From Granulicella sp. L46 (GTDB lineage: Bacteria; Acidobacteriota; Terriglobia; Terriglobales; Acidobacteriaceae), in NCBI RefSeq assembly GCF_009765785.1, contig NZ_LMUT01000003.1, forward strand, positions 483,570 through 547,569: a DNA stretch of 64,000 nucleotides, written 5' to 3'. Both the position numbers and the translations under genes were made by a program. Shown one piece after another: positions 1-64,000 of the stretch. Position 1 is the first letter of the stretch. The number at the start of each line of letters is the position of its first letter. Below the pieces are notes generated by a model, which ran no database searches, had not been told where the DNA came from, and was given only the letters and a program-made list of their open reading frames with translations.

Positions 1-3
1 TCC

Positions 4-366
4 TCATTGGCCACACGGATATGCGGACTGTAGAGCTTGCAACACAAAGAATCCCGCCGCACGATGTAGTTTTTCTGGATGGTCCTCGCCATATTTGACA
101 ACCACCAAAACCAGCTCCTTGCGGGTCGCTGCCGTCGGTATACAGGCAGGAAAATCGTCTGGGTGAGTGTGTGTCGCAAACGTTGCGCCATCAACCACCC
201 CCATAACGAATCCGATGCACGTACCGGCGTCGATCTCGTCGACCGACACCTTTGTTCCGGCTTCTGTGACGTTTTTGCACATATTTACTAACGCTTCTCC
301 AGATTCGAGATAGATAGTGTTGGGCTTCGAAAGAACCATGGCGGCAGCCAGCAGAGGGATGAGCAT
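4..366 (-). CDS. Rap1a/Tai immunity-like small exported protein
   Basis: 120 aa with a short hydrophobic N-terminus (residues 2-12) that looks like a signal sequence. Four cysteines (30, 50, 75, 118) sit in the pattern I associate with the Rap1a/Tai family: GTCIGFVMGVVDG (48-60), CIPTAATRKELV (75-86), VVKYGEDHPEKLH (89-101) and a terminal AYPC. Known members are periplasmic immunity proteins against type VI amidase effectors, but many relatives have no known role. No effector or secretion gene is visible here, so immunity is not shown. An in-frame GTG at 405-403 would add 13 residues with basic charge (first tripeptide MPR), giving a more usual signal peptide; neither start has a strong ribosome site. 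The gene lies in the accessory segment left of the tRNA. Confidence 0.7.
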   Translation of the reverse strand: MLIPLLAAAMVLSKPNTIYLESGEALVNMCKNVTEAGTKVSVDEIDAGTCIGFVMGVVDGATFATHTHPDDFPACIPTAATRKELVLVVVKYGEDHPEKLHRAAGFFVLQALQSAYPCGQ

Positions 367-618
367 GGTCGCTAGTTTCGCACATGAAGGGGTGGTGCGG
401 GCACCAATCTTACCGCTACCAGCAACTGCCAGCCCGACGACTGGAGTGCTTATGACGCGCTGATGGTTCGCTTTTGCTTCGATCTATCGCTTGTCAGAAG
501 CAACGCCTAGCTAAGCGTGGTCATTCCAGCAAAACCGGGTTATCGGCAAGTTCGCGCGCGCAGTTTTTATACCCAACTAGTAACGATGAGCTTGACCAAG
601 ATCGAAAGCCTCTGAAGT

Positions 619-1587
619 TCAAGGCGTTACTTGCAATCTCACCCACCCAAGAGAGGCGTCCGCGTTTCTCAAACACAAATACGGCCTATCAGCGTTTCCG
701 CCGCTGCCCTTTTCCACGTAAATGGTGCCCCTGGTCGTAATCGTGCAAGCCGGTTTTGGTGCAATGGAAGCGTCTTGGAATCCGACAGGGGACACGCTGG
801 CGATTGGCATCACATCCCCGTTGGGACTTCTCTGTGAAAAAAACACAAACGGCCGGGATGCTGACTTCTCTGCGCATAGCGCTATCGAGTGATTTGCATT
901 CAGAGTTGATGGCCCACAACCTAGGTTCCCCAACATAAGGGATGACGGCCACGCTATTCCATTCTCGTCGGTGCCGGATGACTCGAAAGAGCCCGCCTTG
1001 AATTTCTTATTGCCGATGTCTACGACCTGTCCCTGCACCGCAGTAAGTTGCTTCTGTAAGAGTTCAACTTTTTCATCGATTCGGCTATATCGTTCCAAAT
1101 TCGACTGGAGCCGCGCGTACTGCTGCACTATCTGGCTGGATGAAGCTTGTAGCCCAGAGACTTGACCCTCAGCGGACTGCACATGCGATTGGAGAGTGGC
1201 GAGTTGCGCTGAGACAGCCGAGTCCTTACTAACTGCCGCTTGAGACACATCTTGCACCTTGGTCGTCGCTTCAGCGACCTTAGCGGTGAAGTCGCTATAG
1301 CTGTGGAACCCCAACACTCCGAGGATAATCACAAGAACAGCCAAAGGGATTGCAGCCCAATAGAGGAAAAGCTTGAACCAGTCCGTGAGTTTGCTCGCGA
1401 CGTCAACCGATGTCTTCATGGTGACGTAATCCCGGTCCTTAAATCTGGACTCCAAAGCTTCGTTAATCAAAGCCACGATCCGGAAGGAGTCATTATTGAG
1501 AGGGGCACCACAGTTCGCGCAAAAAGCTTTGCCGGGTATAGTGGGCTCTTTGCATCCTGGGCACGGATTGCTACTCGGTTCGCTCAT
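619..1587 (-). CDS. zinc-ribbon, membrane-anchored coiled-coil protein of unknown function
   Basis: 322 aa. An N-terminal zinc ribbon has two CxxC knuckles (CPGC and CANC, about residues 9-28). A basic/amphipathic stretch follows, then one membrane helix (AAIPLAVLVIILGVLGF, about 80-96), then a long heptad-rich segment (about 100-195, rich in Q, S, A, V), then a C-terminal domain with several Cys that I do not recognise. The ATG at 1587 is chosen because GGAG lies 9 nt upstream; in-frame starts at 1605 and at 1617 (GTG) lack such a site. Topology suggests the ribbon inside the cell and the coiled coil and C-terminal domain outside. It is divergent from the next membrane protein across about 100 bp, so the two may share control. 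No function can be assigned. Confidence 0.7.
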   Translation of the reverse strand: MSEPSSNPCPGCKEPTIPGKAFCANCGAPLNNDSFRIVALINEALESRFKDRDYVTMKTSVDVASKLTDWFKLFLYWAAIPLAVLVIILGVLGFHSYSDFTAKVAEATTKVQDVSQAAVSKDSAVSAQLATLQSHVQSAEGQVSGLQASSSQIVQQYARLQSNLERYSRIDEKVELLQKQLTAVQGQVVDIGNKKFKAGSFESSGTDENGIAWPSSLMLGNLGCGPSTLNANHSIALCAEKSASRPFVFFSQRSPNGDVMPIASVSPVGFQDASIAPKPACTITTRGTIYVEKGSGGNADRPYLCLRNADASLGWVRLQVTP

Positions 1588-1686
1588 AGTTTGAGTCTCC
1601 ATCATGTGACATCTCACTCTATCAACGCGCGGGCGCGTGAGGGCAACGAATAGCGAATAACGTCAGGCGCGCGCTACGCTAGGGGC

Positions 1687-2463
1687 ATGGGTTATTGGAA
1701 ACGATTCGGAGCGGTGCTTTGGCGGGATGCAATGCTGTGGGTGCGCGATAACATCCTGTGGGCGGTGGTGGTCTTGGTTGTACCGCCTGCTGCAGTCTAT
1801 TTTCATGACCCCAACCACTCTATCGATTGGTCGCTCATCCGCACAACACTATGGCTATACGTTGCTGCATTCGTTATGTATGCCATCTACCAAAGCGCGC
1901 ACGCCGCTGTGACGCTAGATGCAGAGCGATACGCGCATGTTCTAGAGGCCGAACGTAGAGCCACAGAGGCAGAAGCCCTGAATACACGTCCGAAGATTGT
2001 CCCAGAAATACTTGAGTGTTTTTGGGACATAGATGATCCGAGCCGCGAGACTTTTTCTTTTGTCTACGCCTCCGTAAGACTGACGAACCATAATGATGTC
2101 GCTACTCTTATTACAAAGTATGAGCTGACTATAGAGATTTCAAACGTAAAGTTTATTTCTGACAGCGAAGTTACTTACTCAGCTAAGAGAAAGGCAGCCG
2201 AGTCCAATGATTTTCGAGGTGGGATGCCGCTAATAATGAAGTGGTATTTATCTCGTTTACAAATCACTCCTTTGGCGAAGGGCGTGCATCAAGATGTTTG
2301 GTTGAAATTTCCGGTTGATCTTGAGTCGGTCTACACGGGTGAAGAAGCCTTCCCCGCCAGCGTTAGCGTGTCCGTAACTGATTCATTCGGGTTGCAGTAC
2401 TCGTCTCAGACTCGATGGGCGGACGTTCGTATGGATACGTTTGTTGTGCCTCGGACCACCTAA
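1687..2463 (+). CDS. two-helix membrane protein of unknown function
   Basis: 258 aa. Two predicted membrane helices (ILWAVVVLVVPPAAVYF, about 23-39, and TTLWLYVAAFVMYAIY, about 53-68) are followed by a charged helical linker (about 75-100) and a mostly beta C-terminal domain (about 103-250) with alternating hydrophobic residues, suggesting an Ig-like or beta-sandwich fold in the cytoplasm. No motif is recognised. Base composition is clearly more AT-rich than the pyr or gal genes of the window, consistent with the accessory nature of this end. Divergent from the zinc-ribbon gene. Confidence 0.68.
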   Translation: MGYWKRFGAVLWRDAMLWVRDNILWAVVVLVVPPAAVYFHDPNHSIDWSLIRTTLWLYVAAFVMYAIYQSAHAAVTLDAERYAHVLEAERRATEAEALNTRPKIVPEILECFWDIDDPSRETFSFVYASVRLTNHNDVATLITKYELTIEISNVKFISDSEVTYSAKRKAAESNDFRGGMPLIMKWYLSRLQITPLAKGVHQDVWLKFPVDLESVYTGEEAFPASVSVSVTDSFGLQYSSQTRWADVRMDTFVVPRTT

Positions 2464-2601
2464 AATGGCGCTCTGCCAGAAAACATAAAGTTATCCGCTT
2501 ACATGATCCTCGCAGAGTTTTTGCTTACTGCCGACGAGCCAGCGCTTGAGCGGGGAAAACGCATCAGACATCGGCGCACCTGGAGATTGCCCGCTGATGG
2601 G

Positions 2602-3438
2602 CTACCTTGCCAACAGGCTGATGCGCTGGTGCGCTGCTTGTAAGTCTGCAACTGCAAGGTGGCAATATCGCTGCGTGGTCGTAAGGTCAGCGTGGCCCAA
2701 TGTCCGTTGCAAGGCGATTGCGTTCCCACCCTTGCGAAGGTAGTTGGAGGCGAAGCTGTGCCGGGCCGCGTGTAGTGTCCGTGCGGGCGGTTCAAAGCCC
2801 ACCTTGCGACACAGCCGCTTGACGCTGCGAAGGACACTTCTCCGCTCCAGCTTGGTTCCATTCCGCGTGGCGAAGACAAGCCGATGGCCGGGCGCGTCCG
2901 CGACGTAGCGGACCAGACGCTTGCGAAGTTCGGCACTGAACGGAACGATTCGCGTCTTGCTGCCCTTCCCGTCCAACCGCACCAGCATGTTTTCAAAATC
3001 GAGCGAATCAGCACACAAGGAAAGCACTTCGCTGATACGTGCTCCCACATCGAACAGGAAGAGCATGATGAGGTGTGTTCGCAGCTCAGCCGTGTTCGGC
3101 TTGTATGTCACCAGCCGATTTATTTGCTGCTCCGAGTACACGGCCAAGTTGTTCTGTGGTTCCTTGAGCCGGGTGAGTTTCGGGTGCTGGCAGCCCGGTC
3201 CGCATTTTGTCTCAGGGAACGCAAGCCAATGCGTATAGGCATTCCAGCATGTGATGGCGCTATTGATCCCCGTTGGCTTCAGGCCGCGTTCGCGCATCGC
3301 AATCACGGCGTTCTGGAGGTCGGCTTGTGTGGGACATTCAGGTATAGAGCGAAAGCAGGATTTGTACCAATCCAAGGTTGCAGGCGAGACACAAACGAAG
3401 TATTTGCGGTGCTTGATGAAGTCAGCGAAACCAGCCAT
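2602..3438 (-). CDS. tyrosine recombinase / phage-type integrase
   Basis: 278 aa, catalysing site-specific strand exchange through a phosphotyrosine intermediate. An N-terminal SAM-like core-binding domain (about 1-90) precedes a catalytic domain with the full set of active residues: Arg134 (VGARISEVLS), Lys158 (DGKGSK), His223-x-x-Arg226 (HAARHSF), His249 (TLGHAD) and Tyr258 (TTTQRYCH). The frame is open to a GTG at 3480, but the ATG at 3438 has a strong GGGGAGG ribosome site 6-7 nt upstream and is preferred. Its start lies about 60 bp from the 5' end of tRNA-Pro, the usual arrangement for a tRNA-targeting integrase of an island or prophage remnant. Xer-like size, but no link to chromosome dimer resolution is visible. 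Confidence 0.93.
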   Translation of the reverse strand: MAGFADFIKHRKYFVCVSPATLDWYKSCFRSIPECPTQADLQNAVIAMRERGLKPTGINSAITCWNAYTHWLAFPETKCGPGCQHPKLTRLKEPQNNLAVYSEQQINRLVTYKPNTAELRTHLIMLFLFDVGARISEVLSLCADSLDFENMLVRLDGKGSKTRIVPFSAELRKRLVRYVADAPGHRLVFATRNGTKLERRSVLRSVKRLCRKVGFEPPARTLHAARHSFASNYLRKGGNAIALQRTLGHADLTTTQRYCHLAVADLQAAHQRISLLAR

Positions 3439-3496
3439 GAATTTCCTCCCCAAGGGGTCGAATTCGGAAAGAAATTTCACAACTATCTGATTCTAA

Positions 3497-3573
<77 letters not shown>

Positions 3574-3735
3574 TTTCTCTAGGCAGACATTCACCCAACA
3601 GTCAGGCTTGGTTTCGGTTCATCGTCTCGTAACCGAATTCGGCTAGTCTTGCTTGACCTGATGCCTCGCCTGCCGAAGTTCGAAGATGAGAAAAATGAAA
3701 GTTTCTCCTCAATAAATTTTCTTCACCTGGGCCCG

Positions 3736-5442
3736 ATGCTTAGTAGGCGTCATTTGCTCAGCCGCGGCCTTTACACTTCAGCGGGTCTCCTACTCAGCAA
3801 GAGCGTTCCGGCCATCGGCCAGGCCATGGCATCTCCGCCGCAGGTTCGCAGCGAGGTAAAACTCACCCGCTATGTCGATCCGCTGCCTATCCCACCCGTC
3901 ATTCGGCCCACGGGCAAACCCGGCGAAGTCGTCGAGATCGCGATGCGACAGTTTCAGCAGAAGGTGCATCGCGACCTTCCGCCCACCACACTCTGGGGAT
4001 ACAACGGCACGTGGCCGGGCCCCACGATTGAAGCCCAAAGCGGACAGCCTCTCAAGATCAATTGGGTCAGCAAACTGCCCACCACCCACATACTACCCAT
4101 CGATCACTCCATTCACGGAGCCGAATCCTCGATCCCAGATGTCCGGAACGTTGCGCATCTCCATGGAGCCTGCGTGCTTCCCAACGACGACGGATACCCC
4201 GAGGCATGGTTCACTGCAAATGGTGAGCATGGCCCCAAATTCAATCCGCAGCCGTCATTCTATCCGCACTGCCAGCCCTCCACGGCGCTCTGGTATCACG
4301 ACCATTGCCTCGGCATCACTCGCCTCAACGTCTACGCTGGCCTCGCCGGCTTTTATCTCATCCGCGATGAAGCCGAAAAAGCTCTCAATCTCCCGAGTGG
4401 CGAATATGAAATTCCTCTCATGCTGCAGGATCGTCTCTTCCACCGCGACGGCTCGCTCTATTACCCCACCGTAGTGAATGGCCCGAAGGAGCATCCAATT
4501 TGGGTGCAGGAGGTGTTCGGCGACCACAACTGCGTCAACGGGAGAGTGATGCCGTTTCTCGAGGTTGAACCTCGCAAGTACAGATTCCGCATGCTGAACG
4601 CGGCCAATTCGCGCTTCTATCACCTGCGCCTCTTCAACGCGGATAACACCGGCAAAATTCTTAACGATACTTTCGACGTTCCCGCCTTCCAGCAGATAGG
4701 CACAGACGGCGGCCTGCTCCCATCACCGCTCGAACTCCGCTACTTGCTCATGGGGCCCGCCGAGCGATTCGATGTCGTCATCGACTTCGCCGGTCTCGAG
4801 GGCAAGTCCTTCTCGCTTATCAACGATGCGCCTGCCCCCTACACGATGGGCGGCCAGGTCGATGCGCAAGAAGTAATGCTGTTTAAAGTCACCAAGCCAC
4901 TCCAAGGCAAGGACGCCAGTTCCGTTCCCGACACGCTAGTTCCCTTCGAGGCCCTGCAGCCCACCTACACCATGCGCGAGCGATTGCTGCTTGTCTCCGA
5001 GAAAGAGCGCCCATCTGACGGTTATGTCATTACCGGCCTACTCGGCAATGCGCACTGGCATGAACCTATCACCGAAGATCCGAAGGCCGGCAGCACCGAG
5101 ATATGGTCTTTCGTTAACATCACGGGCGATGTCCATCCTCTGCATGTTCATCTCGTGCAGTTTCAGATGCTTAATCGGCAGTCGTTTGATGTGCAGACGT
5201 ATCAGCAAACCGGCAAGCTAGTCTTCACTGGAAAGCCAATGCCGCCTGAAAGCAACGAGCGACCGGCGCGCAAAGACACGATCAAATCCTATCCCGGTTA
5301 TGTCACGCGCATCATTCAACGCTTTGATCTGCCGCCGGGAGCGCCGACGACTCCCGGCGATGAGTTGCTCTACGTGTGGCATTGCCACATCCTCGAGCAT
5401 GAAGACAACGAGATGATGCGACCCTACACAGTTGTAATTTGA
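3736..5442 (+). CDS. multicopper oxidase, CotA/laccase-like, Tat-exported
   Basis: 568 aa. Oxidises phenolic or metal substrates while reducing oxygen to water, probably in the periplasm. The chosen ATG gives MLSRRHLLSRGLY, a twin-arginine signal followed by a hydrophobic stretch; upstream in-frame starts (3649 TTG, 3661 ATG) would bury the RR. Three cupredoxin domains are indicated by copper ligands at each end: HLHG (about 141-144), WYHDHCLG (186-193), HPLHVHLVQF (about 466-475) and HCHILEHEDNEMM (549-561). The last gives the type 1 His-Cys-His with an axial Met. Length and the GxxPDxRxxxHLHG style match the spore-coat CotA/bilirubin oxidase group. Substrate is not predictable. First gene right of the tRNA, same strand as the phosphoesterase and YVTN genes. 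Confidence 0.92.
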   Translation: MLSRRHLLSRGLYTSAGLLLSKSVPAIGQAMASPPQVRSEVKLTRYVDPLPIPPVIRPTGKPGEVVEIAMRQFQQKVHRDLPPTTLWGYNGTWPGPTIEAQSGQPLKINWVSKLPTTHILPIDHSIHGAESSIPDVRNVAHLHGACVLPNDDGYPEAWFTANGEHGPKFNPQPSFYPHCQPSTALWYHDHCLGITRLNVYAGLAGFYLIRDEAEKALNLPSGEYEIPLMLQDRLFHRDGSLYYPTVVNGPKEHPIWVQEVFGDHNCVNGRVMPFLEVEPRKYRFRMLNAANSRFYHLRLFNADNTGKILNDTFDVPAFQQIGTDGGLLPSPLELRYLLMGPAERFDVVIDFAGLEGKSFSLINDAPAPYTMGGQVDAQEVMLFKVTKPLQGKDASSVPDTLVPFEALQPTYTMRERLLLVSEKERPSDGYVITGLLGNAHWHEPITEDPKAGSTEIWSFVNITGDVHPLHVHLVQFQMLNRQSFDVQTYQQTGKLVFTGKPMPPESNERPARKDTIKSYPGYVTRIIQRFDLPPGAPTTPGDELLYVWHCHILEHEDNEMMRPYTVVI

Positions 5443-5658
5443 TTTGCTGAAATCGCTTTCGGGCATGAATGTTGATCTGAAACGAGTTGATCGTTTAATC
5501 GACTTCATGGACGATTGGCGGTTCATTTCGTGAGCTCAATTATTATTCAATTCACTCTGCCCTAACACCTCCCCGGCGCGTATCGCCTACGGTTGTTCAC
5601 TGAAGACGCATCACTGGCACGACACGCTGTCTTCTTGTTACACCGGAGGTTTCACACC

Positions 5659-7608
5659 ATGAAGTCATGCACGGTCAACGCCCTTAAGGGGACGCTTAAG
5701 TGCGGCGCAACGACTCTATTTGCGCTGCAAGTGTTAGCGGGAGGATCACCTTCCGCTTACGCCCAAACCTCTACCCCGGCAACTACGACTCCTATCAAAC
5801 ACGTGATCGTCATCATCGGCGAGAACCGTACCTTCGATCACGTCTACGGGACTTACACTCCCAAGGATGGAGAGACCATCTCCAACCTGTTGTCGAAGGG
5901 CATCGTCAAGGCCAACGGCAAGCCCGGTCCCAACTACTCGCTCTCCGCGCAGTTCTCAGCACTGGACACCACAACCTCCGGTGGCGTCTACGAAATCAAT
6001 CCCCAGTCCAAGAGCATCTACAGCACGCTGCCACCCGCGTTGGCTGGTGGACCAGAGGCACCCACGGTCGCAGGCCCGGCTCCCTTCACTACGTTGAAAG
6101 TCGGGAAGCTCGCTGACCAGGGTCTCGCAAAAGGCTATGATCCGTTCCTGATCACTGGCGCCACCGGTATCGCCGGAGGCCAGATCGATACCCGCATTGC
6201 AGATGCAACCAGTCTGCGTGAAGGTGTCTATCAGCTTAGCGGTCCCAACATGCCGTACGACGCCTACACTGCCAGCCCCGTCCACCGCTTCTTCCAAATG
6301 TGGCAGCAGACGGATTGCAGCATCGACCTCGCGACCAAGGACAATCCCAGCGGCTGCCAGAACGATCTCTTCCCCTGGGTCGAGGTATCCGTCGGCACCG
6401 GCAGCAACGGCGCACCCCAACCCAGCACCTTCAACGACATGACCACTGGCGAAGGCTCCGCCTCGATGGGCTTCTACAACATGGCCAAAGGTGACGCTCC
6501 CTATCTCAAAGAGTTGGCTGACACCTACACGCTCAGCGATAACTTCCACCAGTCGGTGATGGGCGGCACGGGAGCCAACCACATCATGTTCGGCTTCGGC
6601 GATGCCATCTTCTACACCAACACCAACGGTGTTGCCGTAGCCCCTCCCACCAACCAGATCGAGAATCCTAACCCTCAGGCCTCCACCAACGACTTCTACG
6701 ATCAGGACGGCTACGGCGGCGGCAGCTACGTCAACTGCGGCGACATCAGCCAGCCTGGTGTACCCGCTGTTACCAACTACCTCCAATCTCTCAAGCGCCC
6801 CGTGAATCCTAATTGCGTAAAGGGCGACTACTACCTGGTCAACAACTACAACCCCGGCTACACCGGCGACGGCCAACTCTACTCCGCGCTCTCGCCCTTT
6901 ACCATTCCTCCCACCAGCCAGAAGAGCATCGGTGACGACCTGGTAGCGCACAAGGTGCCCTTCAAGTACTTCGGCGAAGACTGGGATCTCTACGTCACCG
7001 ATCCTACCGAGTCCAACACGTTTGACGAGTATTGCAACATCTGCAATCCATTCCAATACCAGACCCAGTTCATGGGCACACAGGCAGCTCGCGAGACCTA
7101 TGTCGGCGACACAACCGAACTGTATGCCGATATCGACACGGGCAATCTTCCGCCGGTCTCGATCGTCAAGCCGAGCGGCTTCAACGACGGTCATCCGGCA
7201 TCTTCCAAACTCGACCTGTTTGAAGGCTTCACCAAGAAGATCGTCGACCAGGTGAAGGCTAACCCGGCACTCTGGGACAACACCGTTATCTTCATCACAG
7301 AGGACGAAGGTGGCGGCTACTATGACTCGGGCTACATCCAGCCGGTCGACTTCTTCGGCGACGGAACCCGCATTCCCCTCCTGGTCGTCTCGAAGTACTC
7401 CAAAGGTGGGCACGTGTCGCATGAGTATGGCGACCACGTCTCTATCGAGAAGTTCATCGAGAAGAACTGGAGCCTTCCCCCGATCAGCGCACGCAGCCGT
7501 GACAATCTTCCCAACCCAGTTCAGAAGGAGAGCAACCCGTACGTTCCCACCAATAGCCCCGCTATCGGCGACCTTACGGATGACTTCAAGTTCCCCAGCT
7601 CAAACTAA
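5659..7608 (+). CDS. exported phosphoesterase, AcpA/phospholipase C type
   Basis: 649 aa, alkaline-phosphatase-superfamily phosphoesterase (PF04185-like). The ATG at 5659 has GGAGG 9 nt upstream and starts a signal peptide ending near SAYAQT. The nucleophile region VIIGENRTFDHVYGTY (about 51-66) carries the metal-binding Glu-Asn (55-56) and the nucleophile Thr of the ENxTFDH motif. A late motif FITEDEGGGYYDSG (about 545-558) supplies further metal ligands, followed by a His-containing HEYGDH. Family members are acid phosphatases or phospholipases C that release phosphate from esters outside the cell. Neighbouring YVTN propeller: fused YncE-propeller/alkaline-phosphatase proteins are known to me in this phylum, so the pair may act together. 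Confidence 0.92.
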   Translation: MKSCTVNALKGTLKCGATTLFALQVLAGGSPSAYAQTSTPATTTPIKHVIVIIGENRTFDHVYGTYTPKDGETISNLLSKGIVKANGKPGPNYSLSAQFSALDTTTSGGVYEINPQSKSIYSTLPPALAGGPEAPTVAGPAPFTTLKVGKLADQGLAKGYDPFLITGATGIAGGQIDTRIADATSLREGVYQLSGPNMPYDAYTASPVHRFFQMWQQTDCSIDLATKDNPSGCQNDLFPWVEVSVGTGSNGAPQPSTFNDMTTGEGSASMGFYNMAKGDAPYLKELADTYTLSDNFHQSVMGGTGANHIMFGFGDAIFYTNTNGVAVAPPTNQIENPNPQASTNDFYDQDGYGGGSYVNCGDISQPGVPAVTNYLQSLKRPVNPNCVKGDYYLVNNYNPGYTGDGQLYSALSPFTIPPTSQKSIGDDLVAHKVPFKYFGEDWDLYVTDPTESNTFDEYCNICNPFQYQTQFMGTQAARETYVGDTTELYADIDTGNLPPVSIVKPSGFNDGHPASSKLDLFEGFTKKIVDQVKANPALWDNTVIFITEDEGGGYYDSGYIQPVDFFGDGTRIPLLVVSKYSKGGHVSHEYGDHVSIEKFIEKNWSLPPISARSRDNLPNPVQKESNPYVPTNSPAIGDLTDDFKFPSSN

Positions 7609-7629
7609 CAATCGTTTCACTTCGTAGTT

Positions 7630-7672
7630 CACTTCGGCGACCAGGATCACTGGTCGTCGAAGTGCATTTTTT
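7630..7672 (+). terminator. strong intrinsic terminator
   Basis: 15-bp stem (7630-7644 with 7650-7664, one G-U wobble), 5-nt GATCA loop, then CATTTTTT. It lies 21 bp after the phosphoesterase stop and only 30 bp before the YVTN start codon. Confidence 0.88.
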
Positions 7673-7702
7673 CCCGTTAGATAATCCAAAGGAATCTCCG
7701 TT

Positions 7703-8764
7703 ATGCAATTTGTCCGCGTGCTCTCTGCAAATCTCGCACTTTCTGCTTTCCTCATTGGCTCGGCAGCCATGGCCACTAAGACTTCCACGCCCACCGCGCC
7801 CCGAGTCTTTCATGTTGAAGAGCAATGGAATATCGGCGGCAAGGGCGGATGGGGTTTCCTCGCGATAGATCCCGCTGCTCATCGTCTCTTCATCCCGCGT
7901 ACCGACCACATCTCGGTAGTCGATATCGAGACAGGCAAAGTTCTCGGCGAGATCGCGGGCATGGTCAACCTCCGCAATCTGGCACTCGACGACGACGGAA
8001 GATACGGTTACGCCACCGATGTCACAGACGGCAATGCAGGATTCGTTCGCGTCTTCGACCGAACCTCGTTGCAACTGGTGGCTTCCATTCCCACCGCACC
8101 AGTACCTTTCGCGATCGTCTACGATCAAGCGACCAGGCATGTATTCGCTTTTAGCTCACGCGGCCATAGTGTGGATGTCATCGACTCTTCCACCAACAGG
8201 GTCATCTCGACCCTCCCTCTCGCGGGCCGTCCGGGCTTCGCGGTAGACGATGGCAAGGGCACCTTATTCGTGGCTCTCCCAGCTAGGGGGATGATCCAGC
8301 GCATCGACGCGGCTTCGCATGAAGTCACTGCATCCTGGCCTCTAGGGCCATGCACAGGACCCTCAAATCTCGCGATTGACATCCAGCATCATCAACTATT
8401 CAGCAGCTGTGAGGATCACAGCCTGATTTCAGTGGATACCACCACCGGTAAGGTGGATAGGGTTGGTGAGGCCACGGAGAACGCGGGCGATTTAGACTTC
8501 GATCCCCGGCTCAACATGCTGTTCATGGCTGACTCTACGGGGTCGCTCACTGTCTATCACCGCGAGTCGCCATTGCATTACACCAAGCTCCAAAATATCA
8601 AGACAGCATCCGGCGCTCGCACCATGGTTGTCGACCATGAGAATGGCAAAGCCTATCTCGTCACGTCTAAGTACGGGTTGAACTCCGGCAACGTTTCAGA
8701 AGAACTGAGGTATCGCCCGACTCCGATTCCAGGAACCTTTTCAGTCATCGTCGTATCCCGCTAA
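7703..8764 (+). CDS. exported YVTN/YncE-type beta-propeller protein
   Basis: 353 aa with an N-terminal signal peptide (cleavage near SAAMA, residue 24). The body shows repeated propeller blades of the form VVDIETGKVLGEI, VFDRTSLQLVASIP, VIDSSTNRVISTLPL, RIDAASHEVTASWPL, SVDTTTGKVDRVG, characteristic of YVTN/NHL-like seven-bladed propellers. AAAGGA lies 9 nt before the ATG. Such proteins bind ligands or partner proteins outside the cell; no enzyme motif is seen. It follows a strong terminator with almost no room for a separate promoter, so expression probably depends on readthrough or on the terminator being leaky. Confidence 0.85.
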   Translation: MQFVRVLSANLALSAFLIGSAAMATKTSTPTAPRVFHVEEQWNIGGKGGWGFLAIDPAAHRLFIPRTDHISVVDIETGKVLGEIAGMVNLRNLALDDDGRYGYATDVTDGNAGFVRVFDRTSLQLVASIPTAPVPFAIVYDQATRHVFAFSSRGHSVDVIDSSTNRVISTLPLAGRPGFAVDDGKGTLFVALPARGMIQRIDAASHEVTASWPLGPCTGPSNLAIDIQHHQLFSSCEDHSLISVDTTTGKVDRVGEATENAGDLDFDPRLNMLFMADSTGSLTVYHRESPLHYTKLQNIKTASGARTMVVDHENGKAYLVTSKYGLNSGNVSEELRYRPTPIPGTFSVIVVSR

Positions 8765-8801
8765 GCAGTTCCATCAATCGGTCAGTCAAACTGAGGAATT
8801 T

Positions 8802-9728
8802 TCAAGCCAGCAGATATTTCAACAACGCCATGCGAATGTAAAGACCGTTCTTCGCCTGCCGGAAGTACGCCGCCCTCGCGTTCGCATCCACCTCTGGCGA
8901 AATCTCGTTCACGCGTGGCAGCGCATGCATGATGATCGCGTCCGGTTTCAATCGATCGGCGATCTCCGCATTGATCACATACACATCCTTCACCACGTCA
9001 TACTCGTCCTTCGAAGCAAAGCGCTCGCTCTGCACCCGCGTGATATACGCAACATCGGCCTCTTCAATCACACCCTCGAGCTTCTCTCCCTCGTGGAAAG
9101 CGACCCCTTTCTCCATCAGGTACTCCCGATACGCTAACGGCAGCCGCAGTTGCCACGGCGAAATCAGATCGATCGTCACACCCGGATAAAGGGAGAGCAG
9201 TGGCAGCAATGAATGGATCGTCCTTCCGTTGAGCAGATCGCCCACCAGCGCAACACGCAGTCCACTCAGCCGCCCCAACTCCTTCTTGATCGTGTACATA
9301 TCCGCCAGCGCCTGCGTCGGATGCTCTCCCACGCCATCACCCGCATTGATGATCGGCACCGGTGAAATTCTCGCCGCCGCCTCAGCAGTCCCCGGCTCAT
9401 AGTGCCGAATCGCAATCGCATCCGCATAACCGCTCACCACGCGAATCGTATCGCTGATTGTCTCGCCCTTAGTTGCCGACGAGTTAGCGCGCGCGTTCTC
9501 CGCGGTTAGCACGCCCCCGCCCAGCTTCTGCATCGCCGCCTCAAACGAAAACCGCGTTCGCGTGCTCGGCTCAAAAAATAACGTCGCCAGGATTCGCCCG
9601 CGCAATGGATCTGTCAGCGCGCGAAACACGTCGTCGCGCTCCATCTGGTGCGCCGACTCAAACAGCCACAACAAAAATTCAGGATCCTTGAACTGTCGCG
9701 CGCTGATTACGTGCTTGAGCTTTTCCAT
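8802..9728 (-). CDS. pyrB: aspartate carbamoyltransferase catalytic subunit
   Basis: 308 aa. Condenses carbamoyl phosphate and aspartate in the second step of de novo pyrimidine synthesis. Carbamoyl-phosphate motif FEPSTRTR (52-59), a loop residue segment around TKGET, and HPTQALADMYTI (aspartate/carbamoyl site) are present; DLLNGRTIHSLLPLLS also fits the family. ATG 9728 is preferred over the in-frame GTG 9740 because GAGGGAG lies about 10 nt upstream. Last gene of the pyrDEFCB run; pyrC stops 16 bp before. No pyrI regulatory subunit is seen, so the enzyme is either a bare trimer or pairs with dihydroorotase. Confidence 0.97.
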   Translation of the reverse strand: MEKLKHVISARQFKDPEFLLWLFESAHQMERDDVFRALTDPLRGRILATLFFEPSTRTRFSFEAAMQKLGGGVLTAENARANSSATKGETISDTIRVVSGYADAIAIRHYEPGTAEAAARISPVPIINAGDGVGEHPTQALADMYTIKKELGRLSGLRVALVGDLLNGRTIHSLLPLLSLYPGVTIDLISPWQLRLPLAYREYLMEKGVAFHEGEKLEGVIEEADVAYITRVQSERFASKDEYDVVKDVYVINAEIADRLKPDAIIMHALPRVNEISPEVDANARAAYFRQAKNGLYIRMALLKYLLA

Positions 9729-9744
9729 CGGAGCAAACACTCCC

Positions 9745-10986
9745 TCAACCTGCCGGGTAAACCCTGCCTTGCAATACGGTATAGGTCACGCGGCCAGGCA
9801 TCGTATATCCCTCAAACGGGGACCAGCCGCACTTCGTTTTCATGTCCTCACGCCGGACCACATACGGCGCATCGGGATCGAGAATCGTGAGTGAGCCAAC
9901 ATATCCCGGCTCAATCGCGCCATACCCCTTGCCAAAACCCTGCGGGAGAAACTCCTTCACAAACTTCCCGGGATTCCATGCACACACCCGCGCAATATCC
10001 TGCGCGGAAAACCTGTGCTCCGCCATCAGCCACGTCGCAAACGCCCCATAGGTATCCAGATGCGGCACACCACTCACGCCCTCCATCTTCTCTTCGATCG
10101 TGTGCGGAGCATGGTCCGTCGCAACATAATCCACTAGTCCCACGCGCAACGCTCCAATCAGCGCCAGCCGATCCGCCGGCCCTCGCAACGGAGGATTCAT
10201 CTGCAGCCACAGCCGATTCTCGTCCGTCAGCATCGAGTCATCAAAAAACAAATGATGCGGCGTAGCCTCAGCCGTCACCCGCACCCCGCGCGCCTTCGCT
10301 GCCGCAATCTTCTCCAGGCCGCCCTTCGTCGAGTAATGACAAAGCTTCCCTACCAGCTCATATCGCTCAATCAAATACAGCGCAAACTCCGTCGCCGTTA
10401 TCTCAGCCCTGGCCGGACGCCGTTGCTCATGCGTGGGCTCTCCCGAACTCTCGCGCAAGATCGCAGGATCCTCGCAATGAAAGCTCACATTCTTCCCGCG
10501 ATACTTTGCAATCACCCCCTCAAGCTGTTCCTGCGAAGCAAAGAATAGATCCCCGACCGACGGTCCCATGAACGCTTTATACGGCACATGCCGCCGCAGC
10601 GGACTAGTCTCCGGACCAATCCCCGCATACAGCGTCACATGGACCGCCGACGTCTCCGTCAACTTCTCCTTCGCCGCATAGCGCTCATCGTCCACCGGCG
10701 CAACCGGATTATTCGGCATATCCGCAACATGCGTCACGCCCCCATGGATCGATGCCGCCGCCACCGTCGAAAAATCCTCTTTATAAACCTGCGACTTGCT
10801 CACATCATCGCGCGCATGAATATGAATATCGCCAAAGCCTGGAAAAATAATCTGTCCATCGAGATTGAGATCGCTCTTCCCCGTCCGAGGCCCCACATGC
10901 TCAATCAATCCCGTCTCGGTATTGATCTCAATCGCACCTTCAAACACCCGATCGTGGTTCGCAATCATTCCTTCAAGACGCAGCAT
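9745..10986 (-). CDS. pyrC: dihydroorotase, amidohydrolase superfamily
   Basis: 413 aa, cyclises carbamoyl aspartate to dihydroorotate. Metal-site DIHIHARDD (53-61) replaces the usual DxHxHLR; then KED (possible carboxylated Lys) followed by HGGVTHVADMPNN, FHCEDP, PHHLFFDD and ATDHAPHT supply the remaining metal and substrate residues. The ATG at 10986 has AGAGG upstream and overlaps the pyrF stop by 14 bp; a more upstream in-frame start at 11049 would extend the overlap with pyrF without benefit. Type I-like, class that often complexes with PyrB. Middle of the pyr operon. Confidence 0.93.
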   Translation of the reverse strand: MLRLEGMIANHDRVFEGAIEINTETGLIEHVGPRTGKSDLNLDGQIIFPGFGDIHIHARDDVSKSQVYKEDFSTVAAASIHGGVTHVADMPNNPVAPVDDERYAAKEKLTETSAVHVTLYAGIGPETSPLRRHVPYKAFMGPSVGDLFFASQEQLEGVIAKYRGKNVSFHCEDPAILRESSGEPTHEQRRPARAEITATEFALYLIERYELVGKLCHYSTKGGLEKIAAAKARGVRVTAEATPHHLFFDDSMLTDENRLWLQMNPPLRGPADRLALIGALRVGLVDYVATDHAPHTIEEKMEGVSGVPHLDTYGAFATWLMAEHRFSAQDIARVCAWNPGKFVKEFLPQGFGKGYGAIEPGYVGSLTILDPDAPYVVRREDMKTKCGWSPFEGYTMPGRVTYTVLQGRVYPAG

Positions 10987-11794
10987 GGGCCGCCTCTCGT
11001 GCCACGTTGATCTCATCCCGAAGATTTCGCGCCGCGCCCTCAGGATCATCGCTGAATAGAATCGCCCGCGAGCTGCTGATCAACAATCCCTTACCCCGCG
11101 CATCCAACCCCGCAGCCACCACCGCCGCCACATCTCCGCCCTGTGCACCCACCCCCGGCACAAGGAACGGAATCCCCGGTGCAACCGCGCGAATCCTTCG
11201 CATCTCTTCCGGATACGTGGCGCCGACCACCAGCATGCAGTTCCCCGCAGCATTCCACTCCGAGCTCACTCGCATCGCCACGGTCTCCCACAGTGGGCGC
11301 CCATCGCATTCGAGATCCTGCAACTCCCCCGCTCCCGGATTCGACGTCCGGCACAAAACGATGCTCACCTTATCCTGCCGCTCCAGAAACGGTGCCAGCG
11401 CCTCTCGACCCAGGTAAGGATGCAGCGTCACCGCATCGAAACCCATCGCATCGAAAATGGACGCCACATATCCTCGATTCGTATTTCCAATGTCAGCGCG
11501 TTTCGCATCGCAGATCGTAAACACGTCAGGATGCTCACCACGCAGATACTCCATCGTTAGTTCAAGCTCTCGCAATCCCCGCGTTCCGCGCGCCTCATAG
11601 AACGCCATATTCGGTTTGTAGGACGCTGCATACGAATGCGTCTGCTCAATGATCCAGCGATTGAATGCAAACAGCGGAAACTCCTCGCTCTTGAAGCGTT
11701 CCGGAATCCGCTCAATCTCGGGATCCAATCCAACGCAAACCAGCGAGCCCACCGCATCCGCTCTCCGCTCGAACTTGTCTATCGCAGCGCTCAT
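10973..11794 (-). CDS. pyrF: orotidine 5'-phosphate decarboxylase (type 2)
   Basis: 273 aa, last step to UMP. The catalytic motif DAKRADIGNT (96-105) contains the Asp-Lys-Asp charge network, and LVCVGLDPE (18-26) holds the first active-site Asp. The length and the long DxKRxDIGxT form match the longer type 2 family rather than the about 230-aa E. coli form. Overlaps pyrC by 14 bp, implying translational coupling; pyrE stop lies 18 bp upstream. Confidence 0.95.
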   Translation of the reverse strand: MSAAIDKFERRADAVGSLVCVGLDPEIERIPERFKSEEFPLFAFNRWIIEQTHSYAASYKPNMAFYEARGTRGLRELELTMEYLRGEHPDVFTICDAKRADIGNTNRGYVASIFDAMGFDAVTLHPYLGREALAPFLERQDKVSIVLCRTSNPGAGELQDLECDGRPLWETVAMRVSSEWNAAGNCMLVVGATYPEEMRRIRAVAPGIPFLVPGVGAQGGDVAAVVAAGLDARGKGLLISSSRAILFSDDPEGAARNLRDEINVAREAAHAAS

Positions 11795-11812
11795 CGTCCT
11801 CGATCCAAACTC

Positions 11813-12487
11813 CTATTCAAACCCATGCCGCTTCGCCCACGACCGCGGCTCATCCAGCCAATCCCGCACCACCGCCGCTCCCGCCTCATCAATCATTTCC
11901 TGCCTCACCGCGCACTCAAGCACCACAGGAAACGTCGTTGCCGCATGCAATGTCACACCCGACATCGCGAACAAGTGCACTGCATCCGGAAAATCGTAGC
12001 TGATGATCGCCAGGCAATCCGTGACCAACGCACCCTCTGCGCGTAATGCCTCAATCGCCGCAAGGCTGCTTCCGCCGGTCGTCACCAAATCCTCAACCAG
12101 CACAACCCGCTTGCCGGTCACGTCGCCGCCTTCTACGCGCTTCTTCGTGCCGTGTTCTTTCAGCTCTTTGCGAATGAACACCGAAGGCGTCCGCATCGAA
12201 AACCCCAGCGCCGCACTGTGTGGGATGCCTGCAGCCTCAACTCCACCCACCACATCCACTGCAATCTCACGCTCTGCAATCAATCCTTCAAACCCACGAA
12301 TCACCTTCGCCCACTGCTCCGGCCAGAACGGAAACCGTCGATTGTCGCAGTACACCGGCGACTTAATTCCCGACTTGAATGTAATCGGAGCGGCTGGCCG
12401 AAAGCCCACACCCTCAATCGCAATCAACGCCTCCGCGATCTCGCGGCTCCGGCTCTCATAGCTGGTTCGCCCGGCCTCATAGCTCAT
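11813..12487 (-). CDS. pyrE: orotate phosphoribosyltransferase
   Basis: 224 aa, attaches PRPP-derived ribose phosphate to orotate. The PRPP-binding motif RVVLVEDLVTTGGS (127-140) and the flexible-loop basic segment RKELKEHGTKKRVEG (106-120) are both present, as is FKSGIKSPVYCDNR near the N-terminus. ATG 12487 is preferred (overlaps pyrD by 11 bp); the reading frame is open to 12514. Two near-identical N-terminal Tyr-Glu segments (SYEAGRTSYESR) suggest a tiny duplication at the extreme N-terminus. Confidence 0.94.
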   Translation of the reverse strand: MSYEAGRTSYESRSREIAEALIAIEGVGFRPAAPITFKSGIKSPVYCDNRRFPFWPEQWAKVIRGFEGLIAEREIAVDVVGGVEAAGIPHSAALGFSMRTPSVFIRKELKEHGTKKRVEGGDVTGKRVVLVEDLVTTGGSSLAAIEALRAEGALVTDCLAIISYDFPDAVHLFAMSGVTLHAATTFPVVLECAVRQEMIDEAGAAVVRDWLDEPRSWAKRHGFE

Positions 12488-13544
12488 GCGCCTGCTCCTT
12501 GATCTCTCTCGCAAGATCGGGATGCCACATCGCCGCAGTCGCCGACATCACCACATCCGCCCCAGCCCTGCGATACTCATCGAACGCCGCCGCACTCCCC
12601 ACTCCGCCGACACCCATGATCGTAAACGTCTGCCCCAACTCGCCTCGTATGCGCGCCAGCTTCGACGCCATCGCCACGCCCGCCCACTTCACCGAACTAC
12701 CGCACACCCCGCTCCGCAACCGACCCTCTCCGGGCAGCGCCTGCTTCCCATCCGCATCCAGAATCTCCGCCGAAATCGTATTGATCGCCGCAATTCCGTC
12801 CACCGTCTTCCCAACCTCGCGCAAGAACTCTTCCAGCTTCTTCTCGTCCTTGTAGAACGCCATCTTGATCACCAGCGGCACGCCGCCAATCTCGTCCTTG
12901 ATCGCTTCCACCACCTGCCGCGAGCGTTGAATGTCGAAGCACAGAAGATTCGCAGTCCCCTCATTCGGGCAGCTCAAATTCACCTCGATCACCGGCACGC
13001 CCGTCTCCTTCACCAGCCGCGCTCCAAGCACAAAGTCCGCAAGGTAATCCGCCACCCGACCGTTCTCCGGCAACGTTCCCTGGAAGCTCCCCACCACCAC
13101 CTGCCCCGGCCGAGCATAGGCGGCGGCATCCGCCATATCTCGCTGCCAGAACTCCGGATCATACGACGGCACGCCAAACGAATTCGTAATCGACAGCGGC
13201 TCGCTATAATCCTCATTCGCCACCAGCGTGCGGTCCGGCGCAAGGTCACCCTCCACTTTCACGGCCAGCACATTGGGCCATGGATGGCACGCATACTTCT
13301 TGGTCCGCACCGTCTTGTACACCGGGATATCGAACCCCATATCCAGCGCGGCTTTTACAAATTTCCCATTGATCAGTGGTCCCGCAGGAATACCAAACGG
13401 CGCAAACACCGGATGTCCGAGAAACTCATGCTTAGGTTCTGTAGTTTGGGAAGTAGGAGAGGTGTTGGCGAAGAGGCCAAACGGGCCGCGCTCAAAATTA
13501 TCCAGATAAGACTTTGCCGGGTCGTAAAACGGCTCAGAGGGCAT
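12477..13544 (-). CDS. pyrD: dihydroorotate dehydrogenase, class 1-like
   Basis: 355 aa FMN flavoprotein oxidising dihydroorotate to orotate. EVNLSCPNEG (187-196) places Cys192 where class 1 enzymes have the catalytic base (class 2 has Ser). FMN-binding segments are FGIPAGPL, TNSFGVPS (120-127) and IMGVGGVGSAAAF; SGVCGSSVKWAG fits the phosphate site. No N-terminal membrane helix, consistent with a soluble class 1 enzyme. ATG 13544 gives MPSEPFYDPAKSYL; in-frame start at 13589 would abut the response regulator stop. First pyr gene of the run, 45 bp after that regulator. No pyrK (class 1B partner) is visible. Confidence 0.95.
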   Translation of the reverse strand: MPSEPFYDPAKSYLDNFERGPFGLFANTSPTSQTTEPKHEFLGHPVFAPFGIPAGPLINGKFVKAALDMGFDIPVYKTVRTKKYACHPWPNVLAVKVEGDLAPDRTLVANEDYSEPLSITNSFGVPSYDPEFWQRDMADAAAYARPGQVVVGSFQGTLPENGRVADYLADFVLGARLVKETGVPVIEVNLSCPNEGTANLLCFDIQRSRQVVEAIKDEIGGVPLVIKMAFYKDEKKLEEFLREVGKTVDGIAAINTISAEILDADGKQALPGEGRLRSGVCGSSVKWAGVAMASKLARIRGELGQTFTIMGVGGVGSAAAFDEYRRAGADVVMSATAAMWHPDLAREIKEQAHEL

Positions 13545-13589
13545 GCACCAGATCACCTGTCCCTCTAGTATAGCCCACTGTTTTTGCAC

Positions 13590-14264
13590 TTATCTGGGGT
13601 CGATCTGCGTCTCGATCGCATACCGGACGAGCTGCGACCGGCTCCGAACCCCTGCTCGCTCAAACAGCTTCTGCAGCACCGCCTTCACCGAGCTTTCTGT
13701 CATCTCCAACTGCGCCCCAATTTCCTTGTTGCTATGCCCCTCAAGCACACCCCGCAACACCCCCGACTCCCGCGTACTTAGCCGCTCCGCCACCGGCCTC
13801 TCAGCTCCAGCCAACCCGCCCGACGCAATCAACGACAGCGACGCACGCGACGAAATCCACCGCTCACCCTTCGCCGTGCGTTGGATCGCAAGCATCAACT
13901 CCACGGTCGGTTCCGTCTTCAAAAAGATTCCCGTATTCAGCTCCGTAACCGCACGCATCAGATCTGCCGATCCCATCCCCGCGGTCACCATCAGCACGCG
14001 CGCGTCTGGTCTTAATCTCCGCACCTTGCGCACCAGGTCAAGTCCATTCCCCTCACCCGATCCCTCCAGCTCATAGTCCACGAGCGCCGCGTCAAACTCT
14101 AGGCCGGCTCGCAGTGCCGCCAGGGCATCCTCAGCATTCGCGAAGTCGCCGCTAATCTCCACGCCCGCCTCACCCTCCAGCAACCGCCGCAGGCTCTCCC
14201 GAAACAACGTGTGATCATCCACCAACAGCAGCCGAATCACCTCGTGTTGACTCTTGGCCTTCAT
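13590..14264 (-). CDS. NarL/LuxR-type response regulator
   Basis: 224 aa. Receiver domain (about 10-130) with acidic pair Asp16-Asp17, phospho-acceptor Asp63 (ALVDYE), Thr94 and Lys116 (IFLKT). C-terminal LuxR-type helix-turn-helix (about 163-215; LSTRESGVLRGVLEG, NKEIGAQLEMTESSVKAVLQ). ATGA overlap with the upstream kinase gene shows the pair is co-translated. Targets unknown; the pyr genes lie 45 bp downstream on the same strand and the RND operon is divergent from the kinase. Confidence 0.93.
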   Translation of the reverse strand: MKAKSQHEVIRLLLVDDHTLFRESLRRLLEGEAGVEISGDFANAEDALAALRAGLEFDAALVDYELEGSGEGNGLDLVRKVRRLRPDARVLMVTAGMGSADLMRAVTELNTGIFLKTEPTVELMLAIQRTAKGERWISSRASLSLIASGGLAGAERPVAERLSTRESGVLRGVLEGHSNKEIGAQLEMTESSVKAVLQKLFERAGVRSRSQLVRYAIETQIDPR

Positions 14265-15664
14265 ACATCACCCTCGACCGGAATCATCTCCACGACAAAC
14301 GTGGCACCAGCCACGCTCGGTTGATACGCCAGGTTGCCATGAAAGCTCAGCATCATCGCGCGTGACAAATACAGCCCCAACCCCGAGCTCGACGACCCGC
14401 CGCCGAACGGCCGAAACAAGCTCGCCGGATCTCTTACCCCCGGCCCATTGTCTGAAACCTTCACCTGCACCAATCCAGCCACCTCGGCAGCGCGCAGCTC
14501 CAGCCGCGCATGTTCCACCGGCGCCAGCACCTTCTCCGCATTCCGCACCAGGTTCAGAAACACCTGCAGAAGGCTCTGCTGATCCGCCCACACCTCCGGC
14601 AGATCCTCCTCAACATGCCACCCCAACTCAATCCCAGACTCACGTAGCGACGGCGTCAGAATAATCCGCAGCTCCCGCAAAAAACTTTCCAGCCGCAGCT
14701 TTGTTGGCTGTCGCCGAGCCAAAGAAAGTTCCAGCGACGCCATCCGCTCCAGCGCCGTAACCAGCTGCCTAAGCGCTTCAAAATCCTCCGACGGCTCTTC
14801 CACTACAAACGTCGCCCGCAGATTCTGCTGCACTACGGAGATCGCCGCGCAGATATTGCGAATCTCGTGAAACAGCGCTCCCACCGCCAACCTCGATCCC
14901 ACCAGCACCTGCTCCAGGTTCGCCTCTTCTCGATCGCGCACCTCGGTCGACGCGTCGATGATCATCGCCGTCAGCCTTCCCCCACGCGACGTGATGTACG
15001 ACGACACCCACACATCCGCCAGGAACGGGTCCTGCGTCGCCCGCAGTCCCTGGCACTGCAGCATCGTCTTCAGATGCTCCCACCCTTGCCGCTGAATCTG
15101 TACCCGCGCCAGCGACGGCATAAACACGTTCAGCGACGAGCCCTGTAACTGTGCCGCCCCCATCGGACCCTCCCCCGAAAACATCCGCTCCGCTGCATCA
15201 TTCGCCTGCAAGATCGTGCCCGTCTCATCCGAAGTGATAATCGCGATCGAAGAGTTAGCCACCACCAACCGCAGCTGCTCCTCAGCTCCACGTCTCGCTT
15301 CAATCTCCGACTCCATCGCACCTAAATGCGACCGTTCTGTAGCGCGGCGCATCAATACCTCAGACACATACAAACCCGCCGCCGTGTACGCGAAGAAATA
15401 CAACGAGTCACGGGCAATCCCGTCCCGCAAGGTCCACGGATATCCATTAGCAAACTCAACCACCGCCGCGCACACTGCGCCCAACAATGGAATCTGCCAC
15501 CGCCGCAGCGCCGTACTCATAAGGACAACTGGCGCCAAGTACAGCAACGCCAGCGGAATCGCCTCACTCAGCTCCCGATCCATATACCCAATGATCGCGA
15601 TCCCCACCAATCCGGTCACGAGTCGGAACGCGTTGCTTTTCATGATGGTGGCTGCAAATCTCAT
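14261..15664 (-). CDS. membrane sensor histidine kinase with PAS domain
   Basis: 467 aa. N-terminal membrane module of about four helices (residues 12-105), a PAS-like sensor (about 130-240; AIITSDETGTILQANDAAERMF), then the kinase core: phospho-accepting His266 in GALFHEIRN, N-box VFLNLVRNAEKV (about 356-367), G1 VSDNGPGV and G2 SGLGLYLSRAM. Input unknown. The start chosen (15664) has only a weak ribosome site; ATG 15643 is an alternative that starts closer to the first helix. The gene is divergent from the RND efflux operon across about 170 bp in which I see no clear operator. Confidence 0.92.
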   Translation of the reverse strand: MRFAATIMKSNAFRLVTGLVGIAIIGYMDRELSEAIPLALLYLAPVVLMSTALRRWQIPLLGAVCAAVVEFANGYPWTLRDGIARDSLYFFAYTAAGLYVSEVLMRRATERSHLGAMESEIEARRGAEEQLRLVVANSSIAIITSDETGTILQANDAAERMFSGEGPMGAAQLQGSSLNVFMPSLARVQIQRQGWEHLKTMLQCQGLRATQDPFLADVWVSSYITSRGGRLTAMIIDASTEVRDREEANLEQVLVGSRLAVGALFHEIRNICAAISVVQQNLRATFVVEEPSEDFEALRQLVTALERMASLELSLARRQPTKLRLESFLRELRIILTPSLRESGIELGWHVEEDLPEVWADQQSLLQVFLNLVRNAEKVLAPVEHARLELRAAEVAGLVQVKVSDNGPGVRDPASLFRPFGGGSSSSGLGLYLSRAMMLSFHGNLAYQPSVAGATFVVEMIPVEGDV

Positions 15665-15833
15665 CGCTATCTTCAGTATCTGTAAATTCAGACAGTATCA
15701 ACGCGTCTTATCGAAAGATAAAAATGACAATCATAAGATTGAGCGTTGTTCCCGCCTCTGAACATTCCACTTGGTTTACCCTCAAAGTAATCGCTTATTG
15801 TCGACTAGCCCTACGCATTAACCTTCGAAATCT

Positions 15834-17027
15834 ATGAAAATGACGCTGAAAACGCTGCCAGATCAAGACTGTCCGAAGCCGGGTGCCCACGGTCTGTATC
15901 GTACCGCCGCACCTCTTCTTCTCTTCGCGCTCAGCCTCACGGGTTGCAAGCATGAGGCGGCGTCCCAGTCCGCGGAAGCTCCGCCCGCCGCCCAGGTAGA
16001 GGAAATCGGCGGCTCCAACCTCGTGCATGTCGACGGCGCCGGGCGCTTTTCGCTCGTGCAGGCGTTTACTCAGCCCGTCCGCACCAAACTCCAGGTCACC
16101 GGCTCGGTCAATCCAGATGTCTCTCGCGAGATTCCCGTGCTCTCCCTCGCCAATGGCCGAGTTGTCGCCCTCCACGTCGGTCTGGGCGATTACGTCCACA
16201 AAGGCCAGCTCGTCATGGAAGTTCAAAGTCCCGACGTCTCCACCGCCTTCGACGCCTATCTCAAAGCCGTTAACGACGAACACCTCGCTACCGTCACCCT
16301 CGATCGCGACAACCTGCTCTACAACAAGGGTGCCATTCCAAAGTCCCAGCAGGAAGCAGCACAGACCGGCGAAGACGATGCTAAGGCCGACCTCATTGCC
16401 GCCGAACAGCAACTCAAAATCCTCGGCGTCGACAAAAATCATCCCAGCGAGAACGTTAGGATCTACGCGCCGACGAGTGGCGTCATCACCGCGCAAAACG
16501 TCACCGCAGCCGGTGCCGCAGGCATCACCTACGCAGGCGCCGCCGGTTCGCTCACCATCGCCGATCTTTCGCACGTCTGGGTCATCTGCGACGTCTACGA
16601 GAATGATCTTGCCAACGTCCGCGTCGGTCAGCACGCCGACATCACCCTCAACGCCTTCCCCGGCAAAACGTTCTCCGGCACCATCAGCGACATCGGCGCC
16701 CAGCTCGACCCCAGCCTGCGCACCGCAAAGGTCCGCATTCAGGTCGAGAACCCACAGCATCTTCTTCGCATCGGCATGTTCGCGACCGCCATCCTTCAAG
16801 GTTCACGCGCTGAACAGCGGACGGTCGTTCCTGCCACCGCGATCCTCCAACTGCATGACCGTTCGTATGTCTTCCAGCCCGCGAGCGATGGCACCTTCAA
16901 GCGTGTGCTCGTGACAATCGGCGACTCCCTTCCCGGCAATCTTCTCGTAGTCACCGCTGGCGTCCAGCCCGGCCAGCAGGTCGTCAACAACGCACTCGAC
17001 CTCGAGAACGCGGCGGAGCAGCAATGA
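15834..17027 (+). CDS. RND efflux periplasmic adaptor lipoprotein (CzcB-like)
   Basis: 397 aa. A lipobox LTGC (Cys38) after a hydrophobic stretch predicts a lipid-anchored adaptor. Barrel-sandwich/lipoyl halves flank an alpha-hairpin: VVALHVGLGDYVHKGQLV (about 110-127) and RIYAPTSGVITAQNVTAAG (about 210-228), followed by the beta-barrel DVYENDLANVRVGQ and the membrane-proximal domain PATAILQLHDRSYVF. It links the inner-membrane pump to the outer-membrane factor. ATG 15834 or 15840 both fit; neither has a strong ribosome site. Stop overlaps the pump start (ATGA). Confidence 0.92.
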   Translation: MKMTLKTLPDQDCPKPGAHGLYRTAAPLLLFALSLTGCKHEAASQSAEAPPAAQVEEIGGSNLVHVDGAGRFSLVQAFTQPVRTKLQVTGSVNPDVSREIPVLSLANGRVVALHVGLGDYVHKGQLVMEVQSPDVSTAFDAYLKAVNDEHLATVTLDRDNLLYNKGAIPKSQQEAAQTGEDDAKADLIAAEQQLKILGVDKNHPSENVRIYAPTSGVITAQNVTAAGAAGITYAGAAGSLTIADLSHVWVICDVYENDLANVRVGQHADITLNAFPGKTFSGTISDIGAQLDPSLRTAKVRIQVENPQHLLRIGMFATAILQGSRAEQRTVVPATAILQLHDRSYVFQPASDGTFKRVLVTIGDSLPGNLLVVTAGVQPGQQVVNNALDLENAAEQQ

Positions 17028-20000
17028 TCAAGGGTTTGGTGGATTTCGCACTGAACAACCGCTTCATCGTGCTGGTTGCGGCGTTACTCCTCTTCGGATG
17101 GGGAGCCATCTCCTTCCACAACCTTCCCGTCGAAGCCTATCCCGACGTCGCCAACAATTACGTCAACGTCATCACCCAATGGCCTGGCCGCTCCGCTGAA
17201 GACGTTGAGCAGCAGGTAACCGTTCCCCTCGAAAATGGCATGGCGGGCATCCCCCACATGACCCACCTCCGCTCCACAACCCTCGCCGGTCTCTCCAGCG
17301 TCACCATGATCTTCGACGACGACAGCGAAGACGACTGGAACCGAGAGAAGGTCCTCGAGCGTCTCAGCCAGGTCACCCTCCCCGCAGGCCTGCAGCCCCA
17401 GATCGGCACCGACTGGAGTCCCGTCGGCCAGATCTACTGGTACACCCTCAAGAGCACCAACCCCTCCATCGACACGATGCAGCTCAAGAGCATCCAGGAT
17501 TGGCAGCTTGAAAAAGCCTTCCGCAGCGTTCCCGGCGTCGTCGATGTTTCCAGCTTCGGTGGTGTCACCCGCGAATACCAGGTCATCCTCGACCCCGAGA
17601 AGCTGATCTCCTACGGCCTTACCATCCAGCAGGTTCAACAGCAGATCGCGGCCAACAACGTCAACGCCGGCGGCAGCTTCATCGAGCAGGGCAATCAGCA
17701 GATCAACGTGCAGGAAGTTGGCCTCTTCACCAACGTCCACGACATTGAACAGGTAGTCCTCAAGACCTCCAACGGTACTGCCATCCGTGTTTCGGATGTC
17801 GCTCGCGTCGTCCAGGGACCAAAGATCCGCCTCGGTCAGATTGGCAAGACCTGCAAGCCGGAGGACGGCACCTGCGACAAAAACAACAAGGGAATCCGCC
17901 GGGAGGATGGCAAGCTCGTCGACGACAGCGACGTAGTCGAAGGCACTGTTCTCCTCCAGAAGGGCGATAACTCCGACAGCACCCTCGATGCCATCCACGC
18001 GGAGGTCAAGGACCTCAACGAACATATCCTCCCACCCGGCGTGAAGATCGTTCCCTTCCTCGATCGCAGCGATCTCCTTGGTCTCACCACCGAAACCGTG
18101 CTCCACAACCTCACGGTCGGCATCTTCCTCGTCGCGCTCATCCTCTTCCTGTTCCTCGGTAACCTGCGCGGCGCTCTCATCGTCGCCATCACCATCCCGT
18201 TCTCTCTCCTCTTCGCCTCCATCTGTCTCGACCTTCGCCACATCCCAGCCAATCTCCTCAGCCTCGGCGCACTGGACTTCGGCATGGTCGTCGAAGGCGC
18301 CGTCGTGATGGTCGAAAACATCGTCCGCCATCTCAGTCATCACCGTCAGGACGATAAGTCCGTGATGTCGCAGATTCGCGAGTCGGCTCACGAAGTGCAG
18401 CGTCCCGTCTTCTACGCCATCACCATCATCATCACGGCCTATCTGCCGATCTTCACCCTGCAGTCAGTAGAAGGTCGCCTCTTCAAGCCGATGGCCTGGA
18501 CCGTAGCCTTCGCCCTGCTCGGCTCCCTGATCTTCTCCATGGTGCTCGCACCCGTGCTCGCGAGCTTCCTCTTTCCAAACGGAACTACCGAATGGGAAAA
18601 CCCCGTAATGCGCTGGCTTACAGGCCGTTATCGCGCCAGCATTACCTGGGGCATTGATCACAAGATCGTTCCATTTGCCACGGCCACGGCTATGCTCCTT
18701 CTGGGCGTCTTCCTCATGTTCAGCGGAGTCATTGGATCGGAGTTCCTCCCTCATCTGGATGAAGGCGCAATCTGGGTCCGCGGCTCTCTCGCCCCAAGCA
18801 CGGGCCCCACCGAAAGCTTGGCCATCGCGGATAAAACCCGCCTCACCCTCGCCAGCTTTCCCGAAGTCACCCAGGTCATCAGCCAGATTGGCCGTCCCGA
18901 CGACGGCACCGACACCACCGGCTTCTTCAACACCGAGTACTTCGTCGACCTCAAGCCCAAGGACAAGTGGCGTCCCGTCTTCCACGACAACAAGGACGAA
19001 CTCATCGCCGCCATGGATCGTCAGTTGGAGAAGACCCCCGGCGCCGTTTGGAACTTCTCCCAGCCCATCTCCGACAACGTCGAGGAGGCCGTCAGTGGCG
19101 TCAAGGGCGAGCTCGCCGTGAAGCTCTACGGCTCCAACCTCAAGACCCTCGAAGAAAAGGGCGACCAGATCGTTCAGACCATGAGCTCCATCCCCGGCGT
19201 CGCCGACCTAGGCCTCTTCCACGTCATCGGCCAGCCAAACCTGAGCTATGTCGTCGATCGAGCCGCCGCGAACCGGTACGGCATCAACGTCGCCGACGTT
19301 CAGGCCGCCATCGAAGGAGCCGTCGGCGGAACCATCAATGGAGCACCCGTCACCCAGGTTCTCGACGGCGAAGCACGCTACGACGTCATGGTGCGCTACG
19401 ATCCCGCCTTCCGCTCCACTCCAGAAGCGATCTCTAACATCCGCCTCCTCGCTCCCTCCGGCGAGCGCGTCTCCCTCGCCCAGCTCACCCACGTCAAAGT
19501 CGAAGACGGTGCCGAAGAGATCTATCGTGAAGGCGGCAGCCGTTTTGTGGCCATCAAGTACAGCGTGCGCGGCCGCGATCTCGGCAGCACCGTCCGCGAA
19601 GCGATGGACAAAGTAAACAAGCAGGTAAAGCTTCCCCTTGGCTATCACCTCGACTGGGCCGGTGAGTACGCCAGCCAGCAGCGCAGCTCCCGCCGCCTCA
19701 TGATGGTCCTTCCCATCACGATCCTTCTCATCTTCATGATCCTCTACGGCATGTTCAACTCCTTCAAGTGGGCCGTACTTGTTCTTGCCAACGTAGCCAT
19801 TGCCCCCGTCGGCGGTCTCGTCGCCCTCTTCCTCACCGGCAACCACTTCAGCGTCTCCTCCGGCGTCGGTTTCCTCGCCCTCTTCGGCGTCTCGGTGCAG
19901 ACCGGCATCATCATGCTCGAATGCATCAATCAGATTCGCGCCCGTGGATATGCCGTGCGCGAGGCCGCCATCGAGGGCGCCGTCCTCCGCCTTCGCCCCA

Positions 20001-20215
20001 TCATGATGACCATGCTCGTAGCAACGCTCGGCCTGCTCCCTGCCGCGCTCTCTCACGGTATCGGCTCAGACTCGCAGCGCCCCTTCGCCATCGTTATCGT
20101 CGGCGGCCTGGTCGGAGCCCTCGTCATGGGCGTCTACCTTTTGCCCACGCTCTATGTGTGGATCGCGCGTCCTGCGGATATCTTGCCGGCGCCGGACACC
20201 GAATTCGAGAACTAA
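17024..20215 (+). CDS. RND heavy-metal efflux pump (CzcA/HME family)
   Basis: 1063 aa, twelve membrane helices and two large periplasmic loops. The TM4 motif DFGMVVEGAVVMVEN (D418) is the proton-relay motif of CzcA-like metal pumps and differs from the AIGAMVDAA form of Cu/Ag CusA. PGVVDVSSFGG and PGVADLGLFHVIGQ mark the porter subdomains. The first periplasmic loop carries an insertion around 272-300 with a Cys277-x6-Cys284 pair (KTCKPEDGTCDK) in a charged segment, not part of the usual fold. Expected to export divalent cations or solutes by proton antiport; the substrate is not certain. Overlaps the adaptor by 4 bp; the outer-membrane factor begins 1 bp after its stop. Confidence 0.95.
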   Translation: MIKGLVDFALNNRFIVLVAALLLFGWGAISFHNLPVEAYPDVANNYVNVITQWPGRSAEDVEQQVTVPLENGMAGIPHMTHLRSTTLAGLSSVTMIFDDDSEDDWNREKVLERLSQVTLPAGLQPQIGTDWSPVGQIYWYTLKSTNPSIDTMQLKSIQDWQLEKAFRSVPGVVDVSSFGGVTREYQVILDPEKLISYGLTIQQVQQQIAANNVNAGGSFIEQGNQQINVQEVGLFTNVHDIEQVVLKTSNGTAIRVSDVARVVQGPKIRLGQIGKTCKPEDGTCDKNNKGIRREDGKLVDDSDVVEGTVLLQKGDNSDSTLDAIHAEVKDLNEHILPPGVKIVPFLDRSDLLGLTTETVLHNLTVGIFLVALILFLFLGNLRGALIVAITIPFSLLFASICLDLRHIPANLLSLGALDFGMVVEGAVVMVENIVRHLSHHRQDDKSVMSQIRESAHEVQRPVFYAITIIITAYLPIFTLQSVEGRLFKPMAWTVAFALLGSLIFSMVLAPVLASFLFPNGTTEWENPVMRWLTGRYRASITWGIDHKIVPFATATAMLLLGVFLMFSGVIGSEFLPHLDEGAIWVRGSLAPSTGPTESLAIADKTRLTLASFPEVTQVISQIGRPDDGTDTTGFFNTEYFVDLKPKDKWRPVFHDNKDELIAAMDRQLEKTPGAVWNFSQPISDNVEEAVSGVKGELAVKLYGSNLKTLEEKGDQIVQTMSSIPGVADLGLFHVIGQPNLSYVVDRAAANRYGINVADVQAAIEGAVGGTINGAPVTQVLDGEARYDVMVRYDPAFRSTPEAISNIRLLAPSGERVSLAQLTHVKVEDGAEEIYREGGSRFVAIKYSVRGRDLGSTVREAMDKVNKQVKLPLGYHLDWAGEYASQQRSSRRLMMVLPITILLIFMILYGMFNSFKWAVLVLANVAIAPVGGLVALFLTGNHFSVSSGVGFLALFGVSVQTGIIMLECINQIRARGYAVREAAIEGAVLRLRPIMMTMLVATLGLLPAALSHGIGSDSQRPFAIVIVGGLVGALVMGVYLLPTLYVWIARPADILPAPDTEFEN

Positions 20216-20216
20216 C

Positions 20217-21611
20217 ATGAAGATCTTCCTCAAACCCCAACCCGCTTTTCTCGCCTTCTTCGTCTTCGCGACGCTAGGCGCGTCCGCACTTCGCGCGCAG
20301 AACGCTCCGTCCCAGGACACCAATCAATCCCAGTCCAGCTCCAGTTCCACCGCCAACAACGCGGGCCAGACCGCAGCCGCCGCCTACGCCGCTGGAGTCA
20401 ACTCCGTTCCCGATCCCCGCATCTCGCCCACCTCGAAACCCGGGGCACTCACCCTCGCCCAAATCCTGGATCTCGCCCGCACCAAAAATCCCACCATCCT
20501 CGCTGCCGAGCAAAACCTCCAGGCCGTCCAGGCGCAGGAGATCCAGGCCGGCGTCCACCAGAATTTTGACTTCGGCGTCACCGGCAGCAACATCACCCTG
20601 CCCGCCGAAGGCGCCTCCAACCCTTACCAGTACAGCCTTCAGGTCTCGCGCCTCTTCGAGCGCGGCAACAAGCGCAAGTGGCGCCTCGAAGATGCGCGCG
20701 CCACCACCGGCCAGACCAGGGCCCAGCTCGAAGACTCCATCCGCCAGACCGAGCTCACCATCAAGATTGCCTTCACCCACATGCTCATCGCGAAGGAGTC
20801 TCTCGAACTGGCCGGCGCCAGCCTCAAGGACTTCGGCCACGAGGTCGACATCGCCAACGACCGCTTCAAGGCCGGCGACCTCGGCAAGCTAGACTTCGAG
20901 CGCCTCGATCTCCAGCTCGGCGACTACGAGTCCGACGAATCCAACGACATCATCACCCTCCGCCAGGCCAGCGACCAGCTCCAGACCCTCATCGGCGTAG
21001 AATCCCCGACCGAGGACTTCGACATCACCGGTGACATCATCCCGCCCAATGTCACCCAAACCAAGGACCAGCTCCTCCAGGCCGCGCTCACCAATCGCCC
21101 CGACTACGCCGCCGCCCACTTCGGCGTCGCAGCAGCAGACGCCAACGCCCGCCTCGCCGTCGCCAACGGCACCGCCGATCCGACCCTCGAAGGCGAGTAC
21201 GACCGCAGCGGAACCTACAACTCCGCTGGCTTCTCCTTCAACATTCCCATCCGTGTCTTCGACCGCAACCAGGGCAACAAAGCCACCGCTCGCTTCCAGG
21301 CCGACGCCTCCCGCCTAACCGAAACGGCCGCCCGCTACCAGGTCATCTCCGACGTCGATCAAGCCTGGGTGGGCTACGTACAGGCCAAACGCCTCTCCGA
21401 CCGTTACAACTCCCACTATCTCGACGAATCGCACGACGTCCTCTCCATCGCCCAATACGCCTTTGAGCACGGTGGCATCGCGCTTATCGACTACCTCGAC
21501 GCCCTCCGCGACGCCCGCTCCACCACCCTCAACGCCCTCAACGCCTATCAGCAAACCTGGCTAGCCATCCATCAGCTCAGCGCCGCATCTGCCTCCAATC
21601 TGACCCCTTAA
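20217..21611 (+). CDS. TolC-family outer-membrane efflux protein
   Basis: 464 aa. Signal peptide (about 1-28, ending ALRAQ). Two OEP repeats: LTLAQILDLARTKNPTILAAEQNL (72-95) begins the first helical hairpin, and TNRPDYAAAHFGVAAADANARL starts the second. Coiled-coil segments around 170-215 and 370-450 form the periplasmic tunnel. No lipobox Cys follows the signal, unlike many OMFs. Third gene of the RND operon; its start is 1 bp after the pump stop. Confidence 0.93.
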   Translation: MKIFLKPQPAFLAFFVFATLGASALRAQNAPSQDTNQSQSSSSSTANNAGQTAAAAYAAGVNSVPDPRISPTSKPGALTLAQILDLARTKNPTILAAEQNLQAVQAQEIQAGVHQNFDFGVTGSNITLPAEGASNPYQYSLQVSRLFERGNKRKWRLEDARATTGQTRAQLEDSIRQTELTIKIAFTHMLIAKESLELAGASLKDFGHEVDIANDRFKAGDLGKLDFERLDLQLGDYESDESNDIITLRQASDQLQTLIGVESPTEDFDITGDIIPPNVTQTKDQLLQAALTNRPDYAAAHFGVAAADANARLAVANGTADPTLEGEYDRSGTYNSAGFSFNIPIRVFDRNQGNKATARFQADASRLTETAARYQVISDVDQAWVGYVQAKRLSDRYNSHYLDESHDVLSIAQYAFEHGGIALIDYLDALRDARSTTLNALNAYQQTWLAIHQLSAASASNLTP

Positions 21612-21694
21612 ATCGCAAAAATCACTCACCTATACTTTCGGCGCACGCCTTTAAGTAAACGTTGCCTTATGATGGCAGCGGAGGAAGAACTTTC

Positions 21695-22897
21695 TTGTCG
21701 TCCATCAGCAACCCATCCCCTCAGCCCGGAAAAATCGCGCCCGGCCAGCCTCTGCACTGCGTCGCACCGGCTCGCGTCAATCTGCTCGGCGAGCATACCG
21801 ACTACACCGGCGGCCTCGTCCTCCCCATGGCCATCCCCTTCACCACCCACGCCATCATCTCTTCCCGCCCCGACAATCTCTATAGCTTCACCAGCGAGCT
21901 CTTCCCCGACACCCTCGCCCTCGACCGCGATGACCGCTCCCCCTCCCGCAGCATCTGGGCCGACTATCCCGTCGGTGTCCTCCGCCAGCTCCAGCTACGC
22001 GGCATCGCCCCCCCAGCCTTCGACCTCCATCTCTCCGGCAACGTGCCCTTCGGCGCCGGCCTCAGCTCGTCCGCCTCCGTCGAAGTCGCCACCGCCATGG
22101 CCCTTCTCGCCTTCACCGGCGCCTCGCTCTCCATCGAAGACATCGCCTTACTTTCCCAGCGCGCGGAAAACAACTACGTTCACTCCCCCTGCGGCATCAT
22201 GGATCAGTTCGTCATCACCGCCGCCAAAGCCGGCCACGCCCTTCTCCTCAACACCCGCGACCTTACCTACGAACATCTCCCCATGAACAAGGGAGCCCTC
22301 GCCGAGACTCAGATCGTCGTCTGCAACTCCATGGTCAAACACTCCGTCGCCACCGGCGAATATCGTGTGCGTCGTCGCGAACTGGAAGAAGGTCAGGCCG
22401 TCCTGCGCAGCACCTTCCCTAACGTGCGCGATCTTGGCGACGCGTCCCTCGATCAGCTCAACCAGTGCCAGCACCAGATGTCCCACGAGGCCTTTATCCG
22501 CTGCCGCCACGTCGTCACCGAAAACGCCCGCGTCCGCTCTGCCCGCGAGTCCATGTTCTCTGGCGACCCAACTTCACTTGGCCAACTCATGCTCCAGGCC
22601 CACATCAGTTACCGCGACGACTTCGCCGCCAGTTGCGAAGAAGTCGACTTCCTCGTCGACACTGCCATCAACCTCCCCGGCTGTTTCGGAGCCCGCCTCA
22701 CCGGTGGCGGCTTCGGCGGCTGCACTGTCAACCTCGTCGAACGCAACCATAGCGAAGCCTTCGCCACCGCCCTCAAAGCTGCCTACCAACAACACTTAAA
22801 TATCGCCGCCGAAACCTATCTCTGCGATGCAGTCGACGGTGCCTGGCTTCGCAACGCACCACTCCCCTCCACCCGAGCACCCCAGGAACGTGCATGA
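21695..22897 (+). CDS. galK: galactokinase
   Basis: 400 aa GHMP kinase making galactose 1-phosphate with ATP. Galactokinase signature VNLLGEHTDYTGG (28-40), the GHMP ATP loop VPFGAGLSSSASVEVA (about 113-128), CGIMDQF and the C-terminal LTGGGFGGCTV are all present. I place the start at TTG 21695 because GGAGGAAG lies 8-14 nt upstream; the frame is open back to TTG 21662, and the only ATGs nearby are in another frame. First gene of galKTE; stop overlaps galT ATG by 4 bp. Confidence 0.95.
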   Translation: MSSISNPSPQPGKIAPGQPLHCVAPARVNLLGEHTDYTGGLVLPMAIPFTTHAIISSRPDNLYSFTSELFPDTLALDRDDRSPSRSIWADYPVGVLRQLQLRGIAPPAFDLHLSGNVPFGAGLSSSASVEVATAMALLAFTGASLSIEDIALLSQRAENNYVHSPCGIMDQFVITAAKAGHALLLNTRDLTYEHLPMNKGALAETQIVVCNSMVKHSVATGEYRVRRRELEEGQAVLRSTFPNVRDLGDASLDQLNQCQHQMSHEAFIRCRHVVTENARVRSARESMFSGDPTSLGQLMLQAHISYRDDFAASCEEVDFLVDTAINLPGCFGARLTGGGFGGCTVNLVERNHSEAFATALKAAYQQHLNIAAETYLCDAVDGAWLRNAPLPSTRAPQERA

Positions 22898-23949
22898 TCA
22901 ACAAGATCTTTCAGGAGTCGCCTCACCGCCGCTGGAACCCCCTCAAGCAGGAATGGGTCATCGTCTCGCCGCACCGCACCGAGCGCCCCTGGCAGGGCCA
23001 GACCGAATCTACCTCCACGCCCCCATCGCTCGCCTACGATCCCTCCTGCTACCTCTGCCCCGGCAACACCCGCGCCGGCGGCCACAAAACCCCCAAGTAC
23101 ACCGGCACCTACGTTTTCGAGAACGACTTCGCCGCCCTCAAGCCCAACACTCCCGCCGCGACCCTCGACATCGACAGCGCAGGCCTCATCCGCGCTGAAA
23201 CCGAAAGCGGCACCTGCCGCGTCCTCTGCTTCGACCCGCGCCACGACCTCACCCTCGCCACCATGGACGTCGCCGCCATTCGCCGCGTCGTCGAGACGTG
23301 GGCCGAACAGGCAGCCGAACTCGGCGCGCGCCCGGATATCCAATACGTGCAGATCTTCGAGAACCGCGGCGCCATGATGGGCGCCAGCAATCCCCACCCC
23401 CACGGCCAAATCTGGGCCACCCAGCACATCCCCGACGAACCTTCCGTCGAGCTCGCTACCCAGCTCGCCTACCTCGCCGAACACAACCAGCGCCTGCTCT
23501 CCTCCTACCTCACCCTCGAGCTCTCCCAACACACGCGTATCGTCGCCGAAAACGAAACCTGGGCAGCCCTCGTTCCCTTCTGGGCCGTCTGGCCCTTCGA
23601 GCTACTCCTGCTCCCCAAACATGAAGTCACCCGCGTAGAAGCTCTCACTGACCCTCAGCGCGACGGCCTCGCCACCATCCTCAAGCAGGTCACCAGCGCC
23701 TACAACCGTGTCTTCGACACGCCCTTCCCCTACTCAATGGGCCTTCACCCCGCGCCCGCCGACAACCAGCCCCACCCCGAGTGGCTACTCCACCTGCACT
23801 TCTACCCACCCCTCCTCCGCTCCGCCACCGTCCGAAAATTCATGGTAGGCTTCGAGCTCCTCGCCTCGCCTCAGCGCGACATCACCCCCGAATCCGCCGC
23901 AGCCACTCTCCGCGCTGCCATCGCCAACTCCAGCAAGGAGCTTCAATGA
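22894..23949 (+). CDS. galT: galactose-1-phosphate uridylyltransferase
   Basis: 351 aa, Leloir pathway step swapping UMP between glucose and galactose 1-phosphates. Zinc-site CYLCPGNTR near residue 50, the motif MMGASNPHPHGQIW with the nucleophile pair His168-Pro-His170, and C-terminal HPHPEW-like PHPEWLLHLHFYPP. RWNPLKQEWVIVSPHR at the N-terminus is typical. Overlaps galK and galE by 4 bp (ATGA at both ends). Confidence 0.96.
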   Translation: MINKIFQESPHRRWNPLKQEWVIVSPHRTERPWQGQTESTSTPPSLAYDPSCYLCPGNTRAGGHKTPKYTGTYVFENDFAALKPNTPAATLDIDSAGLIRAETESGTCRVLCFDPRHDLTLATMDVAAIRRVVETWAEQAAELGARPDIQYVQIFENRGAMMGASNPHPHGQIWATQHIPDEPSVELATQLAYLAEHNQRLLSSYLTLELSQHTRIVAENETWAALVPFWAVWPFELLLLPKHEVTRVEALTDPQRDGLATILKQVTSAYNRVFDTPFPYSMGLHPAPADNQPHPEWLLHLHFYPPLLRSATVRKFMVGFELLASPQRDITPESAAATLRAAIANSSKELQ

Positions 23950-24917
23950 ACGTCTTAGTCACCGGCGGTGTCGGCTACGTCGGCGGGACCGTCGCGACCA
24001 TCCTCATGCAGCAGGGTCACCAGGTCACTATCCTCGACAACCTCTGCCACAGCAAGCGCAACGAGGTCCCCGCAGGCGCTAACTTCGTCGAAGCCGACAT
24101 CGCCGACCGTCCCCTGGTCGAGTCCCTCCTCCGCGACCTTCAGCCCGACGGCGTCCTCCACTTCGCCGCCCTCATCGAAGCCGGCGAGTCCATGCAGAGG
24201 CCCGAAATCTACTTCCGCAATAACACCGCCTCTACCCTCTCTCTCCTCGAGGCCATGCTCACCACCGGCGTCAACAAGCTCGTCTTCTCCTCCACCGCCG
24301 CCGTCTACGGTGAACCCACCACTACCCCCATCGAAGAATCTGCAGCCCTGGCTCCGACGAACGCCTACGGCGAATCCAAACTGCTCGTCGAACACATGCT
24401 CCGCTGGTTCAACCAGATTCACGGCTTCCGCTATGCCTCACTCCGCTACTTCAACGTAGCCGGCGCACTCCCCAACCGCGGCGAAGCCCACGAGCCCGAG
24501 TCTCACATCATCCCCCTCATCCTCGATGTCGCCCTCGGCCGCCGCGAAAAAATCTTCATCTTTGGCGACGACTACTCCACCCCCGACGGCACCTGCATCC
24601 GCGACTACATCCACGTAGCCGATCTAGCCGACGCCCACATCCTCGCCCTCAACGCCCTAGCCGTCCGCGACAAGATGATCTTGAACCTCGGCAACGGCAG
24701 CGGCTTCTCGGTCAAGCAAGTCATCGAAGCCGCCCGCCGTGTCACGGGCCATCCCATCCCCGTTGAAATAAAACCCCGCCGCGCAGGCGACCCCGCCCGC
24801 CTCGTAGCCAGTTCCGAGCAGGCCAAGGCCAACTTAGGCTGGCAACCCAAACACCCCGAGCTAGACGACATCCTCGCCAGCGCCTGGGCCTGGCATCAGC
24901 AGCGCTACTCCAAGTAG
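23946..24917 (+). CDS. galE: UDP-glucose 4-epimerase
   Basis: 323 aa short-chain dehydrogenase-like epimerase. NAD motif VTGGVGYVGG (5-14); catalytic Ser/Thr in FSSTAAVYGE (114-123) and Tyr141-x3-Lys145 in NAYGESK; RYFNVAG and CIRDYIHVADLA are typical of the extended family. ATG 23946 overlaps the galT stop. Completes conversion of galactose to UDP-glucose and supplies UDP-galactose for surface polysaccharides. Converges on manA with only 4 bp between stops. Confidence 0.96.
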   Translation: MNVLVTGGVGYVGGTVATILMQQGHQVTILDNLCHSKRNEVPAGANFVEADIADRPLVESLLRDLQPDGVLHFAALIEAGESMQRPEIYFRNNTASTLSLLEAMLTTGVNKLVFSSTAAVYGEPTTTPIEESAALAPTNAYGESKLLVEHMLRWFNQIHGFRYASLRYFNVAGALPNRGEAHEPESHIIPLILDVALGRREKIFIFGDDYSTPDGTCIRDYIHVADLADAHILALNALAVRDKMILNLGNGSGFSVKQVIEAARRVTGHPIPVEIKPRRAGDPARLVASSEQAKANLGWQPKHPELDDILASAWAWHQQRYSK

Positions 24918-24921
24918 CGCC

Positions 24922-25857
24922 CTACGGCTGCGCGATCCGAATCACCTCACCCACACCGCGCAACGAATACTCCACACCCTCAGCAGGCAGCACCAGAACC
25001 CTCCAAGGATCAAGCCCAACTAACCGCTCGGCACCGTCCACCAACACGCCTTCACCCAACGCAAACAACATCTGCATCTTCCCGCTCAACCCCAGCGCCA
25101 CCCCCGCGTTGGTCGCAGCAAACCGATCCACTACAAAATAATCCGACGCCACCAGCCGAGTAAATCCATCCATCGCCACCGGCGCAACCAGTCCCGCACT
25201 GCTCGATGTACGTGTCACCGCCAGCCCAGCATCCACATGCAACTCGCGCGGCCGCCCAAAGTCATACAGCCGGTACGTAATGTCGCTGTATTCCTGCGTC
25301 TCCAAAATCACCATCCCCGGCCCGATCGAATGCACCGTCCCGGCATCCACAAACACCATGTCCCCGGTCTTCACCGGCAAATAATTCAGCTTCTCTTCCA
25401 GAGTTCCATCCGCAATCGCCCTCTTGATTTCCTCGTTTGAAATCTCTCCACGAAATCCCAGCGCCAGCTCCGCTCCCGGCTCAGCCGACAGCACGTACCA
25501 ACACTCCGTCTTCCCCCGCCCCAACCCCAGCGCCCCGGCCTGCGCATCATTCGGATGCACCTGCACCGAAAGCTTCTGGCGGGGAAACAGCGTCTTCACC
25601 AACAGCGGAAACTCCGCCGAATCACCACCCGCAAACGCCTCCGGAAATCTCCGCGTCATCTCTGCCAGCGACGCTCCTGCAAACTCCCCGGCATCCACCA
25701 CGCAGGTCTCTGCCGTCAGCCAAGCCTCACCCACTGGCTTCCCCACCTCCGGCTGCGGATACCACTTCGGCAGCGTCTCCACGCCCCAAATCCGCTCCGA
25801 AAAAATAGGCCGCAACGAAACCGGCCCAACCCGCTTACCCTCAGTACCCAACCCCAT
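24922..25857 (-). CDS. manA: mannose-6-phosphate isomerase, class I
   Basis: 311 aa, interconverts mannose 6-phosphate and fructose 6-phosphate using Zn. Zinc ligands Gln99 and His101 in VQVHPNDAQA, Glu118 in GKTECWYV, and His in DAGTVHSIGPG; FSERIWG at the N-terminus and YRLYDFGRPRELHVD are family signatures. Shorter than the 390-aa enterobacterial enzyme, like many Gram-positive ManA. ATG 25857 has GTGGAGG about 9 nt upstream. The preceding GH13 gene ends about 80 bp upstream on the same strand, so manA may be read together with it. Confidence 0.9.
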   Translation of the reverse strand: MGLGTEGKRVGPVSLRPIFSERIWGVETLPKWYPQPEVGKPVGEAWLTAETCVVDAGEFAGASLAEMTRRFPEAFAGGDSAEFPLLVKTLFPRQKLSVQVHPNDAQAGALGLGRGKTECWYVLSAEPGAELALGFRGEISNEEIKRAIADGTLEEKLNYLPVKTGDMVFVDAGTVHSIGPGMVILETQEYSDITYRLYDFGRPRELHVDAGLAVTRTSSSAGLVAPVAMDGFTRLVASDYFVVDRFAATNAGVALGLSGKMQMLFALGEGVLVDGAERLVGLDPWRVLVLPAEGVEYSLRGVGEVIRIAQP

Positions 25858-25940
25858 GCGCGTACATCCTCCACAAACCAACGGGCGCCTCAAAACAGCA
25901 CCGCCATCCGTAGCCTACTACGCCCTCACCCTCGCTGTGC

Positions 25941-27881
25941 TTACTCGCAACTACCCACCCACACCGCATCACCCGTCGCCTGCAGATGCAACGTCTTCCC
26001 CTGCACCTCCGCAGTAGCACTACCCGACTGAATCTCTGCCCCGCCCAGCTTGCAGCCCTCCATCCAAGTCATCCCCACCTGCACATCCAGCGTCGCCGGC
26101 GCAGCGCTCTCCGCCTTTCCCGCGCGATGAATCGCCACCACCACGCGCTCACCCGACGCACCACACGTCCCCTCCATTGCCTTCCCCGCATCGCGCAGCG
26201 TCACCATCCAGTCGTCGTTGCTTGCCAGTACCTGCTCCGCTCCGCAACCCAGCGCATCATGCTTCCGACGAACGGCATCCAGCTTCGCCACCCAGTCAAA
26301 CGTCGCCTGCTGCACCGGCGTCCTACCGGAAGCTACAAACGCATTCTCCGCGCTTCCCGGAAATCCTCCCGGAAAATCATGCCGATTGTCGGGGTCGCCC
26401 CCACCTGACATCGCAATCTCATCCCCCGAATAAATCTGCGCCATGCCGCGCGTCGTCAGCACATACGCCAGCGCCAACTTGAGCGCACCGTCACTTCCCG
26501 CCGCCGTCACAAACCTCTCCGTATCGTGGTTCCCAATAAACGGCACCAACCGCTCGGGGTGTGGATACAACGCATCCTCACCCAGCACCTTCGCCAACTC
26601 ACTGATCGGCGCACCCTTCACAAAAACATCCCGCAACGCAAAGTACGTCGGAAAATCAAACGGCGTATACAGCTCCGTATCAACCCCCGCGCGCGTCACC
26701 CCATCGGCAAACGAAGACGTAATCACCGGATCTCCGTTGAACACCTCGCCCACCTCAGTCAAACGCGGAAACAGTTCTTTCAACTCTCCGTTGAACCCAT
26801 GCCAGAACTCCCGATTCACATAAGGGAACGTATCAATCCGCAAACCATCCGCGCCCGTCTCCTCGATCCACCAAACCGCATTCTGCCGCAGATATTGCGC
26901 CACCGCCGGGCTCTCCGTATTCATGTCCGGCAGCGTATTCGCAAACCATCCATCCAGCGTCCCCACCTTGTCGCGCTCCGGCGCATGTGGATTGATCAGC
27001 GCCTGAAAGTCCGTCTCCGCCTTCAGATGATCCGCCGCGGTCCCATGAAACCAATCCGGCGCCGGCTCATCCTTCACCCACGGATTCCCCGGGCCAACAT
27101 GATTCGGCACCGTATCCAGCACCAGCTTCATCCCCCGCGCATGCAACGCCGCCGCCAACGCCTTCAGATCCCCCAGCGTCCCATAGTGCTCGTCCACGCG
27201 ATACAAATCCGTGGCTCCATACCCGTGATAGCTGGTGTCCTCATGATTCTCATACACCGGTGTCGTCCACACTGTCGTCACACCCAGTTGCTGCAGATAT
27301 TCCAAATGGTCTTCGATCCCCTTCAGATCGCCGCCGTGCCAACCCCGCGTCTTCGCTCGTTCCGCAAAGGCCGCCGCGCTGTTCTCCGCACTCTTCCCAT
27401 CGACCCCATCATTCTGCAAATTCCCATCCGCAAACCGATCCGTCATAATCAGGTACATCACATCGCGCGACGAGAATCCCGCAAACCCATCGCCAGCCGG
27501 CCTCCGCGCCGCAAACATGTAGCGCGCCTCCGCCTTCTCCCCTCCAGCCTTAGCCGTCAGCGTCACCGTCTCCGCCCCACTCGGCGACGCAGACAGCCAC
27601 ACCTGCGCCCAGTGCCCATTCTCCGACGGCACCACTTTCTCAATTTGCAGCGCGCCATCGCTCAGCGAAAACTTCGCCCCACCCAAACCCTCTCCATGCA
27701 CCAGCAACATCGGTTTCGGCATCCCCGCCCACCAGTTCGGCGGATCCACTTTGTCGATCGCCAGCCTCCCACCCTGCGCCCTCGCACCAGCTCCTTGCGC
27801 TGCCAACGCCACTAGCAGCAGCCCCACACAGCCCTTCAAACCAGCGACCTTCACCCGCGCATCTTTCCCCATACCCAACAT
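25941..27881 (-). CDS. GH13 cyclomaltodextrinase/neopullulanase-like enzyme, exported
   Basis: 646 aa. Signal peptide ending near GARAQG, an N-terminal cyclomaltodextrinase-type beta domain (about 35-135; WWAGMPKPMLLVHGEGLGG), the GH13 barrel and a C-terminal beta domain. Conserved regions: DTVPNHVG, GLRIDTFPYV (nucleophile Asp, about 348), LTEVGEVFNG (acid/base Glu, about 377) and FIGNHDTERF (third Asp, about 451). Hydrolyses alpha-1,4 glucans or cyclodextrins in the periplasm. ATG 27881 has AGGAAGG just upstream; starts at 27905 or 27872 are possible. Lies 83 bp after the TonB receptor stop on the same strand, implying shared transcription and a role in uptake and cleavage of maltodextrins. 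Confidence 0.93.
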   Translation of the reverse strand: MLGMGKDARVKVAGLKGCVGLLLVALAAQGAGARAQGGRLAIDKVDPPNWWAGMPKPMLLVHGEGLGGAKFSLSDGALQIEKVVPSENGHWAQVWLSASPSGAETVTLTAKAGGEKAEARYMFAARRPAGDGFAGFSSRDVMYLIMTDRFADGNLQNDGVDGKSAENSAAAFAERAKTRGWHGGDLKGIEDHLEYLQQLGVTTVWTTPVYENHEDTSYHGYGATDLYRVDEHYGTLGDLKALAAALHARGMKLVLDTVPNHVGPGNPWVKDEPAPDWFHGTAADHLKAETDFQALINPHAPERDKVGTLDGWFANTLPDMNTESPAVAQYLRQNAVWWIEETGADGLRIDTFPYVNREFWHGFNGELKELFPRLTEVGEVFNGDPVITSSFADGVTRAGVDTELYTPFDFPTYFALRDVFVKGAPISELAKVLGEDALYPHPERLVPFIGNHDTERFVTAAGSDGALKLALAYVLTTRGMAQIYSGDEIAMSGGGDPDNRHDFPGGFPGSAENAFVASGRTPVQQATFDWVAKLDAVRRKHDALGCGAEQVLASNDDWMVTLRDAGKAMEGTCGASGERVVVAIHRAGKAESAAPATLDVQVGMTWMEGCKLGGAEIQSGSATAEVQGKTLHLQATGDAVWVGSCE

Positions 27882-27964
27882 CAACCTTCCTGCCTTTCTA
27901 TCCATAGAGAAAGAAAATGCGCCACGACAGCCTGCATCGTGGCGCATCTCCAGGTTTCAACCAA

Positions 27965-30900
27965 CTAGAACGTCAACCGCGCAGCCAGTTGTAGTTCGCG
28001 CTGTGAGTTGCTTTGGGTGCTCGTGATCTTGCCGAAGTTGGCATCCTTGATTCCAGCGTCTGGGTTGGCAAACTGCGGCGTATTGGTCACGTTGAACGCG
28101 TCTCCATGCAGCTCGAGAACCATCCGGCCATATAGCTGGAAGTTCTTCTGCAGCGAAAGATCCGCAGAGCGCGTACCCGGTCCATAGACCTGGTCGCGTC
28201 CGAGCGTACCGAGCCGTGTAAACACTTGCACTCCGTTCGCCGTCACCGTCGGTGGTGCCGCAAACGCACTCGTATCGAACCACTTTGTGAGTGTCTTCGG
28301 ATAGCTCAACGGCTTGATCAGGTCCGGACGATCCCCGTCGTTGTTACCGCTTACCGACAGATCGAACGGCGTACCCGTCGATATGCGGCCAATGACGTTG
28401 ACCTGCCATCCGCCGATCAACAGGTTGGTCGCGTAGTTCACACCACTGCCAAACTTCTGACCGCGGCCAAACGGCAGCTTGTACAGAATCGACGAGCTAA
28501 ACAATTGCCGCTGATCCTGCAGTGAGTTGCCATAGTCCGCCGCCGGGTCATAGTACAGCGGAGTCGTAGACGAAAGGTTTGAGCCGGGCGAATTGTCCAG
28601 CGCATGCGACCAGGCATACGAGGCCGTCACCAGCAGGTTGCTGCCCTGGTGATGCTCGTAGTGGAGCTGCAGGCCGTTATAGTTCGCCATGCCGTTGTAG
28701 TTGTTGTACGTGATTGTTCCAAACGTCGGGAAGTTCTGCAGCCCCGTGCCAAATTGGAACAGGTTGTAGTTGTAGTACGTCGACAGATGATCCGACTTGG
28801 TTCCCACATACGCAATGTCGAGCACATCACGCGGCGTCAGCTGCTGCTCGAGTTGCAAGTTCCACTCTTGGACGCTCTGGTTCTTGTCGTTGCGGTTCAC
28901 CGCCAGAGTGCTCAAGCCGGCCGGAGGAGCAGCCGGGTTGAACCCCGGATAGCCCGGCAACGGCAGCGGCGTCGTCTGCTGCGGCGTCTCATTGCAGCCG
29001 TAGCTTGGTCCAGGAGCCGGCGTCTGGCCCGTGAACGTTACGCAATAGCCGTTTTGCGCGAGATACGAAAGACTGCCGCCAAACGGAGTCTGCTGTCCCA
29101 GCTGGTTGCTGATGCCACCATAATCCGGGAAGTAGAAGATGCCGTAGCCTCCACGGATCACTTCCTTGCCCGTCCCGAGCACGTCGTATGCAAATCCTAC
29201 GCGCGGAGCGAAATCGGTATGGTCGTTGTTGATGATGCTCCGCGGCACGCCGTTCACTCCCGCCTCCAGCACCTGGCCATACGTCGGACTGTTGGTGTCG
29301 ATGTCAAATGAGGCCTGCCGGTTGTGCGTCTCGTACGGCCGCGTAATGAGGTCGTAGCGAACACCGAGCTGCACCGTCAGCCGCTGATTTACACGCCATT
29401 GGTCCTGCGCAAAGAAGCCATCCTCATAGCTGATGTTGCTGAAGTAGCCGTTCTGCGCTCCAATGCTGTACGAATCCGTGAAGCCTGCCAGCATTTCTGC
29501 CGATGGGAATCCCGTAAAGTCGCCGTTGCCGAAGTTGAAGTAGCCCTTACCAGCAATCGGACGGAAGTATTCCATGTTCCGCATGATCCCGGTAGCGCCA
29601 AACTTGAAGGAATGGTGCCCCTTCTCCCAATCCACACTGTCGCTGATCTCATACGTGTTCTGAGGAATGGCATACAGCCCGTAATCACCGGTGTAATCCA
29701 CACCATTGTTGCCGCCGATCAGCGCTCCGCCACTCGTTTCAATATTGCGGTTCGCGTTCACAATGCCAAGGCTGGCCGACAGCGCGTCGCCATAGAACGG
29801 CGGCTGGTAGCCAAAGTTATTGCGGTTATACCCAACCAACAGCTGGTTCACCAGCGATGGGGTAAAGATGTGCGTGTATCCCAGGCCATAGGCGCGAGCA
29901 TGGGTGTAGTCAGAGCCCGTACCAAAACCAGAAGGCAGCGTCCCAAGTTCGGGCGTCTCCGTGGAGGCCGAGTTGTCATAGCTGAAACGCACAAACGCCT
30001 GGTCCTTCGACGTCGGCGTCCAGTCAAAACGCACATCAAACGTGTTGTAGTGCGTGAACTGCTGCTTGTGGGTTAGGAAGTTGTTCACTACGCCCGGGCG
30101 CGTCGGCGTCGGATAGGCATTGAAATAATTCACACCCGCCACATTTGGCGTTATGCCCGCGTTGGCGAACACGTTGCCAGGAATCGGCTGGCAGTTGACC
30201 GGGTTATATAACTGCCCGCCCCCCGCAGGTGTCCCGCCATCATGAATTAGGCAGTACGGTTTGGTGAACTGGCCGTCCACGGAAGGCCCATTGACCGTAT
30301 CAAAGTTCGGAGAGCTCGCCAGCAGTTCGCTGAAGTCTCCCGTCCGCATCAAAGCCGTCGGAACATTAACAAAGTATGGGTTTTGCGGAAGGACCTCGCG
30401 AAACGCCTGGTAGTCTCCAAAACCAAACAGCTTGTTCTTGATGATCGGCCCGCCGATCGAGAAGCCTGGCTGGTTCCGGTTGAACGGAGGATTCGGAGTC
30501 GGACCCGCACCCAACAATTGATAGCTGTTTCTCGCATCGAAGTTGCCGCTGCGATAAAACCAAAACGCCGATCCGTGATACTGGTTGGTGCCGCTCTTGA
30601 TCGAGCTAGCCACAATCGCACCGCCCGCGCGACCATACTCAGCTGCAGCAACGCTCGTGTTGATCCTGAACTCCTGGGTCGCATCAATATTCGGGAAGAT
30701 CAAAATCGTGTTGACCAGCGAATCGTTATCGTCTAATCCATCCAGCAAGTAGTTATCTGCCTGCGGACGAAGCCCATTCACCGAAAGCGATGCACCACCA
30801 CTCTCCTGGTTACGGAAGGTTTCCGTGTTGCCGTTTACGCCGCTCGCCGCGTCGCCATAAGCGCCACGCGTCACACCCGGAGCTAGCAGCGCCAGTCCGG

Positions 30901-31402
30901 TAAAGTTACGACCGTTCAACGGCAGCGCCTGCACCTGCGCCCCACTAATGACCTCGCCCATCGTCGCGCTCGTCGTGTTCACCAGCGGAGCCGCGGTCGT
31001 CACTTCGACCGTCTGGCTCACCGATCCGGCCGCCAACTTGAACGTAAGCGTCTGGGTCGTCCCCACCGAAACGTCAAAATTTGCCGTCTGGCTCTGGAAC
31101 CCCTGCGCCTCCACATCTGCCTTATAGCTGCCGCGCGGAATAGCAAAGATCTGGAATTCGCCCGCATCGTTACTCTTGCCGTTAAGCTTCAACCCGGTCT
31201 CAACGTTCGTCACCACGACGCTCGCATTCGGGATGATCGCTCCCGTCGCGTCCGTCACAGTTCCCACGACGCTGCCGTTGTCTGACTGCGCATACGCTCC
31301 ACGTGTGCCCACAGCCGTAAACAGTGCCAGCAGCATCACGAGGAACCAGCCTGTCCGCCTGCCAGCTATTTTCCTGCCAGCTATTCTCTTGTACTGACTC
31401 AT
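27965..31402 (-). CDS. Oar-like TonB-dependent receptor with carboxypeptidase-regulatory domain
   Basis: 1145 aa outer-membrane transporter. Signal peptide to about residue 39, then a transthyretin-like carboxypeptidase-regulatory domain (about 42-130; GSVVGTVTDATGAIIPNASV), a plug domain (QVQALPLNGRNFTGLALLAPG, about 155-175; SVNGLRPQADNYLLDGLDDND) and a 22-strand-type barrel ending in the usual terminal Phe (LAARLTF). ATG 31402 has GGAGG five nt upstream. This receptor class is abundant in Acidobacteriota; ligand unknown, though GH13 linkage points to oligosaccharides. Divergent from the membrane regulator across about 230 bp, where I see no clear operator. Confidence 0.95.
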   Translation of the reverse strand: MSQYKRIAGRKIAGRRTGWFLVMLLALFTAVGTRGAYAQSDNGSVVGTVTDATGAIIPNASVVVTNVETGLKLNGKSNDAGEFQIFAIPRGSYKADVEAQGFQSQTANFDVSVGTTQTLTFKLAAGSVSQTVEVTTAAPLVNTTSATMGEVISGAQVQALPLNGRNFTGLALLAPGVTRGAYGDAASGVNGNTETFRNQESGGASLSVNGLRPQADNYLLDGLDDNDSLVNTILIFPNIDATQEFRINTSVAAAEYGRAGGAIVASSIKSGTNQYHGSAFWFYRSGNFDARNSYQLLGAGPTPNPPFNRNQPGFSIGGPIIKNKLFGFGDYQAFREVLPQNPYFVNVPTALMRTGDFSELLASSPNFDTVNGPSVDGQFTKPYCLIHDGGTPAGGGQLYNPVNCQPIPGNVFANAGITPNVAGVNYFNAYPTPTRPGVVNNFLTHKQQFTHYNTFDVRFDWTPTSKDQAFVRFSYDNSASTETPELGTLPSGFGTGSDYTHARAYGLGYTHIFTPSLVNQLLVGYNRNNFGYQPPFYGDALSASLGIVNANRNIETSGGALIGGNNGVDYTGDYGLYAIPQNTYEISDSVDWEKGHHSFKFGATGIMRNMEYFRPIAGKGYFNFGNGDFTGFPSAEMLAGFTDSYSIGAQNGYFSNISYEDGFFAQDQWRVNQRLTVQLGVRYDLITRPYETHNRQASFDIDTNSPTYGQVLEAGVNGVPRSIINNDHTDFAPRVGFAYDVLGTGKEVIRGGYGIFYFPDYGGISNQLGQQTPFGGSLSYLAQNGYCVTFTGQTPAPGPSYGCNETPQQTTPLPLPGYPGFNPAAPPAGLSTLAVNRNDKNQSVQEWNLQLEQQLTPRDVLDIAYVGTKSDHLSTYYNYNLFQFGTGLQNFPTFGTITYNNYNGMANYNGLQLHYEHHQGSNLLVTASYAWSHALDNSPGSNLSSTTPLYYDPAADYGNSLQDQRQLFSSSILYKLPFGRGQKFGSGVNYATNLLIGGWQVNVIGRISTGTPFDLSVSGNNDGDRPDLIKPLSYPKTLTKWFDTSAFAAPPTVTANGVQVFTRLGTLGRDQVYGPGTRSADLSLQKNFQLYGRMVLELHGDAFNVTNTPQFANPDAGIKDANFGKITSTQSNSQRELQLAARLTF

Positions 31403-31635
31403 ATTGCCTCCGAAAGTCCTCCGCACACCCGTTGCCTCATCCTCGGCTGAACAAGTCCTGCTGGAGGTTCGAACGCAACGTTGCGCAAATCCATCCCATC
31501 AACGCAATCCTCCCAATTCCCTTTGTCTCTCAATTTTTCATCTCCTGATAAGTCGCAAATTATCAACCGTTTGACTGGCGCACATCATCTAATCGAACAA
31601 GTGGTAAATTCGAGAAGACGAGGATTTGGACTGCA

Positions 31636-33864
31636 ATGACGGGCCAGGATATTAACGCGCGGCTCAGTTTTGGGCTCTACGAGATTGATGTGCACACCGG
31701 CGAGCTCTGGAAGGCTGGCTTCCGCATCAAGCTGCAGGGCCAACCCTTCAAAGTCCTCACCATCCTTCTCGAGAAACCCGGTCAGGTCGTTACCCGGGAA
31801 GAACTGCAGACCCGCCTCTGGGGCAAAGACACGGTCGTCGACTTCGACCACTCCCTCGGCACCGCCATCAATAAAATCCGCGAAGCCCTCGGCGACTCAG
31901 CCGAGAACCCCCGCTTCATCGAGACCCTCGCTCGACGCGGCTACCGCTTCATCGCCCCCGTGGGCGTCATCGAGCCAGCAGCCGTTCTCGACCCCGGCAC
32001 CAATCTCGACCTCACCGCCAACGGCCGTCCCACCACCCGCCTCACCGTAGCGCCCCTTCCCCTTCCAACCGATAGCGCTGCCGCTACCACCCTTACCCCT
32101 CCCACGCCCGTCAGCGTCGCCCCGGTCGCGCGCGCTCCCGGGATCTCCCGGCTCCTTCTTTGGTCCCTCATTGCGATCACCCTCTGTGCGGCCGGCGCCA
32201 TCGGCTACTACACCGCGTCCTCCCATACCGTCGCCGACCCACCCCACATTGTGCAGATCACCCACAACGGTCATCTCGCCCCCAGCGTCGACACCATGGA
32301 AAACCTCGCCGCCGCCGCAACCGATGGCGTCCATCTCTACGCCTCCACCATCGACGGTGGCCACTCCGTTCTCTCCACCATCTCCATCTCCGGCGGCCTC
32401 GTCGAGCCCCTCAATATTCCCTCCGAAGTCGCCAGCCCCGCCCTCGGCGACATCTCCCCCGACGGCTCCCGACTCCTCCTCCGCGATCACCTCTCGCCCG
32501 AGTCCGAGCAGCCCCTCTGGATCGTCCCCACCACCGGCGGCTCAGCCCTTCGTGTCGGCGATGTCCTCGCCCACGACGCCACCTGGATGCCGAACAACGG
32601 TGGCATCCTCTACGCCAACGGCACCAACCTCTACCTTTCGACCATCACCAGCAGCACCCCGCAGCTCTACGCCTCGCTCCCCGGCCGCGCCTTCTGGCTC
32701 CGCTGGGAACCCAACGGCAAGCTCCTACGCTTCACCATCCTCGATCCCGTCTCCCACACCCTCTCAATCTGGCAGATCACCCCCACCGATCGCACCCCGC
32801 ACCGCATCCTCGCCGACTTCAATCAACCCGCCGCCGAGTGCTGCGGCGTCTGGACCGCCAACGGCCGCACCTTCGTCTTCCAGTCCTCCAAGGGCGGCAA
32901 TAATGATCTCTGGCAACTCTCCGGCCTCTCCACCACCAATCCCACCCGCCTCACCGACGGCCCGCTTGAGTTCGAATCCCCCGTCGCCGCCCGCTCCGGC
33001 AACCGCATCTTCTTTATGGGAGCCGACTCCCGCTCCGAGCTCGAATCCGTCTCCCCCACCGGTCAGCTCGTTCCTGTCAAAGGCTTCCTATCCAACGCCG
33101 CGCGCGTCGACTACACCCGCGACGGTAAGTGGGTCGTCTGGACCGACACCGACACTCATCTCTGGCGCGCCCGCTCCGACGGCACCGAAAAGCTCCAGGT
33201 CACCCCCGACACCCTGACCCCCTTCCTCGCCCGCTGGTCCCCCGACGGCTCCCACATCGCGGTAATGGCCCGCGAAGCCGGCAAGGCCTGGCAGATCTAC
33301 ATCACCAGCGCCAACGGCGGCGATTTCACCCCACTCCTCCACCAAACCCGCAACGCCGCCGACCCCTCCTGGTCCCCCGACGGCAAGTCCATCGCCTTCG
33401 GTGGCACCAACGACGCCATGGGCAAAGACAACGCCACGCGCACCCTCGACACCGTAGACGTCGCCACCGGCGCCCTCCAGGAAATCCCCAATTCCACCGG
33501 CCTCTTCAGTCCCCGCTGGTCACCCGACGGCCGTTACATTGCCGCCCTCACCGGCGACCAACGCCAGGTCCGCCTCTACACCGTCGCCACCCGCACCTGG
33601 ACGACCCTTGCCGTCCCCTCAGGCGCCGACCCCGTCTGGTCCCCCGACAGCCACTATCTCTTCCTCCATGCCTCCCTCGATCCCGCCCAGCCCATCGATC
33701 GCGTCACCATCCCCGACGGCCACGTAGACGAGATCGTTCGCCTGGCAGACTCGCGTGAGCACGATGCAGTCGACTATGTCTTCGGCGGCCTCGACCAGAA
33801 CAACCGTCCCCTCATCCGAGCCCGCATCTTCACCGGAAACTTCTATTCCCTCGACCTAAAGTAG
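31636..33864 (+). CDS. CadC-like winged-helix regulator fused to TM and TolB/WD40-like propeller
   Basis: 742 aa. Winged-helix DNA-binding domain of the OmpR/CadC type (about 10-108; KVLTILLEKPGQVVTREELQ, RFIETLARRGYRFIAPV), a Pro/Thr-rich linker, one membrane helix (RLLLWSLIAITLCAAGAIGY, about 171-190), then six or more PD40/TolB blades outside the membrane (ISPDGSRLLL, WSPDGSHIAVM, WSPDGKSIAFGG, WSPDGRYIAAL, WSPDSHYLFL). A membrane-bound one-component sensor: the propeller probably senses a ligand or partner and the wHTH acts on DNA. It lies divergent from the TonB receptor/GH13 pair, its most likely target, and upstream of GH31. Confidence 0.9.
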   Translation: MTGQDINARLSFGLYEIDVHTGELWKAGFRIKLQGQPFKVLTILLEKPGQVVTREELQTRLWGKDTVVDFDHSLGTAINKIREALGDSAENPRFIETLARRGYRFIAPVGVIEPAAVLDPGTNLDLTANGRPTTRLTVAPLPLPTDSAAATTLTPPTPVSVAPVARAPGISRLLLWSLIAITLCAAGAIGYYTASSHTVADPPHIVQITHNGHLAPSVDTMENLAAAATDGVHLYASTIDGGHSVLSTISISGGLVEPLNIPSEVASPALGDISPDGSRLLLRDHLSPESEQPLWIVPTTGGSALRVGDVLAHDATWMPNNGGILYANGTNLYLSTITSSTPQLYASLPGRAFWLRWEPNGKLLRFTILDPVSHTLSIWQITPTDRTPHRILADFNQPAAECCGVWTANGRTFVFQSSKGGNNDLWQLSGLSTTNPTRLTDGPLEFESPVAARSGNRIFFMGADSRSELESVSPTGQLVPVKGFLSNAARVDYTRDGKWVVWTDTDTHLWRARSDGTEKLQVTPDTLTPFLARWSPDGSHIAVMAREAGKAWQIYITSANGGDFTPLLHQTRNAADPSWSPDGKSIAFGGTNDAMGKDNATRTLDTVDVATGALQEIPNSTGLFSPRWSPDGRYIAALTGDQRQVRLYTVATRTWTTLAVPSGADPVWSPDSHYLFLHASLDPAQPIDRVTIPDGHVDEIVRLADSREHDAVDYVFGGLDQNNRPLIRARIFTGNFYSLDLK

Positions 33865-33889
33865 CTCTGCAACAACCCAGCCGCCCTTA

Positions 33890-34004
33890 CATTTGCACTT
33901 GCACTTGCATTTGCACTTGCATTTGCACTTGCATTTGCATTGCCGTTGCACTTGCACTTGTCTTTCTGGCTGTCATTCCGAGCGCAGCGAGGAACCTGCT
34001 TCTC
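33890..34004. repeat. hexamer array plus conserved tail, copy 1
   Basis: About 70 bp of degenerate 6-bp units (TTGCAC/TTGCAT, 33890-33960) run directly into a conserved tail, TTTCTGGCTGTCATTCCG followed by AGCGCAGCGAGGAAC and CTGCTTCTC. The same two-part module recurs at 38281-38380 in the same orientation. The rest of the 353-bp gap (34005-34217), up to the GH31 start, shows a GCGCGAAGCGCGC palindrome just after the tail and otherwise nothing I can name. Confidence 0.8.
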
Positions 34005-34217
34005 GCGCGAAGCGCGCCCGTTCCTATAGCCGGGGGGCGAAATCCAGCGCGCAATACCTTTTCCACACACAAGCAGCTCCACGCTCAGTCGCCCATCCGC
34101 TTAACTCATTCCACAAAACATCTCATTTAAAAGTTCTTAGCTGTTGAATTAGAAATGAGCTACGTTGGGCGATCTCTGCATTGCGATGAAGCAGAAAAAC
34201 CTATTCTCTCTACAACT

Positions 34218-36746
34218 ATGCTCGCCCTTCGCCTCGCTCCGACCCGGCCTCGCTCCCTCTCCGTCTGCGTTCTCTGCGCCACCTTAGCCTCCCCTCTCTT
34301 CGCGCAGGCCCCCGCCGCTCTTCCGTCCTCCGCCCACACCCCCACCGGTCTCCAACTCTCCGACAGCACCCTGACCCTCCGCGTAGACGCCCTCCGCTCA
34401 GACGTCCTCCGCGTCCGCCTCTACCCCAACAACCACCCCGCCGAAGACGCCTCCTGGGCCGTCCTCCCCGCCTCCCGCACGGCCAGCATCGCCGTCACTC
34501 CCGAGCCCGCCGGATTCAGCACCGCCGACCTCCGCGTCGCCGTCGCCCCCGACCTCCGTCTCACCATCTCCGACCTCGCTGGCCACGTCCTCCAATCCGA
34601 CGCCCTCCCAATCTCCTGGACGCCCCAAGGCTTCACCGTCACCAAGACCAAGTCCGACGTCGACCACTTCTTCGGTCTCGGAGACAAGCCCGGCCCTCTC
34701 GACCGCGCCGGTGAAGCCTTCACCATGTGGAACTCTGACAGCTTCGGCTTTCAGGAATCCACCGACCCCATCTACAAGTCCATCCCCTTCTTCCTCGAAA
34801 TGCACGATAGCCGCACCCTCGGCATCCTCCTCGACAACACCTATCGCACCTTCTTCGACTTCGGCCGAAAGAACACCGCCCAATACACCTTCTCCGCCCC
34901 AGCCGGCCCACTCGACTACTACATCCTCTACGGTCCCGAGCCCAAACACGTCATCGAAACTTACGCCTGGCTCACCGGCCCCACCCCGCTCCCTCCCCTC
35001 TGGTCTCTCGGCTACCAGCAGTCGCGCTACAGCTACACCCCGCGCTCTGAAGTAGAAGACGTAGCCGCCCACCTCCGCCGCGACAAGATCCCCGCCGACG
35101 GCATCTGGCTCGACATCGACTACCAATACAAATACCGCCCCTTCACCGTCGACCCCGTCACCTTCCCCGACTTCCCCGGCCTCATCCACAATCTAGCCGC
35201 CCAGCACTTCCACGCCATCCTCATCGCCGACCTCCACATCGCCGACGCTCCCAATCAGAATTACCCCGCCTACGACAGCGGCGTCGCCACCGATCAATTC
35301 GTCAAACAAAACGGCAAGACCTACGTAGGCGACGTCTGGCCCGGCCCCTCCGTCTTCCCCGACTTCACGCGAGCTACCACCCGCACCTGGTTCGCCTCTC
35401 TCTACAAAGACTTCGTCAACGACGGAGCCGCCGGCTTCTGGGACGACATGAACGAACCCGCCGTCTTCACCTACCCCTCCAAGACCATGCCCGACGACGT
35501 AGTCCACCGCATAAGCGGTGAAGAGGCCGAAGGCTTCGCCCCCCGCCTCGCCTTCCACACCGAGATCCATAACATCTACGGCATGGAAAACTCCCGCGCC
35601 ACCCAGGAAGGCCTCCTCACCCTTCAGCCGAACCTCCGCCCCTTCGTTCTCACCCGCGCCACCTACGCCGGAGGCCAGCGTTACGCCGCCACCTGGACCG
35701 GCGACAATCTCGCCACCTGGAACCACCTCCGCATGACCACCCCGCAACTCCTCAACCTCGGCCTCAGCGGCTTCTCCCTCTCCGGTGCCGACGTAGGCGG
35801 CTTCGGCGGCAGCCCCTCCCCCGACCTCCTCACCAGGTGGCTCATGCTAGCCGCCTTCCAACCCATCGACCGCGACCACGCCGCGAAAGGCACCCGCCCC
35901 CACGAGCCCTGGGCCGACGGCCCTGAACAAGAAACAATCCGCCGCCATTACATCGAAGAGCGCTACCGCCTGCTTCCCTACCTCTACACCACCGCCGAAG
36001 AAACCTCCCGCAACGGCATCCCCATCATCCGCCCTCTCTTCCTCGAGGCCCCACATGCGACCGCCGACGACCACCCTCTCGACAACGACGCCCCAGGCGA
36101 GTTCTTCTTCGGCCCCTCCCTCCTCGTCGCCGCCTCCCCGCTACCCGACGACGTTGCACCCTACGAAGTCCATCTTCCCCCCGGTGTCTGGTACGACTAC
36201 TGGACCGGCGCCAGGCTCGACCGCCGCGAAACCCTCATCTCCCGCGATCTGGAGCTTCGTAACCCCACCGCCACCGGCAAGTCACAACTCCCACCCCTCA
36301 TGGTTCATCCCGCCCTCGGCGATCTACCCGTCTACGTCCACGCCGGCGCCATCATCCCCATGCAACCGCTCGTGCAATCCACCGAAGAAAAGCCCAACGG
36401 CCCCTTAACCCTCCGCGTCTACGCACCCGCAGACACGTCCACCCCCTGCACTGGCGACCTCTACACCGACGACGGTGCGACCTTCGATTTCCGCCACGGC
36501 GCCTACCTCCGCCTTCACCTAACCTGCACCATCTCCGTCGACGGCGCCCTCACCCTCAACATCCCCGCCCGCGAAGGCGACTTCCACCCCTGGTGGACCC
36601 AGTTCCGCATCGAAGCGATCGGCTTCACCCCTCACACCGCACAGGCGTCCACCAACGGCCACACCACACCTCTCGACCACACCGACGTCGGCTATGCCGT
36701 CACCGTTCCCGACACCGGCCGCCCGCAGACAATCGTCCTTCACTGA
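34218..36746 (+). CDS. GH31 alpha-glucosidase-type glycoside hydrolase, exported
   Basis: 842 aa. Signal peptide ending near SPLFAQ. GH31 signatures: an N-terminal galactose-mutarotase-like beta domain, FFGLGDKPGPLDR (about 152-164), PPLWSLGYQQSRYSY (about 260), GIWLDIDYQ, and catalytic GFWDDMNEPAVF with nucleophile Asp410; TWTGDN holds the acid/base Asp. The C-terminal part has the beta domains (EFFFGPSLLVAASP, GVWYDYWTG). Releases alpha-linked glucose (or xylose) from oligosaccharides in the periplasm. Neither ATG 34218 nor 34155 has a ribosome site; the first gives the better signal peptide. 79 bp upstream of the sugar symporter, likely one operon. Confidence 0.93.
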   Translation: MLALRLAPTRPRSLSVCVLCATLASPLFAQAPAALPSSAHTPTGLQLSDSTLTLRVDALRSDVLRVRLYPNNHPAEDASWAVLPASRTASIAVTPEPAGFSTADLRVAVAPDLRLTISDLAGHVLQSDALPISWTPQGFTVTKTKSDVDHFFGLGDKPGPLDRAGEAFTMWNSDSFGFQESTDPIYKSIPFFLEMHDSRTLGILLDNTYRTFFDFGRKNTAQYTFSAPAGPLDYYILYGPEPKHVIETYAWLTGPTPLPPLWSLGYQQSRYSYTPRSEVEDVAAHLRRDKIPADGIWLDIDYQYKYRPFTVDPVTFPDFPGLIHNLAAQHFHAILIADLHIADAPNQNYPAYDSGVATDQFVKQNGKTYVGDVWPGPSVFPDFTRATTRTWFASLYKDFVNDGAAGFWDDMNEPAVFTYPSKTMPDDVVHRISGEEAEGFAPRLAFHTEIHNIYGMENSRATQEGLLTLQPNLRPFVLTRATYAGGQRYAATWTGDNLATWNHLRMTTPQLLNLGLSGFSLSGADVGGFGGSPSPDLLTRWLMLAAFQPIDRDHAAKGTRPHEPWADGPEQETIRRHYIEERYRLLPYLYTTAEETSRNGIPIIRPLFLEAPHATADDHPLDNDAPGEFFFGPSLLVAASPLPDDVAPYEVHLPPGVWYDYWTGARLDRRETLISRDLELRNPTATGKSQLPPLMVHPALGDLPVYVHAGAIIPMQPLVQSTEEKPNGPLTLRVYAPADTSTPCTGDLYTDDGATFDFRHGAYLRLHLTCTISVDGALTLNIPAREGDFHPWWTQFRIEAIGFTPHTAQASTNGHTTPLDHTDVGYAVTVPDTGRPQTIVLH

Positions 36747-36825
36747 CCCCGCGCAAGCCAGAACGCCTCAAAACGATTACTCTTAAATCGAACACACACG
36801 CGCACTCTGCACGAAGGAGTTCTTC

Positions 36826-38184
36826 TTGGCCGTTCCAATCCGCAACGTAAGCTCCCCAGGTTACTCTGACGACCTGCAAATGAAAACCGACACGCGCGCC
36901 ATGAGCGTAGCCACAGCCCTCTTCTTCATGGTCGGCTTCCTCACCTGCCTCAACGATATCGTCAGCCCCCACCTGAAATCGATCTTTGCACTCGACTACG
37001 CCCAGACCCAGTCCATCCCCTTCTTCTTCTTCTCCTCCTATTTCGTCTTCAGCTATCCCGCAGGCAAAATCGTCGAACGCTTTGGCTACAAAAAGTCCAT
37101 GGTCGTCGGCCTCTTCGTCATGGCCCTCGGCGCCTTAGGCTTCCTTCCCGCCGCGCACCTCGCCACCTTCGCGCTCTTCCTAGCCGCCCTTGTCATCCTC
37201 GCCGCAGGCATGACCGTCGTACAGGTTGCGATCAACCCCTACGTCACCGTCATCGGTCCCGCCGCTACCGCCTCCAGCCGCCTCAATCTCGCGCAGGCCT
37301 TCAACTCCGTCGGCACCTTCATCGCCCCCTTCATCGGTACCTACCTGATTCTCCGCAACACAATGGCGCCGGCAACCAGGGAGCAACTCCTGGCCATGAC
37401 AGCCGTCCAGCGTCAGGCCTACCGCGTCCTGCAAGCCTCCACCGTTCAAACGCCCTACCTCATCATCACCATCGGCTTGGTGCTCCTCGCTCTCGCCCTC
37501 GCCGCAATCAAGCTCAAGCCTCAAACCGGACACACCGACCTCACCCAGGACTTCCGCCCCGGCGCCTTCGCCGAAGCCCTCTCCGCGCCCAGCAGCATCT
37601 GGAAACACAAATGGGTGATCTTCGGCGCCCTCGGCATCTTCACCTACGTCGGCGCCGAAGTCAGCATCGGCAACCTCCTCGTCAATTACATGGGCCTTCC
37701 CCAGATAGCAGGCCTGCGCGAGTCCATCGCTGGCTACTTCCTCATGTGCTACTGGGGCGGCGCTATGCTTGGCCGCTTCGTCGGCTCTGCCGTCCTGCAG
37801 AGAGTCCGCACCGGCCCGGTTCTCACGGTCGCCGCCATCGGCGCCTTCACCCTGGTCGTCATCTCGCTCCTCACCCATGGCCACCTAGCCATGATCGCCA
37901 TGCTGGCAGTCGGCTTCTGCAACTCCATCATGTTCCCCTCAATCTTCACTCTCGGTATCCAGGACCTCGGCCCGCTCACCAGCAAGGGCTCCAGCATCCT
38001 CATAGGCGCCATCCTCGGCGGAGCCATCGTCCCCAAGCTGCAGGGCATCGTCGCCGACCACATCGGCCTGCACCGCTCCTTCTTCATTCCCGCCATCTGT
38101 TACATCTACATCGCGGCATTTGCCTTCGCAGCCATCAAGCGTCCCCCGGCCCGCGACTCGCTACTCCCCGTAGAACCCGTCTAA
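36826..38184 (+). CDS. FHS-family sugar:proton symporter (MFS, GluP/FucP-like)
   Basis: 452 aa, twelve membrane helices. ATALFFMVGFLTCLNDIVSPHLKS (about 26-49) is typical of the fucose/glucose-galactose subfamily, as are FFFFSSYFVFSYPAGKIVERFGYKKSM and LNLAQAFNSVGTFIAPFIGT (split here for clarity, about 60-185). Imports a monosaccharide with protons. I place the start at TTG 36826, with AAGGAG 6 nt upstream at ideal spacing; the first ATG (36880) is weaker. Following GH31, it would take up the released sugar. After the stop lies the second copy of the hexamer repeat module. Confidence 0.92.
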   Translation: MAVPIRNVSSPGYSDDLQMKTDTRAMSVATALFFMVGFLTCLNDIVSPHLKSIFALDYAQTQSIPFFFFSSYFVFSYPAGKIVERFGYKKSMVVGLFVMALGALGFLPAAHLATFALFLAALVILAAGMTVVQVAINPYVTVIGPAATASSRLNLAQAFNSVGTFIAPFIGTYLILRNTMAPATREQLLAMTAVQRQAYRVLQASTVQTPYLIITIGLVLLALALAAIKLKPQTGHTDLTQDFRPGAFAEALSAPSSIWKHKWVIFGALGIFTYVGAEVSIGNLLVNYMGLPQIAGLRESIAGYFLMCYWGGAMLGRFVGSAVLQRVRTGPVLTVAAIGAFTLVVISLLTHGHLAMIAMLAVGFCNSIMFPSIFTLGIQDLGPLTSKGSSILIGAILGGAIVPKLQGIVADHIGLHRSFFIPAICYIYIAAFAFAAIKRPPARDSLLPVEPV

Positions 38185-38280
38185 CACCACTCCCTCTTCC
38201 ACACAAACACAGCCTGCTGCTTCGATATCACTCGAAGCAACAGGCTGTCATTCATGCGCTCCCCAAACTCTGACCTCTTC

Positions 38281-38380
38281 CTTGTCGTTACCCTTGCCGT
38301 TGCTCTTGCCCTTGCCTCTGCCGTTGCTCTTGCCTTTCTGGCTGTCATTCCGCAGCGCAGCGAAGGAATCTGCTTCTCTA
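38281..38380. repeat. hexamer array plus conserved tail, copy 2
   Basis: Degenerate 6-bp units (CTTGCC/GTTGCT, 38281-38335) followed by CTTTCTGGCTGTCATTCCG, AGCGCAGCGAAGGAATC and TGCTTCTCT. The tail matches copy 1 at 33961-34004 apart from small indels. Hexamers differ in sequence from copy 1 but keep the TTGC core and phase. It fills most of the approximately 300-bp gap between the symporter and the next gene. Confidence 0.8.
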
Positions 38381-38392
38381 CCACCAACGCCA

Positions 38393-38455
38393 GTCATCTC
38401 GACGGAACCCTGAGCGCAGTCGAAGGGGAGTGGAGAGACCCCTGCATTTGCTCTC
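38393..38455. repeat. possible single copy of a dispersed intergenic repeat
   Basis: CATCTCGACGGAACCCTGAG with GCAGTCGAAGGGGAGTGGAG and AGACCCCTGCATTT resembles a dispersed repeat I associate with intergenic DNA of this phylum. Only one copy occurs in this window, so repeat status is not shown by the sequence itself. Confidence 0.35.
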
Positions 38456-38485
38456 GCCCGTACACTTCACCCTCACTACTCACCA

Positions 38486-41416
38486 TTACGGCGCCACCAA
38501 CACCGACGTAGTAGCAAACCCGCTTGTCCCCGTAGCAGCCGCAATTCTCACCACCTGCGCCACGCCCGACACCTCCATCGGCGTCACCTGCACTATCCCA
38601 TTGCCATTCGATACCGCCGTACTCCGCGCGGTCTTCAGCACAGGCGCCGACGCGCACACACCGTTCGCCGCGCACACACCCTCCCACGCGTACGCCGTCT
38701 GATACACATTCACTGTTGCCCCCGGCAAAGCATGCCCTGCGCCGTCGGTCACCAGCAGCGTCACCACTGCCGGCGTCACACCCTCCACCAAGCTCTGCCC
38801 GCCGCCACTCGACACCGCAATCATCCACTGCGACGCCGCCACCCCGTACACAGTCCAACTCGCGCACACACTAGTCCACGCACACCCCATCACCACGTTC
38901 GTCGACCCGCTGGCAATCGCGCCAACCTGCGCCACTACTGCCTCCGTCCCGTTCGTCGCCGTCGTTCCCGTAGCCGGCGCCAGCGTAAACCCACTCGCCG
39001 CGCTCGACCACACCACCGGAACCCCTACCGCCACCACCGCATCCTGCACTGCTGTCAACGACAATCCCCAACTCCCCGCCGCTCCCGCTGCCAGGTACTG
39101 TGCCGTCGCGCCGATCGTCACTGTCTGCACAACATTCGCATCCGCGATGGTCACCTTCACCGAAGCGCCACCACTCACCTCCGTTCCACTCACTGTCACG
39201 CTACCCGGCGCAATCCCCATCAGCGGCGTAGACGCCAGCCCCGTCGCATCCGTCTTCAACACGCACCCCGTTTGCGCGCCGCAACCCGTCGCCACCGCCG
39301 CGCCGCCGCCACTACCCGCCACCACAAAACTCACACTCGCGCCCTTCGCCGGCGTCACCCCATCAGACGCATACACCCGCACCGCAAACGGTGTAGCCGC
39401 CATAGCCAGCGTCTCCAGCGACGCCGGAGCCGACACCAGAGTCACCACGTCCTTCGTCCCCAGGTTGTAAGTCAGCGCTCCCGCGATGTCCGTCACTCCC
39501 CCCGTCGTTGCATCCAGCACTTCGACATCCACCGCCGTCCCGCTGGCCGCTCTCGCCGTCGTCATCGACGGAGCTAGCGCCACAATCTGCGTCGACGTCC
39601 AGCTCTGCACCGTCGCCAACACGCCATCAATCAACACCTCGTTGCCCGTCTGAAATCCCATGCCGCTAATCGTGATCAGCCCGCCCGCCGCGCTCAGCGT
39701 CGCCGGTGATACACCGCTCGCATACAGTATCCGCGCCGTATAGTTGAAGTCCGGCCGCCCCGCCCAAAACTGGTCCGCAATCGCAATCCGGTAGGTCGAC
39801 GCACTCGCCGCAGCCCACACGCGCAACTGTGTCATCCCCAGCACCATCGAATTCATCGCAGCCGCCTGGCTCGCCACCGTCGGCAGCGTCCCCGTCGCAT
39901 CCGCCTGGTTCCATACCCCAATCACCGGCTGCAGCTTCTGCACCGACCCCACTCCCGCCTCATTCAGCGCCGCCACCTCAATCGTCCAGCTAGTGTTCGC
40001 ATTTACTGCCGTCTTGCGCCACGCCGTGTAATCCGCAAAACATATCGGCCCATTCCACCATCCCGTCGAGCTAGAAGCCGGAGGGTTCGTCTCCACTGAA
40101 TCCGCATTCTGGCACCAGTTCGCCGACGCATTGCTCTGCGATATCGTCATGGTCCCCGACGCACCCGCCTGGATAGAGATCATCCCGGATTGTGTCCCCG
40201 ACCCTGACATCGAGATCACCGGCCGCTGATAGGGCCCAACCGCATGATCCCCAACGTACAACGGATTGACTGGTTCCACCACAAAGTACAGGTAAGCGCC
40301 CTGCGGTCCCGCCGCAATGTGCGGCATACTCCACACCCCCTCATCGGCCGCCGCACCCGCTCCCGCATTCTCGCTTGCAGGCTCAACTCCGGTTATCGGA
40401 TTCCCACCGTTCTGTTGAAACGGATAACCCGTCGTGCTCGAATACACCGGATTCGGCTCCCAGTTGCCGTCCTGTCCCACAATGATTCGGTGAGCCACTA
40501 CATTCACCAGCTCCATCCCCTGCTGCGTCGGAAACTTTACCGTTCCATTGACCGACACCGAATTCAGGTTGCTCTGCGTCTTTCCTCCTCCACTGCTCGC
40601 CACCGGGTACAGCGTCACCAGCGCATTGATATCATCCGGCCGCAGCGTGAACGGACCCTGCATGCACTGGTAGCTATAGTTCCCACAGATCACATCGATC
40701 GGATGCATCAGCGGCCACAAGGCCATCTGCGCAGCCGTGGGTTGCGGCACTGCCGTGAACACATTGTCGTTCAACTGCGACCAGGCGAGCCCCAGCACCC
40801 GCCCAAACACCCGCGTCAACTGATACTGCATCTGCGTCAGCTGGTTTGGGTCCGAACCCACGCACAGCCCGTCGAGCACGATAACCGCATGCTGGATCGT
40901 TCCAGTCGATCCGAAACTGTCCACGCTCTCCACCACCCCATTCTGCCGGCACTCGCCCGGACCGCTCGCCCCACTCCCCAGCAGCATATCGATCACACTC
41001 CCATCGCTGTCATAAATCACGGGAATCTGCACCGACGCATAGTTCGTCGCTTGAACGTCGGCCGGAAACACCATCGCCGTTCCGTTGAAGTACACATTCA
41101 CATCTGCCCCATTGGCCTCAACATGCTCCGCAAGCTCGCCCCCTTGCGTCACCATCACACTCGCCGTAGGAATATTCCACACCGCCGCAGCCGCCGCCAC
41201 CATCGCATCCGCCTGCGCATGCGTCACCGTAGCGCTCAGATTACCCGGGTCCGTAAAATACATCGGCGCATTCGTATACCAGGCCATCGGCACGCCTGCC
41301 ATCGGATAACCACTAGTGCCCGTGATAAACCGCGGACCGCCAGCCCACGCACTCGCCGCGCCCAACACCAGGCCAGCCATCAACAACATGTGTCCCCATT
41401 GCCTAGCGACGCGCAT
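38486..41416 (-). CDS. large secreted protein with degenerate metzincin domain, IPT and bacterial Ig domains
   Basis: 976 aa with a signal peptide (cleaved near ASAWAG, residue 26). Residues about 28-260 resemble the matrixin-like metalloprotease fold, but the zinc motif is destroyed: TRVFGRVLGLAWSQLN (201-216) aligns position for position with an expected THEFGHxLGLxHSQxN. A Met-turn-like PLMHPI follows (235-240). Then a beta-rich part, an IPT/TIG domain (LITISGMGFQTGNEVLIDG, about 600-650) and two to three Big-1-like domains (KGASVSFVVAG). AGGAGGTGG precedes the ATG. Probably a secreted binding or structural protein, not a protease. Overlaps the upstream exported protein by 14 bp. Confidence 0.83.
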   Translation of the reverse strand: MRVARQWGHMLLMAGLVLGAASAWAGGPRFITGTSGYPMAGVPMAWYTNAPMYFTDPGNLSATVTHAQADAMVAAAAAVWNIPTASVMVTQGGELAEHVEANGADVNVYFNGTAMVFPADVQATNYASVQIPVIYDSDGSVIDMLLGSGASGPGECRQNGVVESVDSFGSTGTIQHAVIVLDGLCVGSDPNQLTQMQYQLTRVFGRVLGLAWSQLNDNVFTAVPQPTAAQMALWPLMHPIDVICGNYSYQCMQGPFTLRPDDINALVTLYPVASSGGGKTQSNLNSVSVNGTVKFPTQQGMELVNVVAHRIIVGQDGNWEPNPVYSSTTGYPFQQNGGNPITGVEPASENAGAGAAADEGVWSMPHIAAGPQGAYLYFVVEPVNPLYVGDHAVGPYQRPVISMSGSGTQSGMISIQAGASGTMTISQSNASANWCQNADSVETNPPASSSTGWWNGPICFADYTAWRKTAVNANTSWTIEVAALNEAGVGSVQKLQPVIGVWNQADATGTLPTVASQAAAMNSMVLGMTQLRVWAAASASTYRIAIADQFWAGRPDFNYTARILYASGVSPATLSAAGGLITISGMGFQTGNEVLIDGVLATVQSWTSTQIVALAPSMTTARAASGTAVDVEVLDATTGGVTDIAGALTYNLGTKDVVTLVSAPASLETLAMAATPFAVRVYASDGVTPAKGASVSFVVAGSGGGAAVATGCGAQTGCVLKTDATGLASTPLMGIAPGSVTVSGTEVSGGASVKVTIADANVVQTVTIGATAQYLAAGAAGSWGLSLTAVQDAVVAVGVPVVWSSAASGFTLAPATGTTATNGTEAVVAQVGAIASGSTNVVMGCAWTSVCASWTVYGVAASQWMIAVSSGGGQSLVEGVTPAVVTLLVTDGAGHALPGATVNVYQTAYAWEGVCAANGVCASAPVLKTARSTAVSNGNGIVQVTPMEVSGVAQVVRIAAATGTSGFATTSVLVAP

Positions 41417-42116
41417 CGTCCACCTCCTTCACCCACCCCGTTCCCAAGCTCTGCTCCACTCTCACTCCCTGTAACGGTGCCGGACTTCCCTCCCGAGGCA
41501 GTAACCCCTCCGGCAGCCGAACGCCCTTCGGTTCCGCCATCTCACTCGTCTGCCAGGCCTTCGTCGCCGCTACCCCATCCACCAGCGCAATCCCACCCGT
41601 TGAAGTCCCCGTAGCACCTGCCAGCGGAGCACCCTGCGCCCGTCGCACCCGCGTCGCCAGCCAGCGCACATCCAGCAGAGCCACTCCATTCGCGCCCATC
41701 GGCACCACCGGCACCACGCCCATCATCCCGTCCACCGCCGAGCTCAATCCGCCCACACTCGGCGTATGTAAAAAAAACATCGCGCGCTGTCCCACCTGGA
41801 AATGTTGTTGCCCGCCCGTCCACCGCCCCGCCCACTCCCGCATCACATACGAGCCGCCCACAACCCCCAGCACCGGCTGCTGCACCGAAAACGTGATCTC
41901 CACCACCCCGCCACCCGGCTCACCGGCCGGCTGGTCCTTGAACTCAATCTTCTCCACCTGCCCCACAAACACCACGCCCGCGCGCGAAGCCAGCAAGCGC
42001 AGCTCCGCCCCGACACTCTCCGCAGGAGCCCGTTCGTCCCGCTGTTGCGCGAGCGCTCCGCCGCCCACCGTACCCGCCAACAGCAACCCGCCCCACACCC
42101 AACCGCGAACACGCAT
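41403..42116 (-). CDS. exported protein of unknown function
   Basis: 237 aa. Signal peptide (GLLLAGTVGGGALAQ, cleaved near residue 23). The mature part begins with a small beta domain (AGVVFVGQVEKIEF, VVEITFSVQQPVLGV, QVGQRAMFFLH) that looks like an OB- or Ig-like barrel, as in proteins that start with a 'vFvG.v' strand; the rest is low in motifs and rich in Gly/Ala/Val. ATG 42116 is used, GTG 42119 is one codon earlier. It is translated directly before, and overlaps, the large degenerate-metzincin protein, so the two are probably made together. Confidence 0.75.
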   Translation of the reverse strand: MRVRGWVWGGLLLAGTVGGGALAQQRDERAPAESVGAELRLLASRAGVVFVGQVEKIEFKDQPAGEPGGGVVEITFSVQQPVLGVVGGSYVMREWAGRWTGGQQHFQVGQRAMFFLHTPSVGGLSSAVDGMMGVVPVVPMGANGVALLDVRWLATRVRRAQGAPLAGATGTSTGGIALVDGVAATKAWQTSEMAEPKGVRLPEGLLPREGSPAPLQGVRVEQSLGTGWVKEVDDARR

Positions 42117-42210
42117 CACACTCTAGCCTCTGCAACTCACTTCGTCGCAGAACGCCAAACCCACACGCGTGTCCTATTGTGAAACAGCCCTCAAGCTGCC
42201 GATAACCGCC

Positions 42211-42411
42211 CTAAATCTCGGGATAAAAATCGAAGAATGCATCGATACTATGCCGCAGCTGCGCCTCAATCTGCTCGCGGCTGCCCTCCACAATATGCAT
42301 CGTCACCTGGGCATCATGCCCATTCTTCAACTTGATCGGCGCAGCCTGCACCGCCTCAACTTCATCCGCCGGCAATAGCCGTAAACCGTATACCAACACC
42401 AGATCAGCCAT
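42211..42411 (-). CDS. small conserved-looking protein of unknown function
   Basis: 66 aa, acidic (MADLVLVYGLRLLPADEVEA; ends DAFFDFYPEI), no signal or membrane segment. A ribosome-like GGATGGGGAT lies directly before the ATG. It fits the local codon use and is divergent from trxB across 57 bp. No family recognised. Confidence 0.58.
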   Translation of the reverse strand: MADLVLVYGLRLLPADEVEAVQAAPIKLKNGHDAQVTMHIVEGSREQIEAQLRHSIDAFFDFYPEI

Positions 42412-42468
42412 ATCCCCATCCTAATCCCCGCCCTTGCACCGTTTCCAAACCGATACAATCAAATCTCT

Positions 42469-43425
42469 ATGTCCGATCAGATCGAAATCCGCGACACCGT
42501 CATCCTCGGCTCCGGCTGCGCAGGCCTCACCGCCGCCATCTATGCTGCCCGCTCCAACCTCAAGCCCCTCGTCCTCGAAGGTCACGAGCCCGGCGGCCAG
42601 CTCTCCATCACCACCCTCGTCGAAAACTTTCCCGGCTGGCCCGACGGCGTCCAGGGTCCCGAGCTCATCGAGAACATGAAGAAGCAAGCCACCCGCTTCG
42701 GCGCCGAGCTCCGCATGGCCCACCTCTCCACCGTCGACCTCACCACCACGCCCTTCACCCTCGGCATCGGCAAGGACACCATCCACACCCGCTCCCTCAT
42801 CATCGCGTCCGGTGCCTCCGCCCGCTGGCTAGGCCTACCCTCCGAGCAAGCCCTCATCGGCTTCGGCGTCAGCTCCTGCGCGACGTGCGATGGCTTCTTC
42901 GCCAGCGGCAAAGAGATCGCCGTCATCGGCGGCGGCGACAGCGCCATGGAAGAAGCCCTCTTCCTCACCCGCTTCGCCACCAAGGTCACGCTGATTAACC
43001 GCAGCGAAAATTTCCGCGCCTCAAGAATCATGCTCGAGCGCGCCGTAGCCCACCCCCAAATCGAGTTCCTCCACAACACCCTCGTCGAAGAAGTCCTCGG
43101 CGTAGAAGAGAAGGACCTCAAGGGCCTCAAGCTCTTCAACAAAAAAACCGGCGAACGCTGGACGCTTCCCGTCAGCTTTATGTTCCTGGGCATCGGCCAC
43201 ATCCCCAACGCCCGCATGTTTGAAGGCCAGCTAGACCTCGACGCCGACGGCTACATCAAGACACAGGAGAACGTCTTCGTCTCCATGATGGGCCAGCGCA
43301 TCCCCGGCGTCTACGCCTGCGGAGACGTCCAGGATCGCCGCTACCGCCAGGCCATCACCGCCGCCGGAACCGGCTGCATGGCCGCCCTCGAAGTAGAAAA
43401 ATACCTCGAAGAACAAGGCCGCTAA
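42469..43425 (+). CDS. trxB: thioredoxin reductase
   Basis: 318 aa FAD/NADPH enzyme reducing thioredoxin. FAD motif LGSGCAGLTAAIYAAR (13-28) with EPGGQL, redox pair in SCATCDGFF (about 140-148, CxxC), NADPH motif IGGGDSAMEEALFL and a C-terminal ACGDVQDRRYRQAITAAGTG. Full family length. The start has no clear ribosome site. Followed 12 bp later by the GH43 gene. Confidence 0.95.
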   Translation: MSDQIEIRDTVILGSGCAGLTAAIYAARSNLKPLVLEGHEPGGQLSITTLVENFPGWPDGVQGPELIENMKKQATRFGAELRMAHLSTVDLTTTPFTLGIGKDTIHTRSLIIASGASARWLGLPSEQALIGFGVSSCATCDGFFASGKEIAVIGGGDSAMEEALFLTRFATKVTLINRSENFRASRIMLERAVAHPQIEFLHNTLVEEVLGVEEKDLKGLKLFNKKTGERWTLPVSFMFLGIGHIPNARMFEGQLDLDADGYIKTQENVFVSMMGQRIPGVYACGDVQDRRYRQAITAAGTGCMAALEVEKYLEEQGR

Positions 43426-43437
43426 TCAAACTCGCCC

Positions 43438-44442
43438 ATGACCTCGCATCGCCACATTTTGGCTAGCATCAGCAAGCTCTTACTCGGCAGCGCGGTCATG
43501 GGTACACTCTGCATCGTCAGCACAGCGCAGTCCGTCCCCAACCCCGCGCCCGCGAACCCCATCCTCGCCCACGCCGACCCCTTCATCACCCTCCACCCGG
43601 TCGACGGCCGCTATCTCCTCCTCGCCACCACCGGTCTCAACATCACCATCTGGAGCGGCACCACCATCCCCACCGCCTCCACCGAATCCAAAATCGTCTT
43701 CACCCCATCCGAACCGATGGAGCAACTCTGGTCGCCCACGCTCTGGCACATTGCCAACCGCTGGTGGATCTACTTCACCGCCCAGCCACCAGGCGGCCAG
43801 CACGCCATCTACGTTCTCGAATCCGACACGGACGATCCTCTAGGCAGCTACACCTTCCGCGGCCCCCTCAATCTCGACAACCGTCCCGCCATCGACCCCT
43901 CCATCCTCACTCTCAAAGGCAAGTACTACCTCATGTACGTCACCGTCGATCGCGGCGAGAACGCCATCCAGATCGTTCGCCTCGCCGATCCCCTCCACCC
44001 TTCGGGCGCCCCCTCCCTCATCGCTGAGCCCGAGTTTCCCTGGGAAAAAGGCGCCGGCAGCACGCGCACCTATCCCGTAAACGAAGGCCCCACCGCCGTC
44101 TACCACGGCCACAAAGTCTTCATCGTGTACTCCGCATCTGACACGGCCTCGCCGCTCTACTGCCTCGGCCTGCTCACCCTCCAGGGCGGCGACCCGCTCG
44201 ATCGCAACAACTGGAAGAAGACCCCGCAGTCCGTCTTCTCCGCCTCACCCGCCAACAACATCTACGGCCCGGGCCGCGGAACCTTCGCTATCGCCGAGGA
44301 CCGCACGTACTGGCTCCTCTACGCCGCCAAATCCGCCGACGCCCCAACCGCCGCCAACCGCGCAGTCCGCGCCCAGCGCTTCACCTGGAACCCCGACGGC
44401 ACCCCAAACTTCGGCACCCCCCTCAAAGACGGCCCCCTCTAG
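43438..44442 (+). CDS. GH43-like five-bladed propeller glycoside hydrolase, exported
   Basis: 334 aa. Signal peptide ending around STAQS. GH43 catalytic triad positions are visible: Asp in ILAHADPFITL (general base, about 46), Asp in RPAIDPSILTL (about 150) and Glu in YPVNEGPTAVYHG (acid, about 220). WSPTLWHIANRWWIYFTA is the usual second blade. Probably an alpha-L-arabinofuranosidase or beta-xylosidase acting on plant hemicellulose. Stop overlaps the convergent MFS gene by 4 bp. Confidence 0.85.
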   Translation: MTSHRHILASISKLLLGSAVMGTLCIVSTAQSVPNPAPANPILAHADPFITLHPVDGRYLLLATTGLNITIWSGTTIPTASTESKIVFTPSEPMEQLWSPTLWHIANRWWIYFTAQPPGGQHAIYVLESDTDDPLGSYTFRGPLNLDNRPAIDPSILTLKGKYYLMYVTVDRGENAIQIVRLADPLHPSGAPSLIAEPEFPWEKGAGSTRTYPVNEGPTAVYHGHKVFIVYSASDTASPLYCLGLLTLQGGDPLDRNNWKKTPQSVFSASPANNIYGPGRGTFAIAEDRTYWLLYAAKSADAPTAANRAVRAQRFTWNPDGTPNFGTPLKDGPL

Positions 44443-46025
44443 TGCCCCGCAGCTTCCGGTGAGGGCTTAGCCGCCTTGCCAGGCAGGCGCATAACAAACG
44501 GCAACGGCGTGAGACACATAATGACAGCCGCCAGCAGCGCGAACGCGTTCTTGTAACTCAACATGCTTGCCTGCCGAAGCATCTGCTGGTATGCATACCC
44601 GACCGCCACCTGGCCAGCCTGGGTGGCGTTCATCCCCTGCGACTGCGCCATATTGGTGACGTGAGAGATGTAGTTGTTATAGCCTGCGCTGCCGGCTCCG
44701 CTATGTGCGGCGAGCTGCATCTGATGCGTCTGCGCGGTACGCGCAAGGAACGTAGTCAGCAGAGCCGTACCCGCGCTGCCACCGAGATTACGCGCAAAGT
44801 TAGAGAGGCTCGAGATCTGATTCATCTTCGTCGTCGGCACCCCCACATAATTGAGCGTGCTGATAGGAATGAACACCAGCGGCAGCCCAATCACCTGGAA
44901 CATGCGCCACTGCGTGATGGTCGCGAAGCTAGTGTCAAGCGACAGTCGCGTCAGGTTATAAAGCCCCACCGCAGTAATCACGTAGCCAATACAGACAAGC
45001 AATCGCGGATCCATTTTCCCAATGAGCCGGCCCGCAACAAACATCATGAACATCATTACGAATCCCGCAGGGCTCAACGCTTCGCCCGCAAGTTGCGCAG
45101 TAAACCCAAGCAGCGTCTGCAGGTATTGAGGGATCAGCACAGTGGACCCAAACAGCACCATGCCGAGCACCAACTGCAGGAAAACCGCCGTCCCGAAGTT
45201 CCGGTTCTTCAGCAGCTTGAGATCGACGATCGGATCCTCGTGGTTCCATTCCCAAAAAACAAACGTCACCAGCAACACCGCCGCAACGACAGCTGCCGTC
45301 GTAATGAGATCCGAGCCGAACCAGTCCTTTTCCTGTCCCTTATCGAGGAAGAACTCAAGCACGCCCACGCCCGACGCAACCAGCGCGAGCCCGGTGAAGT
45401 CAACCTTCCTTCCCACCGAAGCCTTGCGTCGCTCGATCAGCGCCGGCGGGTCCTCCACCATGCGCGAGCTCAGCCAGATCGAAAACAGCCCAATCGGAAT
45501 GTTGATAAAAAAGATCCAGTGCCAATTGAAGTTGTCCGTGATCCATCCGCCCAGCGTAGGCCCAATAGCCGGAGCAACCACCACAGCCATGCCATACACC
45601 GCAAACGCCTGACCACGCTTCTCCACCGGAAACGTGTCCGCCAAAATTGCCTGTTCCGAAGGTGCCAGGCCGCCGCCGCCGAGTCCCTGCAGCACGCGAG
45701 CGACGATCAGAAACGGCAGCGTCGGCGCCAGCCCGCACAGCAGCGAGCATGCCGTGAACATAATCACGCACGTAATGTAAAACCGCTTGCGCCCAAACCG
45801 GTCCGACAACCACCCCGAAATGGGCAGGATCACCGCGCTCGCTACAAGGTAGCTGGTCAGCACCCACGTCGCCTCGTCCTGCGACGCGCCCAGCGAGCCG
45901 GCCATGTGCGGCAGCGCAACGTTCGCGATCGAGGTGTCCAGCACCTCCATGAACGTGGCGAGCGTCACCGTTAGGGCGATCGCCCATGGGTTGTATTTAG
46001 GTTTCCAGTTTGCGTCGTAGGCCAT
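44439..46025 (-). CDS. EmrB/QacA-type 14-helix drug exporter (MFS DHA2)
   Basis: 528 aa. MFS motif D1 FMEVLDTSIANVALP (26-40), motif A GWLSDRFGRKR (about 76-86), antiporter motif C APAIGPTLGGWIT and helix-rich C-terminal half. Fourteen helices are expected. Exports toxic compounds by proton antiport. The ATG lies inside the perfect palindrome shared with the divergent MarR gene, 35 bp from that gene's ATG, so repression by MarR is strongly suggested. No separate adaptor (EmrA) gene is next to it. Confidence 0.93.
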   Translation of the reverse strand: MAYDANWKPKYNPWAIALTVTLATFMEVLDTSIANVALPHMAGSLGASQDEATWVLTSYLVASAVILPISGWLSDRFGRKRFYITCVIMFTACSLLCGLAPTLPFLIVARVLQGLGGGGLAPSEQAILADTFPVEKRGQAFAVYGMAVVVAPAIGPTLGGWITDNFNWHWIFFINIPIGLFSIWLSSRMVEDPPALIERRKASVGRKVDFTGLALVASGVGVLEFFLDKGQEKDWFGSDLITTAAVVAAVLLVTFVFWEWNHEDPIVDLKLLKNRNFGTAVFLQLVLGMVLFGSTVLIPQYLQTLLGFTAQLAGEALSPAGFVMMFMMFVAGRLIGKMDPRLLVCIGYVITAVGLYNLTRLSLDTSFATITQWRMFQVIGLPLVFIPISTLNYVGVPTTKMNQISSLSNFARNLGGSAGTALLTTFLARTAQTHQMQLAAHSGAGSAGYNNYISHVTNMAQSQGMNATQAGQVAVGYAYQQMLRQASMLSYKNAFALLAAVIMCLTPLPFVMRLPGKAAKPSPEAAGH

Positions 46026-46064
46026 ATCAGCTACCTGATATAGAATATCAGGTAGCTGATATGG
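46022..46064. promoter_or_regulatory. 43-bp perfect palindrome: probable tandem MarR operators
   Basis: Two 20-bp arms (46022-46041 and 46045-46064) pair perfectly around an AGA spacer. Each arm contains its own dyad, ATATCAG-N4-CTGATAT, so the site is two 18-bp operators with centres 21 bp apart (two helical turns). Both the exporter ATG (46025-46023, minus) and the MarR ATG (46061-46063) lie inside it. Confidence 0.85.
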
Positions 46065-46543
46065 ATTCTTTAAAGACGAAAAAACAATCCGCGCGGAAGC
46101 CAGCCGAGCTATACATCAGCAAGCCGGTCCTGGAGCGCATCTCGAGGATGAAGGCCGTCCTGCAGGGATGCAGGGTGGTGCTCGACGAAGAGTTACAGCC
46201 CCTCGGCATTACGACATCCCAGCTCCGCATGCTGTGGTCCGTCGCCGAAAATCCCGGCATCTCCGGCGCAAAGATGGCGCGCCTATGCTCCGTGACGCCG
46301 CAGTCAGGTCAGGCGACGCTAGCCATGATGGAGGCCCAGGGATGGGTCCGGCGATCGCCCAGCCAAGCGACCCATCGCGTCCTGGTAGCCGAGTTAACCG
46401 GCAAGGGGCAGCAGATCCTTATCAAGGCGCGAAAGATTGCGCAAGCCCTGGACCGCAGACTCTGGAAAGGGATCGGCGAGCGCGACCTGGCCGGCCTCGA
46501 TGCCGCACTTCGCAGTGCCGTCCAGACCCTGACAGTCAAGTAG
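46061..46543 (+). CDS. MarR-family transcriptional regulator
   Basis: 160 aa. Winged helix-turn-helix: LGITTSQLRMLWSVAENPGI, SGAKMARLCSVTPQSGQATL (recognition helix) and wing EAQGWVRRSPSQATHRVLVAEL, followed by dimerisation helices. A basic N-terminal tail (KTKKQSARK) precedes the fold. Likely represses itself and the divergent exporter, and is released by the exporter's substrates. The frame is open to TTG 46010, but that start would lie beyond the operator; ATG 46148 is a shorter alternative with TCGAGG upstream. Confidence 0.9.
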   Translation: MDSLKTKKQSARKPAELYISKPVLERISRMKAVLQGCRVVLDEELQPLGITTSQLRMLWSVAENPGISGAKMARLCSVTPQSGQATLAMMEAQGWVRRSPSQATHRVLVAELTGKGQQILIKARKIAQALDRRLWKGIGERDLAGLDAALRSAVQTLTVK

Positions 46544-46555
46544 GCATTCCCCGCC

Positions 46556-48256
46556 TCACCAACTCAACCGCATCAACTCCATCGACTCCCGCTCCAACTT
46601 CGTCTCCACCCTCACGCTCCCCGCATCCACGTCCACCCACCCCGGCGACCCCAACAACTCCAAACCACCCGCCCTCTTCAGCGCCGCCACCTGCTCCGCG
46701 CTCGGCGTCTGCGGCGACCCCATCGCCTTCCACGCGGTATACGCATTGCTATGCGTCTCATCCAGTCGATACCGCTGCACGAGCGCTCGCCGCACGCCCA
46801 CCGGCAATCCCTTCACCCGCACCTCCACGGCCGCACCCCCACCACCCTCCGCCACATCGTGGTAATCCCACACCAGCACCGACGCGCTCCTCCCCTCCCG
46901 CGTAGCCAGCCCATTCACATCCGCATCGCCGCGCACGCCCGTGCTGATCATCGCCTCCATCGGCACCGCGCCCGAGCTCTCCACCGACACCCGCTCGCCC
47001 CCCATCATCCCCAGCATCCGAAACACATTCAGCACCGGCTTATCCACCCCATTTGTACTCAGATCACGAAACCCCTCAAAATAATCCCGCCCCTCAAACT
47101 CAAACGACCAGCTAAGCATCCCCAACAAATTCACCCGATGCTTCGCCGCCAGATCCAACAGCCGCGCATACGCCGCAGCCGTATACGCCGGATACAACGT
47201 TCCATTGCGATAGTTATTCGCCGGATTCACCTTCGACGAGCAAGCCGCACATCCCTCAGGATCAGCTTCACTCAACAAAATCGGCAGCTTCGCAAACTTC
47301 GAAAAGCTAGCCACCAACCCAAACCCGCGATCCACATCCTTCAGCTCGCGATCGATCCCCATCGTCACTTTGCCGCCCTCAATCACCGGCTGCCCCTTCG
47401 CATGAAAGCTGATGAAATCCAGCGGCACCACACCTCCCGTAGCCGCGCTCTTCCCCGAAGCCGCATGCTCCAAAAACTTCTGCAGGTATCCATACGCATG
47501 ATCATTTCGAGGACTCGTAGTAGCAGGCCCACCCACCCGCGCACCCGGCAGCGCAGCCCGCACGCCCGCCACGGCATAGTCATACAGCTTCAGATACTCA
47601 TCCTCGGTCCCATGAAAGTACTCAATGTCCGGCTCATTCCAAACCTCGAAGTACCACGACAGCACCGCCTCTTTCCCATACCTCTCCACCAAATGCGCCG
47701 TCACCACCCGCGCCAACTCCTCCCACTTTGCATAATCCTTCGGCGGATTATTCGAAGCCCCCGCCAGCGTGTCCTTCGGATACAAAATCTTGTACGGCTG
47801 GTCCGGCTTCCCCGGCAGCACCGCCGCCAAATCCTTCGGCATAAATCCCAACTCCACCACCGGTCTCACGCCCTCAGCCTTGTACGCGTCGAAGATTCCA
47901 TCCATCAACCGAAAGTCATACACCGGCTTCCCACTCGCATCCTCGCTGTACACATTCGTCGAACTCCACTTCAACGCCGGCACCCCATCCCCCGACGTCA
48001 GCAAATGATGCGCCCGAATATAAACCGGCGCCGCACTCAAATCATGCAGCTGCCCCAGCAACTCCCTCCCCAGCACCGTAGTCGAGTAGTTCCCCTCGTC
48101 ATACCCGAACCACGCATACGCCGGCTCCCACACCCCCACCGGCTTCGCAAGATCCACGTCCACCGTCACCGGCGCCTGCGCCCGCAACATCCCCAAGCAC
48201 GCAATGCAACCGACTAACAGCGCCGCCATTCTCAACCCAAATCTCGCTCGCATCAT
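46556..48256 (-). CDS. GH39-like glycoside hydrolase, exported
   Basis: 566 aa. Signal peptide (AALLVGCIACLGMLRAQ). Clan GH-A barrel with YFEVWNEPDIEYFHG (acid/base Glu, about 208) and ILLSEADPEG (nucleophile Glu, about 329), the pattern of GH39 beta-xylosidases and related enzymes. YIRAHHLLTSGDGV early in the barrel also fits GH39. A C-terminal beta domain follows (SVLVWDYHD). Probably cleaves xylo-oligosaccharides or related glycans. ATG pair 48256/48253 is preferred over GTG 48319 because it begins the signal peptide. Converges on marR. Confidence 0.87.
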   Translation of the reverse strand: MMRARFGLRMAALLVGCIACLGMLRAQAPVTVDVDLAKPVGVWEPAYAWFGYDEGNYSTTVLGRELLGQLHDLSAAPVYIRAHHLLTSGDGVPALKWSSTNVYSEDASGKPVYDFRLMDGIFDAYKAEGVRPVVELGFMPKDLAAVLPGKPDQPYKILYPKDTLAGASNNPPKDYAKWEELARVVTAHLVERYGKEAVLSWYFEVWNEPDIEYFHGTEDEYLKLYDYAVAGVRAALPGARVGGPATTSPRNDHAYGYLQKFLEHAASGKSAATGGVVPLDFISFHAKGQPVIEGGKVTMGIDRELKDVDRGFGLVASFSKFAKLPILLSEADPEGCAACSSKVNPANNYRNGTLYPAYTAAAYARLLDLAAKHRVNLLGMLSWSFEFEGRDYFEGFRDLSTNGVDKPVLNVFRMLGMMGGERVSVESSGAVPMEAMISTGVRGDADVNGLATREGRSASVLVWDYHDVAEGGGGAAVEVRVKGLPVGVRRALVQRYRLDETHSNAYTAWKAMGSPQTPSAEQVAALKRAGGLELLGSPGWVDVDAGSVRVETKLERESMELMRLSW

Positions 48257-48340
48257 CACAACACTCTTGTACGCGAAACTCCTGAGCGCCGCCACCACGC
48301 TTTCACAAAGGATCCCCACCTTGCATCCCGCATAAAACTC

Positions 48341-48375
48341 GTATACCGTAGGGGGGTATGCTTCTAATGCATACC
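48341..48375. promoter_or_regulatory. triple half-site, probable metal-regulator operator upstream of NRAMP operon
   Basis: Three 7-bp half-sites in alternating orientation sit exactly 14 bp apart: GTATACC (48341), GGTATGC (48355) and GCATACC (48369). The middle and right pair form a perfect inverted repeat with a 7-bp spacer; the left and middle are separated by a G-tract (GTAGGGG), as in CsoR/RcnR-type sites. Together with 48376-48633 this is a 377-bp stretch without a certain gene; it otherwise holds a possible 22-codon leader ORF and a CTTCA-GGACC-TGAAG hairpin-like segment near 48493-48508. Confidence 0.55.
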
Positions 48376-48397
48376 AACCATCTTACTGGAGCACCTC

Positions 48398-48466
48398 ATG
48401 ACGAACTCAACCACAAAGGAACCTCCGAGTCCTCGGACGCCCTCCTGCGCTGCGTTCGCCAGGTGA
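48398..48466 (+). CDS. possible 22-aa leader ORF
   Basis: ATG with TGGAG 7 nt upstream, reading MTNSTTKEPPSPRTPSCAA and ending FAR. Lies in the leader of the NRAMP operon, 23 bp after the triple half-site. It may be a leader peptide or chance; no homology is claimed. Confidence 0.3.
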   Translation: MTNSTTKEPPSPRTPSCAAFAR

Positions 48467-48633
48467 GGTAGTACGGTAGTCTTCTTCCCAAGCTTCAAGA
48501 CCTGAAGGCGTCACCCTCCCCTCCGCGCGCAGTGCCCAACCACGGCACACGCGACCCGAATCAACACGTGCCCACAAGCACGCCTTCGTCGTCGCCTCCA
48601 CTCGCATGCAGCCGCATGCAGTCAGGAGGACCC

Positions 48634-48777
48634 ATGTCCCTCAACATCACCACCTACATCGATACCCGCCGCCCCACGCTCATCCGCGTCTGGCGCACCG
48701 ACGGCGCCCACCTCATCAGCACGTGGATGCCCACCCTCGCTCCCAACACCAACATCGAAGGAGGTCCGCGTCCATGA
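48634..48777 (+). CDS. 47-aa small protein coupled to the NRAMP-like transporter
   Basis: Reads MSLNITTYIDTRRPTLIRVW then a short polar tail ending EGGPRP. AGGAGG lies 4 nt before ATG and the stop overlaps the transporter start as ATGA, so it is very likely translated and coupled. No membrane segment or known motif. Confidence 0.65.
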   Translation: MSLNITTYIDTRRPTLIRVWRTDGAHLISTWMPTLAPNTNIEGGPRP

Positions 48778-50084
48778 CCCTCCTCCAACCTCAACTCGCA
48801 CCCACCCACGCCATTCGCGTCCGTCGCCCCTGGCAGCGGACGTTGCTCAGCTTCCTCGTCGCCTTCGGCCCCGGCCTCATCGTCATGGAAGCCGACAACG
48901 ACGCCGGCGCCGTCTCCACCTACATGCAGGCCGGAGGTCAATACGGCCTCCACCTGCTCTGGGTCCTCGTCCTTCTCCTCCCCATCTGCTACTTCGTGCA
49001 GGAGATGGTCGCACGCCTCGGCATCGCCACCGGCAAAGGCCACGCCGCCATGATCTACGAGCGCTTCGGCAAAGCCTGGGGCCGCTTCTCCCTGTTCGAC
49101 CTACTAGCCGTCAACTTCCTCACCCTCATCACCGAATTCGCCGCGATCTCGCTCGCCATGCGCGGTCTCGGCGTAGCGCCCATCATCTCGGTGCCCATCG
49201 CGGCCCTCGCCCTCGTCGGCCTCATCGCCACCGGCAGCTACCGCCGCTGGGAGCGCATCGTCGTCATCCTCTGCCTCCTCGACATCACCTGGTTCATCGC
49301 CGCCGCACTCCTTCACCCCAACTGGTCCGCAGCCCTCCACAACACCTTCGTCCCCTCACTCCCTCACACCGGCAAAACCGGCGACCTCGTATTCCTCATC
49401 ATCGCCATCGTCGGCACCACCATCGCTCCATGGCAACTCTTCTTCCAGCAGAGCTGCGTCGCTGAAAAGCGCCTCCGCTTCGCCGACCTCAAGTGGGCGC
49501 GCCTCGACACGCTCATCGGAGCCATCTTCACCGTCCTGGTAGCCGGCGCCATGATGCTCACCGGAGCCTTCGCCTACAACCACCACATCCCCTTCACCGA
49601 CCCCGCACAACTAGCCCAATCCATCGCCATCATCCTCCCGCACCGCAGCGGCATCTTCATCCATCACGCGCTGCTTCTGCTCATGGTCAACGCCGCCGTC
49701 CTCGGCACAACGGCCATCTCTCTCGCCAGCGCCTGGGCCTATGGAGAAGTCGCCGGCTGGCAGCACTCCCTCCACAAAAAGCCCTCGGAAGCTCCCGGCT
49801 TCTACGCCGTCTACGCGATCTGCGTCTTCGCCGCCGCGGGCATCGTTCTCCTCCCACATCTACCGCTGCAACTGGTCATCGTCAGCGTGCAAGTCTTCGC
49901 CGGCCTCATCCTCCCCTCGGCCATCATCTTCCTCCAACTCCTCCTCAACGACCGCGCTCTGCTAGGTGATCGCTGGGTCAACCGCCCCTGGAACAACTGG
50001 ATCAACTGGTCGATCATCATCGTCCTCTTCGCGCTCTCACTCATCCTCGCCGCGCAAGTCCTTCTACCCAACCTCTTCAACTAA
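48774..50084 (+). CDS. divergent NRAMP-family (SLC11-like) cation transporter
   Basis: 436 aa, about eleven membrane helices. TM1 reads FGPGLIVMEADNDAGAVSTY (31-50) and then MQAGGQYG, aligning with the NRAMP 'GPG...DPGN...QAGAQYG' segment, but the metal motif DPGN is DAGA (43-46): Asp kept, Asn lost. In TM6 the MPH motif is APW (218-220), so the sulfur ligand Met is absent too. Metal specificity may therefore differ from Mn/Fe transporters; NRAMP-related Mg transporters also lack that Met. GAAGGAGG lies 9-16 nt upstream. Second gene of a four-gene run (small ORF, transporter, small TM protein, barrel-like protein). Confidence 0.9.
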   Translation: MTLLQPQLAPTHAIRVRRPWQRTLLSFLVAFGPGLIVMEADNDAGAVSTYMQAGGQYGLHLLWVLVLLLPICYFVQEMVARLGIATGKGHAAMIYERFGKAWGRFSLFDLLAVNFLTLITEFAAISLAMRGLGVAPIISVPIAALALVGLIATGSYRRWERIVVILCLLDITWFIAAALLHPNWSAALHNTFVPSLPHTGKTGDLVFLIIAIVGTTIAPWQLFFQQSCVAEKRLRFADLKWARLDTLIGAIFTVLVAGAMMLTGAFAYNHHIPFTDPAQLAQSIAIILPHRSGIFIHHALLLLMVNAAVLGTTAISLASAWAYGEVAGWQHSLHKKPSEAPGFYAVYAICVFAAAGIVLLPHLPLQLVIVSVQVFAGLILPSAIIFLQLLLNDRALLGDRWVNRPWNNWINWSIIIVLFALSLILAAQVLLPNLFN

Positions 50085-50101
50085 TCCCGAAAGGAGCCAC
50101 C

Positions 50102-50335
50102 ATGGCCGCCGCCGCAACCCAACCCACCCCGAATGAAACGCACCTCTACGTCATCCATCCACTCGACGACGTCCACGAGCAGAAGTGCACCTCCGAAGGC
50201 CTAGGCCTCATGCACCTCACGCCAACCGTGCGCTTCGCCCTCACCACCCTCCGTGTCTACCTCATCGCGATGACGCTCATCATCCTCTACCGCACCCTCA
50301 CCCTCGCCCACTTCTTCGCCCCACACGCGCACTAA
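50102..50335 (+). CDS. small single-helix membrane protein in NRAMP operon
   Basis: 77 aa. Polar N-terminal half (about 1-45), one membrane helix (RVYLIAMTLIILYRTLTL, about 51-68) and a His-containing tail (AHFFAPHAH). AAGGAG lies 6 nt before ATG and the gene follows the transporter stop by 17 bp. Probably a transporter-associated small protein; unknown family. Confidence 0.7.
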   Translation: MAAAATQPTPNETHLYVIHPLDDVHEQKCTSEGLGLMHLTPTVRFALTTLRVYLIAMTLIILYRTLTLAHFFAPHAH

Positions 50336-50348
50336 CCCGCACCGCACA

Positions 50349-50377
50349 CCCGAACCGCTTCCCCACATCGGTTCGGG
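50349..50377 (+). terminator. hairpin, possible terminator or attenuator
   Basis: CCCGAACCG (50349-50357) pairs with CGGTTCGGG (50369-50377) around an 11-nt loop; followed by CCCTCTCTC rather than a T-run. Located between the small membrane protein and the barrel-like gene, so termination may be partial. Confidence 0.5.
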
Positions 50378-50540
50378 CCCTCTCTCATCCCATTGATCGA
50401 TAGCCAAGCCCTTCAAGTGACCGATGTTCAACCGCGCCTACATTCCCTACACTTGGCCGGTAACTCAAAACAGAAATCATCCGCATCCAGCGAGCGAACC
50501 TCATCTGCCGTATCCGAGCCCGCGTCGCGAGAAAGATTCC

Positions 50541-51416
50541 ATGCACCAGAAAAACCGTCTCCCTTCGCTTCTTTTCTCCCTCTGCCTCATCGCGCTCAGC
50601 TCCACCGCCGCCTTCGCCCAGACCACCACCGCCCAAACCACCAACACCAACTTCTTCTCCGCCTGGGAGAGCCGCGTCCGCGCCACGCTCGCCCGGCAAC
50701 CTTCCTATCCTATCCCCGTCATCGCACCCTCCGCGCAGATGGTCCAGCTCTTTCGCTTCGACTACGTCCACGAGTACACCCCCGCCCGCACCGCAACCGA
50801 CATCTTCACCAACGGCAAGGGCCTCAACCTCATCCCCTGGGCCAACACCGAAATCGACATCGACCTTCCCCCCTACATCCAGCACCACAATCCCAAAGTC
50901 ATCGACGGCGCCGGCGATTTCTCCTTCGTCGTCAAGTTCCGCCCCTTCGCCAGCCCCGACAAGCATCACGCCTACTCCATCGGCGGCCAGGTCGCCGTCT
51001 CCGTCCCCACCGGCAGCTATAAGAACGGCGCCCTCGTCTCCACCATCACGCCCACCGTCATGGGCGGCAAAGGCTTCGGACCATTCGCGATTCAATCCAC
51101 CATCGGCGCCATCCTCCCCAAGAGCGACGCCTCCACTATCGGCCGCACCATCACCTGGAACACCACTCTCCAGGCCCGCGTCGCAAAAATCTTCTGGCCC
51201 GAAATCGAATTCAACTCGAACTACTACCATGAAGGTCCCAACAACGGAAAGAATCAGACCTTCGTCTCGCCCGGCTTCATGGTCAGCAAGATCAATTTCC
51301 GTCACACCCCCGGCAACCGCCTCGCCCTCATCTTCGGATCGGGCTTCCAGGTCGCCACCTCCACCTTCCACACCTACAACCACGCCTACGTCTTCACCTC
51401 GCGCTTCGCCTTCTAG
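50541..51416 (+). CDS. exported protein, probable outer-membrane beta-barrel
   Basis: 291 aa. Signal peptide (SLLFSLCLIALSSTAAFAQ). Mature part shows alternating strands (FSFVVKFRPFAS, YSIGGQVAVSVPTGSY, PFAIQSTIGAILP, NTTLQARVAKIFWPEIEFN, NRLALIFGSGFQVAT) and ends in an aromatic Phe (FTSRFAF), as outer-membrane barrels do. Resembles the transporter/MetA-pathway-like barrels of unknown substrate. ATG 50541 is chosen for the signal peptide; the frame is open from 50424. Same strand as the NRAMP genes, about 200 bp downstream. Confidence 0.75.
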   Translation: MHQKNRLPSLLFSLCLIALSSTAAFAQTTTAQTTNTNFFSAWESRVRATLARQPSYPIPVIAPSAQMVQLFRFDYVHEYTPARTATDIFTNGKGLNLIPWANTEIDIDLPPYIQHHNPKVIDGAGDFSFVVKFRPFASPDKHHAYSIGGQVAVSVPTGSYKNGALVSTITPTVMGGKGFGPFAIQSTIGAILPKSDASTIGRTITWNTTLQARVAKIFWPEIEFNSNYYHEGPNNGKNQTFVSPGFMVSKINFRHTPGNRLALIFGSGFQVATSTFHTYNHAYVFTSRFAF

Positions 51417-51716
51417 AGTTAGTGTCCAACGAAACCACCATTTGCTTTTTGCCTACAAATTTTCGCTTCTAGGTAACCTCAAGGCTCTTGATTCCAAGCA
51501 CCCAAGGCACTCGCTATAGCTATCAAGCCGCTCGCTTCTAGGTACCCCAAGGCTTCAGTCTTGGGTTTCATAGGCCCGCAAATGTGGTGGGCTTTAGCCC
51601 CCGGGTATGCCTTCTTATCCCCGGCCCCCCTTCACCAATACAATCGCAGCGTATCCCCAACCTCCGGCGGCGGCCAAGTATCATCGAGCCAACAGCCCAA
51701 CCGCCGGAGCTACCTC
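51417..51716. repeat. intergenic segment with direct and inverted repeats
   Basis: Two near-copies of TCGCTTCTAGGTA-C-CAAGGC begin near 51465 and 51533, in the same orientation. The second runs into a hairpin CCCAAG-N8-CTTGGG (51546-51565), and GGGCT-TT-AGCCC (51589-51600) follows. No coding sequence is seen; the segment separates the NRAMP run from paiB. Confidence 0.55.
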
Positions 51717-52367
51717 ATGTACACCCCCAAAGACTTCCTCGTCGACGACCTCCCCACCCTCCACGCCGACATGCAGCGCAACTCCTTCGCCGCACTCGTC
51801 ACCCTCACCTCCTCCGGCCTCGTCGCCACGCACCTCCCCATCCTCCTCGACCCCGACCGCGGCACCTTCGGCACCATCCTCGGCCACGTCTCCCGCGCCA
51901 ACCTCCAATGGCAGCACACCGACCCCGCCACCGAAGCCCTCCTCATCTTCAACGGCCCCGACACCTACGTCACCCCCAACTGGTATCCCGCCAAGCAGGA
52001 AACCCACCGCGTCGTTCCCACCTGGAACTACGCAGCCATCCACGCCTACGGCCCCATCACCTTCTTCGACGACCCCACCCGCCTCCGCGAAATCGTAACC
52101 CGCCTCACCGACCTCCACGAGTCCACCTTCCCCAGCCCGTGGAAAGTCACCGACGCCCCCGCCAACTACATCGACGGCCAGCTAAAAGCCATCGTCGGTT
52201 TCGAGCTCCCCATCTCCCGCGTCGAAGGCAAGCGCAAGTTCAATCAAAACCGTTCCGCCGCCGACCAAACCGGCGTAGTGCAAGGTCTCCGCTCCCTCAA
52301 CGACCCCACCAAATCCCACGTAGCCGACTTCATGCAATCCCTCACCGAGAAATCCAAACCGGAGTAA
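51717..52367 (+). CDS. PaiB-type FMN-binding split-barrel protein
   Basis: 216 aa. MYTPKDFLVDDLPTLHADMQ at the N-terminus, GLVATHLPILLD, GHVSRANLQWQ, PNWYPAKQETHRVVPTWNY and GKRKFNQNRSAADQTGVVQGL near the C-terminus are hallmarks of the PaiB/FMN-binding negative regulator family. It probably binds FMN or heme; named for protease repression in Bacillus, but the molecular role is uncertain. ATG 51717 has GGAG 8 nt upstream; the longer frame from 51561 reads through repeats. YVTN gene follows after 9 bp. Confidence 0.87.
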   Translation: MYTPKDFLVDDLPTLHADMQRNSFAALVTLTSSGLVATHLPILLDPDRGTFGTILGHVSRANLQWQHTDPATEALLIFNGPDTYVTPNWYPAKQETHRVVPTWNYAAIHAYGPITFFDDPTRLREIVTRLTDLHESTFPSPWKVTDAPANYIDGQLKAIVGFELPISRVEGKRKFNQNRSAADQTGVVQGLRSLNDPTKSHVADFMQSLTEKSKPE

Positions 52368-52376
52368 CCTCTCTCC

Positions 52377-53426
52377 ATGCGACTCCCTCTCCGCACCGCA
52401 ACCTCCCTCCTCGCCCTAACCCTCTCCACCACCGCGCTCGCGCAGACCACCCTCCTAGCCCTCTCCAAGCACGACCACACCCTCTCCGTCATCGACCCCA
52501 CCACCCTCAAAGTCCTCTACACCCTCCCCGTCGGCCCCGACCCCCACGAGGTCATCGCCTCCACCGACGGCACCACCGCCTACGTCTCCAACTACGGAGG
52601 CGGCGCCTTCCACACCCTCGCCGTCCTCGACCTCATCCACCACACCGCCCTCGCCTCCATCGACCTCGGCCCCCTCAACGGCCCCCACGGCCTCACCTTC
52701 GTCGGAGGCAAACTCTACTTCACCGCCGAAGGCGCCAAGGTCATCGGCCGCTTCGATCCCGCCACTCAAAAAGTCGACTGGGTCCTCGGCACCGGCCAAA
52801 ACCGCACCCACATGATCTACGTCTCGCCCGACCTCCAACACATCATCACCAGCAACGTAGCGTCCGCGACGGTCAGCCTCATCGACATGCAAACCCTCCC
52901 GCAACAAGGCCCACCCCCCGGAATGAAACCGCCCGCCGGTATGCACCCGCCGCCCGGCCCTCCACCCACCCGCAAAGACTGGAACGAAACCGTAGTCCCC
53001 GTAGGCCACGGCTCCGAAGGCTTTGACCTCTCCCCCGACAACAAAGAAATCTGGGTAGCCAACGCGCAAGACGGCACGATCTCCATCATCGACTACGCCG
53101 CCAAAAAAGTAATCGACACCCTCCACCCCGACGTCCGCAGCGCCAACCGCCTCAAATTCACCCCCGACGGCAAGCACGTTCTCGTCTCTCTCCTCGGCAA
53201 TCCCGACCTGGTCATGCTCGACACCGCCACACGTAAAGCCATCAAGCGCCTCCCCATCGGCACCGGCGCAGCCGGCATCCTCATCGACCCCACCAACAAC
53301 CGCGCCTTCGTAGCCAACACCCCCGACAACAAAATCACCATCATCGACCTCAACACCCTAACCATCACCGCCCACATCCCCAACATCGCCGAACCCGACG
53401 GCATGGCCTGGGCCACCCACCCCTAA
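52377..53426 (+). CDS. exported YVTN-type beta-propeller protein
   Basis: 349 aa. Signal peptide (to about residue 23, ALAQ). Propeller blades: LSVIDPTTLKVLYTLPVG, VSNYGGGAFHTLAVLDL, WVLGTGQNRTHMIYV, GSEGFDLSPDNKEIWVAN, ISIIDYAAKKVIDTL, LVMLDTATRKAIKRLPIG, ITIIDLNTLTITAHIPN. A Pro/Met-rich loop (PPPGMKPPAGMHPPPGPPP, about 180-200) interrupts the fold. Function is probably ligand or protein binding outside the cell. Second YVTN gene in the window, not closely similar to the first. Confidence 0.85.
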   Translation: MRLPLRTATSLLALTLSTTALAQTTLLALSKHDHTLSVIDPTTLKVLYTLPVGPDPHEVIASTDGTTAYVSNYGGGAFHTLAVLDLIHHTALASIDLGPLNGPHGLTFVGGKLYFTAEGAKVIGRFDPATQKVDWVLGTGQNRTHMIYVSPDLQHIITSNVASATVSLIDMQTLPQQGPPPGMKPPAGMHPPPGPPPTRKDWNETVVPVGHGSEGFDLSPDNKEIWVANAQDGTISIIDYAAKKVIDTLHPDVRSANRLKFTPDGKHVLVSLLGNPDLVMLDTATRKAIKRLPIGTGAAGILIDPTNNRAFVANTPDNKITIIDLNTLTITAHIPNIAEPDGMAWATHP

Positions 53427-53465
53427 CCGCCCCCCTCAACCCACATCTCCGAACGAAGGAAACCC

Positions 53466-54314
53466 ATGCGCGCTGATACCAAACACGCACTCAAACAATT
53501 CGGCCTCGGCTTCCTGAACTTCACCATCGCCATCGGGCTCCTGATTGCCTTACAGGTGCTCGCTCACGGCCACCTGCCCAATCGCATACTCAACCTCCTA
53601 GCCGTCGCGATCATGCTAGCTGCCTACCTCGGCGGAACTCGCCTCATCGAACGCGTGCACCTAACCGAGTTCGACAACACCGGAGGCTTCCGCGAATTCG
53701 CCGGCGGCCTCGTCCTCGGCTTCTGCCTCTTCTCCGCAACCATGCTTCTCCTCTGGGCCTTCTCCGTCTACCACCCAAACGGCTGGGGCTCTGCATCCAG
53801 GCTAGGCGCAGGCATTATCGCTGCTCTCTCGGCGGGCATCATCGAAGAGATCATGTTCCGAGGCTTTCTCTTTCGCCTGATCGCAGGACTAGCCGGCACC
53901 TGGTGGGCTCTCGCCATAACCTCAGCCCTCTTCGGCGCCGCTCACGCCTTCAATCCCGGCGCAACCATCGTCAGCTCCATCGCGATCGCCGTAGAAGCCG
54001 GCGTGCTTCTCGGCGCCGCCTACGCCCTCACCCGACGCCTCTGGTTTCCCATCGGTCTCCACGCTGCCTGGAACTTCACCGAAGGTAACGTATACGGCAT
54101 GAGCGTCTCAGGAACCGGCGCCGCCAAAGGCTTCTTCACCGGAACCCTGCATGGCCCAAACATTCTGACCGGCGGACAATTCGGTCCCGAGGCCTCCCTA
54201 ATCGCTGTCCTAGTCTGCCTCTCAGCCGCGTCCCTCATTCTCTGGCGCGTCGTTAGCCGCAACCGCGTCCAGCCCCCCATCTGGACCCGCATCCCGCCAC
54301 CGACGAACTCCTGA
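53466..54314 (+). CDS. CPBP-family intramembrane metalloprotease
   Basis: 282 aa, about seven membrane helices. The CPBP/Rce1 motifs are present: IIEEIMFRGF (Glu127-Glu128, Arg132), LFGAAHAFNP (His160) and GLHAAWNFTEG (His199, Asn203). Family members cleave prenylated or other membrane proteins or protect against bacteriocins; the substrate is unknown. AAGGAA lies about 5-8 nt before ATG. A strong terminator follows, shared with the convergent RNase gene. Confidence 0.9.
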   Translation: MRADTKHALKQFGLGFLNFTIAIGLLIALQVLAHGHLPNRILNLLAVAIMLAAYLGGTRLIERVHLTEFDNTGGFREFAGGLVLGFCLFSATMLLLWAFSVYHPNGWGSASRLGAGIIAALSAGIIEEIMFRGFLFRLIAGLAGTWWALAITSALFGAAHAFNPGATIVSSIAIAVEAGVLLGAAYALTRRLWFPIGLHAAWNFTEGNVYGMSVSGTGAAKGFFTGTLHGPNILTGGQFGPEASLIAVLVCLSAASLILWRVVSRNRVQPPIWTRIPPPTNS

Positions 54315-54328
54315 ACCCGCAAACAAAA

Positions 54329-54361
54329 GAGCGGCGACCGTAAGGTCGCCGCTCGTCTTTC
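54329..54361. terminator. bidirectional intrinsic terminator
   Basis: 11-bp perfect stem GAGCGGCGACC / GGTCGCCGCTC with GTAA loop (54329-54354), flanked by an A-run on the left and TCTTTCTC on the right, between the convergent CPBP and RNase genes. Confidence 0.9.
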
Positions 54362-54389
54362 TCTACGCTCTACACTCTACCCTCTACAC
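54362..54389. repeat. heptamer tandem array A
   Basis: Four in-phase 7-bp units TCTACGC, TCTACAC, TCTACCC, TCTACAC directly after the RNase stop (minus strand), followed by a decayed fifth unit. Confidence 0.8.
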
Positions 54390-54396
54390 CCTGCCT

Positions 54397-57300
54397 TTAG
54401 TGGATATCAAACTGCTCCGGATGCAGGCTAGGATCGCTCTTCACCAGGATCGTCTTGCCTGACATCTCTTCCATCTCCTGCAGCCACTTCGCTCCGCCGG
54501 TCTTCAACTGCTTCACAACTTCCGGATTCACGCGCAGCATAATGTCACCCTTCTCGATCAGCTTATGCATCTTCCGCATCTCGATATAGATGTCATTGCA
54601 AACAGTAACCGGCGACTTCACCATACCCGTGCCAGCGCAAATTCCGCAGGTCGTTGACAGTGTCCGTTCCAGCGACTGCTTCACGCGCTTCCGAGTAATC
54701 GCGACCAGTCCAAAATCATTGAACTGCAGCACCTTCGACGGAGCGCGATCCTTCTTCAGCTCGTCTTCCAGCGCAGCCATCACCTTGTTCCGATTCTTCC
54801 GCTCATCCATATCGATGAAGTCGATGATGATAATTCCACCTAAGTCGCGCAGCCGAATCTGCCGAACGATTTCAGGAATCGCATCCAAGTTCGTCTTCAC
54901 GATCGTGTCCTCAAGCCGAGCCGTCTTGCCGACATACTTGCCCGTATTGATGTCGATCGCCACCAGCGCCTCCGTCTGGTTGATCACAATCGATCCGCCC
55001 GACTTCAGCCACACCTTCGACCGCAGCGCCGTATTAATCTCCTCGGTAATCCCGAACTGCTCAAACAGCGGCGTGTCCTTCGTATAAAGCTTCACGCGCC
55101 GAATCAAGCTAGGCTGGAACCTCTGCAGGAACCGCAGCACGCGCTCATATGCATCCTCTGTATCCACCCAGATCGCGGAGAAATTATCCGTAACCTGGTC
55201 ACGCAGAATCCGCTCCACAAGATTCAAATCGTGATAAATCAACGCCGGGCTCTTCGATGACTCAGACCGCGTCTTGATATCCGCCCACAGGTTGAGCAGG
55301 AACCGTAGATCGCTCCGCAACTCCTCCTCGCTCGCTCCAGCCGCCGCCGTGCGCACAATAAAGCCGCCCTGCGCGTCACCCTTCTCGCTGAGCAGAATCT
55401 CCTTCAGCCGCCGCCGCTCGCCGTCCGACTCAATCTTCCGCGACACGCCCGTATGATTCACCGTCGGCATGAACACCAGGAACCGTCCCGGCAACGCAAT
55501 GTGCGACGTAATGCGCGCACCCTTCTTCGCAATCGGCTCCTTGGCAATCTGCACCAGGACTTCTTGCCCCGGCTTCAGCAGGTCGCTGATCGCCGGCAGG
55601 TTCGTCGACTGCATCGACCGTCCGCCACGATCCCGTCCGCCGCCACGAGGCCGCGAGTTTGCCATGCCACGGCCATCGCGCGAACTACGCTCGCCACCGC
55701 GGTCGCTGCTGCTGCTGCGCTCGCCGCTTCCACTGCGTTCACGATCACGTCCCCCGCGACGTCCATCTCTACGCCCACGACGTCCACCCTCGCGTCCGCC
55801 TTCGCGACCACCCTCACGCTCGCCGTCACGCACTACCGGCTGACCTTCTACCGTGGCCGGGCGCGCATCGCCATTCTCATCAAAGCTCGAGGCCTCCGCA
55901 AACTCCTCTTCCTCGGCCTCGCTGATCTGGCTTCCCGAAACTTCCTCTTCGACGAAATCCTCTTCGCCATTCGACGCGAGCTCGTCTTCTTCGAAATCCT
56001 CTCCGTCGTCGTCGAAGTCCTCGTCCTCGTCGTCCTCTTCATCAATCTCAGCCGGCTCAAGACCCGTAATGTCATCGATCGTCATGTCGCGAATCATGCT
56101 GCCCAAATCGGCCGCACCCTCCAGCGTCTCTTCCTCGACGTCATCATCAAACGCGCCAGCATGCAGCGACCCAATCTCAGCGTCCTCTTCATCCAGCAGC
56201 TCTTCCTCAAGCTGCCCATCGCCCGGCGCAAATCCCTGCGCCGCGTCCTGCGCGTGCACTCGCTCGCCCTCAATCGACACCGGCGTCTCCGCCTCGGCCG
56301 CATGCACCGACTGCACTACCGCCTCATGCTCAATCGGAGCCGTAGGATCAGCATGCACAATCTCCGCATGCGCCACCTCCGAGATCAGCTCACCCGTAGG
56401 CTGCAGACTCGTAAACTCCGGCTCGTGGACAGTCTCCGCAACCGGCTCTTCCACCGTGCCGCTCTGCCGAAACTCCCGCGCACCCGCCGGGTCCACACGG
56501 AACGAAGCCGACGCATTCTCCTCCGGCTCATACTCCGCCGTCGTCTCATGAAACTCCGGCTCCGGGAGCTCAACAGCTTCCCGCAACTCGGCATCATGCA
56601 CCGACGAAATCGCCTCTTCGAACTCCGCCTCATGCTCAGCCGCCGGCTCCAATGCCTCCACCGGTGCCAAATCCGTCTGCCCCGCATACTGAGGCTCATA
56701 CTCACGCTCAGCCACATCATGCGCCGAGCTAACAGCCGGCATCACAGCCTCCGCCGGATCGATCCCGCGCGGCTCCGCACGATACTCCGTCCGCGGTGCG
56801 TCCTTGCGCTCGCCCCCGCGTCCCTTCTGCTCATCGCGTCCACGCCGGCGATCCCGTCCACGTCCACCACGGTCTCCACGATCATTACGATCACGATCTC
56901 CACCACGGCTCTCGCTCGACGACGACTCGCCGCGCGACTCACCACCCCGCGGCTCACGTGCCCGCAACGTCTCGCCCGGCAACACCGCTCCGCCATCCCA
57001 ACCAACCAGCGGCGTAACTTCAGTTGAAGGCTTCGCAGCAATCGTTGAACCCGACGCCTTAGCAGGCTCCGCAGCCGCGCCATTCTCTCCCCGCCGATAC
57101 TTCGACAGCGACTCGCCCGGCAGAATAAACGGCTCCGCCTGCGATCCCGCCGACGCACTCAGATCGACAAACTCATCGTCCGCCGAACCCGGCCGCGCAC
57201 CACGCGGCGCAAACCGCTCCCGCACCGAATCCAGCCGCGAATCGCGTCCACCAGACTCACGCGCACCAGAAGCCTCACGCGCACCCTGGTCACGACCGCC

Positions 57301-58122
57301 ACGATCACGGCCGCCGCGATCCCGTCCACCACGATCTCTACCACCACGATCACGGCCGCCGCGCTCACCACCCCGATCGCCGCCAACCTCACGCGACTCC
57401 GGCCGACGCTCAGCCGAACGCACCTCTTCTCGAGGAGCAACTTCACGAGGAGCAACCTCGCGCGGCGCAGCAGTCTCTACGCCAAACTCATCCGCCTCAT
57501 TCCCAACTGGCGCCTCTGCCGAAGCCTCACCCGCAACCCCACGTCCCCGCCGCCGTCCACGACGTCCACGCCACCGGCGCTGACCATCCGCACCCGGAGC
57601 ACCCTCACCAATCTCATCTTCTTCCCCAGCACGCGGCGCCGCATCCAGCACCTCATCCTCAACCGGAGCAAAACTCCGAGCCTCTTCAACCGGGCTCTCC
57701 GCGCCGCGATCCGCCGGCACCGCCTCACGGTTTCCACGATCCCGATCGCGCCCATCGCGCCGCCCGCGTCCACGGCCTTCGCCGCGACCCTCACTGCGTC
57801 CCTCCGTACGACCCTCACTCCGAGGCCGCTCACCCCGAGGCGCACGATCCCCACCACCCGACGCCGCGCCATCAAAGTCCGCAGCGTCTCCGGCCTCTTC
57901 CATAAAGTCCGTAATGTAAAGGAACGCATCGCGCTCGAGCCCAATATCCACAAAGCTCGACTGCATGCCCGGCAGAACGCGCGTCACACGCCCGTTGTAA
58001 ATCGAGCCTGCAAGCGTGTACTCATTCTCGCGCTCGTAATAAATCTCTGTGAGTTCTTCTTTTTCGACAATCGCCAGCCGCGTCTCATGGGGCGTGCTGG
58101 ATATATAAATTTCTTTCGACAT
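54397..58122 (-). CDS. rng: RNase E/G with giant insertion in S1 domain
   Basis: 1241 aa endoribonuclease of the E/G family (mRNA decay and rRNA processing). The S1 domain starts normally (SIYNGRVTRVLPGMQSSFVD, about 38-57) but after FLYITDF (about 72) about 760 residues of Arg/Gly/Asp/Glu/Ser-rich, probably disordered sequence intervene before the fold resumes at KPGQEVLVQIAKE (850-862). Insert repeats include GGRDR tandem units, APREV triplets and acidic stretches. The catalytic part is complete: ALVAIDINTG and IIIIDFIDM (metal-binding Asps, about 1055 and 1102) and Zn-link CGICAGTG. No C-terminal scaffold. ATG 58122 has GAGGAGAAAG upstream. Confidence 0.95.
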   Translation of the reverse strand: MSKEIYISSTPHETRLAIVEKEELTEIYYERENEYTLAGSIYNGRVTRVLPGMQSSFVDIGLERDAFLYITDFMEEAGDAADFDGAASGGGDRAPRGERPRSEGRTEGRSEGRGEGRGRGRRDGRDRDRGNREAVPADRGAESPVEEARSFAPVEDEVLDAAPRAGEEDEIGEGAPGADGQRRWRGRRGRRRGRGVAGEASAEAPVGNEADEFGVETAAPREVAPREVAPREEVRSAERRPESREVGGDRGGERGGRDRGGRDRGGRDRGGRDRGGRDQGAREASGARESGGRDSRLDSVRERFAPRGARPGSADDEFVDLSASAGSQAEPFILPGESLSKYRRGENGAAAEPAKASGSTIAAKPSTEVTPLVGWDGGAVLPGETLRAREPRGGESRGESSSSESRGGDRDRNDRGDRGGRGRDRRRGRDEQKGRGGERKDAPRTEYRAEPRGIDPAEAVMPAVSSAHDVAEREYEPQYAGQTDLAPVEALEPAAEHEAEFEEAISSVHDAELREAVELPEPEFHETTAEYEPEENASASFRVDPAGAREFRQSGTVEEPVAETVHEPEFTSLQPTGELISEVAHAEIVHADPTAPIEHEAVVQSVHAAEAETPVSIEGERVHAQDAAQGFAPGDGQLEEELLDEEDAEIGSLHAGAFDDDVEEETLEGAADLGSMIRDMTIDDITGLEPAEIDEEDDEDEDFDDDGEDFEEDELASNGEEDFVEEEVSGSQISEAEEEEFAEASSFDENGDARPATVEGQPVVRDGEREGGREGGREGGRRGRRDGRRGGRDRERSGSGERSSSSDRGGERSSRDGRGMANSRPRGGGRDRGGRSMQSTNLPAISDLLKPGQEVLVQIAKEPIAKKGARITSHIALPGRFLVFMPTVNHTGVSRKIESDGERRRLKEILLSEKGDAQGGFIVRTAAAGASEEELRSDLRFLLNLWADIKTRSESSKSPALIYHDLNLVERILRDQVTDNFSAIWVDTEDAYERVLRFLQRFQPSLIRRVKLYTKDTPLFEQFGITEEINTALRSKVWLKSGGSIVINQTEALVAIDINTGKYVGKTARLEDTIVKTNLDAIPEIVRQIRLRDLGGIIIIDFIDMDERKNRNKVMAALEDELKKDRAPSKVLQFNDFGLVAITRKRVKQSLERTLSTTCGICAGTGMVKSPVTVCNDIYIEMRKMHKLIEKGDIMLRVNPEVVKQLKTGGAKWLQEMEEMSGKTILVKSDPSLHPEQFDIH

Positions 58123-58817
58123 TGCTCTGCTTTCTCCTCGCACCCGGCTCTCAAGCCGGCGTGCTCTGGCAGAACAAGCGAAGATCGCGCTGCACAAGCT
58201 CTAACGCACTGCGTTAGCTCCCTGCAGCAGCCTCCTGCGATACGGACAGAACTTGAGCCATGTAAACATGAGTCGCGGAGACTGGAGCTATTCCAAACCC
58301 GTGCGCGCCCGCTACAGCACGCCTTCCCGCACACAAAATCCTGCGCTCTTCGCGCATCCGCGTGCCGGAACCGGGAGAAAACTTTGCCAGTGTTGTACCG
58401 CCTGTCGTGGGCCCACTGTTTCTGCCCCTCGACACCATGCCGTCAACGGAGTTTGTGACCAACGCAACCTCAACCTGAGGCGGGGCCGTTAACCGTCCGT
58501 TTACGTTCATTCTCAAAACCTGTCCGGCCATCGGAAGTTGATCCGCGCCTGGCCGGCCTTCTCAAAATCTTGTTTCTAAAAGTCTTGTTGCTAAAACTTG
58601 TTAACCGCTGCAACGGGAAAAATCATCGCATCCGTGCCGCAGTCCCTGTAACCGATCAGCCCTATGGCAGATCGTCTGCTTCTAGTATGCACCAAAACTT
58701 GGCACTTTGCTTCTCCGCCCCTCAATTCCGTCTAAACCCTTGGCACCCAACAGTTCCCCATTGCTTTCCCGGTACCCCGCATCTACAGTTCTCCCATCCC
58801 CACCGGAGGCACCCTCC
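58123..58817. other. 695-bp non-coding region upstream of the RNase E/G gene
   Basis: On the minus strand the part nearest the RNase holds two hairpins: CTAACGCA-C-TGCGTTAG (near 58201-58217) and CCGGCT-N4-AGCCGG (near 58144-58159), as expected in a structured 5' leader. Further out (58570-58605) lie direct repeats CTTGTT-CTAAAA. I see no convincing gene: open frames here have no ribosome site and are not family-like. The VOC gene's promoter must also lie here. Confidence 0.5.
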
Positions 58818-59138
58818 ATGCCCGCTTCCCCCGAGATCATCCTTCAGGTCACCAACCTCCGCGCCGCCACCAGCTTCTATCAGCGCCACCTCGGCCTCAC
58901 CATCTTCCTCCGCCGAGCCAACCTCATCGGCCTCGATGCCACCGCCTTCCGCCTCTACCTCGAGGAAGCCCCACCCCTCGGCCCCGTCCTCGAATTCTTC
59001 GTCGAAGACCTCGAACAATCCAAGCGCGACTTCCTCGCCGCCGGCTGCGAAATCATCGACGACAACCCCGCCATTCCCCGCTGCTACATCCGCGACCCCT
59101 ACAACCTCGTCTTCAACCTGGCCGAGCGCAAACCCTAA
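58818..59138 (+). CDS. VOC (glyoxalase/bleomycin-resistance) superfamily protein
   Basis: 106 aa single VOC-like domain: EIILQVTNLRAATSFYQRHLGL (6-27; split as family start), a central LEFFVEDLEQSKRDFLAAGC (about 57-76) and the C-terminal YIRDPYNLVFNLAE with the metal-site Glu. No known substrate. CGGAGG lies 10 nt before the ATG. Isolated gene between RNase and rodA on the opposite strand. Confidence 0.85.
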   Translation: MPASPEIILQVTNLRAATSFYQRHLGLTIFLRRANLIGLDATAFRLYLEEAPPLGPVLEFFVEDLEQSKRDFLAAGCEIIDDNPAIPRCYIRDPYNLVFNLAERKP

Positions 59139-59158
59139 CCACGCCTCCGATTTCAATC

Positions 59159-59192
59159 CCTACGCTCTACACTCTACCTTCTACACTCTGCC
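59159..59192. repeat. heptamer tandem array B
   Basis: In-phase units CCTACGC, TCTACAC, TCTACCT, TCTACAC, TCTGCCT, the last adjoining the rodA stop (minus strand). Nearly identical to array A at 54362. Confidence 0.8.
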
Positions 59193-60296
59193 TCAATTCA
59201 CGAACCGCCGCATCCGTACATTCATCACGATCCCCAGCGCCAAAAACATATAGATAATCGACGACCCGCCATAGCTCATCAGCGGCAGCGGAATCCCCGT
59301 CACCGGCATCAGCCCCACGCACATCCCGATATTCACCGCGATCTGAAAGAGCAACACCCCCACAATCCCCATCACGATCAAACTTCCTGGCGGATCGGCC
59401 GCCGTCTGCGCATTCTGAATCAGCCGCACCAAAATCAAAAAGTAAAGCAGCAGCACCCCAATCGCCCCAATAAATCCATGCTCCTCGCAGAACGCAGCAA
59501 AAATAAAATCGGTATATGGAATCGGCAGAAAGTCTCCCTGCGTCTGCGTCCCTTTACTCTGCCCCTTGCCCCAAAGCCCACCCGACCCCACCGCAATCAG
59601 CGACTGCTTAATCTGGTATCCCGAAGCCATCGGATCGCTATCCGGATTCATAAACGCCGTCAGCCGCTGCCTCTGATACGGCTTCAGCAGCTTGCCCGAC
59701 CACAGCCCCACTCCAACCACCAGCAACAACCCCAAAACCAAAATCCCGGCCTGCTTCCATTTGATCCCGCCCAGAAACAGCCCCACCACCAGCACCGGCA
59801 GATACGTCAGAGACGTCCCCAAATCCGGCTCCTTCAACACCAGCATCAGCGGCACGCCAATCAGCAGAAACGCCTTGCCAATATCCTTCCAACTCAAATC
59901 GCGCCCATTCTCCACAATGTCCCAGAAGAATCGCGCGGCCACCAATATCAACACCAGCCGCACCCACTCCGAAGGCTGAAAGTGAATCCCGCCGCCAAGA
60001 TTAATCCATCGCCGAGCACCCAGCACCTTCGTCCCCACCACCTTCACCGCCAGCAGCGACACAATGCTGACCCCATACGCCCAGTATGAAATCTGAAGCA
60101 GCCGGTGATAATCCACCAGCGCAAAGACAAACATCCCCACCAGCCCCACGCCCAGAAACACAAGCTGTTTCTGCTGGAACCCATGGAACTTCGTCATCTC
60201 GGTAGCCGACCGAATCTCCAGCACACTCACCACCGACAGCACCATCACAATGCCCAGCAGCATCCAGTCGAAATCCCGAAACCGCGATCCAATCAT
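59193..60296 (-). CDS. rodA: RodA, SEDS-family peptidoglycan glycosyltransferase
   Basis: 367 aa, ten membrane helices. Polymerises glycan strands with PBP2 during cell elongation. Signatures: FDWMLLGIVMVLSVVSVL at the N-terminus, FQPSEWVRLVLILV, LKEPDLGTSLTYLPV, KGTQTQGDFLPIPYTDFIFA and GIPLPLMSYGGSS. ATG 60296 lies just after the mrdA stop (GAGTGAGGAA upstream); the frame is open to 60329 inside mrdA. Last gene of the rod operon; heptamer array B follows. Confidence 0.95.
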   Translation of the reverse strand: MIGSRFRDFDWMLLGIVMVLSVVSVLEIRSATEMTKFHGFQQKQLVFLGVGLVGMFVFALVDYHRLLQISYWAYGVSIVSLLAVKVVGTKVLGARRWINLGGGIHFQPSEWVRLVLILVAARFFWDIVENGRDLSWKDIGKAFLLIGVPLMLVLKEPDLGTSLTYLPVLVVGLFLGGIKWKQAGILVLGLLLVVGVGLWSGKLLKPYQRQRLTAFMNPDSDPMASGYQIKQSLIAVGSGGLWGKGQSKGTQTQGDFLPIPYTDFIFAAFCEEHGFIGAIGVLLLYFLILVRLIQNAQTAADPPGSLIVMGIVGVLLFQIAVNIGMCVGLMPVTGIPLPLMSYGGSSIIYMFLALGIVMNVRMRRFVN

Positions 60297-60300
60297 TTCC

Positions 60301-62199
60301 TCACTCCGCGCTAGGCGCCGCCCCAACATCCCCCGCCGTCTTCGGCGCCTCGGTCTTCGGCACCGCCACCTCTTCCATCTTCAAATTCCCCGACCCCTTC
60401 CTCTGCTTCGTCACATACGTATCAATCACCTGCGCCGCCAGCATCGCCGAGTAATTCCCCCAATACCCGTGCTCCCACAACACCGCCACCACAATGTCAG
60501 GATTCCTCCGCGGCGTCATCCCCACAAACCACGAATGCGGCAGCGTGCTCTTGTCCGAGCTGTTCTTCTGACGCCCGGCCACGATGTCCGCCGTTCCCGT
60601 CTTTCCCGCAAGGTCAATGCCGTCCAGGTGCGCCGCCGCCGCCGTACCGATTGGGCTCAACACGTTCGCCATATCGTCCGTAATGATCTGCCAGTTCTCC
60701 GGCGTGATCGAAATATGTGCCACGCCCGAGCCCGGAAACTCCTGATCGATCGTGCTCTGTTCCTCGCTCGAAATCTGACCCGGCATCAGCACATGCGGCC
60801 TCACAAACACTCCGCCTGACGCGATCCCACTCAGCGCCCGAGCCAACTGTATCGGAGTCGCCTGGGTCGCCCCCTGTCCAATCCCCACTGAAATCGTCTC
60901 GCCCGCATACCACTTGTCATGCTGCGTCTTCAGCTTCCATTCCTGGCTTGGCACGACGCCTGCCTGCTCGTCCGGCAGATCAATCCCCGTCTTCTGTCCC
61001 AGCCCCACGCTGTGCGCATAGCTCGAAATCTTGTCGATCCCAAGCTTATTCGCCAGCGTGTAATAAAACGTGTCACACGAGTAAGGCAGCGCATTATGAA
61101 TGTCCACAGACCCATGGTGCTTGTCGCATCCAAAGAAGTGCCCATAGAACGTAGCGCCGCCGTTGCACGCCACATGCAGATCCTGCGCCTCATTCTCCTG
61201 CAGCCCCGCCAGCGTCATCACCACCTTGAACGTCGACCCCGGAGGCAGCTGCGCCTGGATTGCCTTGTTCATCATCGGGTGGTTTTTGTCGTCCATAAGG
61301 CTCTTCCAATAAGCCGAAGTCAGCCGCACCGAAAACTGGTTCGGATCGAACGCCGGCCGTGACGCCATCGCCAAAATCTCTCCCGTATGCGGATCCATCG
61401 CGACAATCGAGCCGTTCTTCCCCTCCAGCGCTCGTTCCGCCGCGATTTGCAAATCCAGATCAATGGTCAAATGCAGGTCCTTGCCGGGCACCGCCAGCTC
61501 CTGCCCCATCTGCCCCACTTCTTTGCCGTGCGAGTTCACAATGATGTCGCGCGAACCATCGATCCCGCGCAGCGTCCCATCATACGTCTCTTCCACACCG
61601 AACTTACCCACCACATCGCCCGGCTGATACGCAGCGAATCGTTCATCATTTAGATCCGCTTCGCTCACCTCGCCCACATACCCAATCAAGTGCGCCGCAA
61701 ACCCATCCTTCGGATAAAGTCGCCGCTCGGTATCCAGCGTCTCGAGCTCCGGCAGATCATCGCGATGCGCCGCAATAAACGCCTGCTCATCCGGCGTAAT
61801 ATCCTGCTTCAGCGGAATCGGCTGATACTTCGGCGCATATTGAAAGTGCCGCAGCGTCGCCTGAATCTGCTCCAGCGGAATATGCAGTCCCTCCGCAATC
61901 AACGGCAGATCCGTATCCAGCTGCTTCTGCTGTTCCCGCACCAAAAAGCAAGTCACCGACGGATAGTTATCCACCAAAATCCGTCCATACCGATCAAAGA
62001 TCTTTCCCCGCGGCGCCAACACCGGAACCTTGCGCACCCGATTCTGTTCTGCCAGCACGCGATACTGGTCCGCCCCCAAAATCTGCAGCCGCCAAAGCCA
62101 GCAACCCAGCACCACCAGCACCGCCGCCACCACGTACTGCGACACATGCAGCTTCGTAGCCGACAACTTCTCCCGCCGATCGATGCCGCCCATATCCAT
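60301..62199 (-). CDS. mrdA: penicillin-binding protein 2 (elongation transpeptidase)
   Basis: 632 aa. One membrane helix near the N-terminus (YVVAAVLVVLGCWLW, about 22-36), a PBP dimerisation domain (RGKIFDRYGRILVDN) and the transpeptidase: nucleophile Ser in PPGSTFKVV (SxxK, about 320), KLGIDKISSYAHSVGLG and KTGTADIV (about 531). Crosslinks the wall with RodA. Start at 62199 (MDMGG); ATG 62193 is an alternative. Between it and mreD lies heptamer array C. Confidence 0.95.
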   Translation of the reverse strand: MDMGGIDRREKLSATKLHVSQYVVAAVLVVLGCWLWRLQILGADQYRVLAEQNRVRKVPVLAPRGKIFDRYGRILVDNYPSVTCFLVREQQKQLDTDLPLIAEGLHIPLEQIQATLRHFQYAPKYQPIPLKQDITPDEQAFIAAHRDDLPELETLDTERRLYPKDGFAAHLIGYVGEVSEADLNDERFAAYQPGDVVGKFGVEETYDGTLRGIDGSRDIIVNSHGKEVGQMGQELAVPGKDLHLTIDLDLQIAAERALEGKNGSIVAMDPHTGEILAMASRPAFDPNQFSVRLTSAYWKSLMDDKNHPMMNKAIQAQLPPGSTFKVVMTLAGLQENEAQDLHVACNGGATFYGHFFGCDKHHGSVDIHNALPYSCDTFYYTLANKLGIDKISSYAHSVGLGQKTGIDLPDEQAGVVPSQEWKLKTQHDKWYAGETISVGIGQGATQATPIQLARALSGIASGGVFVRPHVLMPGQISSEEQSTIDQEFPGSGVAHISITPENWQIITDDMANVLSPIGTAAAAHLDGIDLAGKTGTADIVAGRQKNSSDKSTLPHSWFVGMTPRRNPDIVVAVLWEHGYWGNYSAMLAAQVIDTYVTKQRKGSGNLKMEEVAVPKTEAPKTAGDVGAAPSAE

Positions 62200-62233
62200 C
62201 CGCTTCGCCGCTCCCTTTCTAAACCTTACGCTC

Positions 62234-62268
62234 GAACAACTGACAACTGAGAACTAACAACTGACAAC
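62234..62268. repeat. heptamer tandem array C
   Basis: Five in-phase units GAACAAC, TGACAAC, TGAGAAC, TAACAAC, TGACAAC between mreD and mrdA. Same 7-bp period as arrays A and B but a different unit; overlaps the mreD stop by one base. Confidence 0.82.
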
Positions 62269-62792
62269 TAGTCTCTTATGCGGAACCGATCCAGCACCGC
62301 AAACATCGGAATCGCCACCACACAATTCGCCGCCGCCGAAATCAGCTCCACCACCGGCAGAAACCGATACGACACATCGCCCAGCAGCCAATGCGCAATC
62401 ACGTACAGCAATCCGCTCTGCGCCATACTCAGCGTAAACACCAGCCCAATGCGATTAATAATGTTGTCGACATCCACTGCAAACCCAATGCTAGCGGCCA
62501 CATATCCCACAACGCCCTTAGCAATCCCATCCACCCCAAACGGATGATTCGTCAACCCATCCTGAAACAACCCAATCAGCGTGCCCGTCACCGTTCCGGC
62601 AATCGGGCTCCGTCGCGACACCGCAAAAAAAATCGTAGCAATCAGCGGCAAATCAATATGGATCAGCCAGGGAAACGTCTTAGGCAGCATAGCCTGCAGC
62701 AGAATGCAGACCAGCGGCGCCATCACAGTCACTCCCGGATGGAACCCGTACTGGTCCAGTTCTTCGCGGCTTGTATAACTACGCTCTGCCAT
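62268..62792 (-). CDS. mreD: rod-shape protein MreD
   Basis: 174 aa integral membrane protein of about five helices; APLVCILLQAMLP, LIATIFFAVSRRSPIAGTV and GVDGIAKGVVGYVAASI fit MreD. It forms part of the elongasome with MreC, RodA and PBP2. Gene order mreC-mreD-mrdA-rodA supports the call more than sequence motifs, which are weak in this family. Confidence 0.88.
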   Translation of the reverse strand: MAERSYTSREELDQYGFHPGVTVMAPLVCILLQAMLPKTFPWLIHIDLPLIATIFFAVSRRSPIAGTVTGTLIGLFQDGLTNHPFGVDGIAKGVVGYVAASIGFAVDVDNIINRIGLVFTLSMAQSGLLYVIAHWLLGDVSYRFLPVVELISAAANCVVAIPMFAVLDRFRIRD

Positions 62793-62807
62793 CGCCCTCG
62801 CCCATCT

Positions 62808-64000
62808 CTACTGCTCTTGCGGTTTCTGCGGCGCCTGCTGCGACGCCGGAGCACCCGGCGTCAACTCCGTAGCCGGCGGCACCGTCCCCGGCGTAAATTT
62901 GTCCGGATGCACCGCAGGCTTCGGCCTCGGCAGCCCCGAATTGATATACCCCACAGCCCCGCCAACCTGGCTCTCCGGATCATCCGACACCGGCTTCCCA
63001 TCAGCCCCCACAGCAGGCGTCCCCGCAGCTCCCGGTGCAGCATCCCCATCCGTATGCAAACCAGGCAGCTTCTCCGCAATCAAATCCGCAGCCCGCTGAT
63101 TTGCATCCTGAGTCGCCTCCGCGGTCGCCGCATCCTGCGCAGCCGTCGGCGGCAACGTAGCCGACGTCCCTGTAATCACCAGCACCTCTTCCAGCCGATT
63201 CAAATTCGCCGCCGTCTTAATCACAATCGCGGTATACGGCTGATGCAGCGGGTCCGGCGCAATCGACTCAATCGTCCCCACCGGCAGCCCCCGCGGAAAC
63301 ACCAGATCTCCACCCGACGTCACCACCAACTCCCCCACCTTAATCCTTGAATCCGCCGTCAGATTATCAATCTCCACGCGCCCCGTAGCCGTGCCCTTCA
63401 CAATCCCGCGTATCCGCGTCGACGCCAAAATCACCCCCGCGCCCGACGACGAATCGCTGATCAACAACAGCTGCGACGTATGCGGGAACACATCCCGAAT
63501 CTTCCCCACCACACCATCCGGAGTAATCACCGCCATCTCCGGCTTCAGCCCATCCTCCGAACCTTTATCCAGATACAGCACATGCGACCGCTCCGACCCG
63601 CTAGTCCCAATCACCTGCGCCGCCACCGTGCTCGTCACATAGTGCTGTCTGAAATCCAGCAGCGTCTGCAACCTCCGCCCCTGCGCCGCGTCTTCGGCAA
63701 ACGAAGCCTCTTCCACCCGCAGCCGCGCCACTTCCTGCTTCAACGCCGCATCCTGCTGCCGCGTATGCAGCAGGTCGACATAATTTCCCCACGCTCCCCG
63801 CACCTTCACACTCGACGAATGCACCGCCGTCTCCAGCGGCGTCATCGCCGTCACCGTCCACCGTCTCAGCAACGACACATGCTTTCCATCCGGAGCCGAC
63901 CCTGCGTCCTCCATCGCACGCGCACTAACCGGCACATCCGCGTCCTTCCCCGGCCGCTGCACCTGCATCGCCAGCGCAATCACCTGCATCAGCACGATCG
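62808..64000 (-). CDS. mreC: rod-shape protein MreC (5' end outside window)
   Basis: At least 395 residues visible; the reading frame is open to the window edge and the membrane anchor is cut there. A heptad-rich stretch (LKQEVARLRVEEASF) precedes the two beta domains: HVLYLDKGSEDGLKPEMAVITPDGVVGKI (split here, about 140-170) and VVTSGGDLVFPRGLPVGTI (about 230-248), the signature of MreC. A long Pro/Gly/Ala-rich tail (about 285-395) follows the usual end of the fold. Stop is 15 bp before mreD start. Confidence 0.93.
   Translation of the reverse strand, partial: IVLMQVIALAMQVQRPGKDADVPVSARAMEDAGSAPDGKHVSLLRRWTVTAMTPLETAVHSSSVKVRGAWGNYVDLLHTRQQDAALKQEVARLRVEEASFAEDAAQGRRLQTLLDFRQHYVTSTVAAQVIGTSGSERSHVLYLDKGSEDGLKPEMAVITPDGVVGKIRDVFPHTSQLLLISDSSSGAGVILASTRIRGIVKGTATGRVEIDNLTADSRIKVGELVVTSGGDLVFPRGLPVGTIESIAPDPLHQPYTAIVIKTAANLNRLEEVLVITGTSATLPPTAAQDAATAEATQDANQRAADLIAEKLPGLHTDGDAAPGAAGTPAVGADGKPVSDDPESQVGGAVGYINSGLPRPKPAVHPDKFTPGTVPPATELTPGAPASQQAPQKPQEQ

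Follow-up and report, generated by a model that had tools for sequence, protein, structure and literature searches.

The window, a stretch of 64,000 nucleotides from Granulicella sp. L46 to which all coordinates refer, contains a short run of genes on the forward strand built around a transporter of the SLC11 (NRAMP) family (Table 1). The transporter is preceded by a 47-aa ORF (S47) and followed by a 77-aa protein (S77) and an outer-membrane-like protein, for which a start at 50541 is better than one at 50424, as it gives a signal-peptide-like N-terminus when judged by eye. Much of what the earlier note described here holds on re-examination: S47, with AGGAGG ahead, is coupled to the transporter by an ATGA in which the ATG at 48774 overlaps its TGA, and S77 consists of a hydrophobic helix with a His-rich (PHAH) tail. 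The range marked out in that note begins at 48341, which coincides with a DUF156-type operator that went unnamed in it.

Table 1 Features of the transporter locus (positions in the window)
Feature	Positions	Strand	Remarks
DUF156-type (CsoR/RcnR/FrmR family) operator, putative	48343..48359	+	ATACCGTAGGGGGGTAT; some 430 nt ahead of the transporter
Short leader ORF, 22 aa	48398..48466	+	MTNSTTKEPPSPRTPSCAAFAR; relatives keep M..EPPS..C
Hairpin-forming stretch between leader ORF and S47	48526..48553	+	z 0.18 against shuffles
S47, 47-aa ORF	48634..48777	+	overlaps transporter start (ATGA)
NRMT-type SLC11 transporter	48774..50084	+	436 aa; DAGA/TTIAPW site; predicted to have 11 membrane helices
S77, 77-aa single-helix protein	50102..50335	+	proposed to be the transporter's C-terminal helix, detached as a subunit
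9-bp hairpin	50349..50377	+	CCCGAACCG...CGGTTCGGG; behind S77; z -3.4 against shuffles
Outer-membrane-like protein, 291 aa	50541..51416	+	no Pfam match; judged outside the system

The region ahead of S47 was compared across 46 upstream regions, 23 from near and 23 from more distant relatives. A leader ORF occupies this position in 22 upstream regions, as found by a script that demanded a PP or DP pair, and its pN/pS is 0.25-0.65 in four groups and 1.00 in the window's own group; this last value, together with a shift towards the end of the window copy, makes it uncertain whether the ORF is coding in the window. One window frame had suggested that the operator was followed by a truncated CsoR gene, an idea that was dropped since the short ORF seen in relatives is a different one and uses another frame. 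A riboswitch was also rejected, as no Rfam family matches, the hairpin, conserved in 14 relatives, has covariation at none of its seven pairs, and the window's fold is no better than shuffles. Of the 23 near orthologues, 21 are preceded by an S47-like ORF, and relatives of S47 also precede OprB-porin genes in six loci (E 1.9e-10 to 1.8e-14), so that S47 belongs to the regulon and is no longer considered a subunit of the transporter. The hairpin behind S77 is a possible transcript end, with a clear T run absent.

The transporter and its metal site

The transporter matches the Pfam Nramp family (3.9e-69), with TM1 reading D43-A-G-A46 and TM6 reading T215-T-I-A-P-W220. As the earlier note stated, DAGA stands in place of DPGN and APW in place of MPH, such that the Asn and Met ligands of the canonical NRAMP/MntH site are absent, a result confirmed by re-reading and alignment; the NCBIfam MntH score is 107.8 bits against a cut-off of 430. 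The distribution of these features was followed in a genome-contig scan with the transporter, in which the best 80 of 586 relatives were kept, so the counts drawn from it cover close relatives only. They comprise 39 orthologous loci (L113-L151) and 37 loci of a sister clade, with four partial loci (L152-L155) left out; L149 was also dropped from the motif alignment, leaving 38 orthologues, and one analysis (A1) used 34 of the 37 sister-clade proteins. Among the 38 near-full-length orthologues aligned from these best 80 of 586 relatives, DAGA and TT(I/V)APW are each present in every one, and the change in TM1 and TM6 is therefore no accident of one gene.

The closest structure is that of EleNRMT (E 2.4e-65, with the runner-up at 1.1e-16), and alignment places D55, T224, E133 and Q379 of EleNRMT opposite D43, T215, E121 and Q373. 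The published signature of the NRMTs is DxxG-TxxA/T, and EleNRMT transports both Mg2+ and Mn2+ (PMC8806188). The transporter shares with the NRMT/NrmT proteins (EleNRMT, CabNRMT) the SLC11 fold, the binding-site Asp on helix 1, the TM3 Glu, the TM10 Gln and, on helix 6, the TTIAPW sequence, in which TxxA (T215-T-I-A218) comes without Met and Trp replaces the first histidine. It differs in having DxxA rather than DxxG on helix 1, as do all 38 aligned orthologues from the best 80 of 586 relatives, and since this Gly-to-Ala exchange is a conservative change the transporter is filed as a variant NRMT branch.

The phylogeny, thinned to 65 of 102 rows and midpoint rooted, agrees with this placement. 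A 100/100 branch splits two canonical NRAMP rows from the rest, with the transporter on the NRMT side; the window clade has support of 100/99, its union with the sister clade 94/89 and the branch joining it to helix-bearing paralogues 93/87, the last two slightly below the tree tool's strong mark. Judged by sequence, then, the transporter is a member of the known NRMT branch of NRAMPs, the Mg2+/Mn2+ importers, and Mg2+/Mn2+ would be its expected substrate. The proposal that it is no ordinary Mn/Fe NRAMP and has a site fitted to a harder cation is thus borne out. Both ligand losses are the published NRMT signature (PMC8806188) and so give no pointer to an unknown substrate or chemistry, and none of the observations speaks for Al3+.

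Several points count against the reading of the operon given below. One is the DxxA site itself; another is the NrmT of Acidobacterium capsulatum, which fully rescued Mn2+ uptake but whose rescue of Mg2+ uptake was confined to low-millimolar Mg2+ (Shin et al., PMC4072509). An M-box or an MgtE-N partner is a common, not universal, trait of NRMTs, and neither was found for the transporter: Rfam gave no M-box or other riboswitch hit at 46000-53000, with one weak unrelated hit at 48300-48800, and among the best 80 of 586 relatives an MgtE-N/CBS-like stretch lies near none of the 39 window-clade loci as against 30 of the 37 sister-clade loci. The absence from the window clade of a partner that accompanies most NRMTs weakens the Mg2+ reading. 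The sister clade consists of MgtE-N-associated NRMTs from Actinobacteria, Alicyclobacillus, Dyella and others, which share 44-49% identity with the transporter; they differ in that DxxG is present in 31 of 37 (best 80 of 586 relatives). A sister-clade neighbour that had been read from antisense frames as an acyl-CoA dehydrogenase is the MgtE-N/CBS partner. A plasmid search with the window's transporter returned 40 records, each below 60% identity.

A separate one-helix protein

The gene for S77 follows the transporter in 37 of the 39 orthologous loci (best 80 of 586 relatives), and thereby passes the check proposed in the earlier note, where a lack of the small genes beside orthologues would have been a refutation; the outer-membrane gene fails that check. 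Terriglobus roseus and Bryocella elongata are among the relatives with both transporter and S77. This count comes from a profile iterated over both clades, which may drift, and it was checked with a profile built from separate S77 proteins only and with tblastn. Within 28 genomes of the genus there are 12 transporter copies and 12 S77 copies, all in the same 11 genomes, and every hit in two S77 searches (15 and 4 hits) comes from a genome with the transporter and is positioned after it, in one case with a contig break in between. S77-like ORFs also stand behind 7 of 23 transporter paralogues, and two of the nine rows in the helix-bearing paralogue group of the tree are without one. None of the 94 database relatives of S77 has a Pfam domain, and those named by their source are hypothetical proteins.

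What might such a protein be? Sequence comparison groups the transporter with an NRMT branch whose members often bear an extra C-terminal helix, which is a separate gene in the window clade and is fused to the transporter in the sister clade, where it lies behind one more helix. When the separate-S77-only profile was run against the 7830 ORFs of the 37 loci in that clade (best 80 of 586 relatives), the top 26 hits were all transporter C-termini, seven of them with E < 0.002 and the 26th with E = 0.63; the model of a fused sister-clade transporter (pLDDT 89) has its C-terminal helix at 510-540. Since the sister-clade transporters carry a like helix at their C-terminus as part of the same chain, S77 is most likely a detached subunit of the transporter. 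It may also be the counterpart of TM12 in the 12-helix NRAMPs, in that the fused model, when aligned with DMT1, NRAMP1 and EcoDMT, is covered into its last helix; the charges preceding the S77 helix, however, argue for an N-terminus on the inside, which speaks against this assignment.

One-helix proteins that are encoded with, or bind to, a transporter include MgtS with MgtA, KdpF and AcrZ, which S77 may resemble in kind. A difference is that the S77-type helix also occurs in relatives as part of the transporter itself. Listings from an open-licence literature library, searched for NRAMPs that have small accessory subunits or are controlled by RcnR, showed nothing that seemed on point.

Operator, repressor and porins

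The operator pattern has one match in the window against 0.02 expected, and a degenerate form has two exact matches in the 5.48-Mb genome against about 0.06 expected, with none for the reversed control. The second copy precedes the only DUF156 gene of the genome, which shares the window's contig and lies about 205 kb ahead of the window; a number of relatives have the repressor gene next to the transporter operon, pointing away from it. An operator with at most one mismatch is found upstream of 20 of 23 near orthologues, and in the 23 more distant upstream regions there is none within three mismatches in 20, a site with two mismatches in two and a site with one mismatch in one. Across the 28 genus genomes operator site and repressor co-occur (p 1.9e-5, a value that ignores shared descent). 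Taken by itself, co-occurrence of transporter and repressor within the genus is not significant (10 of 11 vs 11 of 17, p 0.13).

The repressor of the window's genome exceeds the Pfam cut-off for DUF156 (PF02583; 65.1 vs 22.8 bits). Its nearest curated families are FrmR (71-100 bits, cut-off 133) and RcnR (50-75 bits, cut-off 138), both below cut-off in the four copies scanned. All 40 listed regulators of the group have a Cys and HxxxH, and 14 of the 40 have His3 as in RcnR; the search pattern fixed the first His and left the second free, with start codons picked by script. The window genome's own copy retains the Cys and both His of the RcnR fingerprint His3-Cys35-His60-His64 and is without His3; it also lacks the Pro2 of FrmR. 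The system resembles RcnR-RcnA and DmeR-DmeF in its type of repressor and in an operator with a G-tract between near-inverted ends that adjoins the repressor's own gene. The targets differ, in that they would here be porins and an NRMT of importer type; what RcnR and DmeR govern are Ni/Co exporters (PMC7055735), which makes an importer under such a repressor unusual. In FrmR, the E64H exchange to an RcnR-like HxxxH alone suffices for a response to Co and Zn (PMC4528141), and the inducer here would be expected to belong to the Co/Ni/Zn class.

OprB-like porin genes are the recurrent company of this operator, being present at 20 and absent at 7 of the 27 operator loci examined other than the transporter's. 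In the window's genome, the gene next to that of the repressor scores 92.9 bits for Pfam OprB against a cut-off of 22.9, and six further porin copies also exceed it. Among the 39 orthologous loci (best 80 of 586 relatives) an OprB-like porin lies beside the transporter in nine and an MgtC-like gene in four, likenesses defined by BLAST clusters with Pfam run on four of the nine porins and three of the four MgtC genes; one MgtC gene (L121) runs into a transposase. CDF, NicO and MgtC genes occur at one like operator each. An outer-membrane partner is thus likely to be an OprB-like porin encoded elsewhere in the genome at the same kind of operator.

Readings of the operon

The best explanation, to which we give a probability of about one half, is a metal-stress operon in which an NRMT-type importer and its detached helix subunit are held under a DUF156 repressor, with a porin in the same regulon. 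In this arrangement an operator, a short leader ORF and the 47-aa ORF would be followed by the divalent-cation importer and its one-helix subunit, and S77, with its N-terminus inside, would bind the 11-helix core and aid folding or gating. The repressor would hold operon and porin off until a metal of the Co/Ni/Zn class bound its Cys-His-x3-His site and caused release. The transporter would then admit Mg2+, possibly Mn2+, down the membrane potential and without protons, the incoming Mg2+ replacing ions displaced by the toxic metal, while the OprB-like porin would serve the outer membrane. A stricter form, in which the helix is required by a two-piece SLC11 transporter as its regulatory or gating subunit and the pair together with the porin makes up a protective Mg2+/Mn2+ supply line under toxic-metal sensing of the RcnR/FrmR type, is put forward tentatively. 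What is new here is the linkage and fusion of S77, the match of operator and repressor, the porins at operator loci and the place of S47 in the regulon.

The foremost alternative, itself rather unlikely, is that the transporter's cargo is the very metal sensed by the repressor (Ni2+, Co2+ or Zn2+), with the transporter acting as an importer of low affinity or as an export path under load. The RcnR-like fingerprint in the repressor group, the NicO and CDF genes at a like operator in one relative each, the loss of the MgtE-N partner and the Ni/Co exporters governed by RcnR and DmeR all lean this way. Importing the inducing metal would nevertheless aggravate the stress, EleNRMT is uncoupled (PMC8806188) and so provides for no export against the membrane potential, and the EleNRMT site residues are retained save for the Gly-to-Ala exchange.

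Less probable still is a repressor that responds to formaldehyde or another electrophile, with the operon as part of that response. FrmR is the curated family of highest score and the closest structure, and a few relatives' regulators have Pro2, so that for these formaldehyde may be the signal; yet formaldehyde sensing requires both Pro2 and Cys35 (PMC5146963), whereas the repressor of the window's genome begins with Met-Glu-Leu, every one of the 40 listed regulators has His at FrmR's Glu/Thr64 position, and the two longest ORFs on each side of the operator loci include none recognised as frmA-like.

The earlier note had proposed a dedicated four-gene system across both membranes that includes the adjoining 291-aa outer-membrane protein, and this is now very improbable. 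The S77 and outer-membrane genes do share a strand and are 205 nt apart, but the hairpin intervenes, and tblastn (E up to 0.01) against 192 loci with flanks found the outer-membrane gene only as the window's own copy (two loci), so the protein was rejected as a partner. Of the proposed operon the 77-aa gene is constant and the 47-aa ORF common in the near group, and the idea of an outer-membrane component survives in spirit, with the OprB-like porin as the recurrent one. Least probable of all is an ordinary Mn/Fe NRAMP with a site intact under some other alignment, which shares the NRAMP fold but is contradicted by pairwise and multiple alignments that set DAGA/APW on DPGN/MPH and by the 100/100 branch.

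The metal-stress reading bears on a young class of transporters about whose regulation and partner proteins little is settled; for the MgtE-N partner next to A. capsulatum NrmT, for instance, the role is described as unknown (PMC4072509). The window's NRMT branch appears to have a detached helix and a DUF156-type switch in place of that partner, and the natural occurrence of fused and split forms makes the role of the helix testable with two small constructs. If the two-piece reading is true, this would be a case of an SLC11 carrier that has an accessory subunit of its own, and Co/Ni/Zn sensing would be tied directly to the import of Mg2+. If the inducer is indeed Co, Ni or Zn, these bacteria would meet a toxic metal by importing its competitor and not only by exporting the metal itself.

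Anatomy of the transporter locus

The source genome (5.48 Mb, 39 contigs) encodes at this locus an NRMT-type SLC11 transporter whose altered NRAMP site, claimed in the earlier note, is confirmed by translation and alignment, with DAGA in TM1 and TTIAPW in TM6. The claimed overlap also holds, in that the transporter start codon shares bases with the stop of the 47-aa ORF. Between a 22-aa leader ORF and the 47-aa ORF is a conserved stretch like CTCACCGCTCnTCACAGCATACGACCTGTGATTTGAGCGCGTGAG, able to form a hairpin; upstream regions with such a stretch (L113, L117-L124, L149, L025, L040, L028 and L037) displayed no covariation in it, and the leader ORF has no excess of silent change within the window's own group. 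Elsewhere in the window, a 1266-aa ORF has an end that resembles RNase E/G by eye and contains a long low-complexity insert rich in Arg, Gly, Asp and Glu, in which GGRDR repeats occur. The anatomy of the locus alone is very probably as described, and the whole account, combining anatomy, control and mechanism, is given a probability of about 0.5.

Features of the locus and of related loci (window positions unless a locus is named)
Feature	Position	Strand	Remark
Predicted DUF156-type operator	48343-48359		ATACCGTAGGGGGGTAT; at start of the range in the earlier note
22-aa leader ORF	48398-48466		relatives keep M..EPPS..C
47-aa ORF	48634-48777		stop overlaps transporter start codon
Transporter	48774-50084		436 aa
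S77, 77-aa one-helix ORF	50102-50335		directly after transporter
9-bp hairpin	50349-50377		z -3.4; 3' of S77
Outer-membrane-like ORF	50541-51416		after 9-bp hairpin
1266-aa ORF	54397-58197	-	
Repressor-CDF gene pair, L087, one ORF	3811-4464	-	
Repressor-CDF gene pair, L087, other ORF	4467 onward	-	
Paralogue DAGG/TTITPW, L033	8634-9893	-	
MgtE-N-like stretch, L033	11390-12058		about 1.5 kb upstream of paralogue
Paralogue with DDDPSG in TM1, L034	7013-8320		very long tree branch

S77 and the 47-aa ORF

The transporter occurs in 11 of 28 genus genomes (12 copies) and S77 in the same 11 (12 copies). A scan of genome contigs, from which the best 80 of 586 relatives were kept, gave 39 orthologous loci, with S77 immediately 3' of the transporter in 37; of the other two, one lies at a contig end and one has its transporter truncated. 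All S77 matches in two overlapping genome sets (15 in 61 related genomes, 4 in 297 phylum genomes) are 3' of a transporter, one across a contig break, and 7 of 23 paralogues likewise have an S77-like ORF after them. No Pfam domain is present in the 94 database relatives of S77. When a profile built from separate S77s only was run against the 7830 ORFs of 37 sister-clade loci, the top 26 places were all transporter C-termini (E < 0.002 for 7; 0.63 for the 26th). The common part is the helix and its preceding segment (LR.YL), the HPLDD..E.K segment of S77 having no match in the fused C-termini; in a predicted model of the fused Dyella protein (pLDDT 89) the S77-like helix is at 510-540. Because S77 stands behind the transporter across loci and a like helix is fused to sister-clade transporters, we conclude that S77 most likely represents a part of the transporter that is encoded separately here, and infer that the two are in physical contact.

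Of the small-protein partners proposed earlier, S77 thus stands but the 47-aa ORF does not. Of 23 near orthologues, 21 have a similar ORF 5' of the transporter, with W..TG.P..PL...W and a C-terminal LCA conserved among relatives, but the ORF is judged not to encode a transporter subunit since relatives also precede OprB-like porin genes at six operator loci (L099, L100, L103, L105, L107 and L108; E 1.9e-10 to 1.8e-14). As it precedes both kinds of gene, the ORF is, judged from sequence, a marker of the regulon that may serve as a leader or coupling peptide.

The predicted DUF156 operator and regulon

The genome contains just two exact matches to the degenerate operator pattern, against about 0.06 expected and none for the reversed control: the site at 48343-48359 and one between the only DUF156 gene and an OprB porin gene. 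A third, operator-like place with one mismatch (L052, contig C5, 1108977-1108993) is separated by about 4.7 kb from the DAGG paralogue. Among 28 genus genomes the site is present in all 21 with a DUF156 gene and absent from 6 of the 7 without (p 1.9e-5, a statistic that ignores shared descent), and in 41 genomes the pattern matched 42 times, its reversed control twice. In the 39 orthologous loci (best 80 of 586 relatives) the repressor gene adjoins the transporter divergently in 9 and is found anywhere in the locus in 11; it also adjoins the transporter in genomes G108, G146, G285, G291 and G229.

An OprB-like porin gene lies within about 2 kb in 20 of 27 examined exact-operator loci that do not precede the transporter. 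Genes at the remaining operator loci, or additional genes, are a CDF-type cation exporter gene directly after the repressor gene in G001 (L087), as in dmeR-dmeF, one NicO gene in G003 (L108), a single MgtC gene in G022 (L088) that begins roughly 0.9 kb past the site, large TonB-receptor-like barrels in G001 and G009 (one, L093, domain-scanned), and a barrel protein without Pfam match in L101, with similar ones by eye in L098, L104 and L106. Near the transporter itself, an OprB-like porin is found in 9 and an MgtC-like gene in 4 of the 39 loci (best 80 of 586 relatives), and a porin also in Dyella; in L138, an Armatimonadetes MAG, one strand carries MgtC, transporter, S77 and porin consecutively.

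What, then, does the repressor sense? The curated models that come closest to it are FrmR and RcnR, each scoring below cut-off. Cys and HxxxH are present in 40 of 40 listed regulators of its group and RcnR's His3 in 14; the repressor of the window's genome has neither that His3 nor FrmR's Pro2. E64H in FrmR is reported to create an RcnR-like HxxxH and a response to Co and Zn (PMC4528141), Pro2 and Cys35 are described as required for formaldehyde sensing (PMC5146963), and RcnR, which binds TACT-G6-N-AGTA, and DmeR are described as letting go of DNA with Ni/Co (PMC7055735). On these residues and this literature, a metal would be a likelier inducer than formaldehyde.

Spread and substrate

Sources of the orthologous loci (best 80 of 586 relatives) are, among others, MAGs with the labels Acidobacteria, Fimbriimonas, Armatimonadetes, Verrucomicrobiota, Gemmatimonadetes and Acetobacteraceae, and an isolate, Fundidesulfovibrio agrisoli (L135). 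Close orthologues (59-72%) with S77 occur in records not labelled Acidobacteria (L126, L127, L135, L138, L141, L143, L145-L147, L151). This suggests that transporter and S77 were transferred as a pair or that MAGs were mis-binned; transfer is supported by L135, an isolate. Members of the fused-helix sister clade (L156-L192) come from Actinobacteria, Alicyclobacillus and Proteobacteria, and 40 plasmid records hold relatives.

The usual companion of NRMTs is described as an MgtE-N gene (PMC4072509). In the sister clade, 30 of 37 loci have an MgtE-N/CBS-like stretch nearby, against 0 of 39 loci of the window's clade (both among the best 80 of 586 relatives). Such a stretch also occurs in 9 of 22 paralogue loci with short flanks, one from the window's genome, and in the one Rhodococcus plasmid region examined. 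The window's genome holds two more SLC11 paralogues (L033, L034). Given this 0 of 39, and that Acidobacterium capsulatum NrmT is reported to serve Mn2+ rather than Mg2+ (PMC4072509), the proposed substrate is left as Mg2+ or Mn2+. The main rival is that the transporter carries Ni/Co directly. For an importer to be turned on by Co, Ni or Zn would be sensible if it brings in the competitor ion.
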